This document shows, one piece after another, positions 1-44,949 of a stretch of 44,949 nt of DNA. Source of the DNA: an uncultured Christensenellaceae bacterium (GTDB lineage: Bacteria > Bacillota > Clostridia > Christensenellales > UBA3700). A program made the translations under genes and the position numbers. The stretch lies in assembly GCA_944380275.1 (NCBI GenBank), contig CALWHB010000009.1, positions 1 through 44,949 of the forward strand. The letters are read 5' to 3'. Below the pieces are notes generated by a model. It was not told the DNA's origin. It made no database searches and saw only the letters and a list, made by a program, of their open reading frames with translations. The stretch's first letter is position 1. The number at the start of each line of letters is the position of its first letter.

Positions 1-232
1 TTCCAGAAGGAGCCGTATCTCCGGGACGTCTGCCTCCGTATCCGTACTGAGCGTTGAGCAAAGCGTTGTCGTCAGCGGCACTGCCTTCGCCGGCAACGGT
101 ATTTTCACCCGGATTTTCGCCCGTGCGCGTATAAAGAAAAGCCGCAAAAGCACACGACAGCAACAGCGCGACTGCGATAATCGCAGCCGTCGCGGCAAGC
201 CATATTCTGCGTTTTGCGGCGTTGTTTGTCAT
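1..232 (-). CDS. Exported or anchored protein with SipW-type signal, C-terminus outside window
   Basis: Reading on the minus strand from ATG at 230-232, the frame stays open to the window edge (77 codons). It begins MTNNAAKRRIWLAATAAI, continues with a hydrophobic segment ending CAFAAFLYTRTGEN, then a Gly/Asn/Asp-rich extracellular-looking stretch. The hydrophobic stretch followed by the small-aromatic AFAAF motif resembles the neighbouring exported proteins (AFAFF at 304-900, TFAWFS at 1795-2643 and 9552-10589). I infer a substrate of the SipW-type peptidases encoded at 2677-3531 and 5459-6790. It lies 71 bp downstream of the gene at 304-900 with no terminator between, so it is probably co-transcribed from the promoter at 941-969. 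An AAAGGGAAA ribosome binding site precedes the start. The function of the missing body cannot be judged. Confidence 0.7.
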   Translation of the reverse strand, partial: MTNNAAKRRIWLAATAAIIAVALLLSCAFAAFLYTRTGENPGENTVAGEGSAADDNALLNAQYGYGGRRPGDTAPSG

Positions 233-303
233 AATTTCCCTTTGCCCGTTTTTTGTCTTATTGTCTGTTTTCCCGTATTTCCTTCACGGTTGTTTTTATT
301 CTT

Positions 304-900
304 TTATCCTTGTCCCCTTACGAATTCCGAAGTAACGCTGACGGTAACCGTCGCCCCTTTGATTTCAGGCGGCAGCAACTCGTCAGTAACGTTGAACCTG
401 ATAGCAAGCACGAGATTTCCCGTACTTCCGGCGACGGGGTTATCGAAGGTGTAAACGGCGGAAGAATTATTCCACGCATATACCTCCGCGCCCTGCGACT
501 CGTAAAAAGCAAAGTCGAGTTTTCCTTGCATATAAGTCTGAATCTCGTCTGCAAGCGGCTGCCCGTCCGCGCCTCTCCATACTGCGGAAGACGCATATAC
601 GACGACTTTCATTGCCGTAACGTTCTCCTCTGCCTCTCCTATGACGTAAGGTACATCCATCCTTACGCCGTCAGAATTTGAAATATTACCCTGAGCGGTA
701 TTGTCGTTGACCGCCTTTACGGGCACGAGCATACCCTGGGTTTCGCCCACGCCTATGCTTATACTGAATTTGTCGTTGGAACCGATGGTGAGATAAGAAG
801 AATCGCTTTCGTTGGGAAAAAAGGCAAAAGCCGCGCCGATACCTACCAGCGCAATCAATATAACAAATAAAACAGCTATGACAGCAGTCCTTTTTTTCAT
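304..900 (-). CDS. TasA/CalY-like exported protein, 198 aa
   Basis: Starts MKKRTAVIAVLFVILIALVG, a basic N-terminus and long hydrophobic segment followed by AFAFFPNESDSS. The rest is a soluble beta-rich domain (alternating hydrophobic residues, no Cys). The C-terminal part ELLPPEIKGATVTVSVTSEF looks like the last strands of a TasA/CalY-type immunoglobulin-like fold. In that family the signal peptide is cut by the dedicated signal peptidase SipW, and two SipW-type enzymes lie 2-6 kb upstream. First gene of its own unit: consensus promoter at 941-969 and an AAGGGGAA site next to the ATG. I infer a secreted matrix or fibre protein. The family label rests on signal type and context, not on strong sequence identity. 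Confidence 0.65.
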   Translation of the reverse strand: MKKRTAVIAVLFVILIALVGIGAAFAFFPNESDSSYLTIGSNDKFSISIGVGETQGMLVPVKAVNDNTAQGNISNSDGVRMDVPYVIGEAEENVTAMKVVVYASSAVWRGADGQPLADEIQTYMQGKLDFAFYESQGAEVYAWNNSSAVYTFDNPVAGSTGNLVLAIRFNVTDELLPPEIKGATVTVSVTSEFVRGQG

Positions 901-940
901 TTCCCCTTATCCGACCTTGTCTGACTTTTATTATATTAAT

Positions 941-969
941 ATAATATATCGCGTACGGGAAATTGTCAA
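941..969 (-). promoter_or_regulatory. Sigma-A promoter for the 304-900 unit
   Basis: On the minus strand TTGACA (964-969), a 17-bp spacer and TATTAT (941-946). Transcription would start near 934, about 34 nt before the ATG of the 304-900 gene. An 18-bp perfect AT palindrome (929-946) overlaps the -10 box. Confidence 0.8.
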
Positions 970-1060
970 TAGGGGATTTTAAATTTTACATTAATCCGAC
1001 TATTTTTTACACTTAGTAAAGCTGTCGGAAAAATCAAAAACACCGTAAAACAAAACAAAC

Positions 1061-1099
1061 AAAAAAGCCTCTTTCGCTCATCGCAAAAGAGGCTTTTTT
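1061..1099. terminator. Intrinsic terminator, bidirectional
   Basis: AAAAAAGCCTCTTT and its complement AAAGAGGCTTTTTT flank a short loop, giving a GC stem with U-tracts on both strands. It sits just after the stop of the gene at 1121-1762 and ends the large minus-strand operon starting at about 9385. Confidence 0.9.
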
Positions 1100-1120
1100 G
1101 AATACATATCGTCTTTTTTA

Positions 1121-1762
1121 TCATGCAAAACAGTCTGCGCCCTCGCTGACACTCCTTCCACCGAAATCTACTGCACTTCTCTGCAGCCTGACGCAACGGT
1201 AAAAACATTTTTCGCCGAGAGTAAGCTCTCCGCCCCCGGACATGAAAACGACCTTTTCAAGGCTGTCGCAGAAAGCAAAAGAATAAGCCGCTATTTCGTT
1301 GACCGAAGAAGGAATCTCCAGCTCTTTTATCAGTCTGAGTCCGTCGTACTGCTCTACCGTACCCATGGCTATTGCCGTAACGGGAAGTTCCACAGTCTGT
1401 CCTGCTGCCGCAATCTTGACAGAAGGCGGAATTTTAAGCGTCGTCAGTATACCCTCGTAACCCTTTACCGTTACTGAAGTTATCGCAGAAACGTCAATAT
1501 CTCCTGCGTCGAAAGCGGATATTTCAGAGCCGTCGGCAGCCGTCTGAGCGTATCTCAGTTCCGTCTTCGCGCCGTTGTTGTCGACTATTTCCAGCACAAG
1601 GTATCTGAAAGACGGGTCTTCCCACTCTCCAGTCTGAGTCGTTGCGGGAGTAGAACCGCCGTCGGAAGTCGTCCAGACGGCATAGGTCACCGCCGTGATA
1701 CCCGCAATGATTATCACGCAGACGCACATAAATATCGTTAATCTCGCAAATTGTCCCTTCAT
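1121..1762 (-). CDS. Exported protein with BspA-type leucine-rich repeat region, 213 aa
   Basis: The N-terminus MKGQFARLTIFMCVCVIIIA is followed by GITAVTYAVWTTSDGG, a hydrophobic segment ending in the aromatic motif typical of SipW-dependent signals. The last ~100 residues contain LRR_5/BspA-type repeats: 'LKIPPSVKI', 'LEIPSSVNEIAAYSFAFC' and 'LTLGEKCFYRCVRL'. Such repeats mediate surface binding in BspA-like proteins. Last gene of the operon, followed by the terminator at 1061-1099; its start is 32 bp after the stop of the upstream exported-protein gene, with GGAG upstream. The array is only about three repeats long and ends abruptly (ADCFA), so it may be a small adhesin or a shortened relative of the large LRR lipoprotein at 29917-32304. 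Confidence 0.75.
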   Translation of the reverse strand: MKGQFARLTIFMCVCVIIIAGITAVTYAVWTTSDGGSTPATTQTGEWEDPSFRYLVLEIVDNNGAKTELRYAQTAADGSEISAFDAGDIDVSAITSVTVKGYEGILTTLKIPPSVKIAAAGQTVELPVTAIAMGTVEQYDGLRLIKELEIPSSVNEIAAYSFAFCDSLEKVVFMSGGGELTLGEKCFYRCVRLQRSAVDFGGRSVSEGADCFA

Positions 1763-1794
1763 ACCGTCGCTCCGTTCACGCCGTCAGGCGTTTT

Positions 1795-2643
1795 TTAATT
1801 CGTATTCGCGTAAGCAACCACCTCAAAGATAAATTCAGAGCCTTTAAAGCTGTCGCCGCTGAACGGGAAAGTCTTTGCATAAGTTGCGTCAGAATAGGTT
1901 ATCTTTATGCATACGGGATTTGATTTACCGTAAGTCGCATCGGACACGACTTCGCTTGTTCCCGCAGGCAGATTGTCGCCGTGAACGAAATGCAGTCCCT
2001 CTCCCTCGTCCGCAAAAGTGCCGTAAGAATACGGTGGCAAAGTAGTCGTTATCTTAGCGTAGTTGAGCGTAAAGAATTTGTCGGCATTGACTTTGTCCAG
2101 CTTTATGCATATAACTTTGCCGTCTGCGGTACCGTCGTCTGTATAGACAAAAGCGGTGCTGCCGTCGGCAGGGTCTGTGAATACCGTTTCTTCGCCGTTT
2201 TCCGTAACAACTGTTTCGGCTTTGCCTATATGCGATTTTCCCTCGTCGTATCCGTCGAAAACTGATATTATTTCGTCAAGCGTTCGCTGCGCGCCCAGCA
2301 TATAAAAAGTGGGCGACACTTTTATATACAACTCGGTAAACTCAAGGCGCAGATAAAGGTCTGAATCGCCCTGAAGTTTTAGTGACGTATGATAATATGC
2401 CTCGTACGCTTTGTCGTCGTTGGTATACGCCGTACCGTTGTCGTCATAACCCTTCTGCCCGTTGTATTTCTCATTGTTAAGCACTCCGCTGTCGTCAAAC
2501 ACGACTTTGACGTAACTGCCCGCCGTAAGCGTGGTAAACGCAGTGCTGTCCTGTCCTGCCGAAAACCACGCAAAAGTCAGTGCCAGCATGCACAGCACCA
2601 GCACCAGCATAAGTATTGGAGTTAACACTTTCGCGGTTTTCAT
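1795..2643 (-). CDS. TasA-like exported protein with TFAWFSAG signal, 282 aa
   Basis: MKTAKVLTPILMLVLVLCML is followed by ALTFAWFSAGQDSTAF, a hydrophobic signal with the aromatic motif shared with the 9552-10589 protein (TFAWFSSGSQ). The remaining ~240 residues are an acidic, Tyr/Thr/Asp-rich, Cys-free extracellular domain. The C-terminus FKGSEFIFEVVAYANTN resembles the final strands of TasA/CalY domains. Encoded directly downstream of the SipW-type peptidase (2677-3531; 33-bp gap), the arrangement seen for tapA-sipW-tasA. Likely a secreted matrix subunit or accessory pilin-like protein; I do not recognise a closer family. Confidence 0.7.
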   Translation of the reverse strand: MKTAKVLTPILMLVLVLCMLALTFAWFSAGQDSTAFTTLTAGSYVKVVFDDSGVLNNEKYNGQKGYDDNGTAYTNDDKAYEAYYHTSLKLQGDSDLYLRLEFTELYIKVSPTFYMLGAQRTLDEIISVFDGYDEGKSHIGKAETVVTENGEETVFTDPADGSTAFVYTDDGTADGKVICIKLDKVNADKFFTLNYAKITTTLPPYSYGTFADEGEGLHFVHGDNLPAGTSEVVSDATYGKSNPVCIKITYSDATYAKTFPFSGDSFKGSEFIFEVVAYANTN

Positions 2644-2676
2644 GATTTTTCAGGCGTATGCCTTTCCCCCTTTATA

Positions 2677-3531
2677 TCAGACGTCGTCAGTTTTACCTTT
2701 GTCGTCTGTCGCGCTTTTATTTTCGGTTTCACTTATATTGTCGGTCGCGGATTTGTCTTCAGCCATATCTTTATTATGTGTCGCGCCTTTATAGTCAATC
2801 GCTGCTTTGTCTTCTGTCAAGGCTTTATTCTCTTTTGCCAGCTCTTCTCTGATATAATTCTCAACGGCTTCTCTCTTGATTTCTTCAACGTCCTCCTGTC
2901 CGCCGGGAGATTCGTCGGATTTTTTCATCGCTGCATTTTTACTCTTTGCACTCGCCACGGCAAATACGGCAATCTGCCACAGGGCAATCAGCACGAGAGG
3001 TATCACGATAATGAGCAGAAACCCGGCTTTGCTCTTTAGCACGGTCTGCAACCCGGCAAGCAGTTCGCTTTTTCCAAGAACCACGCCGCTCACGTTTTCT
3101 ATCGGAACGGGAACGTTGTCGGTCGCCGCTGCAGCGTCCCCTTTAGTGCGTATATACCACTTGCCTTCGTCGTCCCGATAGGGAGCAACGACTATTCTGT
3201 GCGTTACGGTATATCCTTCTACTGCCCCGAAACCTTCGGGAGCGATAAACGTAACGACGTCGCCTTCTTCCAACCGCGCAGGGTCTTCTGCAAGTTCTTC
3301 GCCGTCCAATGCTTTTACTATGATTACGTCGCCTTTATCGTAAGTCCCCGTCATACTGTCAGTAAGGACGACAAAAGAACGATACCCGAAAAGCGTGGGT
3401 TCTTTGCCCGTAAAAGTCTGTATCATAACAGTCAGCAGACATGCGAACACAAACAAGAACAACACCGTTACAATTATGTTTATAATCAACACGGGTACAG
3501 AAATTTTTTTCTTATTCTCACTCTTTTCCAT
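2677..3531 (-). CDS. sipW: SipW-type signal peptidase I (S26B) with charged cytoplasmic tail
   Basis: One membrane helix (~10-37), an extracytoplasmic catalytic domain, a second helix (~162-190) and a ~90-residue cytoplasmic tail. The catalytic Ser is in VVLTDSMTGTYDKGDVIIVK (Ser59) and the His in VTHRIV (His111). The Ser/His pair, rather than Ser/Lys, marks the archaeal/ER-like S26B class to which SipW belongs. SipW enzymes cleave TasA/CalY-type precursors, and such genes follow directly. The tail carries DVEEIKREAVENYIREEL then low-complexity Lys/Asp/Thr motifs (KSATDN, KSATDD). I chose the ATG at 3529-3531, which overlaps the upstream gene by 14 bp, over a TTG at 3543. Second SipW in the same operon. 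Confidence 0.88.
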   Translation of the reverse strand: MEKSENKKKISVPVLIINIIVTVLFLFVFACLLTVMIQTFTGKEPTLFGYRSFVVLTDSMTGTYDKGDVIIVKALDGEELAEDPARLEEGDVVTFIAPEGFGAVEGYTVTHRIVVAPYRDDEGKWYIRTKGDAAAATDNVPVPIENVSGVVLGKSELLAGLQTVLKSKAGFLLIIVIPLVLIALWQIAVFAVASAKSKNAAMKKSDESPGGQEDVEEIKREAVENYIREELAKENKALTEDKAAIDYKGATHNKDMAEDKSATDNISETENKSATDDKGKTDDV

Positions 3532-5434
3532 CTTCTGTCCCAACTGTGTTTTCTACCTTTTCAACACCGTCTGCGGTGTCTGGTTCAACTCGTTTCCCGT
3601 CGTATCCGGACGTTTTTTCTTCATTTGAAGAAGTTGTCTTTTCTTCTTCATGCGCCACTTCCCCGTCATCAGCCGCTATGACCGTTTCGTCGACCGAGAG
3701 AGCCGCATCGGATACGCTCTCGCTCTCTGATTCCGCTGCCGCACGGTCTGACGGCTGTGCGTTTTCCGTTTCGTCCTCTTTTTCTCCGTTGCCGTCAGAT
3801 TGCGCTCTTCCGGCATCCGACAGCTTGGCAACCGCGTCTGCAGCATTTTCTGCGTCGTTTGAAAGCGCGGCAAGCATAGGAGTTACAGAGAGGTCTTCGA
3901 CTTCTCCCAAATCTTCTCTGTTTTCTTCTTCGGAAAGCAGTGCTTTATCGAGTTTCTCTTTTCTCTCACGCATCTCTTCTTCCAGCTTTTCAAGACGCTT
4001 TCTGTCGCGCTCTTTCTGCTTTTCCAGAGATTCGCGCTCTCTTTCTGCAATTTTTTCTTTCTTTGCAAGAGAACGTTCGAGAGCGAGTTTCTCCTTTTCC
4101 ATTTCTTTGAGCATCTTTTCCTGCTCTATCTCGTTCTGACGGTAACGTATCTGAGCGACTTCCGACTTTCTCTTTGCGCGCAAAGTGCTTTCGCTGAGCA
4201 ATACACGGTCGATAGCCTTGTTGATACGCGCAAGCTGTGCTTTGTCCACCTTTCCGTCCGTCTGCTGGAACAGATTGCGCAGTTCCGCCACACCGAACTC
4301 GTCCGGCAATTCTTCTTCCTGCTCTTCTTCCTGTTGAGGCTTTTCCTCTTCAGGCTGCTCTTCTCCGCCTTCCGATTCTTCCGGCGACGGGGTTTCGACG
4401 GTTTCCGGAGCAGGCGTTTCTTGCGGTTTTTCTCCTTCTTTTTCCCCTTCTTTCTCTCCTTCTTTCTCCTCTTGTTCAAGCTCTGTCATATTGGATTCGT
4501 CAAAGAACAAAGCGTCTTCCACCTTGCTGTTGACAAGTCCTTCCATAAGAGAATTGCAGATAAACATCATGTCGCTGACAGCGTTTTCCACGCCTTCGTC
4601 GACCGGCATTTTTTCGCTCACGTTTTCGACAGAAAATCCCATCTTTGAATAGCTCTCTATAAACTGCCACAGCACGAGAGCCTTTTTGAAGTCAGGGTTT
4701 TTCAGAATAACGTTGGTACGCGTTATAGGCGGTCGTACGGGCGCGCTGTTTATCATCTGTTTTGCAAACGGCGACGACAAAAAGTCTGATATGATGCGCT
4801 GAAGTTTGCTCACCCTTTCCACTATCTTGAGGTCCGCGCCCTGTATCTCTTCCTCTACGTCAGACGGGACAGAGCCTATCAGTTCGAGATTGTAGAACAC
4901 ACGTGTCTTGCCCATATAGAAGTTTGCGTCCACGTCGAGTTCGAGAATATTGTCGTTGATGTAAGCCTTTTTTATCGCGTCCATGCGTCTTGCGATAAAG
5001 TTGGAAAGATTTTTGAGAAGAGTATAGATAAAGCGGTTCTCGTATATCTCAAAGCTTTCCTCTTTTGTCGTGTTGAGTATTTTATTGGGCGTAACGTTGC
5101 CTTCTTTATCCACGCTCGCAATCATATTGGTATGCTGAGCCAGATGCTTGACTGACTCTGTGGAAATCGCTCTTGCGAGCGAAATATCCACAATGTCTTC
5201 TTCTATTACAATGAATTTTCTGGGGTTTCTGACTATATTGTCGAGAGAGGTTATGCACGATTCAATCATGTCTATCCAGTCTGTTTCAAACTGTTTGCTC
5301 CTGCTCTTTTTTGCCAGTTTAAACTGAGGTTTGGACGCGCGCAGTCTGCGCCTGAAAGTCTGATAAAACTCGTCAGAACGCAGCATTGAGTTTATCTTCT
5401 CGACGTAAGTGTCAAATTTTTGTCTGTCGTCCAT
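3518..5434 (-). CDS. DUF2357-like protein with long acidic and coiled-coil C-terminus, 638 aa
   Basis: Residues 1-310 form a globular region with the motif FEIYENRFIYTLLKNL (YENRF at 131-135). This resembles the 'YENRFV' segment of DUF2357 proteins, which pair with McrB-like AAA ATPases (McrC-type partners); an McrB-like ATPase is encoded 1.5 kb upstream in the same operon. Residues ~315-400 are extremely acidic (repeats of EKEGEKEG and Pro/Glu). Residues ~405-510 are a strongly predicted coiled coil (KEMEKEKLALERSLAKKEK), and the rest is Ser/Asp/Glu-rich. I see no signal peptide, membrane helix or clear PD-(D/E)XK nuclease motif. A cytoplasmic scaffold or AAA partner is my inference. It is 24 bp after one SipW gene and overlaps the next, so co-translation is likely. 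The family call is moderate. Confidence 0.6.
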   Translation of the reverse strand: MDDRQKFDTYVEKINSMLRSDEFYQTFRRRLRASKPQFKLAKKSRSKQFETDWIDMIESCITSLDNIVRNPRKFIVIEEDIVDISLARAISTESVKHLAQHTNMIASVDKEGNVTPNKILNTTKEESFEIYENRFIYTLLKNLSNFIARRMDAIKKAYINDNILELDVDANFYMGKTRVFYNLELIGSVPSDVEEEIQGADLKIVERVSKLQRIISDFLSSPFAKQMINSAPVRPPITRTNVILKNPDFKKALVLWQFIESYSKMGFSVENVSEKMPVDEGVENAVSDMMFICNSLMEGLVNSKVEDALFFDESNMTELEQEEKEGEKEGEKEGEKPQETPAPETVETPSPEESEGGEEQPEEEKPQQEEEQEEELPDEFGVAELRNLFQQTDGKVDKAQLARINKAIDRVLLSESTLRAKRKSEVAQIRYRQNEIEQEKMLKEMEKEKLALERSLAKKEKIAERERESLEKQKERDRKRLEKLEEEMRERKEKLDKALLSEEENREDLGEVEDLSVTPMLAALSNDAENAADAVAKLSDAGRAQSDGNGEKEDETENAQPSDRAAAESESESVSDAALSVDETVIAADDGEVAHEEEKTTSSNEEKTSGYDGKRVEPDTADGVEKVENTVGTEDGKE

Positions 5435-5458
5435 ACTCTCGCCCCTTTACGCGCTATA

Positions 5459-6790
5459 TTATTTCCCGGATTTTTCAGTCTTTTTTGTCGCCGGTTTTTT
5501 AGTTGCAGTCGTCTTTTTTGCAGCGGCGGTCTTCTTTGCCGTCGTCGACGAGGATTTTTTTGTCGTCGATTTTTCGCCCGTTGACTTCGCGCCGTTCTTC
5601 GCGGTTGCAACTGATTTTTTTGCCGTCGCAGTCTTCGCTGCCGCAGTGGTTTTCTTTGCGTTAGACGAAGTCTTCTTTGCCGCAGAAGTCTTTTTCACGA
5701 CGGGTTTTTCGCTGTCGTCAGATGATTTTTCGTCTGACTCGTCAGTCTTTTCAGTTTCCTCAACGGTTTGCGGCACCGTTTCGTCGGCAGGCTGTTCTGC
5801 CTCTTCTGCCGCGTCTTGAACGGAGCTGTTTGAAGAAACGCCGTCTTCAGCGGTTTCTGACTGTTCTGCAAGGCTTTCAACCTCTTTTTCTTCAGATGTT
5901 TCAACGCTTTCCGCCGTTTGATTGATTTCTGTTACGGCTTGCGCGTCCTGTTCCTGTTTTACGTCTTCAGTCGATGGATTTTGCAAGGCAGAATCGTCAG
6001 ATGTCCTTTCTTCAACCTTTTCCTCCTCTGCCGCAACGACGTTTTCCTGCGATTTCTTCTCTTGCTCCATCATCTTCTTAAACTCTTCCATCGCAAGTCT
6101 TCTTATTTCTTCGACGTCAATCGCTCCGCCCTGAGCAGCGGTTTCCGCCGCAAGCTGTTCTCTCTGCTTTTTCAGCTTTGCGTCCATGACAAAACGTACG
6201 ACGAGGTATGCGTTATAGATAAGCAGCAGTATAAGCGGCAGCATTATCACGAGAAAGAAATGCGTGGGGTCCTGCAACCAGAATACCGCGCTGCCCACTC
6301 CCGCGAGTTTACCTATGAATACGCCCTTTATGTCGCCTGCGTAAATCGTCTTTGTAAGCCCGGAGGTTTCTGCGTCGCCCCTGGTCGTATATGCCTTTAC
6401 TTCTGTTCCGTCCTCAAGCGTAGTAGTCTTTATGTCCACGATACGGTGGGTTACGAACTGAAGGTCAGCCCCTACATAATCGAGATATGTTATTATGTCG
6501 CCCTCTTCGAGTTGTGACAAATCAGCCTTTTCCGCGCTCTTTACTATGATAAGGTCGCCTGCCTTGAAACTGTCCTCTTTATCCCCGTTCATACTGTCTG
6601 TAAGTACGGGCATGAGTCTGATTGACGATTTGCCGAAGTCAGTATTGCTTTCGTACCCCGTCGACAACAATATCGATACCGAAAAGGCAATCGCGACGAT
6701 AACTATCGCAATCTGAAGGATTATCAACGCCGTATTGAGAACGACTTTGCCTTTGCTCATCGGCTTTGTATCGGTATTTTTCTTTGCCAT
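5459..6790 (-). CDS. SipW-type signal peptidase with acidic and histone-H1-like tail, 443 aa
   Basis: N-terminal helix (~17-43), catalytic domain with VLTDSMNGDKEDSFKAGDLI (Ser66) and FVTHRIVDI (His115), second helix (~178-202), then a ~240-residue tail predicted to lie in the cytoplasm. The Ser/His pair identifies the S26B/SipW class. The tail starts IDVEEIRRLAMEEFKKMM, matching the tail start of the other SipW (2677-3531), passes through a Glu/Ser/Thr-rich stretch (~230-355), and ends in ~85 residues of Lys/Ala/Thr repeats (AAKKT, TAAAK, TKKPATKK) like bacterial histone-H1-like or AlgP-type tails. Family members are normally about 190-200 residues. A strong AAAGGAG site precedes the ATG. 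The catalytic role is well supported; the tail's role is unknown. Confidence 0.87.
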   Translation of the reverse strand: MAKKNTDTKPMSKGKVVLNTALIILQIAIVIVAIAFSVSILLSTGYESNTDFGKSSIRLMPVLTDSMNGDKEDSFKAGDLIIVKSAEKADLSQLEEGDIITYLDYVGADLQFVTHRIVDIKTTTLEDGTEVKAYTTRGDAETSGLTKTIYAGDIKGVFIGKLAGVGSAVFWLQDPTHFFLVIMLPLILLLIYNAYLVVRFVMDAKLKKQREQLAAETAAQGGAIDVEEIRRLAMEEFKKMMEQEKKSQENVVAAEEEKVEERTSDDSALQNPSTEDVKQEQDAQAVTEINQTAESVETSEEKEVESLAEQSETAEDGVSSNSSVQDAAEEAEQPADETVPQTVEETEKTDESDEKSSDDSEKPVVKKTSAAKKTSSNAKKTTAAAKTATAKKSVATAKNGAKSTGEKSTTKKSSSTTAKKTAAAKKTTATKKPATKKTEKSGK

Positions 6791-6903
6791 ATATTCTCCT
6801 TTCCGGCATAAAAGCCGTATTTTTTGTCCTTTAGTAATTGTGATTATCCGCAGACTTTGAACATGAGAGTTTTAAAGTTGCCCGATGTCGTCATGCGGAA
6901 AAA

Positions 6904-8439
6904 TCAGAACAGTTTCTTGAGCCTTTGCAGATATTCTTTGCTCTCTCCCATGTTTTCTTCTCCGAAAAGCTCTGACAGATAGTCGCATAGACCGTCTATC
7001 TCGTCGCGGATAAAGCCGAGGTTGAGCGACTCGAATTTTCTGAGTATCTTATTGCACAGCACATAATCGATACCGTCAATCTCGGTACCGCCGCAAGCGA
7101 CGTATGAGGGAACAAACTCTTTGAGCTGCTTTACGATACGGTTACCGAACGCCAGTCTGAAGTGTTCGATAACATAATCGTCGAGGGTGTTTATCTTGTC
7201 AATTACTTCTTGAGAAACCTTGTGTTCTTCCTGCGCCTTTTTAAACATGCTTTCAACATGCTTGAAAGACACATAAAGTTTATCTGTATCCGGCGCGTCA
7301 AAAGGCACGCCCTTGGTATTGATGTTGATAGGAATAGCACGGTCGTAAACCTTATCCGAAATTGCGAAAGTTGAGTCGTCGTTGTTTGCCGTGCCGATAA
7401 ACCACATATTCTGCGGCAGAGTGAAACGTCCTTTCACGACGTGTTTGGGGTCGTTGGGCCAACCGCTGGGGACGAGGTCTACAATCCAGTTGTCGCGCGA
7501 CGGCATTTCGAGAATAGACAACATTTCTGCAAAATAGTACTCGACACGCGCGATGTTCATTTCGTCGAGGACGGTTATGTAAATATTCTCGTTCCAGGTC
7601 GCCTCGTACATCTTCTTGAGGACTTCGGTTTCGTTGAATCGCTTTGTAAATTCGTTGAAGTAACCGAAAAGTTCGGTACGGTCACGCCACGAAGGCTGAA
7701 CGGACGCGATGGTCGCGGGGTTGTCGAGGAACTGTCCCGTCGCATATGCGAGAGATGTTTTACCCGTACCTGAAATACCTTGCAGTATCAGAAGTCTTGT
7801 AGTGGACATACCTGCCCAGAAGAGGCGGATTATACGCGGCTCGTAATAAAGTCTGAGTCTGCTTGCGGCAAAATTGCGGAAACGGTCGCAGATTTCTGCG
7901 AGAGTGATTTCGTTGTCGTAAACGGGCGGAGTATAATTCTCGTAAATCTGGTCGACTTCGGTAAGTTTGAAGAAACGGCTCTCTCCCTCTTTGAGTTTGC
8001 TGTCCTCTCCCTGTCCTTCTTCTCCCTCTTCTTCTTCCAGTCCTTCGAGGAACGCGTCGCCCTCGGCACCTGTAACCTTCATACGCAGAATTCTGTCCTT
8101 TTCCTGCGTAAGTTTGAGAATCTGTTTTTTCAGATTGTGGATTTCGTCCAGTAAATCCTGATTGATAACCGGTTTTTTGAACCTCTTCACCAGTCTGATA
8201 GTAAACCATACGATTACCCATATGAGAGCCGCAAGTATCGCCACAACGAGTATGGCTATAAGAATAGCGAGTATCCACTCACCTGCTCCCCATCCGTTGG
8301 CGTTTACCCAGAAAGCGTCATAATATGCGGGAAAATTGAACATCTGAAAAATACCGCCGAAAATGCCGACGAATATCTGACTGACGCCGCCCCACAGCAC
8401 GCCGAGAAACGCTTTGATGAAATTTAACATGTTGTCCAT
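6904..8439 (-). CDS. Membrane-anchored McrB-like AAA+ ATPase/GTPase, 511 aa
   Basis: Residues 54-85 form one long transmembrane helix, preceded by an amphipathic hydrophobic N-terminus. A coiled coil (~92-122), an acidic linker (~125-152) and an AAA+ module follow: Walker A GISGTGKTS (221-229), VQPSWRD (247-253, as in McrB 'VQP.W.D'), Walker B ITVLDEMN (D292 E293), sensor-1 region FIGTANNDDS (347-355) and an Arg at 367. McrB itself has MNT-AD there, so this is a divergent McrB/MoxR-clade member. McrB proteins are cytosolic and pair with McrC; membrane anchoring and placement among signal peptidases are unusual. The start is 15 bp after the upstream gene's stop. I infer a remodelling ATPase at the membrane with the 3518-5434 protein as partner. 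Confidence 0.82.
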   Translation of the reverse strand: MDNMLNFIKAFLGVLWGGVSQIFVGIFGGIFQMFNFPAYYDAFWVNANGWGAGEWILAILIAILVVAILAALIWVIVWFTIRLVKRFKKPVINQDLLDEIHNLKKQILKLTQEKDRILRMKVTGAEGDAFLEGLEEEEGEEGQGEDSKLKEGESRFFKLTEVDQIYENYTPPVYDNEITLAEICDRFRNFAASRLRLYYEPRIIRLFWAGMSTTRLLILQGISGTGKTSLAYATGQFLDNPATIASVQPSWRDRTELFGYFNEFTKRFNETEVLKKMYEATWNENIYITVLDEMNIARVEYYFAEMLSILEMPSRDNWIVDLVPSGWPNDPKHVVKGRFTLPQNMWFIGTANNDDSTFAISDKVYDRAIPININTKGVPFDAPDTDKLYVSFKHVESMFKKAQEEHKVSQEVIDKINTLDDYVIEHFRLAFGNRIVKQLKEFVPSYVACGGTEIDGIDYVLCNKILRKFESLNLGFIRDEIDGLCDYLSELFGEENMGESKEYLQRLKKLF

Positions 8440-8454
8440 AGATTTCCCCTTATC

Positions 8455-9285
8455 TTACGGTTGTATTGCGTCCGCCTGAGTTACGCGGAAGTTGTATTCA
8501 AAATTGACCTTTGCCCCTATCAGAGCGTCCACGCAGTCGCTGTCAGACCCTTCAAGCCAGATTAGCACGGTGTATTTCTTCACTTCTCCCACTGCGAGAA
8601 AGGTGTCCGGAGAGTCGAACACGGTGATGTTGCTGTCAGACGGGCTGTCTGAGGCAAACGGAGTCGTAACGTTTGTACCCAGCAGTTTGTCAAGCTGACT
8701 TTCTCCCAGAGGGAGCGGTTGCTGAGTATCTTTTTTGTCTGTGTCGTACGCTATATATTCCGGAGTTCCGTCAGAACGCGTAACAGCATAACAGGTTGCC
8801 TTTTCCTCATCCTCTATCACGATAATTCTGACAGCTCTCTCAATATCCTTGGACACATAATTGAGAACTATAGACCCCTTGAAAAGGATGTCTGACTCAC
8901 TTACGTTTTTAAGAAAAAAACTGAAAGCGATATAGTCGTTGCCGTGATGGTCGCCCTCTCTGCCCAGGATTTCGTTCTTATAGATGTTGTCGTAAGTTAT
9001 GTTTGTCATATCCTCAGGACCGTCCATTTTGAGAACGGATGCAGGCTCTGCAAAATCAGCCGTTCTGCTGACGGAAATATCGCCCACGTTGTTTCTGTCA
9101 ACGACTATTCTCATACTGTTGGAATCTATAAAGACAATGGTACCCCAGACCGCGCCCGTAAGGAGCAGCGCGCAAATCAGGAAAATTATAATAACGGTCG
9201 TAGCGGTACGCCTTTTGCTTGCCGCCCTGACCTTTTGATTTTTGATAATCTCGTCCTGTTTAGGCTTTGTAAACTCTCTTCCCAT
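8455..9285 (-). CDS. Membrane-anchored extracytoplasmic protein, first gene of SipW operon, 276 aa
   Basis: A 28-residue basic cytoplasmic N-terminus (KRRTATT) leads into one hydrophobic helix (~31-53) and a ~220-residue outer domain. The domain ends FNFR-like as EYNFRVTQADAIQP and includes IAFSFFLKNVSE and YTVLIWLEGSDSDCVDALIG, a pattern of strands and turns like TasA/CalY-type beta domains. There is no TFAWFS motif, so it may stay anchored rather than be cleaved. First gene after the promoter at 9392-9420 with a ~100-nt leader; GATAAGGG upstream of the ATG. Possible roles are a fibre anchor or initiator (TapA-like) or an assembly factor; no closer homologue recognised. Confidence 0.65.
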   Translation of the reverse strand: MGREFTKPKQDEIIKNQKVRAASKRRTATTVIIIFLICALLLTGAVWGTIVFIDSNSMRIVVDRNNVGDISVSRTADFAEPASVLKMDGPEDMTNITYDNIYKNEILGREGDHHGNDYIAFSFFLKNVSESDILFKGSIVLNYVSKDIERAVRIIVIEDEEKATCYAVTRSDGTPEYIAYDTDKKDTQQPLPLGESQLDKLLGTNVTTPFASDSPSDSNITVFDSPDTFLAVGEVKKYTVLIWLEGSDSDCVDALIGAKVNFEYNFRVTQADAIQP

Positions 9286-9391
9286 TACCCTTATCGCCGC
9301 GACTTAAAACCCGACGCACGCACGTCTTTGCCTCAACACGCGTGTGCGTTGGCGCATACATACGCTCGCACATACAGTCGCATATATAAAT

Positions 9392-9420
9392 ATTATATTA
9401 TAATATATCAAATGTGTCAA
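9392..9420 (-). promoter_or_regulatory. Consensus sigma-A promoter of the SipW/McrB-like operon
   Basis: On the minus strand TTGACA (9415-9420), 17-bp spacer, TATAAT (9392-9397): a perfect match to the sigma-A consensus. The start would be near 9385, ~100 nt before the first ATG. A 12-bp AT palindrome (9395-9406) overlaps the -10 box and spacer, similar to the promoter at 941-969. Confidence 0.88.
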
Positions 9421-9477
9421 TAGCGAAAATAAAAAATAAACGCGCCCTGCGCCGCGTTTTATCCGGTAATTTTTTGC

Positions 9478-9517
9478 TAAAAAAGCGCGAAAACCCCGCC
9501 GCGCAAGCGCGGCAGGG
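9478..9517 (-). terminator. Intrinsic terminator after the 9552-10589 gene
   Basis: On the minus strand CCCTGCCGCGC and GCGCGGCGGGG form a GC stem followed by TTTTCGCGCTTTTTT. It separates the abundant-looking exported protein gene from the SipW operon promoter. Confidence 0.85.
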
Positions 9518-9551
9518 TATGCAAATCAATTGTTTTTACCTCAAATGTTCA

Positions 9552-10589
9552 TCAGGGGCCTACTGCAGCTTTGAGTTCCTGTCCCGTAAAAGCAATCGTA
9601 AATGTAAATCCGCCCTGGCTTGCGGACGCACCTACGGTAGTACCGTCCAACCATACGTACAGATACATTGCGTAAGATGCTTGAGCCGCCATCTTTGCTT
9701 TTGTATAAGTAGCCTCTGCGGTTTCCGCGCCGGGAAGACCCGCATTAAGCAGCTGATAGGTAACGCTGTCCTGACCGACGACCGACTGAGCGGCAAGAAC
9801 ACGGTTGATGCCGTCTTCGTTAGCAAGAGCTACGGGAGTATATGTAGCGTTAGTTGCAGTTGTACCGCTGGGAGTCGTACCGCTAAAGATGTCCGTACCG
9901 CTGTTCTTGATGCCGTAATTATACTGTGATGCGAGAACGAATCCCGTCGGGTCGCCGCTGAGAGGCTTAGCTATAAGTACAAATCTCAGAGCGGACGCGG
10001 CACGTACGTCGTTGGAGTTATCTCTGTCATTGGGGGTTATAGTAACGGTAACCTGAACAGCCTGGTCGTAAGATTTGATGTTGGTCATGCTGAATCTTGC
10101 GATGTTGGGATAGTCAAGCGGCTGACCTGACGCCGGCTTTGTAAGGTTCTTGGGGTTGAGATAAGTGATTGCGCTTACACTCGTGTTGCCCGCGACCGCC
10201 TGAGCGGAATAGAAAGGCTCTGAAGGAAGACCTGTGCCCGCCATACCTGCCGCAACTTCCTGCGCAGACGCAAACGTCTTGATTGTATCGGTATCGATTG
10301 CGTTAATCGGAGCGACTGCCTTCAATCCGTTGGTAGACCAGTAAGCGTACGGAGTCGTACCGTAAAGACCTTCCGCATCGGTAAAGTCGATTGTGGTGGA
10401 AGAAGTAACCGCATAGTCAGTACCCTCCCATTTGCTGAACGAGAACGCCGCGTTATCCGCCTGAGCGGTAAAAGAACTCGTTACGTTGGATTGCGAACCT
10501 GACGAGAACCATGCGAAAGTCGCGGTGGTCAGAGCTACAACGATTACGAGTATCGTGGCGATTGTTGTAATTACCAAACTCTTTTTCAT
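9552..10589 (-). CDS. Secreted TasA-like protein, candidate major fibre subunit, 345 aa
   Basis: MKKSLVITTIATILVIVVAL is followed by TTATFAWFSSGSQSN, a signal of the SipW-dependent type. The mature part is ~310 residues, Ala/Ser/Thr/Gly-rich, nearly Cys- and Trp-free, ending YAMYLYVWLDGTTVG and FTFTIAFTGQELKAAVGP, the strand pattern of the C-terminal half of TasA/CalY domains. The ribosome binding site is strong (AAGGAGAG, 7 nt from ATG), and a stem (10644-10657) and a terminator (9478-9517) bracket the gene, consistent with high expression. It follows a degenerate EAL gene and precedes the SipW operon. I infer the main surface fibre or matrix protein; that it is processed by one of the two SipW enzymes is not shown. 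Confidence 0.72.
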   Translation of the reverse strand: MKKSLVITTIATILVIVVALTTATFAWFSSGSQSNVTSSFTAQADNAAFSFSKWEGTDYAVTSSTTIDFTDAEGLYGTTPYAYWSTNGLKAVAPINAIDTDTIKTFASAQEVAAGMAGTGLPSEPFYSAQAVAGNTSVSAITYLNPKNLTKPASGQPLDYPNIARFSMTNIKSYDQAVQVTVTITPNDRDNSNDVRAASALRFVLIAKPLSGDPTGFVLASQYNYGIKNSGTDIFSGTTPSGTTATNATYTPVALANEDGINRVLAAQSVVGQDSVTYQLLNAGLPGAETAEATYTKAKMAAQASYAMYLYVWLDGTTVGASASQGGFTFTIAFTGQELKAAVGP

Positions 10590-10643
10590 AAATTTCTCTC
10601 CTTATCTTATTTTGTTTAAGTTTAGTTTTTTGTCCTTATGTTT

Positions 10644-10657
10644 CCGCCTTACGGCGG
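10644..10657 (-). promoter_or_regulatory. Small intercistronic hairpin upstream of the TasA-like gene
   Basis: CCGCC and GGCGG flank a TTAC loop (GTAA on the transcribed strand, a GNRA tetraloop). It lies between the EAL-like gene and the 9552-10589 gene without a following U-tract, so it is more likely an RNA-stabilising stem than a terminator. Confidence 0.45.
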
Positions 10658-10668
10658 TCAGTATCACA

Positions 10669-11355
10669 TCAATCTGCTTTTCCCAAAAGCGTTTCAAGTT
10701 TCTTTTTCGGTTTTGAATACGCGCTGCCGCTTACGAGATTTATCCCTTCCTGAAAGAAAGGTTCAAGATTGTTCTTGTTTATCACGTTGCCCAGCACGAG
10801 TTTCACCCCTTTTTGCTTTGCTATATTAGCAAATATAGATATGAGTGAAAAATTGCTCCGGTTGTAATAGCGGTAATCCAGAAGAAAATATTCAGGATTA
10901 TACTTCGCTATGACGTCCATAGGAGCGCGCTCTATACCTTCAATCATAACGTGCGCTCCTCTTTTTGCCAGAAAGTTGAGTCCTATCCTGCTGTGTCTGT
11001 CGCCGAAAGCCTCCAGCTGGAATATGTCAAAACACAGCACGAGATTTTCTTTGAGCAATCCTGCAAGGCGGTGTACGTTGCCTTCTGCAAGCAGGCGGCT
11101 GCTTATCTTGTAGATAAACTTAGTTGCCGGATACTTTGCGGTATCCTCTTCAAATTGCGTCAGTGCGAGAAAATTGAGCGTTTCGATACGGGAACTTGTC
11201 TGAGCCGCAGGAACGTACTGCCACGGATATAAAACGCCGAGTACTTCGTCCTCCAGCACCTGCCAGACTTCTACGAATTCCGTTTTGCCTTCCCCGTCGA
11301 AATAGGGTATGTAGCAATAAAAAACGGGCTTTTTGACAGTAGCCGTTTTCCCCAT
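10669..11355 (-). CDS. Degenerate EAL-domain protein, probably without diesterase activity
   Basis: The fold signature of EAL (cyclic-di-GMP phosphodiesterase) domains is visible in order: EDEVLGVLYPWQYVPAAQTS (the EAL...P..FIP.AE segment), then a strand/helix series, RGAHVMIEGIE where the family has a DDFG motif, PEYFLLDYRYYN (p..iKiD), KGVKLVLGNVINKNNLEPF where the family has AEGVE, and GSAYSKPKK (QG...skP). Several metal and catalytic acids are therefore replaced, so I predict a non-catalytic receptor or scaffold. At 228 residues it has no other domain and no membrane segment. I chose the ATG at 11353-11355 with AAGGAGG 12 nt upstream; a GTG at 11377 lies upstream of that site. Promoter at 11410-11438. 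Location upstream of the TasA-like gene suggests a role in matrix control. Confidence 0.72.
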   Translation of the reverse strand: MGKTATVKKPVFYCYIPYFDGEGKTEFVEVWQVLEDEVLGVLYPWQYVPAAQTSSRIETLNFLALTQFEEDTAKYPATKFIYKISSRLLAEGNVHRLAGLLKENLVLCFDIFQLEAFGDRHSRIGLNFLAKRGAHVMIEGIERAPMDVIAKYNPEYFLLDYRYYNRSNFSLISIFANIAKQKGVKLVLGNVINKNNLEPFFQEGINLVSGSAYSKPKKKLETLLGKAD

Positions 11356-11409
11356 ACGGCGATTTTGCCTCCTTACCACACAACGCGAATATTTACGCTT
11401 TATACTGTT

Positions 11410-11438
11410 ATGATAAACTCAAATCGACAACCTGTCAA
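11410..11438 (-). promoter_or_regulatory. Sigma-A promoter for the EAL-like gene
   Basis: On the minus strand TTGACA (11433-11438), 17-bp spacer, TATCAT (11410-11415). The start near 11403 is ~48 nt before the chosen ATG. Confidence 0.75.
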
Positions 11439-12207
11439 CACTTTTTTTTAAAACCTGGTTGCATGAAAACGCCTTTTTCAGACAAAAAAACGCATTTCAT
11501 AAGCTTTCCCGAATAAATTTTGTTCAGCTTATTTTAAGGTAAAAACGACGACATGTATTGCGTTTTTCACGCTTAATAAGCAAAATATCCTTCAGATACC
11601 GGTCCTGACAGAACACAAAAAGCGATGTCGCGAAAATATTTTCTTTTTTACCACATTTTTTCCGTTTGTCAAGGTATTTTTATAACGGTTCATTTGTCTG
11701 AAACATAAGTTTTTCCCTGGTCATAACATACTGATAACTGCCAAAAAACGCAAGACATATCTCTTTTTTTGCATTTGCAATCCGAGCAATTGACAACACC
11801 TTCAGACTTCACTCTTACACTTAAAATTACCATATTGCAATATGTCTGCCTGCGGCGCATGTACGGTTGCCTTTCGCGATTAGGCATCTCACGTCAGTAT
11901 CCGCAATTTCAATATACTTTTAAATTCCGATACTGCCGTTCAGCCTGTAATCCATCCTCTTTCAGCCTTACGTATCACGATTGTCGCCGAACACCGCTTA
12001 CTCGCCGCCGTATTCTCAGCTCAATCGTTGTTACTCTTATGTGTATTATTATTCTGTTTTTACGCGTGCGCATGTAAAATTTTATAATTTCTTTAAAAAC
12101 CATATCTATATCAAATTTTGTCATGAAAAAACACTTTTTTGCAAAATAAAGCTTTTTTGATACGTTTTATATGGTTATAATGGTATATTTTGGGATATTT
12201 TTTTGTC
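11439..12207. other. AT-rich intergenic region between divergent units
   Basis: About 770 bp separate the minus-strand EAL-like promoter from the plus-strand lipoprotein promoter. A 65-codon minus-strand frame (11690-11887) has no convincing start signal or family resemblance. I see no tRNA, terminator or clear RNA structure; runs of A/T and short Cs dominate. It could hold operators for the two divergent promoters. Confidence 0.5.
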
Positions 12208-12236
12208 TTGACTTTGAATTGTCTATTTTGTATAAT
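12208..12236 (+). promoter_or_regulatory. Strong sigma-A promoter for the lipoprotein gene
   Basis: TTGACT (12208-12213), 17-bp spacer, TATAAT (12231-12236). The start near 12243 leaves a ~35-nt leader containing AGGAGG at 12262-12267. Confidence 0.88.
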
Positions 12237-12277
12237 TAAGCTACAAAAAATTGCATAACTTAGGAGGTTATCAAATT

Positions 12278-14554
12278 ATGACAAAAAAACACATTTGGGC
12301 GAAATTGCTCATTGTCGCTTTGGTCGTAGCTATGATTAGTGTCGTCTTTATCGGCTGTAACGATGACCCTACTCCTACTCCGACCCCGACACCGACACCG
12401 ACTCCTACGCCTACCCCCGTTGATACAACCGCGGTTACGGAGCTGTTCGGTCTTATCGATGACGTCGTTGCATCCGCTGGCGGCATTGAAAACGTCGGCA
12501 CTCTCGGTACCGATGCGTACGTAGAACTCGCTATCGCTCAGGAAGGCACCACAAAGAAAGTCAGAATAGACCTTGACCTTTCTCTCGACCTTCTTAAGCC
12601 CGCGGCAGGCGTAACCGGCTACACCAACAACGGTTTCGGTTTCGTAGTTTCTACCGATGACGGCTCCGGCACCTACAACAGAGTATTCGGCGCATGGTAT
12701 CTCGACAGGCAGAACGACGCTGACAGCAGCGTTTACCTCGAAGTCGGCGGCACCGGCCTCAAAATCGACGCTCTGACGGTTGCGAAGGTTCTCCAGAAGT
12801 ACAACGTCAACGCTAACGTTCCTGTAGGCGACAAGATTAGCGACACTCTCGTTTCTGACGCTATCGCAGATTACTTCGATACTATCGCAGGTATTCTTAC
12901 CCTCGACTACAAGCAGGAAGGCAACACCAAGACCTTCTCCATGAACGTCAAGGAACTCTTCAACCCTGAAGGCATGCTCGCTACCATGGTTGACAGCCTC
13001 CTCTTCAAAGAGAACGCATCCATCAAGAATCTTATCGGCGTAACCGCTACCGAGATTCTTGCAAAATTCAACCTTGCTATCAACTCCTGCTCTGTTCTCT
13101 ACAACATGATGCCGGACCTTTCCGTTGTTATCAACGGCAACTATGACAGCAACAACAACTTCGAAAGCATCAGCCTCGGACTCGACGTTAAGGGTCAGGC
13201 TATCACCATCCCCGTTGTAAAAGGCGACCCCATCCAAATCCAGGCGTTCCCCGACACCAACCTGTCTGCAACGCTCGGCGTTGACTTCCTCGACAAGGAG
13301 GCAGCTTTCACCAACGTTGAAGAAGTTTACACCGCTCTGCTCGCTGAAAACAACGACTGGATTGAAACCAGCGTACTCAACGTAGCTCTCGAGGCTCAGG
13401 TTACCCTGGGTACTTCCTCTGAGGAAACCAACACCTATGACGTAACCGTTTCTGCAGACGTAAACCTCGCTAAGGTCGCTGACGCTACCTTCACCAAGAG
13501 AGTTTACTACACCGACGGTGCAGGCAACTATGTAAAGAACGAAGACGGTTCTTACAAATATGCTGACTGGTTCTACCTCAAGGGCGTGGGCATGTTCAGC
13601 AATGAAACCGACCCCGATATTCTCCAGACCCTGCTCCCCGGCATCAACAGCCTGTACGTAAAGATGCAGAACACTGCCCCCGAAAAGGCAAACGACGTAC
13701 TCCTCATCAACCTTGACGACAAAATCGTCGTTACAGACTCCGGAGACTTCGATGCTGAAAAAGGTAAGATTACCGTAAACCTCGCTGCTCTCACCTCTAT
13801 ACTCAATACTTTCGGCGTAGAGATTGACCCCAATAGCATTGAAGGTAAGTTCATTTCCGGTATGAACGGACAGTTGCCGGCAGGTACTTTCGCAGGACTT
13901 ATCAGAGATGCACTCTCAGGACTTTTCTATCCTGACAAAGCTGAACAGGCTAATATGACCCTCACGGCTCCCGCTGACTTCGAAGAAGTAAACAAGGCTG
14001 CTGCTGAGAACGCTGCTAAGGAAGAAGAGAACAAGGACGAAACCGCTGACGACAGCAAGGACGAAACCGCTGATACCGAAGAGAAGTTCGACATCATGGG
14101 TCTGATTGACCAGATTATGGCATCTCTCACCATCGATGAGAACGACCTGAGCATCACCGCTAAGAATTCTGCTGATTACAAGTACGAAATCGGCGGCGCA
14201 GCTATCACCTTCGACCTCACCGGCAAGCTGCTCAAAGACGCTGACGGCAACATCAACGGTCTTGAAGTCGTAACCAACAACGACCTCGTTGCTGATTACA
14301 AGAACGGCGAAATCGTAACCAAAGTTGGCGCGTCCGTAAAGGTAGGCGGCGACAACAACCTGTTCAACGCAGTTGTAACCGTCAACCAGACCAAGAAAGT
14401 AGGCAAACCCATAAACGTATACATCGCTCTCGACCTCGAGAAGATTGGTTACGCTTGCGCAGTAAGAGAGCCTATCAATTCTTCCGCATCCGAAATCAAC
14501 GTATTCAGAACCAATGCTGACGGTTCTTACGTAGGTTTTGTAGCTGTGAAGTAA
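12278..14554 (+). CDS. Abundant surface lipoprotein with Thr-Pro linker, 758 aa
   Basis: MTKKHIWAKLLIVALVVAMI continues to the lipobox VVFIGC, so Cys27 should be lipidated. The mature protein begins NDD followed by ~9 Thr-Pro repeats as a spacer from the membrane or wall, then ~700 residues of mostly acidic sequence with recurring 'LxxxxxxI...VNxxL' stretches. I recognise no family. A second low-complexity insert (EEENKDETADDSKDETAD) lies near residue 590. I chose the ATG at 12278, 10 nt after a perfect AGGAGG. Codons are strongly biased to C-ending and AAG forms (AAC, TTC, GAC, AAG), unlike its neighbours and as in highly expressed genes. Single-gene unit: promoter 12208-12236, terminator 14585-14615. 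Confidence 0.8.
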   Translation: MTKKHIWAKLLIVALVVAMISVVFIGCNDDPTPTPTPTPTPTPTPTPVDTTAVTELFGLIDDVVASAGGIENVGTLGTDAYVELAIAQEGTTKKVRIDLDLSLDLLKPAAGVTGYTNNGFGFVVSTDDGSGTYNRVFGAWYLDRQNDADSSVYLEVGGTGLKIDALTVAKVLQKYNVNANVPVGDKISDTLVSDAIADYFDTIAGILTLDYKQEGNTKTFSMNVKELFNPEGMLATMVDSLLFKENASIKNLIGVTATEILAKFNLAINSCSVLYNMMPDLSVVINGNYDSNNNFESISLGLDVKGQAITIPVVKGDPIQIQAFPDTNLSATLGVDFLDKEAAFTNVEEVYTALLAENNDWIETSVLNVALEAQVTLGTSSEETNTYDVTVSADVNLAKVADATFTKRVYYTDGAGNYVKNEDGSYKYADWFYLKGVGMFSNETDPDILQTLLPGINSLYVKMQNTAPEKANDVLLINLDDKIVVTDSGDFDAEKGKITVNLAALTSILNTFGVEIDPNSIEGKFISGMNGQLPAGTFAGLIRDALSGLFYPDKAEQANMTLTAPADFEEVNKAAAENAAKEEENKDETADDSKDETADTEEKFDIMGLIDQIMASLTIDENDLSITAKNSADYKYEIGGAAITFDLTGKLLKDADGNINGLEVVTNNDLVADYKNGEIVTKVGASVKVGGDNNLFNAVVTVNQTKKVGKPINVYIALDLEKIGYACAVREPINSSASEINVFRTNADGSYVGFVAVK

Positions 14555-14584
14555 TTCAGCCTCAGTCATACGATTGAGATAATA

Positions 14585-14615
14585 AAAAGGGAGTCGCAAC
14601 GCGGCTCCTTTTTTA
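14585..14615 (+). terminator. Intrinsic terminator after the lipoprotein gene
   Basis: AAAAGGGAGTCGC, loop AAC, then GCGGCTCC and a TTTTTT tract, 30 bp after the TAA stop. Confidence 0.9.
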
Positions 14616-15027
14616 TATACCTTTTTCTTTTCGGTTTTGTTTTATCTTCTCGCTTGTCTTTACTGTTTTCGGGATTATGACTTCAGATTACGTTTTTTGC
14701 CCGTGACTTACTCACTTTTCAAAAGATATTTGAGATTTCATCATAAGACAACTTCGTGTTACTCTCCTCTTCTCTTTTTATCTAATATTCTTCTGTCAGT
14801 TGTTTCGTCAACGCTCGGTTTTACGTATTGATAATTTCAGTTTTTCGCCTGCGCGTACATTTATTCCCCGCATAAAATGCAAGTTTTTCACCGCGATTGC
14901 CTAACATGCAATTTCTTCATTTTTTATAAATGAGGTACGGTTTTCTCTTGCCGGCTGATTTGCCTGTGCGGCGCACTTCGGTTTACCGTTTTATCACGCG
15001 CGCCTGCGCGCTTTTTTATACTTTTAC
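14616..15027. other. AT-rich intergenic region upstream of leuS
   Basis: About 410 bp between the lipoprotein terminator and the leuS promoter. I see no gene-like frame with a ribosome binding site and no T-box specifier/antiterminator structure of the kind that can control synthetase genes in this phylum. Confidence 0.4.
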
Positions 15028-15056
15028 TTTACAAAAAAATACTCATGTTTTATAAT
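15028..15056 (+). promoter_or_regulatory. Sigma-A promoter for leuS-serS
   Basis: TTTACA (15028-15033), 17-bp spacer, TATAAT (15051-15056); start near 15063. This places the in-frame ATG at 15071 only ~8 nt from the transcript start, supporting the ATG at 15128. Confidence 0.8.
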
Positions 15057-15127
15057 ATATCTATATATTTATGTCAAAATTCAAATTTAGACCTCTTTTC
15101 CGTCGGCATCAGAGGTCGGGAGAAAAA

Positions 15128-17560
15128 ATGGATTTTATTTCTATCGAAAAAAAGTGGCAAAAACGTTGGGCAGACGAAAAGCTTTACAGCTTTGACAAGT
15201 CCAAAATGGACAAGAAATATTACGTGCTTGAAATGTTCTCTTACCCTTCGGGCGCAAAACTTCACGTCGGACATTGGTACAACTTCGGTCCCTCTGACAG
15301 CTATGCGCGCTTTATGCGCATGAACGGCTACGAGGTTTTTCAGCCTATGGGTTTCGACGCTTTCGGTCTTCCGGCTGAAAACTACGCTATCAAGACGGGT
15401 ATCCACCCCCAGGACAGTACGCTTAAAAATATCGCGACGATGGAACAGCAGCTCAAAAACATGGGCGCGTCCTTCGACTGGGATTATGAAATCAAAACGT
15501 GTATGCCCGACTACTATAAGTGGACTCAATGGATTTTCCTGCAGTTCTACAAAAAAGGACTCGCTTACAGAAAAGAGGCTCCCGTCAACTGGTGTCCCAA
15601 CTGCAATACCGTGCTTGCAAACGAACAGGTAGTCGACGGCGCGTGCGAACGCTGCGGCTCGACTGTCGTACGCAAAAATCTGACTCAATGGTTTTTCAAA
15701 ATCACAGACTATGCAGAAGAACTCCTCCGCGACCTCGACAAGCTGGACTGGCCTGAAAAAACAAAGCTGATGCAGAAAAACTGGATTGGCAAATCCACCG
15801 GCGGAGAAATCACCTTCGACTGCGAAAACGGCGACTCCTTCAAAGTGTTCACTACCCGTGCGGACACCGTATTCGGCGTTTCTTACGTCGTCCTCGCTCC
15901 CGAACATCCTCTCGTCGACAAACTGACTACACCTGAGTGCAGAGCGGCGGTAGAGGCTTATAAAGAGGCTTGCGCTAAAAGTTCTGAAATAGAAAGACTC
16001 TCCACTTCGCGCGAAAAGACAGGCGCGTTTACCGGCGCGTACTGCATAAACCCCGCCAACGGAGAAAGAGTTCCTATCTGGATAGGCGATTACGTACTCT
16101 ATTCTTACGGCACGGGCGCGGTCATGGGCGTCGCGGCGCACGACGAACGCGACTACGACTTCGCCAAAAAATACGACCTGCTCATAAGAAGAGTTATCCG
16201 CTCTGCGGACGGCTCTGACGACTCGCTCCCCTACTGCGATTACGGCGTTATGACAAACAGCGGTCAGTTTGACGGTCTTACGACAGAAGAAGGCAAAACT
16301 AAAGTGATTGAGTGGCTCGCCAAGTCGGGACACGGCGAACTCAAGACCAACTACCGCCTGCGCGACTGGCTGATTTCACGCCAGCGTTACTGGGGCTGTC
16401 CTATTCCTATAATACACTGTCCGCACTGCGGAGAAGTGCCTGTTCCCGAAAGCGAACTGCCTGTGAAACTGCCTTACAACGTAGACTTCAAACCGGACGG
16501 AAAATCTCCTCTTCTCAAGTGCGAAGAGTATATGAATACCGTCTGCCCCGTATGCGGCAGACCCGCAAGGCGTGACCCCGATACTCTCGACACCTTCGTA
16601 TGTTCGAGCTGGTATTTCCTGCGTTATCCGGACGCTAAAAACGATAAAATGGCGTTCGACCCTGAAATAATCAACAAGATGCTCCCCGTCGACAAGTATA
16701 TCGGCGGCGCGGAACACGCCTGCATGCATCTGCTCTATGCGCGTTTCTTCACCAAAGCGTTGCGCGACCTCGGCTACCTCAAGTTCGACGAGCCTTTCAC
16801 ATCTCTCGTTCATCAGGGTACCATCCTCGGTCCAGACGGTTTCAAGATGAGCAAGTCGCGCGGCAACGTCGTATCTCCGGACGATTACGTCAGCAAGTAC
16901 GGTTCGGACGCGTTCAGACTTTATCTGATGTTCGGTTTCTCATACGTCGAAGGAGGCCCGTGGAACAGCAACGGCCTTGAATCAATCGTCAAGTTTATGG
17001 AGCGCGTCGAAAGACTGATAAAGCGCAGTATAGACCTGGGCGACAAGGACGGCGCGTTTACAGAAGTCGAAAAATCGCTTAATTTCGTAAGGCATAACAC
17101 TATCAGAAGAGTTACCGACGACACGAAACAATTCTCTTTCAATACTGCGATAGCCCGTCTTATGGAGTTTGTAAACGCAACTTACAAGTATCTCGACAAC
17201 TCCGTGGCAATAAACGCAAAATTCGTACGCGATTGCATAGAGGACCTCGTGCTTATGCTTGCGCCGTTCGCGCCTCACTTCTCTGAAGAACTCAACGAGA
17301 TGCTGGGAAACAAATGCAGCGTGTTCAACCGCAGTTATCCCGTATGCGACCAGAAAGCACTCGTTCTCGACGAATACGAACTCGCCGTGCAGGTCAACAG
17401 CCGCATGAAAGCGAAAATCGTCGTACCCGTGGACGCAGACCAGAAAACAATACAGGACGCCGCTCTCGCCAATGCCCAGGTAAAACAGGCGATAGGCGAT
17501 ATGAACGTCGTCAAAGTAATCGTGATACCCAAGCGACTCGTAAATATCGTCGCAAAATAA
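15128..17560 (+). CDS. leuS: Leucyl-tRNA synthetase
   Basis: Class I synthetase that charges tRNA-Leu in the cytoplasm. The start [18 protein letters not shown] is the usual LeuRS N-terminus. The HIGH-type motif is [18 protein letters not shown], the CP1 editing domain contains [14 protein letters not shown] and [18 protein letters not shown], and KMSKS is in [16 protein letters not shown]. Cys pairs in the inserted region ([13 protein letters not shown]...CERCG and CPVCGR) suggest zinc-binding knuckles. Total 810 residues, normal for bacterial LeuRS. The C-terminal domain ends [17 protein letters not shown] as in the family. serS follows after 10 bp. Confidence 0.97.
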
Positions 17561-17570
17561 GGAGAAATAT

Positions 17571-18851
17571 ATGATAGACATAAAACTTATCAGAACAAAT
17601 CCTCAACTGGTAAAAGACAATATAAAGAAAAAATTTCAGGACGAAAAACTCGTCCTCGTCGACGAAGTCGAGGCAATGGACAAAGAGTTCAGAGAGGCTA
17701 AAACGCGCGGCGACTATCTGCGCGGCCAGCGCAATGCCGTAAGCAAGCAGATAGGCGGATTTATGGCAAAAGGCGACAAAGCCGCTGCCGAAGAGGCAAA
17801 AGAGCAGGTCGCTGATATCGCTGCAGAACTCCTCGCTCTCGAAAAACGCGAAGAAGTCCTTCAGGAAGAAATAAGAAAACGTATGCTCGTCATCCCCAAC
17901 ATCATAGACGACAGCGTGCCTATCGGCAAGGACGACAGCGAAAACGTGGAAGTCGAGCGTTTCGGCGACCCGTACGTTCCCCCGTTTGAAATCCCCTATC
18001 ACGTCGATATAATGGAAAGCCTCAACGGCATAGACCTTGACAGCGCACGCCGTACCAGCGGCAACGGTTTCTATTACCTCACGGGCGACATAGCGCGTCT
18101 GCACAGCGCAATCCTCTCCTATGCGCGCGACTTTATGATTGACCGCGGGTTCACTTACTGCATACCGCCGTTTATGATTCGTTCCGAAGTCGTTACCGGC
18201 GTAATGAGCTTTGCCGAAATGGAAAACATGATGTACAAAATAGAGGGCGAAGACCTTTACCTCATAGGTACGAGCGAACACTCCATGATTGGCAGATTCA
18301 TGAATACGATACTTCCTGAAAACACCCTGCCCAGAACTCTTACGAGTTACTCCCCCTGTTTCCGCAAAGAGGTGGGCGCGCACGGCATAGAAGAGCGCGG
18401 CGTATACCGCATCCACCAGTTTGAAAAACAGGAAATGATTGTAATCTGCAAGCCCGAAGAAAGCCCTGAGTGGTTCGTAAAGCTTTACACCAACACCGTG
18501 GACTTCTTCCGCACTCTGGATATTCCCGTTCGCACGCTTGAGTGCTGTTCAGGCGACCTCGCCGACCTCAAAGTGAAGAGTCTTGACGTAGAGGCATGGT
18601 CCCCCAGACAGAAAAAATACTTTGAAGTGGGCAGCTGCTCCAACCTTGGCGACGCGCAGGCAAGAAGGCTGGGCATACGCATCAAAGGCGCGGACGGCAA
18701 CTATTTTGCTCATACGCTCAACAACACCGTTGTGGCTCCTCCGCGTATGCTGATTGCTTTCCTTGAAAACAATCTCAACGAGGACGGCAGCGTGCGTATC
18801 CCTGAGGCACTCAGACCTTATATGGGCTTTAAAGAAGTTATCAAAAAGTAA
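17571..18851 (+). CDS. serS: Seryl-tRNA synthetase, with unusual motif 2/3 variants
   Basis: Class II synthetase charging tRNA-Ser and tRNA-Sec. An N-terminal coiled-coil arm (~1-105) is followed by the catalytic core: LTSYSPCFRKEVGAHGIEER, GVYRIHQFEKQEM, LECCSGDLADLKVKSLDVEA, FEVGSCSNLGDAQARRLGI and motif 3 LNNTVVAPPRMLIAFLENN. Most bacterial enzymes have LNGSGLAVGR at that place; LNNT with PR recalls the Thermus/archaeal-like branch. The HGIEERG loop also departs from the common GRDTRG. 426 residues is normal. AAGGAG lies 7 nt upstream of the ATG, 10 bp after leuS, so both are one transcript ending at the hairpin 18874-18905. Function is secure; branch placement is my reading of motifs. Confidence 0.96.
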   Translation: MIDIKLIRTNPQLVKDNIKKKFQDEKLVLVDEVEAMDKEFREAKTRGDYLRGQRNAVSKQIGGFMAKGDKAAAEEAKEQVADIAAELLALEKREEVLQEEIRKRMLVIPNIIDDSVPIGKDDSENVEVERFGDPYVPPFEIPYHVDIMESLNGIDLDSARRTSGNGFYYLTGDIARLHSAILSYARDFMIDRGFTYCIPPFMIRSEVVTGVMSFAEMENMMYKIEGEDLYLIGTSEHSMIGRFMNTILPENTLPRTLTSYSPCFRKEVGAHGIEERGVYRIHQFEKQEMIVICKPEESPEWFVKLYTNTVDFFRTLDIPVRTLECCSGDLADLKVKSLDVEAWSPRQKKYFEVGSCSNLGDAQARRLGIRIKGADGNYFAHTLNNTVVAPPRMLIAFLENNLNEDGSVRIPEALRPYMGFKEVIKK

Positions 18852-18873
18852 TTACATCAGGAATAAAACAAAT

Positions 18874-18905
18874 AAAAAATCCCCGGATTTTCCGGGGATT
18901 TTTTG
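18874..18905 (+). terminator. Intrinsic terminator after serS
   Basis: AAAAAATCCCCGG, loop of T's, CCGGGGATTTTTT; symmetrical enough to act in both directions. Confidence 0.92.
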
Positions 18906-18928
18906 TATTATAATCAACACATACAGAG

Positions 18929-18958
18929 AAAAATCCGCTTAAAGCCGCGGATTTTTAT
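18929..18958 (-). terminator. Second hairpin, probable terminator for the minus-strand sulfatase
   Basis: AAAAATCCGC and GCGGATTTTT flank an 8-9-nt loop; U-tracts on both strands. It lies 80 bp after the sulfatase stop and between converging genes. Confidence 0.7.
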
Positions 18959-19037
18959 TTTATATTTTGCTATACAAATATGTCTTTCATTATCAAAGAA
19001 TTAACGTTGCCTTTTCTGCGTTGCCTGTCTGCTTTTT

Positions 19038-20321
19038 TCAGATATTCTTTTTGAATATCCTTCTTTTGAACACGGGAGCTTTCTCCCCTGCCTTAACCAT
19101 TTCACGCGTAAGCAATTCTCTCATCTTTTTCTTTACTTCTGCGTATGCGGGAGAATTTATCAGGTTTTTCCTCTCCCCTTTGTCGTTTTGTTTGTCGTAC
19201 AGGTAATCGTCCTTATATACGTTTGTTTTGTAATTGCATCCTGAAGTTACGCTGTAAATATACCTCTTAGTAATCACGCATCTTCCGTTTCCGCTTTCGC
19301 TGATATGGACGAATACGCAGTCGCGTTCTTCCCCTGACTGCAATGCCTTTCCGTCAAATGATTGCGGCACTTCGATTCCCGCCGCAGAAAGCACGGTAGG
19401 AGGAAGGTCTATCAGCGAAACCAGCCTTGACGTATCGCCCTTGTCCTTTTCGTAAGCACCGCCGAACATTATCAGCGGTATATGAGTCGAACCGCTATGG
19501 CACGACCTCTTATATTCGATATTCCGCGTCCTGAAGTGGCAGCCGTGGTCTGACGTATATATAATAAGCGTATTGTCGTATTTTCCGCTCTTTTTCAGCT
19601 CTTCGACTATTCTCGCCACGCATCCGTCAAGCGACTCGCAGCACGCGAGATAACTCGCATAATTGAATACGTAATCTCCCGCAAGTCCTTTTATATCGGC
19701 AGGATAAGGCATATTTTTGAATTTTGCCGAAGTGCCGGGCGGACACTCGAACTTTCCCGAAGTGTTCTGATGGTGAGGCTCTAAATAGGATAAAAACAAA
19801 AAATAGGGCTTGTCGTGCCGGGAATTTATATAATCTATCGCAAAGTCAGTCATCTTCTCTGTCCTTATACCCTCAAACCGCACCTCTTTGCAGTCGTTGT
19901 TCCACAACGTGCCGCCTTTACCGTTTGAAGAAAACTCCAAAAGGTCTGCCGCAAGCCAGTATTTATATCCGCCGCGCAGCTCCTCAGGCACTCCTTTTTT
20001 TCTGTATTCGAGTCCTTGGGACGCCAGATGCCACTTGCCTATATAAGCCGTATCGTATCCTGACGCATTGAACGCGTCCGCCAGATGCACGTCCTCTTTT
20101 TTCATAGGCACGCCGTTTGTTATGCATCCGTTTTTATTGGGATACATCCCTGTCTGAAGGCACGCACGCGCAGGTCCGCATACAGGCTGACACGTATACG
20201 CGCTGTCAAACAGGTCGCCCTCTTCAGCAAATTTCACCAGATTGGGCGTTACGCGTTCGTTTACCGTATCCGCCCTCTGCTGGTCGCTGAAAATAAAGAT
20301 TATGTCGGGTTTTTTGCTCAT
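19038..20321 (-). CDS. Type I sulfatase family hydrolase, apparently cytoplasmic
   Basis: Hydrolyses sulfate esters (alkaline phosphatase superfamily, arylsulfatase/COG3119). The start MSKKPDIIFIFSDQQRADTV carries the first metal ligands. Residues 48-52 are C-G-P-A-R, the CxPxR site whose Cys must be converted to formylglycine. KWHLA and YTSDHGCHF supply further active-site residues. 427 residues. No signal peptide is visible with the ATG at 20319-20321 (AAGGGGAAA upstream); an upstream extension to 20405 adds no signal either. Gut bacteria use such enzymes on mucin or glycosaminoglycan sulfate; the substrate cannot be told here. No maturase or glycosidase is in the window. It starts 58 bp after the flavoprotein stop (20380), possibly one transcript. 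Confidence 0.9.
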   Translation of the reverse strand: MSKKPDIIFIFSDQQRADTVNERVTPNLVKFAEEGDLFDSAYTCQPVCGPARACLQTGMYPNKNGCITNGVPMKKEDVHLADAFNASGYDTAYIGKWHLASQGLEYRKKGVPEELRGGYKYWLAADLLEFSSNGKGGTLWNNDCKEVRFEGIRTEKMTDFAIDYINSRHDKPYFLFLSYLEPHHQNTSGKFECPPGTSAKFKNMPYPADIKGLAGDYVFNYASYLACCESLDGCVARIVEELKKSGKYDNTLIIYTSDHGCHFRTRNIEYKRSCHSGSTHIPLIMFGGAYEKDKGDTSRLVSLIDLPPTVLSAAGIEVPQSFDGKALQSGEERDCVFVHISESGNGRCVITKRYIYSVTSGCNYKTNVYKDDYLYDKQNDKGERKNLINSPAYAEVKKKMRELLTREMVKAGEKAPVFKRRIFKKNI

Positions 20322-20379
20322 ATATTTCCCCTTTGCAAAATCCGCATTATCAAGGCAAAAATGCCGATTTATTTGCTTT

Positions 20380-21786
20380 TTATTTGTTTTTTGCCTTTGC
20401 CGCAAGTTTCTGCCCCATGATTACGCCCATAACAGACGCCATCATAAGTCCTCTCGTCCAGCCGCTGCTGTCGCCGAGACAATGCAACCCCTTGATGCTG
20501 GTATTGAAATCCTCGTCCATCTTTACTTTGTTTGAATAGAATTTCAGTTCGGGCGAGTACAGCAGGGTTTCCGCTGCCGCAAAGCCGGGTACGACCTCGT
20601 CCACCGCCTGAATAAAGTTGATAATGTTTATCATTGCGCGGTAAGGCATCGCCGCCGTAATATCGCCTGCAACGGCGTCGGGCAGCGTGGGTCTTACGTT
20701 GCTGCGCGCAAGTTCCTTCTGCCACGTCCTCTTGCCGTCTATTATATCGCCGTATCTCTGCACCAGTATGTGTCCGGCACCCAACATATTTGTCAATTCT
20801 CCTATCTTCTGCGCGTATGCAATAGGCTGATTGAACGGCTCCGAGAAGTTGTGTGAGCAAAGTATCGCGAGGTTCGTGTTGGATGATTTGAGTTCTTTAT
20901 AGCTGTGTCCGTTGACTACCGCGAGGTCGTTGTCGTAATTCTCCTGGCTTACGAAACCGCCGGGATTCTGACAGAAAGTGCGCACCTTGTTCTTGAACGG
21001 CTTGGGGTAACCTATAAGTTTTGATTCGTAAAGCACGCGGTTTACCTTTTCCATAACCTCGTTGCGCACCTCAACCCTTACGCCTATGTCGACCGTGCCG
21101 GGCTGATGCATGATGTTGTGTTCCGCACACAGATGTTCAAGCCAGTCCGCTCCTCGTCTTCCGGTTGCGATTACCGTATTTTCGGCACGGACTTCTTCTG
21201 TCTTCCTGCCGTTGTCTATGATAACACCGCAGCACTTGTCGCCTTCAAGTATTATGTTTTCACACTGATAGCCGAACAGTATCTCCACGCCGTTCTTTAT
21301 CAGATACTGCTCTATCGCATAATAAATCTGCTGCGCCTTTTCTGTTCCCAGATGTCTTATCGGACAGTCTACGAGTTTAAGTCCCGCCTTTATCGCGCGT
21401 TTTCTGATTTCCTTGACTTCCTCTTCCTGTCCCAGTCCCTCTACGTGCGTATCCGCGCCGAAGTCGAGATATATCTTGTCGGTGTATTCTATCATCTGCT
21501 GAGCGTAATCCTCTCCGATGAGTTCTGGCAACTGCCCTCCAACCTCGTGACTGAGCGACAACTTGCCGTCTGAGAACGCGCCCGCTCCGCTGAATCCCGT
21601 CGTGATGTGGCAGTACGGCTTGCAGTTTACGCAGACGTTTGTCTTTGCCTTGGGACAACGGCGTTTTTCAATCGCCACACCCTTTTCGACTATAAGTATT
21701 GAGCCTTTGTAGTCGTGTCTTATCATTTCTATCGCGGTAAATATACCCGCAGGTCCCGCTCCTATTATGACGGTATCGTATTTCAT
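20380..21786 (-). CDS. FAD-dependent dehydrogenase, COG2509-like
   Basis: The N-terminal FAD-binding motif is VIIGAGPAGIFTAIEM followed by an acidic strand end (VEKG). The Cys-containing segment KRRCPKAKTNVCVNC and the motif TGFSGAGAFSDGKL are typical of the uncharacterised COG2509 flavoproteins. A second dinucleotide-type segment NTVIATGRRGADWLEHL and the C-terminal GLHCLGDSSGWTRGLMMASVM complete the fold. 468 residues, cytosolic. A strong AAGGAG site precedes the ATG. The physiological substrate is unknown for the family. It lies downstream of upp but behind the terminator at 21826-21854. Confidence 0.85.
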   Translation of the reverse strand: MKYDTVIIGAGPAGIFTAIEMIRHDYKGSILIVEKGVAIEKRRCPKAKTNVCVNCKPYCHITTGFSGAGAFSDGKLSLSHEVGGQLPELIGEDYAQQMIEYTDKIYLDFGADTHVEGLGQEEEVKEIRKRAIKAGLKLVDCPIRHLGTEKAQQIYYAIEQYLIKNGVEILFGYQCENIILEGDKCCGVIIDNGRKTEEVRAENTVIATGRRGADWLEHLCAEHNIMHQPGTVDIGVRVEVRNEVMEKVNRVLYESKLIGYPKPFKNKVRTFCQNPGGFVSQENYDNDLAVVNGHSYKELKSSNTNLAILCSHNFSEPFNQPIAYAQKIGELTNMLGAGHILVQRYGDIIDGKRTWQKELARSNVRPTLPDAVAGDITAAMPYRAMINIINFIQAVDEVVPGFAAAETLLYSPELKFYSNKVKMDEDFNTSIKGLHCLGDSSGWTRGLMMASVMGVIMGQKLAAKAKNK

Positions 21787-21825
21787 CTTTTTTCTCCTTT
21801 TCCCTTCTTTTTGCCGAAAGGCGTA

Positions 21826-21854
21826 TAAAAAGCCGCGCCACTTTGCGGCACGGC
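21826..21854 (-). terminator. Intrinsic terminator after upp
   Basis: On the minus strand GCCGTGCC and GGCGCGGC (one G-U pair) close a short loop, followed by TTTTTA. It sits 22 bp after the upp stop. Confidence 0.75.
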
Positions 21855-21876
21855 GTGTCTTTGCGATAAACGCATT

Positions 21877-22515
21877 TTACTTCGTGCCGAACAATCTGTC
21901 GCCCGCGTCACCGAGTCCGGGCAGTATGTAACAATGCTCGTTGAGAGTCCTGTCAAGCGTGGAAACATAAACTTTTACGTCTGGATTCGCCTCAGCGACT
22001 TTCTCAACCCCCTGAGGAGCAGCGATTATGGACATAAGCCTTATAATCTTTACGCCGCGTTTTCTCAAAAATCCTATCGCAGCATTGGCAGAACCGCCCG
22101 TCGCAAGCATCGGGTCAAGCAACGTTACCTGCATATTTTCAATGCCCTGCGGCAGCTTGCAATAATATTCGTGAGGCTCCATGGTTTCTTCGTCGCGGTA
22201 AAGACCTATATGCCCTACCTTGGCAAGCGGAAAAATCTTCTGTACGCCGCTTACCATACCCAGCCCCGCACGAAGTATGGGAACGATTGCGATTTTTCTT
22301 TCCTGAACTATCTGCTGCGTGCAGACTTCAAGCGGAGTTTCAACTTCTACTTCTTTTGTGGGAGCGTCCTTGAAAGCCTCGTAAGTCATAAGCATGGTGA
22401 TTTCTTCTACAAGCTCTCTGAATTCTTTGGTACCCGTATTCTTATCGCGCAGAATTGCGATTTTATGTCTGATTAGCGGGTGGTCGAATATCGTAACGTT
22501 GGGGTAATTCTTCAT
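21877..22515 (-). CDS. upp: Uracil phosphoribosyltransferase
   Basis: Converts uracil and PRPP to UMP in pyrimidine salvage. The protein starts [20 protein letters not shown], the standard UPRTase N-terminus. It has the PRPP-binding loop [16 protein letters not shown] near residue 130 and the uracil-binding end [18 protein letters not shown]. 212 residues, the expected length. I used the ATG at 22513-22515 with AAGGAG upstream; the longer frame from 22572 begins upstream of the promoter's transcript start. Single-gene unit: promoter 22544-22572, terminator 21826-21854. Confidence 0.97.
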
Positions 22516-22543
22516 AACTTTTCTCCTTTGTCCGTCCTCATCT

Positions 22544-22572
22544 ATTATCTTATTTTTTAAGCGGATTGTCAA
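22544..22572 (-). promoter_or_regulatory. Sigma-A promoter of upp
   Basis: On the minus strand TTGACA (22567-22572), 17-bp spacer, GATAAT (22544-22549); start near 22537, ~22 nt before the ATG, which excludes a PyrR-type attenuator leader. Confidence 0.8.
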
Positions 22573-22948
22573 TACTTTTCAATTTTTATATTTTTCGCGC
22601 GCGCACGCGTCGCATTTTATAAGCGTCATATTGCTTACTCGTCATATCCTATGAACGTCATATCGCTTACTCGTCGCGGTGTATATGCATCGTATTATCT
22701 ACACGGCGTGTCATATACGCGCCTGCGTTATATGCGCTCCGTATCCGGCACAAGCCATATCTATGCAAGCCAGATACAGACGCTGCGCCTTCCGCCTTTT
22801 TTGTCTTTCCTTATAAAATCCGCTTTTTCATCGGTCGATGCTTTTGTTTTGTCAGTACGTGATTTTTATGCTTTGCTTTTGTTGTCGGCTTTCGGCGTTT
22901 TGCACTCCCTCCTGACTGATAAGAAAGCGCGTTTTTTCCCTTCTCCCG
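22573..22948. other. Divergent intergenic region with a 20-bp direct repeat
   Basis: About 375 bp between the divergent upp and oligoendopeptidase promoters. It begins with alternating GC and AT stretches (CGCGCGCGCACGCG) and holds the direct repeat described separately. No convincing gene. Confidence 0.45.
22624..22675. repeat. Direct repeat, 2 x 20 bp with one mismatch
   Basis: CGTCATATTGCTTACTCGTC at 22624-22643 and CGTCATATCGCTTACTCGTC at 22656-22675, start-to-start distance 32 bp (about three helical turns). Lies upstream of both divergent promoters, so paired regulator sites are possible. Confidence 0.7.
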
Positions 22949-22977
22949 TTGATATTTGTATTTGTTGGTGATATTAT
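22949..22977 (+). promoter_or_regulatory. Probable sigma-A promoter of the oligoendopeptidase
   Basis: TTGATA (22949-22954), 17-bp spacer, TATTAT (22972-22977); transcript start near 22984, ~22 nt before the ATG at 23006. Confidence 0.6.
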
Positions 22978-23005
22978 AATAAAGATAAAATTCAGCGAGG
23001 CATCT

Positions 23006-24718
23006 ATGGACTACAAAAAATATGAAAACGTGAAAATCAAAGACCTTCCCTACAAACGCTACACCGTCGAAGAGGCAAAAGACAATTTTGATAAATTCTT
23101 CGACGCCGTAAAAGAGGCAAAATGCGCCGACGACGTTCTGACCGCGCGCGAAAAATACGTTCTGCCTTCGATAAGACATTTCAACACCGCGGCGTCCCTT
23201 TCCAACGCTCGTTTCACACAGAATACGCGCGACGGGTTCTACAATGCTGAAATAGAGTATTACGACGAAGTTTCACCGGTATTTCAGGGACTTTACGTCA
23301 GATATGCCGACTATATGCTCTCCTCACCTTTCAAAAAAGAACTCAGAGCGCGCCTCGGCGACGTACTCTACCGCTCTTTCGAATTTGAAAAAGCCGCTTA
23401 TAACGATTCTATAGAAGAAGAAGTAAAACTGGAAAACTCGTACGTTACGGAATACGTAAAACTGCTCTCCACCACAGAGTGCGACTTCCGCGGCGAGAAA
23501 AAACCGGTCGCTTACGTCAGAGGTTTTCTTGAAGACAAGGACCGCGCTGTCAGAAAAGCCGCGGCGGAAAGCATTGGCAAAGCCCTTGAATCCCGCTCAT
23601 CTCAGTTTGACGACGTGTTTGACAGACTCGTAAAATTAAGAGATACAATGGCAAAAAAGATGGGCTACGACAACTTTACCGTGCTGGGCTATTACCGCAG
23701 AGGCAGAATCGATTACGACCGCGCCGCTGTAGAAAAATTCCGCAAAAACGTCGCTCGTTCACTCACTCCCGTCGTCGCCGGGCTGAAAGCTCAAGTCGCA
23801 AAAGACCTGGGTATAGACGATTTTAAATATTACGACGACGCAGTATATTCAAAAGGAGAAGTCCCCGTGCGCGACTGCTCAGTCGAAGAGTTTTTTGAAA
23901 AAGCGAAACAGATGTACTCTTCTATGGATAAAGAACTCTCACTTCTTTTCGACCGTATGGTCGCAGACGAGGCGTTTGACGTTCTTCCCCGCGACGGCAA
24001 AACGGGAGGCGGCTACTGCACCTCTTTCGACGACTTCTTCAAGATATTCATACTTGCCAACTTCAACGGCTCAAGCGGCGACGTGGACGTTATCACGCAT
24101 GAATTCGGACATGCCGTTGCCATGAATTACGCCATGCAGAGAGAAAACGACGAAAGCGGCATAGGCGGATACGAAACCGCCGAGTGCCACTCAATGAGTA
24201 TGGAATTCATTGCGTGGCCGTATATGGATTTGTTCTTCGGAAAAATGGCAGACGCATACCGCAAAAAGCACCTTTCAGATGCACTCACTTTTATACCTTA
24301 CGGCTGCATAGTGGACGAGTTTCAGCACGAAATTTACGACCACCCCGAAATGACTCCTGCGGAGCGCAATGCAAAATACCTTGAAATTTCAAAAAAATAC
24401 CGCCCTTACCTCTCGTACGAAGGAATACCGTACCTTGAAAAAGGCACGAGGTGGCAGTTCCAGTCGCACATCTTCGAAGTGCCTTTCTATTATATCGATT
24501 ACTGCCTCGCTCAGACGGTATCGCTGGGATTTCTCGCCCTCAGCAGAGAAAACTACTCTCTCGCCCTTGAAAGATACAAGGCATTGTGTAAAGCGGGCGG
24601 CAGTAAATTCTTCTCTGAACTGATAAAGGACGCGGGCATTGCATACCCGTTCGGCGAAGGGACCCTGGACTCTCTCGCAGAAAAGATGAGCGGGATTCTT
24701 CAATCCCTCAACTCCTGA
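23006..24718 (+). CDS. M3 family oligoendopeptidase
   Basis: Zinc metallopeptidase of the thimet/PepF type that degrades oligopeptides in the cytoplasm. The HExxH motif is VITHEFGHAVA (His365, Glu366, His369), and the third-ligand helix is GGYETAECHSMSMEF some 25 residues later. The N-terminal half is helical, as expected, and the C-terminus has the substrate-cleft Tyr/His segment 'FEVPFYYIDYCLAQTVSLG'. 570 residues. There is no signal peptide: I chose the ATG at 23006 because the longer frame from 22949 would start before the transcript start. The M3B subfamily is likely but a pepF label would be too exact. It is a single gene; the downstream gene converges. Confidence 0.93.
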   Translation: MDYKKYENVKIKDLPYKRYTVEEAKDNFDKFFDAVKEAKCADDVLTAREKYVLPSIRHFNTAASLSNARFTQNTRDGFYNAEIEYYDEVSPVFQGLYVRYADYMLSSPFKKELRARLGDVLYRSFEFEKAAYNDSIEEEVKLENSYVTEYVKLLSTTECDFRGEKKPVAYVRGFLEDKDRAVRKAAAESIGKALESRSSQFDDVFDRLVKLRDTMAKKMGYDNFTVLGYYRRGRIDYDRAAVEKFRKNVARSLTPVVAGLKAQVAKDLGIDDFKYYDDAVYSKGEVPVRDCSVEEFFEKAKQMYSSMDKELSLLFDRMVADEAFDVLPRDGKTGGGYCTSFDDFFKIFILANFNGSSGDVDVITHEFGHAVAMNYAMQRENDESGIGGYETAECHSMSMEFIAWPYMDLFFGKMADAYRKKHLSDALTFIPYGCIVDEFQHEIYDHPEMTPAERNAKYLEISKKYRPYLSYEGIPYLEKGTRWQFQSHIFEVPFYYIDYCLAQTVSLGFLALSRENYSLALERYKALCKAGGSKFFSELIKDAGIAYPFGEGTLDSLAEKMSGILQSLNS

Positions 24719-25291
24719 AAAAGGAAATCGGCTTTTATTAAACAGCGCACATTAGCATTGTCAATCACAATAAATCATTAAAAACAAACACGGGCAGGAA
24801 AATTTCTGCCCGTGTCCGCATTATGAAATTCGCGTAATTGATAGGTCGCGAAACTTCTTATTCTTTTCAGCAGACTTTACGTTTATAAATAAACGTTGTT
24901 AAATAGTTACTTTATTTTATAAGCCGCAGTCCTTTTTGTCAAGCAATTTTTCTTTTTTTTACGCAACTTTTACTCTCTCTGACGGCAAAACACAGCTTTC
25001 CTGACTGTCTGTCATGATGATTTTTACATCCGGAACGCTTTGTTTATTGCTTGATTTTACAATTATCAGAACATGTACGCATTTTGTCTTAAAACCCTAA
25101 AGCGGCACTCTGTTGAACGAGCTTTTTTATTTCTCATAAAAAACCTCGATAATTTTAACGTAACTCAATAATTTGCCGTAAAAAACGGCTCTTACAATTT
25201 TTACAACTCTTTTTATTTATGCCTGAACACAGGATTAAACGACGATGCCGAATCTTATAAAAACACGATATCAGACCGTGTAACAACCAAT
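24719..25291. other. AT-rich region between converging genes
   Basis: About 570 bp between the peptidase stop and the rpsR terminator. Apart from the hairpin at 24788-24815, I see only AT-rich sequence, with no frame that has a ribosome binding site, and no tRNA. Confidence 0.45.
24788..24815. terminator. Perfect 10-bp hairpin, probable transcript end
   Basis: ACACGGGCAG, loop GAAAATTT, CTGCCCGTGT. The plus strand has no U-tract after it, while the minus strand continues TTTGTTTTTAA. It lies 70 bp after the peptidase stop and could end either converging transcript. The half-site AAACACGGGCAGG recurs at about 38727. Confidence 0.5.
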
Positions 25292-25320
25292 AAAAAACGA
25301 CTCCCTTTACAGGGAGCCGT
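25292..25320 (-). terminator. Intrinsic terminator of rpsF-ssb-rpsR
   Basis: On the minus strand GGCTCCCT, loop GTAA, AGGGAGTC, then GTTTTTTA; 20 bp after the rpsR stop. Confidence 0.9.
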
Positions 25321-25339
25321 GTCTTTACGTTTTTAAGAA

Positions 25340-25588
25340 TTACTCCGCAACGTACGGGAGCAGAGCCATAACTCTCGCGCGCTTGATAGCCTCAGCGAGA
25401 AGTCTTTGGTGTTTAGCGCATACGCCGCTCATACGTCTGGGAAGAATCTTTCCCTTTTCAGTAATGAACTTGCGCAGTTTTGCAACGTCTTTGTAATCAA
25501 TCTCGGTAGCTTTGTCTACGCAGAAAGTGCAAACCTTCTTACGGGGAGCCTTTCTTGCCGGTCTTTTGACAACTTTCTCTTCGCTCAT
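25340..25588 (-). CDS. rpsR: 30S ribosomal protein S18
   Basis: Small-subunit protein on the platform next to S6. The core [20 protein letters not shown], then [20 protein letters not shown], is the S18 signature. The N-terminal VCTFCVDK supplies two Cys, and a further Cys lies in VCAKHQ, so this is the zinc-type (Cys-plus) paralogue form. 82 residues. Third gene of rpsF-ssb-rpsR, 18 bp after ssb, followed by the terminator at 25292-25320. Confidence 0.98.
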
Positions 25589-25606
25589 TTTTATATCTCC
25601 TTATAA

Positions 25607-26014
25607 TCAAAATGGTAAATTGTCGTCGGACGCGTCCACTTCTTCAAGTTTCGTTACGTCCGCGCGAGAGGTCTTCGCCGCGGGAGCATCCTCTCTGTTG
25701 CCGCTTGCGGAAGATAAAAATTCCACTTCGTCGGCAATAACTTCGACAGAGGTGCGTTTTGCACCGTCCTGGGTTTCGTAATTGCGAATCTGCAGAGAAC
25801 CGACTACGCCGACCTTTCTGCCCTTGCTGAGCGACTTTGCGCAGCTTTCCGCAACTCCTCTCCAGGTAACTACGTTGAAGTAGTCTGCCTCGTTGTTTTC
25901 TTTGCTGAATCTTCTGTTTACCGCAATTGAGAACCTGCAGTAGCTCACTCCGCTGGGAGTTGCGCCGCTTTCAGGGTCTTTGGTGAGGTTGCCGATAAGA
26001 ATAATCTTGTTCAT
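25607..26014 (-). CDS. ssb: Single-stranded DNA-binding protein
   Basis: Binds single-stranded DNA as a tetramer in replication and repair. The N-terminal OB-fold starts MNKIILIGNLTKDPESGATP and includes FNVVTWRGVAESCAKSLSKG and VGVVGSLQIRNYETQDG. The short linker (~105-127) leads to the acidic tip DDNLPF, which recruits partner proteins. 135 residues, shorter than most because of the short linker. It lies between rpsF (12 bp upstream) and rpsR, the normal order in Bacillota. Confidence 0.98.
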   Translation of the reverse strand: MNKIILIGNLTKDPESGATPSGVSYCRFSIAVNRRFSKENNEADYFNVVTWRGVAESCAKSLSKGRKVGVVGSLQIRNYETQDGAKRTSVEVIADEVEFLSSASGNREDAPAAKTSRADVTKLEEVDASDDNLPF

Positions 26015-26025
26015 AACCCCTCCGA

Positions 26026-26307
26026 TTACTTGCGGACAATCATAAGTCTGACGATTTCGTCGACGATACGGCCAAGACGCGTGATTTCCGCGGGAACGCT
26101 TGCGGGAGCGTTGAACGTGGTCAGAACGTAATAGCCTTCGTTCTTGAAGTTGATAGGATAAGCATACTTACGGGTACCCCACTTATCCAGACTGACGATT
26201 TCGCCGCCTGCACTCGTGACAACAGATTCGATTCTGTCGATAACAGCCTGCTTTCCTTCTTCGGGAACGTCGTTGTCGATGATGTACAAAAGCTCGTACT
26301 TGTTCAT
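26026..26307 (-). CDS. rpsF: 30S ribosomal protein S6
   Basis: Binds S18 in the small-subunit platform. MNKYELLYIIDNDVPEEGKQ and GGEIVSLDKWGTRKYAYPIN are characteristic of S6; the C-terminal VRLMIVRK ends the ferredoxin-like fold. 93 residues, normal. First gene of the operon, with AAAGGAGG 7 nt before the ATG and a structured leader (26308-26381). Confidence 0.98.
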   Translation of the reverse strand: MNKYELLYIIDNDVPEEGKQAVIDRIESVVTSAGGEIVSLDKWGTRKYAYPINFKNEGYYVLTTFNAPASVPAEITRLGRIVDEIVRLMIVRK

Positions 26308-26381
26308 ATAAAACCTCCTTTTGGTCTGATGTCTTCCCTTCTTACGGGAAGCAAGGATTTTGAAAAAATAATATTCAAAAT
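26308..26381 (-). promoter_or_regulatory. Structured rpsF leader, possible S6:S18 autoregulation site
   Basis: The ~75-nt leader can form two stems on the minus strand: ATTTTGAA/TTCAAAAT (26357-26364 with 26374-26381) and CTTCCC/GGGAAG (26333-26338 with 26346-26351), just before the AAAGGAGG site. In many bacteria the S6:S18 complex represses rpsF through a leader hairpin; I do not see an unambiguous match to the known CCG-bulge motif, so the role is inferred. Confidence 0.4.
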
Positions 26382-26389
26382 GCTTATAT

Positions 26390-26418
26390 AATATAGCACA
26401 AGAAATTTTTCGTGTAAA
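26390..26418 (-). promoter_or_regulatory. Sigma-A promoter of rpsF-ssb-rpsR
   Basis: On the minus strand TTTACA (26413-26418), 17-bp spacer, TATATT (26390-26395); start near 26383. Confidence 0.75.
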
Positions 26419-26575
26419 GCTTTTTAAGCCTGAAAATCAATTTTTTTCGCCGTCCGAGCAGTTTCAAACGGGCAAATTTTTTACACAAGGCAAATTCTTC
26501 AGACAATTTCAGGCATGTTTTCAATCAATCCTACGGATGAAATTGCGTAAATCTGTCGCCTGAATTCCGGCATAT

Positions 26576-27199
26576 CTATTCTTCAGTAATTTGTTCTTCT
26601 TCAGTTTTCCTTGAAGAAACGTTGAGCTTTCTTTCTTCAGGCAAAGGACACAATCGCACTTTTCTCGCTGCTGGTATCAATATCCTGGTTATCGGCAAGA
26701 ACAACAGAGGGAACACTATCAGATTGCATGCAATCTGCACGACGTAAAACACCCAGCCCTGAGCGTAAATTATCGCAAATCTCTGCCAGAATCTGTCAAA
26801 GAAACCGCTGAAAAGCCCCGTGTCTACAAGCGAAGTCTGCACCCCGAAAAGCGTGGTCATAACCGCTGCGACGAGCGTTATCAGCCACCTGTTCTTCACT
26901 TTTAATTTCGCAAGCAGCATAAATACGAGCGCGACGCACGGCCAATGTATAAAATAGGATATAAGCCACGGACCGAAACCGAATACCGCGCTTTCTATAA
27001 CGCAGAACACGACCGCGGCAACCACTCCCCCGACGCCGATACAATAACCGTAAACGGCGCAAAGAAGAGTAACGCCTTCTACGTTGGGAACGGCGTTCAG
27101 CACAAATTTTACCGCCTCTATAGTTGCAGCGGCAAGCGCGGTCAGAGCGACTTGTCCGGACGCAAGTCTGCCGGCTTTCAGAAACCTCTCTCTTTTCAC
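26576..27199 (-). CDS. ECF transporter S component, probably for cobalamin
   Basis: A hydrophobic protein of 207 residues with about six membrane helices, a basic N-terminus (MKRERFLKAGR) and a charged C-terminal tail (SSRKTEEEQITEE). Length, topology and the N-terminal Ala-rich helix fit substrate-binding S components of energy-coupling-factor importers. The start is GTG at 27197-27199 with AAAGG upstream. It follows a DUF4430 lipoprotein gene under a cobalamin riboswitch, so I infer B12 or a corrinoid as ligand. The shared ATPases and T component (EcfA/A'/T) are not in the window and would be encoded elsewhere. The ligand is inferred from the riboswitch, not from binding residues. Confidence 0.75.
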   Translation of the reverse strand: MKRERFLKAGRLASGQVALTALAAATIEAVKFVLNAVPNVEGVTLLCAVYGYCIGVGGVVAAVVFCVIESAVFGFGPWLISYFIHWPCVALVFMLLAKLKVKNRWLITLVAAVMTTLFGVQTSLVDTGLFSGFFDRFWQRFAIIYAQGWVFYVVQIACNLIVFPLLFLPITRILIPAARKVRLCPLPEERKLNVSSRKTEEEQITEE

Positions 27200-27214
27200 T
27201 CTGTTTTACCTTTA

Positions 27215-27240
27215 TTGCGGCAAAGATGTCTTTGCCGCAA
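27215..27240 (-). promoter_or_regulatory. Perfect 11-bp intercistronic hairpin
   Basis: TTGCGGCAAAG, loop ATGT, CTTTGCCGCAA between the DUF4430 stop and the S-component start. No U-tract follows, so it may protect the upstream mRNA from decay or lower expression of the transporter relative to the lipoprotein. Confidence 0.55.
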
Positions 27241-27251
27241 CATGATTTTTA

Positions 27252-27737
27252 TCAATAAGAACCGACTTTTATGAGGATAATGCAGTCTTTTTCAACGCTC
27301 ATCTGCGAAATTCCCCAACGCGACGTCGTGAGGCTTACCCCGTCGTACTCCATGGTAACCGCATAAGCGTCCACACCTTTGTCTTTTTCGACAGAAGTGA
27401 ACAACTGCACAAACTCGTTTGCCTCGGTGGGCTGAACGCATCCTATCGAAAGAAGGTATTTGCCGTAAGAACTCTCTTCCCATCTGAGCTCCACGCCGTG
27501 ATTGCCGACCAGCTGCATGACCGCCGCCTCTCCGTTGAGGCCGTCGTCAAGCAGAGAGATGTCCACGGTGTATTCCTGCGCCTCTCCTGTTTTGGGCATA
27601 AGAACCACTCTGAAAGTGCCTTCGCTTTCCTGAGGGGGCGGGGTCTGCTCTCCGTCGTTGCACGCGGCAAACGCGAATACGAGCGAAAGCACGAGCGCAA
27701 GCGTCAATACGACTGCCAAAATTCTTTTTTTGTTCAT
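27252..27737 (-). CDS. DUF4430 lipoprotein, probable extracellular corrinoid binder
   Basis: MNKKRILAVVLTLALVLSLV continues to the lipobox FAFAAC, so Cys25 should be lipidated, followed by a short Pro/Gln/Glu linker. The ~125-residue domain has the DUF4430 pattern: a first strand GTFRVVLMPKTGE, the SSYGKYLLSIGC segment and a closing DCIILIKVGSY. DUF4430 resembles the C-terminal domain of transcobalamin and intrinsic factor. The ATG at 27735-27737 has AAGGAG upstream; the frame extends further but into the riboswitch leader. It is the first gene under the cobalamin riboswitch and precedes an ECF S component, so I infer that it captures cobalamin for that importer. Confidence 0.8.
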   Translation of the reverse strand: MNKKRILAVVLTLALVLSLVFAFAACNDGEQTPPPQESEGTFRVVLMPKTGEAQEYTVDISLLDDGLNGEAAVMQLVGNHGVELRWEESSYGKYLLSIGCVQPTEANEFVQLFTSVEKDKGVDAYAVTMEYDGVSLTTSRWGISQMSVEKDCIILIKVGSY

Positions 27738-27880
27738 ATTATAACTCCTTTTTCCACACCCTAACAGCCGCTGCACAGGGCTGTAAATGCGGTAAATTTT
27801 ATTTGAACTTTGCATATTCATCCGCTTTTAAACAGCCTTCAGGCTCAGATAAGCGGATACGTATCGCGGAAAATCAGAAA

Positions 27881-27910
27881 AACAAAAGAAAAGCCGCTAT
27901 AAACGCGGCG
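27881..27910 (-). terminator. Riboswitch-controlled intrinsic terminator
   Basis: On the minus strand GCCGC, loop GTTTATA, GCGGC, then TTTTCTTTTGTTTTT, 90 nt after the cobalamin aptamer and 145 nt before the lipoprotein ATG. GC-rich sequence between aptamer and stem (CGCCGCGCCGCGC, 27928-27940) could form the alternative antiterminator. Confidence 0.7.
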
Positions 27911-27997
27911 GAAACACAAAGCAAGCGCGGCGCGGCGCAAGCCGTACCGACGAGCCGTCAAATCTCCCTCCGAAATTCCGCTTTTCATCTCCGTCGG

Positions 27998-28137
27998 CAG
28001 GTCTTCCGGCTCACGGCAAAATTCTGCGCCTTCCCCGTTTCAAGTGGCATAATGCAGAACCTTGACGCCGTTTACGGTAGCGGGGGCTGCACGGGTCTTT
28101 CACCCGTTTCCCTTTTAATTCCCTTGCGGGAAACCTG
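27998..28137 (-). promoter_or_regulatory. Cobalamin (B12) riboswitch aptamer
   Basis: On the minus strand the diagnostic core is present in order: TTAAAAGGGAAACGGGTGAA, GCAGCCCCCGCTACCGTAA, GCCACTTGA, and the B12-box region GAGCCGGAAGACCTGCC. P1 forms from CAGGTTT (28131-28137) and AGACCTG (27998-28004). Cobalamin binding normally switches off downstream expression; the terminator at 27881-27910 fits a transcriptional mechanism. It controls the DUF4430 lipoprotein and ECF S component. Confidence 0.95.
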
Positions 28138-28193
28138 GCGGAGTCAGTTCCTCTTTGCGAGTATTTTAATCTCAACGGTTGCCCGTCAACGGT

Positions 28194-28222
28194 ATTATAG
28201 CAGAGCCTTACCTCTTTTACAA
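28194..28222 (-). promoter_or_regulatory. Promoter of the B12-uptake operon
   Basis: On the minus strand TTGTAA (28217-28222), 17-bp spacer, TATAAT (28194-28199); start near 28187, ~50 nt before P1 of the riboswitch. The -35 box lies next to the upstream gpmI terminator. Confidence 0.65.
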
Positions 28223-28223
28223 C

Positions 28224-28250
28224 AAAAAAACGGGACTTGCGCCCCGTTTT
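28224..28250 (-). terminator. Intrinsic terminator after gpmI
   Basis: On the minus strand ACGGGG, loop CGCAAG, TCCCGT, then TTTTTTT; 20 bp after the gpmI stop. Confidence 0.85.
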
Positions 28251-28272
28251 GAATTTGTTTATTAAAATGAAG

Positions 28273-29808
28273 TTATCTTACGATAAGTGATTTGCCCGTC
28301 ATTTCTTTGGGTTGTTCGATTCCCATAACGTCGAGCATGGTGGGAGCTATGTCGCACAGCTTGCCGCCGTCCTTGAGCGACTTTACTCCGTCTGCTCCTA
28401 TCACGAGGAAAGGCACAGGATTGGTCGTATGCGCGGTGAACGGAGTGCCGTCCGCCTCGAACATATAATCCGCATTGCCGTGGTCCGCTGTGAGAAGAGC
28501 CTGACCGCCTATCGAAAGTATAGTATCGATGACCTTCTTAACGCACTCGTCGACGACTTTGACCGCCTTTTCCGCAGCCGCCATGATACCTGTATGTCCT
28601 ACCATGTCGCAGTTTGCAAAGTTGAGTATCATCACCTCGTATTTGCCGCTCTTGATTTCCTCAATCGCTCTGTCGCACACTTCGTACGCGCTCATTTCGG
28701 GTTTCATATCGAAGGTAGCGATTTTGGGAGAATCTATCAATATTCTGTCCTCTCCGGGATTAGCCGCCTCAACGCCGCCGTTGAAGAAGAAGGTGACGTG
28801 AGCGTACTTCTGAGTTTCTGCTATTCTGAACTGCTTAATGCCCTGCTTTGAAAGATATTCGCCCAGCGTATTGACATAAACTTCGGGTCTGAACGCAACG
28901 TCGAGAAGGTCGTTGAACTTTACGTCGTACTGAGTAAACGAAACGTATTGCGGAGCAAGGAACCCCTTCTTTCTGGGGAAAGAGGGGAAATCGGGCATTA
29001 TGAACGCACGGGTAATCTGTCTTGCTCTGTCAGGTCTGAAATTGAAGAATATTACGCTGTCGCCCTTGTCGACGGTAGCGACGGGCTTGCCGTTTTCTTT
29101 GATGACCACAGGTACGACGAACTCGTCGGTAACGCCCTTTGCATAGCTGTTTTCCATAGCCTGAACCGCGTCTGTTTCTTCAACGCCCTCACCGTCGACG
29201 AGCGCGGCGTAAGCCTTTTCCACTCTGTCCCAGATGTTATCTCTGTCCATAGCGTAAAATCTGCCGCTTATCGTCGCAATCTTGCCGAATTTTTCTTTGT
29301 CGATAAACGCGACCAGTTCTTTGACGAAATCTTCGCCGCTCTTGGGAGGAACGTCCCTGCCGTCCATAAAGCAATGCACGTATACCTGTTCAAGTCCGCG
29401 CATTTTAGCCATTTTGATAAGAGCGAAAAGGTGGTTTATATTGCTGTGTACGCCGCCGTCGGAAAGCAGACCCATTACGTGAAGTTTCTTGCAGTTCTTC
29501 TTTGCGCCGTCCATAGCGTCGATAAGAGCGGAATTCTCAAAAAAGTCGCCGTCCTCTATCGACTTGGTTATTCTCGTAAGCTCCTGGTAGATTACTCTGC
29601 CCGCGCCGATATTGAGGTGTCCTACCTCGCTGTTGCCCATCTGTCCTTCGGGAAGACCGACCGCAAGTCCGCTTGCATTGAGCTGAGTAAACGGATATTC
29701 CTTCTCCATAGCAAGTACGTTGGGAGAAGTAACGGGCGAAATTGCGTTGTTTTCGCCAAACTTGTTGATGCCGTAGCCGTCCATTATGATAAGACCGGTA
29801 AATTTCAT
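28273..29808 (-). CDS. gpmI: 2,3-bisphosphoglycerate-independent phosphoglycerate mutase
   Basis: Interconverts 3- and 2-phosphoglycerate in glycolysis, using two Mn ions. Asp10 in IIMDGYG and the phosphorylated Ser60 in GQMGNSEVGHLNIGAGR are the metal and catalytic sites. FMDGRDVPP, NFRPDRARQITRA, LNFANCDMVGHTG and LTADHGNADYM give the substrate and second metal sites. 511 residues, normal. The ATG at 29806-29808 has AGAGG upstream; the longer frame from 29865 would begin before the transcript start (promoter 29854-29882). It stands alone, not next to pgk or eno. Confidence 0.98.
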   Translation of the reverse strand: MKFTGLIIMDGYGINKFGENNAISPVTSPNVLAMEKEYPFTQLNASGLAVGLPEGQMGNSEVGHLNIGAGRVIYQELTRITKSIEDGDFFENSALIDAMDGAKKNCKKLHVMGLLSDGGVHSNINHLFALIKMAKMRGLEQVYVHCFMDGRDVPPKSGEDFVKELVAFIDKEKFGKIATISGRFYAMDRDNIWDRVEKAYAALVDGEGVEETDAVQAMENSYAKGVTDEFVVPVVIKENGKPVATVDKGDSVIFFNFRPDRARQITRAFIMPDFPSFPRKKGFLAPQYVSFTQYDVKFNDLLDVAFRPEVYVNTLGEYLSKQGIKQFRIAETQKYAHVTFFFNGGVEAANPGEDRILIDSPKIATFDMKPEMSAYEVCDRAIEEIKSGKYEVMILNFANCDMVGHTGIMAAAEKAVKVVDECVKKVIDTILSIGGQALLTADHGNADYMFEADGTPFTAHTTNPVPFLVIGADGVKSLKDGGKLCDIAPTMLDVMGIEQPKEMTGKSLIVR

Positions 29809-29853
29809 ATATATACCTCTTTTCCCTTTCGGGTTGAAAATTTTTCCGCTGAC

Positions 29854-29882
29854 ATTGTAGCACAAGCAGATTTTTTAGTCAA
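29854..29882 (-). promoter_or_regulatory. Sigma-A promoter of gpmI
   Basis: On the minus strand TTGACT (29877-29882), 17-bp spacer, TACAAT (29854-29859); start near 29847, ~40 nt before the ATG. Confidence 0.82.
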
Positions 29883-29916
29883 CGCTTTGCGCGGCGCGCG
29901 TCCGCGCGTAACGGAA

Positions 29917-32304
29917 TTATTTCGCAAACACGTTGTCCCCTATATCAATAAGACTGACCGGGAGCGCAGGCTCTTTGAGCAACGGACAGTAAGCGAACGC
30001 ATAACCGCCCAACTCCAGCAATCCGTCGTTCAGGCTCACTTCGCTCAGGGAATCACAGTTTAAAAACGCGTTGTCATCTATCTTTTTCAAAGTGGACGGA
30101 CACGCCAGGGACAAGAGAGAAGAACATTGAGTAAATGCCGCAACACCTATTTCCTCAACACCTTCTTCCATGCAAAGTTCCTTTATTGCGACGCAACTCA
30201 TAAACGCGGCATCTCCTACACGGGCGCATGAAAACGTAACTTTTTCAAGCATATATGCATAGGAAAAGGCATATGCGGAAATTTCGCTCGCGGATTCTTT
30301 TACCGCATATTCCGTGCCAGCCTTTCCCGCCGGATAAACTTCAAGCGTACTGCCGTCTGCCGTATAAACGACTCCGCCTTCTGAAACGTAAGCTCCGCCT
30401 TCTTCAACGGTTATCGCGCTCAGCTTTAAACATTGAGAAAACGCACCTTCGCCCAAAGACGTTACAGTCGCGGGCAGGCATACCTCTCCGACAAACTGCG
30501 CACCTGCAAACGCAAGTTTTCCTATTTCGGAACATAACGACCCCTGCTCAAACGTCAGCGTTGTAAACGAGGGGCTTTGACCGAGAGAATACAGAAGATA
30601 GTCAGGCACCTTCTCAACGTATTTTCCGACGGTGAAAACAGAGCTTTCGCTGCCTGCCTGCGAGAACGCGGTTCCGCTTATGCCCTGAGTCGCCGCGTCG
30701 ATTGCTCCGTAATATACGCTTTCGAGTGCGACGCAGCCTTCAAACGCGCCTGCGGATAAAGTAGTTACCGTCGAAGGTATGTTCACGCTCTTTAACGCCG
30801 TCCCTGCAAAAGCCCTCACTCCTATCTCAGAAAGTATGCCTTCTTCGTCAAACTTAACTTCGTTAAGCATCGGTCCGCTCTCCGACAATGCGTCAAACAT
30901 CCGCGAGGGAATAACTTTTACCTTATTTCCGACGTACAGTCTTAAACCGTTGCCGCCGCCTGCATTGTCGAATATCGCGTTTCCCTCTACCGGAGCATAT
31001 GCCTCGCTTGCAAGATAATTCACCTCTGTAGCGGCAACACAACCGGCAAAAGCACGGTTTCCTATGTACTCAACGCCTTCAGGCACTGTCAACGATTCAA
31101 GCGACACGCAGTTTTCAAACGCACTTTCCCCTATATTCTTAAGCGTAGCCGGAAGAGAAAGCGTTGTAATAAAAGAACAGTTCTCAAACGCTCTGTCGCC
31201 TATCCCCGTTATCACTTCGGGAACGGTTACAGACGTGTAATTCCCTCCGCAGAACGCTCCTTCGGCTATAGTGTTTACCTGCTCGGGAATAACTATTTCA
31301 ACTTCTTTTCCTATATATCTTAGGAGCTGTTTGCCCGAAGAATCGGTGATAAAAAGACCGCAAGAAGAATATGAAGGATTTGCCTCGTCAAATACGAGAT
31401 TGTCAAGCAATATCAGGTCGTCGAAAGCCTGCCACTCAATCTCAGTAAATCCGCTGCCGAGAAGTGTGATTTCGGTTAGTTGCGGAACTCTTGCAAACGC
31501 ACCGTCCTTAATTCCGCTTATAGAGAAGAATCCCCATGACGAGGGCAATACTATATAATCGAACGGATACGACGGCGATATTTCCGACACATACATTTTG
31601 CCGTTCTTGACAAGGAGCGTAAGGTAGCCCAGCGCGAAAAGTCCTTTTTCATCGTCGCTTGCCTCTTTCCAGCTCAGCTCTACCGTTTCGTCCTTTTCCA
31701 CTTCTGTATATTTTCCGTTTACGGAAAGCGAATAAAGCGAGTTTCCGTCAACCCTGAACTGAGATAAAGGAAGTGTCGCGTTTTTGCCCTTTTCAACCTG
31801 CTGCACGCTCAGGATTTCGCCGTTCATAATAAACGTAACTTTAAAAACGCTCTGTTCGGGTTCCTGAGGAGTCTGTTCTTCACCCTCGTCTTCATCGCCC
31901 GTCTGACCGCCCTCTCCGGTTTCTCCTCCCGTTTCGCCGCCTTCGGATGGATTCTCCGTAAGGTTCCATGCCGCATACAGAGCAACGTCGGTCTTGTTTT
32001 CGTCGGCAAGGAACTCTTCAAGCACAAACGACCTCGTCAGCTCTTCGTCGTAAAACCAGCCCACAAAGGAATATCCGTCTTTGAACGGTTCTTTGGGCAT
32101 TGCCATGGTATTTCCGACGCAGACTGCTATGCCGTACAGTCCGCCGTCGACGTAAAAACTCACTTTTATCGTTTCAGCCTGCTCTCCGTCGCCCGGAACG
32201 GAATCCGACGGGTCGACGTCGACTTTTTCGCACGCGCCGAGCGTAACCGCAATAATTGCGATTATCACAAATAACGTAATGACGAAAATCAGCTGTTTTT
32301 TCAT
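29917..32304 (-). CDS. BspA-like leucine-rich-repeat lipoprotein with InlB-type repeat, 795 aa
   Basis: MKKQLIFVITLFVIIAIIAV and lipobox VTLGAC give a lipidated Cys25. Then come an InlB B-repeat (SFYVDGGLYGIAVCV...YSFVGWFYDEELT..DVALYAAW), an acidic Gly/Glu linker (~115-150) and a beta domain. From ~250 to the end there is a long array of LRR_5/BspA repeats with the cycle 'I..GAF..C..L..V..P..V..IG..AF' (GDRAFENCSFITTLSLPATL and similar). Such proteins bind host or bacterial ligands at the surface. 795 residues, apparently complete; the last repeat ends at the stop. It is a single gene upstream of gpmI, whose promoter starts 35 bp after this stop. Related to the small LRR protein at 1121-1762. 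Confidence 0.9.
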   Translation of the reverse strand: MKKQLIFVITLFVIIAIIAVTLGACEKVDVDPSDSVPGDGEQAETIKVSFYVDGGLYGIAVCVGNTMAMPKEPFKDGYSFVGWFYDEELTRSFVLEEFLADENKTDVALYAAWNLTENPSEGGETGGETGEGGQTGDEDEGEEQTPQEPEQSVFKVTFIMNGEILSVQQVEKGKNATLPLSQFRVDGNSLYSLSVNGKYTEVEKDETVELSWKEASDDEKGLFALGYLTLLVKNGKMYVSEISPSYPFDYIVLPSSWGFFSISGIKDGAFARVPQLTEITLLGSGFTEIEWQAFDDLILLDNLVFDEANPSYSSCGLFITDSSGKQLLRYIGKEVEIVIPEQVNTIAEGAFCGGNYTSVTVPEVITGIGDRAFENCSFITTLSLPATLKNIGESAFENCVSLESLTVPEGVEYIGNRAFAGCVAATEVNYLASEAYAPVEGNAIFDNAGGGNGLRLYVGNKVKVIPSRMFDALSESGPMLNEVKFDEEGILSEIGVRAFAGTALKSVNIPSTVTTLSAGAFEGCVALESVYYGAIDAATQGISGTAFSQAGSESSVFTVGKYVEKVPDYLLYSLGQSPSFTTLTFEQGSLCSEIGKLAFAGAQFVGEVCLPATVTSLGEGAFSQCLKLSAITVEEGGAYVSEGGVVYTADGSTLEVYPAGKAGTEYAVKESASEISAYAFSYAYMLEKVTFSCARVGDAAFMSCVAIKELCMEEGVEEIGVAAFTQCSSLLSLACPSTLKKIDDNAFLNCDSLSEVSLNDGLLELGGYAFAYCPLLKEPALPVSLIDIGDNVFAK

Positions 32305-32522
32305 ATCCTTTTTCCCTTCTCTTTCAAATCCTGCTTTTTTCAGAAAAATGTCTTGTTTTTTAGCGCAATCAAAATCTTTCAGGTTTTTGCTGCGACGGAG
32401 GCGTTCTTGTTATTATGCGCCTTATTTTCTGCGCAGCCCCTTTTTATAAACCGGTGAAAGCTTTGCCCTTGTCAGCATGCATCTTGCAATGCTTTACGCT
32501 ATGTTTTTTGTCAAAAATACTC

Positions 32523-33473
32523 TTATTTTATTGCAGGCACTTCAAGCACTTCGGAGTTCTTTACCGCATCAGTCAGCTCTTTGAGCGTCCTTGCACCGAA
32601 AGTTTCCAGTTTAAGCTGTTTGCCGCCTCTCAGCCCTTTGCAATAACATGCCACCTGTTTTTTCATATTGTTGACGGTATAAATCTCGCTGTGGAAAGAC
32701 GCAAGCACCGCTATGTGTTCAAGCACGATTTCCTTTACCGTACCGAACGGACACGGCGTACCCGTAATACGTGAGAAAATCTGCGGATTTCCCAAAGCTC
32801 CGCGGGCAATCATAACTCCCGCCGCTCCAGTATGCGCTTTTATCTTTTTGTAGTCTTCCTCTGAAAACACGTCGCCGTTGGCAATGACAGGGATATTTAC
32901 CGCGCGGACCACTTCTGCGATATAATCCCAATCTGCGCTGCCTTCGTAAAACTGTTCTCTCGTCCTTCCGTGAACTGTTATCGCCGCCGCGCCGGCATCC
33001 TGCATATAGCGCGCAAAATCTACACCCGTGCGTGAATTTTTTTCAAAACCTATCCTGAATTTTACGGTTACGGGCTTTTCTGCGCGCCTGAGTTCTCTCA
33101 CTATTTCTGCAGCAAGAGCAGGGTTTTTGAGCAGCGCGCTCCCCTCTCCGTTGGACACAATCTTTTTTACCGGGCAGCCCATATTGACGTCTATTATGTC
33201 GAACTTTTCAAATTCTTTTCCTTTTGCCGCCTTCAGCATTATCTGAGGCTCACTGCCGAAAATCTGCACCGCCTTTATCTTTTCGAAGGGCGTTGTATGT
33301 AGCAAATCTTCTGTATGTTCGTTGCCGTAAATCAGCCCTTTTGCAGAAACCATTTCGGTATAAGTCAGCCCTGCGCCCATGCGCGCGCACAAGCTGCGCA
33401 GCCCCACGTCGCTGAACCCTGCGACAGGTGCGAATACCGCGTCTGAAGAAAGTGTAAGCGATTCAATCTTCAT
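32523..33473 (-). CDS. dus: tRNA-dihydrouridine synthase (Dus family)
   Basis: FMN enzyme that reduces uridines in the tRNA D-loop. The TIM-barrel start is FAPVAGFSDVGLRSLCARMG. The catalytic Cys is in DVNMGCPVKKIV, FMN and substrate positions in VTVKFRIGF, ITVHGRTREQFY, IPVIANGDVFSEED and VMIARGALGNPQIF. 316 residues. The type fits DusB-like proteins of Bacillota, though the exact target uridine is not known. Its ATG overlaps the yabN-type stop by 11 bp, so translation is coupled, and it is the last gene of the spoVT operon. Confidence 0.95.
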   Translation of the reverse strand: MKIESLTLSSDAVFAPVAGFSDVGLRSLCARMGAGLTYTEMVSAKGLIYGNEHTEDLLHTTPFEKIKAVQIFGSEPQIMLKAAKGKEFEKFDIIDVNMGCPVKKIVSNGEGSALLKNPALAAEIVRELRRAEKPVTVKFRIGFEKNSRTGVDFARYMQDAGAAAITVHGRTREQFYEGSADWDYIAEVVRAVNIPVIANGDVFSEEDYKKIKAHTGAAGVMIARGALGNPQIFSRITGTPCPFGTVKEIVLEHIAVLASFHSEIYTVNNMKKQVACYCKGLRGGKQLKLETFGARTLKELTDAVKNSEVLEVPAIK

Positions 33474-34827
33474 TTTTGGATTCTCTCCACAAGACGTCCA
33501 GTTCTTCTGCCGAACACTCAGTCATCGGTTTTTTGCAATGTTCCTCTACGTAACAGAATCTCTTGCAGAATTTCTCCACCGCCGCGGCAAGCGCGACTTC
33601 AGGCTCTACCTTGAAAGCTCTCAACACGTTGACGGCAGAAAACAGCAAATCTCCGCCTTCAATCTCTCTTTCTTTTTCATCCGCGCAGAGAAATTCCTTC
33701 AATTCTTCTTTGAGTTTTTCCGCCGCGTCGCTCACGCTTGCAAAATCCATACCTGCCTTTGCAGCTGTCTTCTGTATCTTGTAAGCTCTCATCAGCGCGG
33801 GCAGACTCTTTGACGTCTTGTCCATTTTGTCTGAATAGGACGTATAATGTTTTTCTTTGCCCTTTGCCCTGTCCCACGCAGCAAGACCTTCTTCTGCCGT
33901 CTTTGCGACCACGTCGCCGAATACGTGTTCATGCCTGCCTATCAGTTTTGTACACAGTGCGGTGGCGACGTCACGCATATTGTACTCGCCGCAGTCCTCG
34001 CCTATCACTCCGTGAAAAACCGCCTGGAGCAGAACGTCGCCCGTTTCTTCTATCATATTGTCGACGTCGTTGTTATTTATCGCGTCCACAAGTTCGTAAG
34101 CCTCTTCAACCATGTTGGAACGTATGCTCTCGTGAGTCTGCGCTCTGTCCCACGGGCAGCCGTTTTCGCCGCGCAGTCTGTACAACAACTCAAGAACGTC
34201 AGAAAAGCCGTATCTCTTTTTTTTGAGAAAATCTCTGGGAGGGCAATATATTGTCGTGGAATAATCGAACTTTTTGCCAAAGTCGCACTCTGCGGCAATC
34301 GTCTGTCTGCCCGAAACGTAAACGGTTTCTTCTTCTCCTATAAGGTCAGTAAGTCTGAGCTTTACTTCAGACGCTATGTACTTGTCGTCCACATCCGTTA
34401 TCACGAGAGGCAGCGAAGAATCGTAATCGAACGACCTGTCGTTGACAAAATCGTACGCGCTCAGAAAAACCGCTCCCGTCGTAAATCCGGCAGCATTTAC
34501 TCCGCGCGATACCGAAGGATAGATTTTTATATCCGTCCTCGACGCAAGAAGGGCGACCGACTTGTCGTCGTAACCGCTGCCGTTTACGCAATAGCACACT
34601 CTGCCCTTTTGAGAAAGCAGTCTTTCTGCAATCTTTTCGTCAAGGTCGTCAAAGTTTTCGCTGTCGTCGTAAACGTCATCCATGGTAACGACTTCTTTGT
34701 CTTTGAAATAAGCAAACGTATCCGTCTTCGCCGTCTTAACGAAAACGTGTTTTGCCTTCTCAATCGCCTCAACGCCTTCAAGCGTAATCTGCCCTTTGCG
34801 ACAACCCAGTCCCACGACTTCAATCAT
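33463..34827 (-). CDS. YabN-type fusion: tetrapyrrole-methylase-like domain plus MazG
   Basis: The N-terminal ~200 residues (MIEVVGLGCRKGQITLEGVE, CYCVNGSG) resemble a SAM-dependent tetrapyrrole (TP) methylase fold, but diverged. The C-terminal half is a MazG nucleotide pyrophosphohydrolase: LRGENGCPWDRAQTHESIRS and NMVEEAYELVDAI, then NMIEETGDVLLQAVFH, giving the EExxE and ExxD Mg ligands. A second MazG copy (~370-440; LKEELKEFL, GGDLLFSAVNVL) follows. MazG removes abnormal or surplus NTPs. 454 residues; YabN of B. subtilis is similar in layout. The ATG at 34825-34827 follows AAGGAG and overlaps the flippase stop by 8 bp. The order spoVT, flippase, yabN matches B. subtilis. Confidence 0.9.
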   Translation of the reverse strand: MIEVVGLGCRKGQITLEGVEAIEKAKHVFVKTAKTDTFAYFKDKEVVTMDDVYDDSENFDDLDEKIAERLLSQKGRVCYCVNGSGYDDKSVALLASRTDIKIYPSVSRGVNAAGFTTGAVFLSAYDFVNDRSFDYDSSLPLVITDVDDKYIASEVKLRLTDLIGEEETVYVSGRQTIAAECDFGKKFDYSTTIYCPPRDFLKKKRYGFSDVLELLYRLRGENGCPWDRAQTHESIRSNMVEEAYELVDAINNNDVDNMIEETGDVLLQAVFHGVIGEDCGEYNMRDVATALCTKLIGRHEHVFGDVVAKTAEEGLAAWDRAKGKEKHYTSYSDKMDKTSKSLPALMRAYKIQKTAAKAGMDFASVSDAAEKLKEELKEFLCADEKEREIEGGDLLFSAVNVLRAFKVEPEVALAAAVEKFCKRFCYVEEHCKKPMTECSAEELDVLWRESKNED

Positions 34828-36373
34828 TTCTTTCTCCTTTGCCCCGCGCCAGCACTGCACGCAATCCTTCTTCCCCGAACGCCTTTGTAAAGACGAGTAC
34901 CGAAAGATAAACCGCTGCACCGACCAACGCGCCGACCGCCGGGCGCAGATACCTGTTTTGCACGGTAAGCGCGACCGTCTGTATACATACGCTCATTATA
35001 ACACCCCCGAGTGCGATTTTACTAACGCTTTTTACAATTTGCCCGTTTTTGCCTACAAGTTCTACGTATCGGACGAAGGCAAGTACCGCAGCAAGAATAT
35101 ACATCGCAAGCTGGGCAAGAGGAGCCGCAACTATTCCCATAACAGGCAAAAGCAAAGCCTGCAAAGCGGTTTTCAAAAGGACTGCTACGGCAAGATATAT
35201 TGCCGCGCTCTTTCCTGAACCGAGAGCCTGCAACATCCCGCACAGCAATTGCACAAGCGATGCCGCTATTACGTTTATTGCCTGAAAGCGAAGTATTTCG
35301 ACCGCTGCGAGAGCGTTGTCCTCAGAAAATCCGGGATAAAGCAACCCTATTACGTCGGGAGCAAAAACAAGAAAGGCAAAAAAACACGGTACGGATATGG
35401 CAAGGCATGCCGTAAGAGTAAACCCCGTCGCCTCGTTTACTTTGACGTACTCTCCTTTTGCGACACCAGAAGACACACCGGGTATAACCGCCACGGCAAG
35501 TGAAACGGATATTACGACGGGAAGATTTATCACCGTGCCGACCGCACCGCTGTATAAACCGTAAAGCGAAGTTGCCTGAGCAAGCGACGCGCCGCCCTTG
35601 GCGAGAAGTCTGACTATAAGAAAACTGTCTATAAAACCCGAAAGCGGCACCGCAAGCGCAGCGGCAACTATCGGAAGATTTGATTTGATTATGTCATAAT
35701 ACAATCTTTTATCAACACGGGTACGTAAATTTATATCTTTATTCTTCTCTTTGCCGTAAGCGATTCTCATAAAAATAAGTCCTGCGATTTCGCTGACGGC
35801 AACTGCAAAAAGCGCACCGTAAACAGCCGCGGCGACCCCGTAATTTGCGAGAAGACAGGCTGCCGTAAGCCCCACGGCAAGCTTTACGCTCTGTTCCGCA
35901 ATCTGTGCCAGAGCATTGCTGGTCATCCTTCCCTTGCCTATAAAATAGCCTTTGTAAAATGACGCCGCTGTAACGGCAAACACGGCAGGAGCTACTACCA
36001 GATACCCCTTCCACGCGTCGGGACGTGATTGCAGAGAGGCTACGGGATAAGCGAGAGCAATCGTCATGACCGCTCCCGCCGCACCCAGCAACAAAGCCGT
36101 CCTCTTTGCCGCCGCGCGTGTCAAAGGAATATCCGCGCCTATCGCGTCCGCGTAAGCGACGTATCTGCCCACAACCGTGGGTATGCCCGCGCTTGTCAAA
36201 GTCAAAAAAAGCGCGTAAACGGGGAAAAAGGTCTGATAAAGACCTATGCCTTCCGCGCCGAGTACGTTGGTAAGAGGTATGCGGTAAAACGCGCCTACTA
36301 TTTTTGCGACAATGCCGGCAAGCGCAAGGCCCGCCGTCGAACGTACGACAGAGCGTTTCCTTGCACCGGGCAT
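34820..36373 (-). CDS. SpoVB/MurJ-type oligosaccharide flippase, 517 aa
   Basis: Polytopic membrane protein of the MVF/polysaccharide-transporter group (MOP superfamily), about 14 helices. The N-terminus GLALAGIVAKIVGAFYRIPL, then TNVLGAEGIGLYQTFFPVYA, is the SpoVB/YabM signature; these proteins flip lipid-linked cell-wall or cortex precursors. I chose the ATG at 36371-36373; it shares one base with the spoVT stop (TAATG), so translation is coupled. The longer frame from 36565 would lie inside spoVT. Whether the substrate is spore-cortex or vegetative lipid II cannot be told; position next to spoVT favours sporulation. Confidence 0.92.
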   Translation of the reverse strand: MPGARKRSVVRSTAGLALAGIVAKIVGAFYRIPLTNVLGAEGIGLYQTFFPVYALFLTLTSAGIPTVVGRYVAYADAIGADIPLTRAAAKRTALLLGAAGAVMTIALAYPVASLQSRPDAWKGYLVVAPAVFAVTAASFYKGYFIGKGRMTSNALAQIAEQSVKLAVGLTAACLLANYGVAAAVYGALFAVAVSEIAGLIFMRIAYGKEKNKDINLRTRVDKRLYYDIIKSNLPIVAAALAVPLSGFIDSFLIVRLLAKGGASLAQATSLYGLYSGAVGTVINLPVVISVSLAVAVIPGVSSGVAKGEYVKVNEATGFTLTACLAISVPCFFAFLVFAPDVIGLLYPGFSEDNALAAVEILRFQAINVIAASLVQLLCGMLQALGSGKSAAIYLAVAVLLKTALQALLLPVMGIVAAPLAQLAMYILAAVLAFVRYVELVGKNGQIVKSVSKIALGGVIMSVCIQTVALTVQNRYLRPAVGALVGAAVYLSVLVFTKAFGEEGLRAVLARGKGERND

Positions 36374-36897
36374 TATTCCAGAGTCGCCGCTATAAGGTCT
36401 GCCGCAAGCGCGCACAGCCTTGCCTCGGTAACGGAAATTTCCGCGTCGGAACACAATACGACGCCGCCGTACAGGTCGCCGCCTACGACAAGCGGCACTA
36501 TATGCTGACTCTTGCAGCCGACGGGTCTGTTTCTCACAATGTCTACCGGATTTTCGGGAGCGCACTCTCTCCTTCCGTCAAGGGTTGTGTAAAGCTTGTC
36601 GCTTATTTCCTCTCCCACGAGTTCTTTGAGAGAAGTTCCGCTTGCGCCGAGTACCGTCGCGCTGTCGCAGATAACAGCTCCCTTTCCCGTCGCGCGGGTC
36701 AAAGCGTCGCAATACGCCTGTGAAAAATCCGCGCCCGCGCCGAGTGCGCTGTACCTTTTAAGCACCAGAGATTTGTCGCCAGTCGTAAAAATTTCCATCT
36801 GCTCGCCCTCTTTGAGTTTGAGCGTCTTTCTCAGTTCTTTGGGTATGACTACTCTGCCGAGTTCGTCAATACGTCTTACAATTCCCGTTTCCTTCAT
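36373..36897 (-). CDS. spoVT: Stage V sporulation transcription factor SpoVT
   Basis: DNA-binding regulator of forespore genes in spore formers. The N-terminal AbrB/MazE-type swapped-hairpin domain is MKETGIVRRIDELGRVVIPK, then ELRKTLKLKEGEQMEIFTTG. The C-terminal GAF-like domain covers ~60-174 (KGAVICDSATVLGASG, HIVPLVVGGDLYGGVV). 174 residues matches B. subtilis SpoVT (178). GGAGGG precedes the ATG. First gene of a four-gene overlapping operon. A sequence resembling a sigma-F/G promoter lies at 36920-36948. This is the best sign in the window that the lineage sporulates or descended from spore formers. Confidence 0.95.
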   Translation of the reverse strand: MKETGIVRRIDELGRVVIPKELRKTLKLKEGEQMEIFTTGDKSLVLKRYSALGAGADFSQAYCDALTRATGKGAVICDSATVLGASGTSLKELVGEEISDKLYTTLDGRRECAPENPVDIVRNRPVGCKSQHIVPLVVGGDLYGGVVLCSDAEISVTEARLCALAADLIAATLE

Positions 36898-36919
36898 TTT
36901 CCCTCCGCTGTTTCCGTTT

Positions 36920-36948
36920 TAGTATCTTCATGCGAAAGGTAAATATGC
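36920..36948 (-). promoter_or_regulatory. Possible forespore sigma-F/G-type promoter upstream of spoVT
   Basis: On the minus strand GCATA (36944-36948), 17 bp, GATACTA (36920-36926). The forespore sigma-G consensus is about GMATR, ~18 bp, CATNHTA, so this is close but one base short in spacing and with G for C. The implied start is ~16 nt before the ATG. Confidence 0.4.
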
Positions 36949-36981
36949 GGATAAGAGAATCTTTTGCTCCCTCAGTGCCTG

Positions 36982-38451
36982 TCAGGGTATCAGGTTTTCG
37001 TAATCCAGTCCCGTGTATTCGCTGAGCGGTCTTACCTCTTCTTCTGTCCATCCGCTTTTGTAAAGAATATTGATATGGTCAGAAGGAGCGTACACTTTAC
37101 ACCCTTCGTATTGTGAGGTAAACCCGGGTCTGAAACACATTTCGGGAGAAGTGCTGTTTACGATTACCGCCTGAAGATTTACGCAGTCCCCCAGATTGCA
37201 GTCGTTGGTAACCGTTCCCGTAAACTCCACGACTCTGAGCAAACGGTTGTTTTCGGTTATTCCGCGCAGGTTGTAAGGAGCATCTCCTTTTACTATGGCT
37301 TTGTAAACTTCGAGATATCCTTCGTAAACAAAGTCGTAACTCGTAGCTTTCTCAAAATCCATCGTAATCACATAACGGGAATAGTTGGGTGCTTTGAGAC
37401 ACCAGTTTTTGGAAACGAGGCTTTCGCCGCCGATATAACGAGTATTTGCAAAAGAAACAATATAAAGTCTGTTCATAGGATTGACAAATACGTAATCGCT
37501 GTCGTTTACGTACATTATGCCCCCCGTCGACGTCCTGTTTGTCTGGACGACCTTTTTGATTTTCACTCCGTTGTGTTCAAAAGGAAGATAAACGCTCACC
37601 AGTCTGTCAGCGTCTGCCGTCAGAGTTCCGTCCGGAGAAACCGTTACGTAAATATCGTTTATGCCGTTGGCGTACAAAACGACGTCTTTGTCGCCGACCA
37701 CGTCTGTTTCAAAATCCCACGGTCTGCCGAGGTCTGTACTGTACCAGCTTTCAAGAACATATCCTGAGGGGAATTTCACACCTGTCGGCACAGGGACCTT
37801 GCTCCCCTGCACGAGGGTACACGAACTTACCCGTCTGTCGTAAAAATAAAAATTGACGGTAACGACGGGAAGAGTCTTCATCAACTCTCCCATCTTTGAG
37901 GTAACCTGAGCCGTAAACCTTTCGTCGAGGTCGGTGAGAGTGTTTTCTATATCCGCCTTTACTACGCGCGCCTCCTCAACCGTCTTTGCGACTTCGGTAT
38001 TCAGATTGTTTGCCGTGAGTACGGCAAAAGAAAGCTCTGTCAACATATTGGCAGGCTCTTCCACCCTTGTTTCCAACGCGTTAAGCGACGCGGCGACTTC
38101 AAATATTCCGCCCGTCCTGCCCACGCTCTTTGCGACGACGCTCTCTCTCGATTTTTCGTAAATCACAAGCTGGGCGTCCACATATCCTTCGTATTGAGTA
38201 AGACAATTGGGAATATCGAATTCGAGCCCGTTTTCTCCGTATTCCAGAGCAGGCGAAGAATACGCCGCCTTTGCCGCACCGCCGTGCGTCATGCAGACGA
38301 AATCTATATAATAGCCGTATGCCGCGGGGTCTGTCATACCTGTGCATTTTATATTGATTTTGTCAGAGAGATTGTTGTTCTGCGCTACGACGTAACGGTG
38401 GCGGCTGACAAGCGCGGAATTGTTCTTGTCGTATGTGCAATAAATTACCAT
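36982..38451 (-). CDS. Chimeric protein: phage BppU-like N-terminus, InlB-type repeat, LRR-like end
   Basis: Residues 1-120 (MVIYCTYDKNN, EFDIPNCLTQYEGYVDAQLV, then ESVVAKSVGRTGGIFEV) resemble the N-terminal domain of phage baseplate upper proteins (BppU-like). A helical, coiled-coil-like stretch (~120-195) follows, then an InlB B-repeat (VNFYFYDRRVSSCTLVQGSK, VLESWYST, DVVLYANG), a beta region and a BspA-like end (CKVYAPSDHINILYKSGWTE). No signal peptide or membrane helix is visible. I chose the ATG at 38449-38451 because AGGAG lies 5 nt upstream; a GTG at 38505 has no site. No other phage genes surround it, so export by an unknown route or a prophage remnant are both possible. The family call is moderate. 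Confidence 0.65.
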   Translation of the reverse strand: MVIYCTYDKNNSALVSRHRYVVAQNNNLSDKINIKCTGMTDPAAYGYYIDFVCMTHGGAAKAAYSSPALEYGENGLEFDIPNCLTQYEGYVDAQLVIYEKSRESVVAKSVGRTGGIFEVAASLNALETRVEEPANMLTELSFAVLTANNLNTEVAKTVEEARVVKADIENTLTDLDERFTAQVTSKMGELMKTLPVVTVNFYFYDRRVSSCTLVQGSKVPVPTGVKFPSGYVLESWYSTDLGRPWDFETDVVGDKDVVLYANGINDIYVTVSPDGTLTADADRLVSVYLPFEHNGVKIKKVVQTNRTSTGGIMYVNDSDYVFVNPMNRLYIVSFANTRYIGGESLVSKNWCLKAPNYSRYVITMDFEKATSYDFVYEGYLEVYKAIVKGDAPYNLRGITENNRLLRVVEFTGTVTNDCNLGDCVNLQAVIVNSTSPEMCFRPGFTSQYEGCKVYAPSDHINILYKSGWTEEEVRPLSEYTGLDYENLIP

Positions 38452-38584
38452 TTGCGCTCCTGAGGGGAAAGGAGCATAGCCGACGCTTTCAATATACCTC
38501 GGCACAATACGCCAGGCAAGTTTTTCTGCCAGAATTTTGCGCCTTGCTTTGATATTCTGTTTTGTAAAAACTCTTTTTGCCGTT

Positions 38585-38627
38585 CTCTTTCGGTATTCTC
38601 TCTTTGGTATTTCCTCTTTGATATTCT
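38585..38627. repeat. Short tandem repeat, three 14-15-bp units
   Basis: CTCTTTCGGTATTCT, CTCTTTGGTATTTC and CTCTTTGATATTCT in tandem, followed by a partial CTCTTATC. It lies upstream of the BppU-like gene's start (minus strand), so it could be a regulator-binding array or a slippage product. Confidence 0.65.
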
Positions 38628-38778
38628 CTCTTATCGCAAAACGGCAAAACTCCCGCCTTCCGAATAAAAACGCCGTCTTTTCATAAACTCCACGCTCTTT
38701 AGCTATAATACTATTTGTATATAATAAACACGGGCAGGTAAATTTTTATACCGTACGCCCGTTTGCCGATAAATAAAA

Positions 38779-38813
38779 ACAAAAAAACGACGACCTTGTA
38801 ATGTCGTCGTTTT
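38779..38813 (-). terminator. Intrinsic terminator of the metF-metH operon
   Basis: On the minus strand AACGACGAC, loop ATTACAAG, GTCGTCGTT, then a TTTTTTT tract; ~130 bp after the metH stop. Confidence 0.88.
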
Positions 38814-38943
38814 ACGGATTTTTTGATTGAAGATTTCAGTCAACCGCCTATAAATGATTTCCTCAACCGCCTGAAAGAGTTGCCGTAATGCGTCCCTCTT
38901 TATTAAAGCGAGCGGCAATCTTTTACACGCGGAGCAGACTTTA

Positions 38944-41277
38944 TTATTCGAAAATCCGCTTGAGTTCTTTCACCGTTGCGTTGGCGTCTTTGCAGTATAT
39001 ACCGCCTATGCTCTGAGCGTATTCCGGGGTTATCACCGCGCCGCCGACAAGCACGTCGATGTCGGGATATTTTTCTCTGACGAGTTCTATCGTCGTCGCC
39101 ATATTCTGCGCAGTCGTCGTCATCAGAGCCGACAAGCCGAGTACACAGGGATAATTCTTTTCAACGGCGTCGAGTACAATCTTGTAATCCACGTCGCGTC
39201 CGAGGTCTATCACTTTGAACCCGTAGTTGGACACCACGGCTTTTACTATGTTTTTGCCTATGTCGTGGATGTCGCCCTTTACCGTCGCAAGCACGAATCT
39301 CTTATCCGACGCCTTTACCCCGCTCTCTTTCATCTTTTCTTCAAGCACGGCAAAAGCCTGTTTCGCGCTGTCAGCCGCCGCTATCAGCTGAGGCAGGAAT
39401 ATCTTTCCGCTTTCGTAAAGCTCTCCCACTCTGTCAAGGGCGGGTATAATATGCTTTGCCGCGACTTCGAGAGGCTGTATCTCTGCAAGCAGCCTCATAG
39501 CGGTTTCTCTTGCCGCAGTCCCCATGCCGCCCACTATCGCGCGCGTCATATCGGGAGCGTCCGCAGAGGCAAGTTCTTCGACTTTAACGCTGTCTGTCTT
39601 TGCGGCATAAGCGATATATTTTTCAGTCGCGCCGTCTTTACCCAAGAGAAAATCCCGCGCATACTCGCTGGGTTTTATGTTAATCAGAGAGGGATTGATT
39701 ATGCACAGCACGAGTCCCGCGTCTTTCGCCATTTCGAGAAAGCTTGCGTTGATGTCCTCTCTGTGCGGCATACCGAAAGATATGTTGCTTACGCCGAGGA
39801 TACTTCCCGCACCCGTCTTTTCTATCTCTTTGAGCGCGCCCAGAGTGCATACCGCGCTGCCTTTCTGCGCGGATTCTGCCATAGTAAGGGTGTCTACGTA
39901 TACGTCTTCTTTGGCTATCCCTGCCTTTTCGCACTCAGATATAAGACGCTTGCCTATTTTCACTCTGCCTTCGATTGTGTCCGGGATTCCGTTTTCGTCA
40001 AGCGCGAGGCAGACGACCGCCGCGCCGTATTTCTTCGCCAGAGGCAACACGCTGTCTATACTGCTCTGCTTGCCGTTGACGCTGTTTATCAGAGCTTTGC
40101 CGTTGTAACGCCTTAGCGCGGCCTCTATCACCGCAGGGTCTGAACTGTCGATTACAAGCGGCTTTGAAACCACTTTCTGCAATCCCTCAACGACCTTTAC
40201 CATATTGCCTTTTTCGTCGGTACCGTTGAGTCCCACGTTTACGTCGAGAATATCCGCGCCCGACTGCGCCTGCTCAATTCCCTGAGCCAGTATATAGTCA
40301 AAATCGCCCTCTCTCAGAGCCTGCTGAAAGCGTTTTTTGCCCGTGGGATTTATTCTTTCGCCCACTATCTTCATACCGTCCGCCGTAACCGTGGAAGTGG
40401 AACAGCATAACGCCCTTACGGGTCTGTAAGCGGGACGCAGAGCTACTTCCTTGACCTCTTCAGCCATAATGCGGATATAATCGGGAGTCGTGCCGCAGCA
40501 GCCGCCCAGTATGTTTACGCCGAGGGTGTGGATTTTATTCATCGCGTCGCAGAACTGTCTTTTGTCTATATCGTAAACCGTCTGACCGTTCACGAATCTG
40601 GGCATACCTGCGTTGGGTTTTATGAATACGGGGAGAGAGGTGCAGGCAAGCAGTTTTTCTGCCATAGGCAGCATTTCCACAGGTCCTAACGAACAATTTA
40701 TTCCTATCGCGGAAACGCCCATACCCGAAACCGTACGGGCAAAACTTTCAACGTCCGTGCCGAAAGCACTTCTTCCCCCTGCCTCGAACGACATCGAAAG
40801 CATAACAGGAAGAGAGCTGTTTTCTTTTGCCGCAAGCAAAGCTATGCGTGCGTCCGCAAGGTCTGTCATCGTTTCTATCACGATGAGGTCTGTCCTGTCT
40901 TTTGCCGCTTTTATGACACGCGCGTAATTGTCATACGCCTCTTCAAAACTTATGCCGCCCTCGCCTATCAGTTTGCCGAGCGGTCCTACGTCAAGCGCGA
41001 CGTACGCTTTTCCCGCAGCCGCTTTTCGCGCTATCTCTATCGCCGCGCTTATTATCTCCTCTGTCTGATTGCCCAGTTTGAGCGCGTTTGCGCCAAAGGT
41101 GTTGCTGTATATCACATTGCTGCCAGCGTCAACGTAATCGCGGTGGACGGAATACACGACATCGGGGTTTTCAATATTGAGCTTTTCAAGACGGTAACCC
41201 GCAGGCGCGCCGCTCCTTTCTGCAAGAAGGCTGCCCGTCGCGCCGTCAAGTATAATCCTTTCAGAGAAGTCAATCAC
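38944..41277 (-). CDS. metH: Cobalamin-dependent methionine synthase lacking the reactivation domain
   Basis: Transfers the methyl group of methyl-tetrahydrofolate through B12 to homocysteine. Three modules: homocysteine methyltransferase (~1-285; ILDGATGSLLAERSG, zinc Cys in INCSLGP and GGCCGTTP), pterin-binding (~305-560; IVGERINPTGKKRFQQAL, ILDVNVG) and cobalamin-binding (~575-777; helical cap, then DIHDIGKNIVKAVV with the B12 His). E. coli MetH is ~1227 residues because of a C-terminal AdoMet reactivation domain, absent here; the missing function is in the overlapping gene 41270-41905. The ATG overlaps that gene's stop by 8 bp. Methionine synthesis would depend on imported B12 (27252-28222). 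Confidence 0.96.
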   Translation of the reverse strand: MIDFSERIILDGATGSLLAERSGAPAGYRLEKLNIENPDVVYSVHRDYVDAGSNVIYSNTFGANALKLGNQTEEIISAAIEIARKAAAGKAYVALDVGPLGKLIGEGGISFEEAYDNYARVIKAAKDRTDLIVIETMTDLADARIALLAAKENSSLPVMLSMSFEAGGRSAFGTDVESFARTVSGMGVSAIGINCSLGPVEMLPMAEKLLACTSLPVFIKPNAGMPRFVNGQTVYDIDKRQFCDAMNKIHTLGVNILGGCCGTTPDYIRIMAEEVKEVALRPAYRPVRALCCSTSTVTADGMKIVGERINPTGKKRFQQALREGDFDYILAQGIEQAQSGADILDVNVGLNGTDEKGNMVKVVEGLQKVVSKPLVIDSSDPAVIEAALRRYNGKALINSVNGKQSSIDSVLPLAKKYGAAVVCLALDENGIPDTIEGRVKIGKRLISECEKAGIAKEDVYVDTLTMAESAQKGSAVCTLGALKEIEKTGAGSILGVSNISFGMPHREDINASFLEMAKDAGLVLCIINPSLINIKPSEYARDFLLGKDGATEKYIAYAAKTDSVKVEELASADAPDMTRAIVGGMGTAARETAMRLLAEIQPLEVAAKHIIPALDRVGELYESGKIFLPQLIAAADSAKQAFAVLEEKMKESGVKASDKRFVLATVKGDIHDIGKNIVKAVVSNYGFKVIDLGRDVDYKIVLDAVEKNYPCVLGLSALMTTTAQNMATTIELVREKYPDIDVLVGGAVITPEYAQSIGGIYCKDANATVKELKRIFE

Positions 41278-41905
41278 CGCAAATCCCTCCTTCGCAAGAA
41301 CCGCGTTTTACGCACGTTTCGCAACGGCTTTTAAAGTCGCTTTTGTCATAACCTATACCCGCAACCGCGCTGACGGTTTTTGACGGAATCATCATGCCTC
41401 CTTCAGTCAGCCTGAGTCCGAGAAACTTATCCGCCTTGAGTGCCTCTATAAAAGAAGACTGCGAGGACAACGGCATATCACCGTATCCGCACGAAAATCT
41501 GCGTGTAAGCGTTCTGCCCTTTTCCTCAAGCCTTGCGCGCTGTCTTTTTTCAAGTTCGTCGCAATAAGCGTCTACCCAAAGCCCTGCGCACAGGTCTGTC
41601 GCGTAAGCTAAAGTAAGGTCTGTAAGTTTTAGCCTTTCTATCAACATGTCAACTTCAGAGCCTATTGTCGCGCAGAAAAAATATACCGCATCGCAGTCTT
41701 TGAGCAATTCAGCTATGTCATTGCCTTTGAGTCTGAGTACGGTATTTTCCGCAAAAAGTTCTCCGTCCTCTCTTATCAGCCTTGCCGTCGCCTCGACGCA
41801 GCGGCACTTCGCCGCATTGCTTACTTCTTCAACGGCTTTTTTTGCAAGAGCGAGAGCGTCGTCGCCTTTGCCCAGAAACTTTGCAAGATATTCCGCGCTT
41901 ATCAT
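41270..41905 (-). CDS. Stand-alone methionine synthase reactivation (AdoMet-binding) protein, 211 aa
   Basis: Helical N-terminus (~1-60), then a domain with RRFSCGYGDMPLSSQSSF and LTEGGMMIPSKTVSAVAGIG, matching the AdoMet-binding core of the MetH activation domain (family pattern RxxPGYxxxP...LTES..M.P...VS). This domain remethylates oxidised cob(II)alamin with AdoMet and a reductant. The C-terminus ends with four Cys, SRCETCVKRGSCEGGICGD (CX2CX5CX4C), which could hold an iron-sulfur cluster for electron supply; that is inference. Split reactivation proteins are known, e.g. in Thermotoga. Overlaps metF by 4 bp and metH by 8 bp, consistent with equal expression. Confidence 0.88.
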   Translation of the reverse strand: MISAEYLAKFLGKGDDALALAKKAVEEVSNAAKCRCVEATARLIREDGELFAENTVLRLKGNDIAELLKDCDAVYFFCATIGSEVDMLIERLKLTDLTLAYATDLCAGLWVDAYCDELEKRQRARLEEKGRTLTRRFSCGYGDMPLSSQSSFIEALKADKFLGLRLTEGGMMIPSKTVSAVAGIGYDKSDFKSRCETCVKRGSCEGGICGD

Positions 41906-42756
41906 TTTCTGTCCTCTTCAAACGCGTTGAATACCGCTTTTGCTACGTCGCCTTTGTTCATGGTGTAAAGATGAATTCCTTTTACTCCGTTGTCGATAAG
42001 GTCGCGTATCTGCTCTATCGCATAATCTATGCCTGCCTTATAAAGGTCCTCTCCCTGATAAGTTGCGCAAATCTTGCTGAATTTCGTGGGAATCTGAACG
42101 CCGCACATGGACACTATCCTCTCCACCTGCTGAACGCTGGTAATTGGCATTATGCCTGCGGATACCGTAGCGGTTATTCCCGCTTTTTCAGCCTTATCGG
42201 CAAACGAATAAAAAGTGGCGTTGTCAAAGAAAAGCTGCGTTACCAGGTGAGAAACGCCGCACTCCGTCTTGAGTTTAATCATTTCAAGGTCTGCGTCGAG
42301 ATTTTCAGCCTCAGGATGCCCTTCAGGATAACACGCGCCCAAAAGCTCGAATTGAGGATATTTTTGGCTTATGTACGCCGCAAGTTCGTTGGCATGACGA
42401 AAATCGTAAAACCTGCTGTCCTCTGCAATATCGCCGCGCAAAGTCAGTATGCTCTTCACTCCCTTGCGCATAAGCATCTGCAATCTCTCTTCAAGCAGTT
42501 CTTTTGTCATATTCACCGCCGTCATGTGAGCCACCGCCGTCATATCGAAGGCGTCTATGACCACGCTTGCCACGTCTGCCGTCGTCATACCGCCGCTGCC
42601 GTTTGCGCCGTATGTTATAGAAACATAGTCGGGATTGAGCGGTTTTATTTCTTTGAGAGCCCTGATTACCCCCTCGAGCATGCCGTTTTTCTTGGGCGGA
42701 AATACTTCTGCCGACATAACGACTTTTTTGCTTGCAAACATATCTCTAATATACAT
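41902..42756 (-). CDS. metF: Methylenetetrahydrofolate reductase
   Basis: Reduces 5,10-methylene- to 5-methyl-tetrahydrofolate, the methyl donor for MetH encoded downstream. The barrel start is MSAEVFPPKKNGMLEGVIRA, the folate/FAD residues are in YVSITYGANGSGG and VKSILTLRGDI, and LVTQLFFDNATFY and SAGIMPI are characteristic. 284 residues, normal. I used the ATG at 42754-42756 with GAGG upstream. A -10 region with extended TG (TGTTATCAT near 42790-42798) lies upstream, though no clear -35 box is visible. First gene of metF, reactivation protein, metH. Confidence 0.96.
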   Translation of the reverse strand: MYIRDMFASKKVVMSAEVFPPKKNGMLEGVIRALKEIKPLNPDYVSITYGANGSGGMTTADVASVVIDAFDMTAVAHMTAVNMTKELLEERLQMLMRKGVKSILTLRGDIAEDSRFYDFRHANELAAYISQKYPQFELLGACYPEGHPEAENLDADLEMIKLKTECGVSHLVTQLFFDNATFYSFADKAEKAGITATVSAGIMPITSVQQVERIVSMCGVQIPTKFSKICATYQGEDLYKAGIDYAIEQIRDLIDNGVKGIHLYTMNKGDVAKAVFNAFEEDRK

Positions 42757-42964
42757 AATCCACCTCGCGCCTTTCACGCATATATTATAATGATAACACA
42801 AATTCTTGCGATTTACATCAAAAAACGGATAAAAGCGCGCCCGACGCACGCTAAAACAGAAAAAATACGCGTCAATATATGTTTTCAACGCGCAATCCTG
42901 AAATTTCTCGTGCCGCACTGTCGCTTTTTAATCACATATAAAATACCTCTCTTAGCGCAATTGA

Positions 42965-43077
42965 GCCACAATCCGGGTCAGCCGACGTTTGCTCCCGTCA
43001 CACGGGTATATCTGAATTTCGCTTATTTGTTCACAGCCGCAATCCGCGTCAGCCGACATTTGCTCCCGTCACACGGG
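42965..43077. repeat. Direct repeat, 2 x 42 bp, three mismatches
   Basis: Copies at 42965-43006 and 43036-43077 differ at three positions (39 of 42 identical) and are separated by 29 bp. Each begins GCCRCAATCCGSGTCAGCCG and ends in an inverted repeat CCCGT, CAC, ACGGG. Duplicated, hairpin-ended units like this suggest a small mobile or REP-type element. Confidence 0.85.
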
Positions 43078-43087
43078 CGGGTGACTA

Positions 43088-43114
43088 AAGGGCAACCGAG
43101 ATTCGGTTGCCCTT
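43088..43114. repeat. Perfect 12-bp inverted repeat with 3-nt loop
   Basis: AAGGGCAACCGA, loop GAT, TCGGTTGCCCTT. It follows the 42-bp repeats by 10 bp and lies 86 bp after the RsgI-like stop. Only CCCTTT follows on the minus strand, so as a terminator it would be weak; it may instead belong to the repeat element. Confidence 0.7.
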
Positions 43115-43199
43115 CAGCCAGTTGTGTGTAGATTTGGGATTTGGTTACCCTATGTTAATAGGCTTTATGGAATTATGTTGGTTTGATTAAGTCTTTTTA

Positions 43200-44678
43200 T
43201 TACTCTTTCCCGTTCTGATTGCCGTGCTGATATTTCCACTGCAATCTGCCCTCTTTAGCCTGAGCCAGGAAGTTTTCAGCGTCTTTCTTCGCGCTTTCCA
43301 CAGCCGTGTTATATACGCTCTGCGCCGCGGAGATTGTATCGTTTGCCTCCTCAATATAGGTCTTTGCCTCTTCAAGCTGTTCTGCGGTCAGGTCTTTTTC
43401 TATCGTCGCCATAGTTTCGTCACGCTTTTCTTCAAGGTAAGTTACGATAGTTCTGACGTCGTCGACAGTCAGGTCACCGAGGCTTTCCACAAACTCTACG
43501 AGGTCGCCGCCCAACACTTTGGCGTCATCGATTATCTTGCGGATGGCAGTCGCATACTCTTCAGGCAAGCTGTCAATGAACTTGTCGACTTCTGCCTGCA
43601 AACCGTTCACGTAGGTTTCAAGCTGAGGCAGTTCGTCTTTGATTTGAGCATAAGCCTCTGCGCTCATGTTCTTTATAGTTCTGTCGATATACGCCTCAAT
43701 GCTTTCAAGCGTAACCTTGCCGTTCTCGTCGGTGACAGCCGCGTCGACTTCACTCTTTTCTACACCGAGAATATCCGCAATCTTCTGAGTATCGACGTTG
43801 GAGAGAGCCTGATTGGTATAGGATATTGCCATTTCGATTTTGTCAAGAGTGTAATCGACGGACACCGCCGCTATATCGTACGCCGCATATATCGCGCCGT
43901 AGTTGACCGGATGCGCTATGATATTGAGTGCCATTACCTTTGCGTAATATGCAGTCCATGCCGCGCCTTCTGCCGCTGTCTTTGCGATTTCAAAAGCCTC
44001 GTTTGCCTCTGCAACCGCTATATTATAAGCCTCTGTCGCGTACGGTTCAATCTTCTCATAGCAGGTATTCAGCTTTTCGATAAGGTCCTCGTTGTCAAGG
44101 GTCGCAGCGTATTCAAGAGTAATGCCTTCGTCGTTTGCGACAAGCTCGCTGACCAGCTTGAATTTGTCTATGCTCATGTTCTGAATCGCGCTTACGTTGG
44201 GGTACTTACCCTTCACGTACTCAAGCTGTCTTTGAAGAGAAAAACTTGCACCCGTGTTGATATTTACAGATATACTTGCTTTTTCCGCCTCTGCCTTGAA
44301 AGCGGTTTCAACGATATTGCCTACCTTTGCCTCAGCCTCTGCAGAACCGTTGCCGGAAACCACAGTTACGTTGACGCCGCTGTTTTCAGCAGTCAGGTAT
44401 CCGCACTCTACCGCAAGATTGGCAATGAGTTCAAAAGCCTCTTCAGCCGTCTTTCCCACGATGACTTCGCCGTAAAGCATTACCTGCGCGTCCTCGTTGC
44501 CAGCCTCTACAGATTCAACGTTACCCTGCTCGTCGATTACCATATTGACGGACGGATTTATATCCATGCTCACATAAGTCTTGCCGTCTTTATCCCCGGC
44601 ATTTACGCATCCGACAAACGCCGTACACAGTAACACCGCCGTAAGAACAACCGCAATTATTGCGCTTATCTTTTTCAT
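43200..44678 (-). CDS. Lipoprotein with RsgI-like domain and long helical region, 492 aa
   Basis: MKKISAIIAVVLTAVLLCTA continues to the lipobox FVGC, so Cys24 is lipidated. Residues ~35-125 (YVSMDINPSVNMVIDEQGNV, then a two-helix segment VGKTAEEAFELIANLA) match the extracytoplasmic start of RsgI-type anti-sigma factors, which contain a DINPSxE motif and undergo cleavage next to the Pro. Here the domain is attached to a lipid anchor instead of a membrane helix with a cytoplasmic anti-sigma region. The remaining ~350 residues are mainly acidic amphipathic helices (NVDTQKIADILGVEKSEVDA). Start chosen: ATG with AAGGAGG 9 nt upstream. No sigma-I gene is in the window. The function is uncertain; envelope stress sensing is one option. 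Confidence 0.75.
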   Translation of the reverse strand: MKKISAIIAVVLTAVLLCTAFVGCVNAGDKDGKTYVSMDINPSVNMVIDEQGNVESVEAGNEDAQVMLYGEVIVGKTAEEAFELIANLAVECGYLTAENSGVNVTVVSGNGSAEAEAKVGNIVETAFKAEAEKASISVNINTGASFSLQRQLEYVKGKYPNVSAIQNMSIDKFKLVSELVANDEGITLEYAATLDNEDLIEKLNTCYEKIEPYATEAYNIAVAEANEAFEIAKTAAEGAAWTAYYAKVMALNIIAHPVNYGAIYAAYDIAAVSVDYTLDKIEMAISYTNQALSNVDTQKIADILGVEKSEVDAAVTDENGKVTLESIEAYIDRTIKNMSAEAYAQIKDELPQLETYVNGLQAEVDKFIDSLPEEYATAIRKIIDDAKVLGGDLVEFVESLGDLTVDDVRTIVTYLEEKRDETMATIEKDLTAEQLEEAKTYIEEANDTISAAQSVYNTAVESAKKDAENFLAQAKEGRLQWKYQHGNQNGKE

Positions 44679-44949
44679 CGATTCGTCCTCCTTGGGATTT
44701 CGTTCATATATTAAACAACGACAAAATGACATTTATTGGAAAAAATAAAAATTTTTTAAATCTTTTTTCAATATAATAATCAATATAGATATATTTACTG
44801 ACAGGGCTTTTAAAACATATTTAATATCGCGTAAATTACATCCTTTTAACCCTCTATAAATATTCTTACCGGCAAGGCTTTGACAGCGCGTAAGCGAGAG
44901 ATTTTGCGTTGCAACAAGGAAAAGCGCGCAGGCAATACTCTTGCGGTAT

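Follow-up and report, generated by a model that had tools for sequence, protein, structure and literature searches.

A CoCoPALM-type McrB/DUF2357 pair genetically linked to SipW-type signal peptidases in an uncultured Christensenellaceae bacterium

Results

Gene content and transcription signals of the locus

The window analysed here is the whole 44,949-nucleotide stretch of contig CALWHB010000009.1. The genes of interest and their flanking signals, listed in the direction of transcription, are as follows:

11438-11410, minus strand: promoter-like site of the unit of the EAL-domain gene
10669-11379, minus strand: EAL-domain protein, apparently degenerate (PF00563, E=8e-10, above the cut-off)
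9552-10589, minus strand: exported protein of 345 aa with SipW-type signal TATFAWFSS, W-x-E-G family (alignment A3; no Pfam family)
9485-9504, minus strand: terminator-like stem preceding the core unit
9392-9420, minus strand: promoter-like site of the core unit, TTGACA-17-TATAAT, 12/12 matches
8455-9285, minus strand: membrane-anchored W-x-E-G-x-D protein with cytosolic head DEIIKNQKVRAASKRRT (alignment A4, 19 members)
6904-8439, minus strand: McrB-type AAA+ protein with NxD motif; residues 52-88 form a membrane helix and 93-122 a coiled-coil helix, and the AAA+ core starts at residue 157
5459-6790, minus strand: SipW-type signal peptidase A, which has a long tail in the cytosol (NF046067, 55.5 bits; TDSM and VTHRI motifs)
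6074-6115, minus strand: tail motif VEEIRRLAMEEFKK in SipW A
3518-5434, minus strand: DUF2357 partner (McrC N-domain) with a coiled-coil helix at 398-503 and a disordered tail; searches revealed no nuclease
2677-3543, minus strand: SipW-type signal peptidase B (TIGR02228, 69.2 bits, above the cut-off; longest frame overlaps the DUF2357 gene)
2848-2889, minus strand: tail motif VEEIKREAVENYIR in SipW B
1795-2643, minus strand: exported protein with SipW-type signal LTFAWFS (one of 12 clustered proteins from 12 loci, counted with duplicates)
1121-1762, minus strand: exported protein with BspA-type leucine-rich repeat (PF13306, E=1e-6, above the cut-off)
1060-1100, minus strand: terminator-like stem at the 3′ end of the core unit, 18 pairs
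969-941, minus strand: promoter-like site of the 304-900 gene
304-900, minus strand: exported protein with SipW-type signal AAFAFF

An earlier note on this DNA had described the core genes as one closely spaced minus-strand unit running from a promoter to a terminator, and the ORF coordinates and spacings agree with that description, as do the perfect promoter-like site at 9420-9392 and the terminator-like stem at 1100-1060. Its boundary at 9285 had to be moved, as the conserved neighbourhood extends upstream into a second unit, made up of a promoter-like site (11438-11410), the EAL-domain gene (11379-10669), a gene for a SipW-signal protein (10589-9552) and a terminator-like stem (9504-9485).

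The AAA+ protein and its DUF2357 partner

The McrB-like identity proposed for the 8439-6904 product was borne out by three kinds of profile match. The protein matches PF07728 (AAA_5) at E=1.7e-4, barely above the cut-off (22.1 vs 22 bits), and the NCBIfam McrB model PRK11331 at E=4e-8, yet far under the equivalog cut-off; a profile built from 39 AAA+ homologues retrieved three PDB sequences at E<=0.001, all of them McrB (best E=2e-8). Using the structure model of the ATPase as a Foldseek query, RavA ranked first and McrB fourth, both at E<0.001. The P-loop, D292-E293-x-N295 and N352-x-D354-D355 are invariant across the 39 aligned proteins, and the NxD motif of the window protein reads GTANNDDSTFAI. 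The AAA+ protein of locus L044, which lies outside this alignment, has no NxD motif by pattern. The transmembrane helix claimed for the ATPase is seen in the model as helix 52-88, followed by a coiled coil at 93-122, and a hydrophobic segment occupies the equivalent position throughout alignment A1. This membrane helix and coiled coil form the N-terminus and no DNA-binding Pfam family was matched, in agreement with the earlier remark that no DNA-binding domain is visible. The FtsB/DivIC family was not found for the window protein in Pfam at E<=10, nor among the 25 of 55 families listed for the 39 members.

The product of 5434-3518 is indeed a DUF2357 protein (PF09823, E=3.9e-10, above the cut-off), and no Pfam nuclease family was matched at E<=0.01 by the 41 aligned partners, in line with the earlier reading that no nuclease motif is visible. 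Its structure model, of low confidence (pTM 0.43), contains no folded region beyond residues 1-305 and helices that could hold a PD-(D/E)xK nuclease. Foldseek searches with this model returned no match at E<=0.001, McrC included, so that the absence of a nuclease rests on Pfam and on the layout of the model; one of the 41 partners weakly matches a PADLOC model of a Type II nicking endonuclease (E=2e-4), which counts against it. Matches of the DUF2357 profile in the PDB (up to E=1) fall nearly all in the C-terminal coiled-coil part, and two weak ones in the N-domain (E=0.81) are to CRISPR-associated proteins. The outcomes that the earlier note had set against its own proposal were a lack of co-occurrence in related genomes and a PD-(D/E)XK nuclease with a DNA-binding domain; neither appeared, the nuclease search covering Pfam and the low-confidence model.

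Two SipW-type peptidases share a cytosolic tail motif

For both proposed peptidases, at 6790-5459 and 3543-2677, hits were obtained to models of SipW and of archaeal-type signal peptidases, the TIGR02228 cut-off being passed by SipW B only. As their NF046067 scores (55.5 bits for A, 76.1 bits for B) lie below the equivalog cut-off of 190 bits, we call them SipW-type and do not file them as the Bacillus SipW equivalog. The Ser and His motifs, TDSM and VTHRI, are kept in both, and a simple pattern finds both catalytic motifs in 150 of 201 locus SipWs, duplicates included. These two are the only SipWs found in their genome.

The cytosolic tails of both peptidases carry a common motif, approximately EEEIKRRAIEEYLA. 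A strict pattern used earlier recovered it in only 25/90 tails and was replaced by a scored profile, which was then tested on separate loci. In the leave-one-locus-out analysis the profile detected the motif in 64 of 89 locus tails (25 are without it) vs 2 of 21 solo SipWs; the solo control was drawn from the best 30 SipW loci, excluding L115 and L124, which lie on operon contigs, and the SipW of L078 was dropped from the tail count for want of a second membrane segment. The test set comprised 111 SipWs, 92 of them below 70% identity to the training sequences, 79 after dereplication and 76 with a tail; the motif was found in 55 of these 76, where 0.8 were expected. On the SipW tree the motif occurs in both main parts, and SipW A sits in a group of 42 rows that contains no solo SipWs.

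Recurrence of the gene set

We ran the recurrence check that had been suggested for the locus, looking for the set together with exported partners. The two locus sets used overlap, and removal of 16 loci whose AAA+ protein was at least 98% identical to that of an earlier locus left 129 dereplicated loci. SipW is present at 114 of them, and SipW-signal proteins are enriched. Eighty loci were found through the AAA+ protein alone, and all 44 of these with full flanks hold DUF2357 and at least one SipW gene. Gene order changes among the loci while content is kept, and the records carrying the set are named Christensenellaceae, Oscillospiraceae, Ruminococcus and Lachnospiraceae; in the named strain Ruminococcus albus KH2T6 (L191) the SipW, AAA+ and DUF2357 genes stand in a row. 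The DUF2357 gene and the next SipW gene overlap in 36/73 pairs, an upper bound because starts were set at the first start codon. Distances between AAA+ proteins correlate with those between DUF2357 proteins (rho 0.80, permutations <=0.15; shared species history not corrected for), and the upstream SipW and AAA+ distances correlate weakly (rho 0.24). Duplicates are still included in the full-flank, gene-overlap, rho and exported-cluster figures.

Most of the group without SipW consists of loci of a second type, which have no SipW. In the initial labelling these had as many as three AAA+ genes. The third label was taken as false, since the proteins concerned (1064-1249 aa) have no Walker A by pattern and the single one scanned belongs to glycoside hydrolase family 3.

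An EAL-domain gene, identified by the same HMM family within the locus stretch, accompanies 63 of the 114 dereplicated loci with SipW vs none of the 15 without it, and the gene at 10669-11379 is the single EAL match (E<=0.001) in its genome. No GGDEF domain was found in the 13 genomes of the genus, which makes control of the locus by c-di-GMP doubtful here. EAL is present in 8 and DUF2357 in 11 of these 13; in genomes G297, G298 and G299 DUF2357 is found but EAL is not matched, and in G297 and G298 DUF2357 lies <4 kb from a contig end.

Exported and membrane-anchored proteins

As had been claimed, the window encodes several proteins with SipW-type export signals. Their description as TasA-like holds for the export signal and fails for the protein family: no TasA/CalY match was found for the window proteins or for the 26 members of the exported family, whose 12 matched Pfam families do not include TasA/CalY. 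TIGR04087 and TIGR04088 were matched weakly, in 3/26 and 2/26 members (best E about 0.01). In alignment A3, with its 26 members, W313 and G316 are invariant and T24, A26 and W27 nearly so. PDB searches with families A3 and A4 returned nothing up to E=1. The W-x-E-G-x-D protein (8455-9285) is a possible fibre anchor. A tight SipW-type motif occurs in 155 of 264 exported-like proteins of the dereplicated operons (17.0 expected from shuffles); outside the inferred operons 36 of 114 such proteins have SipW-type signals (5.5 expected).

Discussion

The earlier note knew of no described system of this composition; one has in fact been named, CoCoPALM, by Bell et al. 2024 (PMC11090510). In the paragraph given to it, and left for later work, CoCoPALM comprises McrB GTPases of the NxD type that are fused to a membrane and coiled-coil domain resembling FtsB and are tied to proteins of the signal peptidase family, and its authors propose a role in pilus assembly. 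The window shares four traits with that description: the NxD motif, the membrane helix with coiled coil, a coiled coil in the McrC homologue (398-503) and two signal peptidases as neighbours. To this already named family we add the SipW tail motif, the EAL association, the observation that the only two SipWs found in the genome lie here, and a context against mobile defence. The main text of PMC11090510 does not use the terms TasA, biofilm, EAL domain, GGDEF or di-GMP, and no tail motif is given in its abstract, section 7 and other passages.

With the McrBC Type IV restriction systems of E. coli and Thermococcus the locus has in common the pairing of an AAA+ core with DUF2357; it differs in having NxD and not NxxD, in its membrane anchor, and in that searches revealed neither a PD-(D/E)xK nuclease nor a domain for DNA binding. 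CoCoNuTs share the NxD motif, the coiled coils and the frequent loss of the McrC-homologue nuclease, but those without it are described as always having another nuclease nearby (PMC11090510), whereas Pfam detected none among ten window proteins scanned, a result that holds for the window only, as 25 of 111 neighbour families are listed for its relatives. The tapA-sipW-tasA and CapP-TasA-CalY systems of Bacillus likewise combine a SipW-type peptidase with SipW-signal substrates; the window exported proteins match no TasA/CalY model, and the abstract and passages of the B. cereus CapP paper (PMC13082335) do not use the terms AAA, ATPase or GTPase.

At the level of sequence, a McrB/DUF2357 pair is genetically tied to SipW-type peptidases and SipW-signal proteins; searches found no nuclease in the pair, and its McrB part has a predicted membrane helix. 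We consider it somewhat more probable than not that this CoCoPALM-type operon encodes a device at the membrane, powered by nucleotides, that cooperates with SipW when surface fibres mature or assemble, an action on secretion or fibre assembly being suggested by gene association. The 25 tails that lack the motif, the weak correlation of the upstream SipW, the lack of TasA/CalY matches, the first rank of RavA in Foldseek and the SipW-type signals outside the inferred operons count against this reading, as does the PADLOC match of the ATPase described below. The McrB-type ring would lie on the inner face of the membrane, held by its helix and coiled coil, and the DUF2357 protein, in the manner of McrC, may stimulate nucleotide hydrolysis by the ring. 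The EEEIKRRAIEEYLA helix could let the SipW tails bind the ring or the coiled coil of the ring, and the nucleotide cycle may gate or order how fibre subunits are cleaved and handed over; the W-x-E-G-x-D membrane-anchored protein would be a putative fibre base and the EAL-domain protein a putative regulatory input. The full version of this picture, a restriction-type ring turned membrane assembly machine in which SipWs are docked subunits held by the tail helix, DUF2357 couples hydrolysis to ordered cleavage and polymerisation of fibre subunits and EAL acts as a switch, is possible and is offered tentatively. McrB-type motors are known from DNA cutting. If true, the proposal would describe a Gram-positive system that assembles fibres with the energy of nucleotides and derives from a defence motor; a large family with a membrane anchor and SipW neighbours, in which no nuclease is found, would show that such motors can be put to new use in constructing the cell surface, and a nucleotide-driven part would be added to SipW-dependent fibre export. 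The tail motif offers a small, directly testable contact.

The same genes could instead form a membrane-bound defence against phages that descends from Type IV restriction, in which the ring senses infection, the exported proteins serve as effectors or as shields of the surface and SipW has no part beyond maturing them. The ATPase matches PADLOC model PDC-M26A (E=8e-37), a phage-defence candidate, 19 PADLOC families match at least one of 86 scanned neighbours at E<=1e-10, and 223 plasmid records and one phage record contain relatives of the AAA+ core. Yet each PADLOC family matches at most 3 of the 86 neighbours, none of the plasmid and phage matches reaches 80% coverage of the AAA+ query, and the 11 such matches listed begin at residue 147 or later, the membrane part missing. 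The placing of the family among CoCoNuT-like systems in a Type IV restriction census (PMC11090510) favours defence; the lack of a Pfam nuclease family in the 41 DUF2357 partners, the spread of DUF2357 through the genus (11 of 13 genomes), and neighbour families that include, among 25 of 111 listed, DprA, Mg-chelatase (read as ComM-type), MreB and Hsp70 speak against it. The genomic context speaks against mobile defence, and we regard an anti-phage role as unlikely.

A role in quality control, with the ring extracting signal peptides or misassembled membrane subunits for degradation and not assembling them, seems improbable, even though the ATPase is membrane-anchored and the similarity of its modelled core extends beyond McrB to AAA+ rings that handle proteins. 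Threading is not favoured by the position of the partner in McrBC, which is within the ring; no protease was recognised by eye among the recurrent neighbour clusters listed, part of them identified, and an Rce1-like protease domain occurs in 2 of the 86 scanned neighbours. As the support for joint work comes from gene association and sequence, a McrBC remnant and a SipW export cluster might also share an operon as neighbours only. We give this very little credence: the set recurs across records of Christensenellaceae, Oscillospiraceae, Ruminococcus and Lachnospiraceae with its order changed and its content kept, the AAA+ catalytic motifs are kept, and the tail motif is common to both parts of the SipW tree.

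A recurrent operon of AAA+, DUF2357 and SipW genes

The operon on the minus strand of the window joins an AAA+ gene, a DUF2357 gene and two genes for SipW-type signal peptidases, and genes encoding exported proteins flank these four on either side.

Features of the core unit in the window
9420-9392, minus strand, promoter-like site (perfect match)
8439-6904, minus strand, AAA+ gene (Pfam AAA_5, E=1.7e-4)
6790-5459, minus strand, SipW-type gene A, between the AAA+ and DUF2357 genes
5434-3518, minus strand, DUF2357 gene (Pfam DUF2357, E=3.9e-10)
3543-2677, minus strand, second SipW-type gene (B), after the DUF2357 gene
1100-1060, minus strand, long terminator-like stem

A second unit upstream, comprising an EAL-domain gene and a protein with a SipW-type signal, has promoter-like and terminator-like sites of its own. 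Such matches numbered 26 and 22 in the window vs 14.7 and 14.4 in shuffles, and a single one is no proof of a real site.

DUF2357 occurred at 71 places, spread over 65 of the order's 297 genomes. The 70 stretches fetched and the window held 72 DUF2357 entries, one locus being in two pieces. Within six genes and on the same strand, 37 of them had an AAA+ gene with two or more SipWs; 13 had an AAA+ gene and one SipW (10 of these no more than 4 kb from where the fetched stretch stops), 18 an AAA+ gene without SipW, and four, all within 4 kb of an end, no AAA+ gene. A second search, with the AAA+ alignment as sole query, matched at least 594 stretches; at least 583 of them passed confirmation, and we kept the best 80. 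Their records bear the names Christensenellaceae, Oscillospiraceae, Ruminococcus (R. albus KH2T6 among them) and Lachnospiraceae. Among these best 80, DUF2357 and SipW were each found in 78, and all 44 stretches with full flanks carried both. After removal of near-duplicates SipW was present at 114 of 129 AAA+ loci; recurrence was the check that the earlier note had proposed. The note's claim that no such system had been described does not hold, as the accessible text of Bell et al. 2024 (PMC11090510) coins the name CoCoPALM for McrB-type proteins with membrane and coiled-coil domains and signal peptidase neighbours. Among the matches listed, that paper and its preprint were the only relevant literature under this term, and our searches, beyond whose reach most subscription papers lay, found no functional study of a CoCoPALM-type system. 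The system is genuine and recurs, and the kind to which it belongs has a name but has been little studied.

The median gap between AAA+ and DUF2357 genes was 37 bases (129 pairs), and the DUF2357 gene overlapped the following SipW gene in at most 36 of 73 pairs, an upper bound because gene starts were set at the first start codon. With shared species history left in, AAA+ protein distances correlated with those of DUF2357 (rho 0.80; permutation maximum 0.15), of the downstream SipW (0.55; 0.15) and, at only 0.24 (0.13), of the upstream SipW.

The AAA+ protein and its DUF2357 partner

The only PDB sequences that a profile of 39 AAA+ relatives matched at E<=0.001 were three McrB sequences, and the P-loop, D-E-x-N and N-x-D-D motifs were invariant in all 39. 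In the AlphaFold2 model (pLDDT 78, pTM 0.65), N-terminal helices precede a long helix (52-88) that crosses the hydrophobic stretch; a coiled-coil helix (93-122) and then the AAA+ core follow. Foldseek placed RavA at the top (E=2.7e-4) and McrB in fourth place (E=5e-4). In the DUF2357 model (pLDDT 69, pTM 0.43), an alpha/beta domain extends as far as residue 305; a coiled-coil helix spans 398-503 and a further helix 519-538, the rest being disordered. Pfam DUF2357 was matched by 28 of 41 aligned relatives.

SipW peptidases and exported proteins

A search of the window's own genome, about 90% complete, found only two SipW-type peptidases at E<=0.01, both in this operon. Both carry, after the second membrane segment, a short helix-like motif (consensus approximately EEEIKRRAIEEYLA; VEEIRRLAMEEFKK and VEEIKREAVENYIR in the window). 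Scored by leaving out one locus at a time, at a 1% shuffle threshold, the motif was found in 64 of 89 locus tails vs 2 of 21 SipWs outside such operons (solo SipWs), and in a separate set in 55 of 76 tails (0.8 expected). At 22 of the 37 loci with two or more SipWs, every SipW had it, and at 32 at least one did. In a tree of the peptidase part (110 rows), 40 upstream and two downstream SipWs formed one group of 42 without any solo SipW, and the remaining downstream SipWs grouped with solo SipWs; the motif occurs in both parts, requiring 10 or more changes on branches with good support. It may serve docking of the SipWs. In one of the genus's genomes there is a third, off-operon SipW-type gene (L103, G080:C7), which lacks the motif.

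In dereplicated operons a tight SipW-type motif (e.g. TFAWF) lay towards the end of the hydrophobic stretch in 155 of 264 exported-like proteins (17.0 expected), and of the 81 loci encoding exported-like proteins, 69 had at least one carrying it. It was also found in 36 of 114 exported-like proteins outside the inferred operons (5.5 expected), so this signal class is frequent nearby too. PDB searches with the exported families yielded no identifying match, and Pfam gave scattered families, each for single members only. The product of 9285-8455 is a membrane-anchored relative that shares the W-x-E-G-x-D end and has a cytosolic head, conserved in its family as approximately IIKNK-x-x-R-x-x-x-RRR, which is possibly a second contact site. 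Outside the operon, 29917-32304 encodes an exported protein with leucine-rich-type repeats, as judged by eye.

Export or defence

The accessible parts of two papers on Bacillus report a second, regulatory role of SipW (PMC13082335) and the formation of TasA fibres by donor-strand exchange (PMC9674648). We lean towards a role of the system in SipW-dependent export or fibre assembly, and the steps of the proposed mechanism are those we infer.

That the operon is instead a defence system seems to us unlikely. Kinship with CoCoNuT-like systems, in the accessible text of Bell et al. 2024 (PMC11090510), would favour it, as would the match of the ATPase to PDC-M26A (E=8e-37), a PADLOC model for a candidate phage defence. 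However, none of the 41 aligned DUF2357 relatives matched a Pfam nuclease family at E<=0.01, one weakly matching a PADLOC nicking endonuclease (E=2e-4). None of 223 plasmid records and one phage record had a match covering 80% of the AAA+ query, and all 11 plasmid or phage matches among those listed miss the membrane part. We scanned 86 neighbours from 35 loci (at most three per locus; core, exported, EAL, short and cut proteins left out); 19 PADLOC families matched at least one at E<=1e-10, none more than three. ShosA was among the commonest (3 of 86), and Pfam DprA also had three, which we took to be the same proteins; Mg-chelatase, MreB, Hsp70 and SecA were also among the 25 of 111 neighbour Pfam families listed.

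An EAL-domain partner

Among dereplicated loci, the fetched stretch included a member of the 11379-10669 protein's family at 63 of 114 with SipW vs 0 of 15 without. The BLAST cluster comprises 75 proteins from 68 loci; every one lies on the operon strand, and 59 are three to six genes upstream. Some family members sit downstream. All 10 members scanned were EAL proteins, with GGDEF matches in three (two over the family cut-off) and HD domains in two. In the window's protein, the usual residues at the presumed catalytic places look replaced. EAL occurs once per genome in 8 of 13 genomes of the genus, always on the DUF2357-bearing contig, and three have DUF2357 with no EAL match. Some relatives could plausibly have a c-di-GMP link, which is doubtful in the window. 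The EAL-domain protein (10669-11379) is retained in a genus in which none of the 13 genomes shows a GGDEF domain.

A second locus type

At 11 fetched loci (L085, L086, L089, L091, L092, L094, L095 and L097-L100) two McrB-type proteins surround the DUF2357 gene, without SipW. Among six of their partner proteins scanned, two matched the transglutaminase core and two the AgI/II C2 domain over the cut-off, one protein matching both. At L085 the gene immediately before the AAA+ genes (11653-15168) encodes a family 3 glycoside hydrolase, and proteins alike in length occupy that position in L086, L089, L095, L099 and L100.
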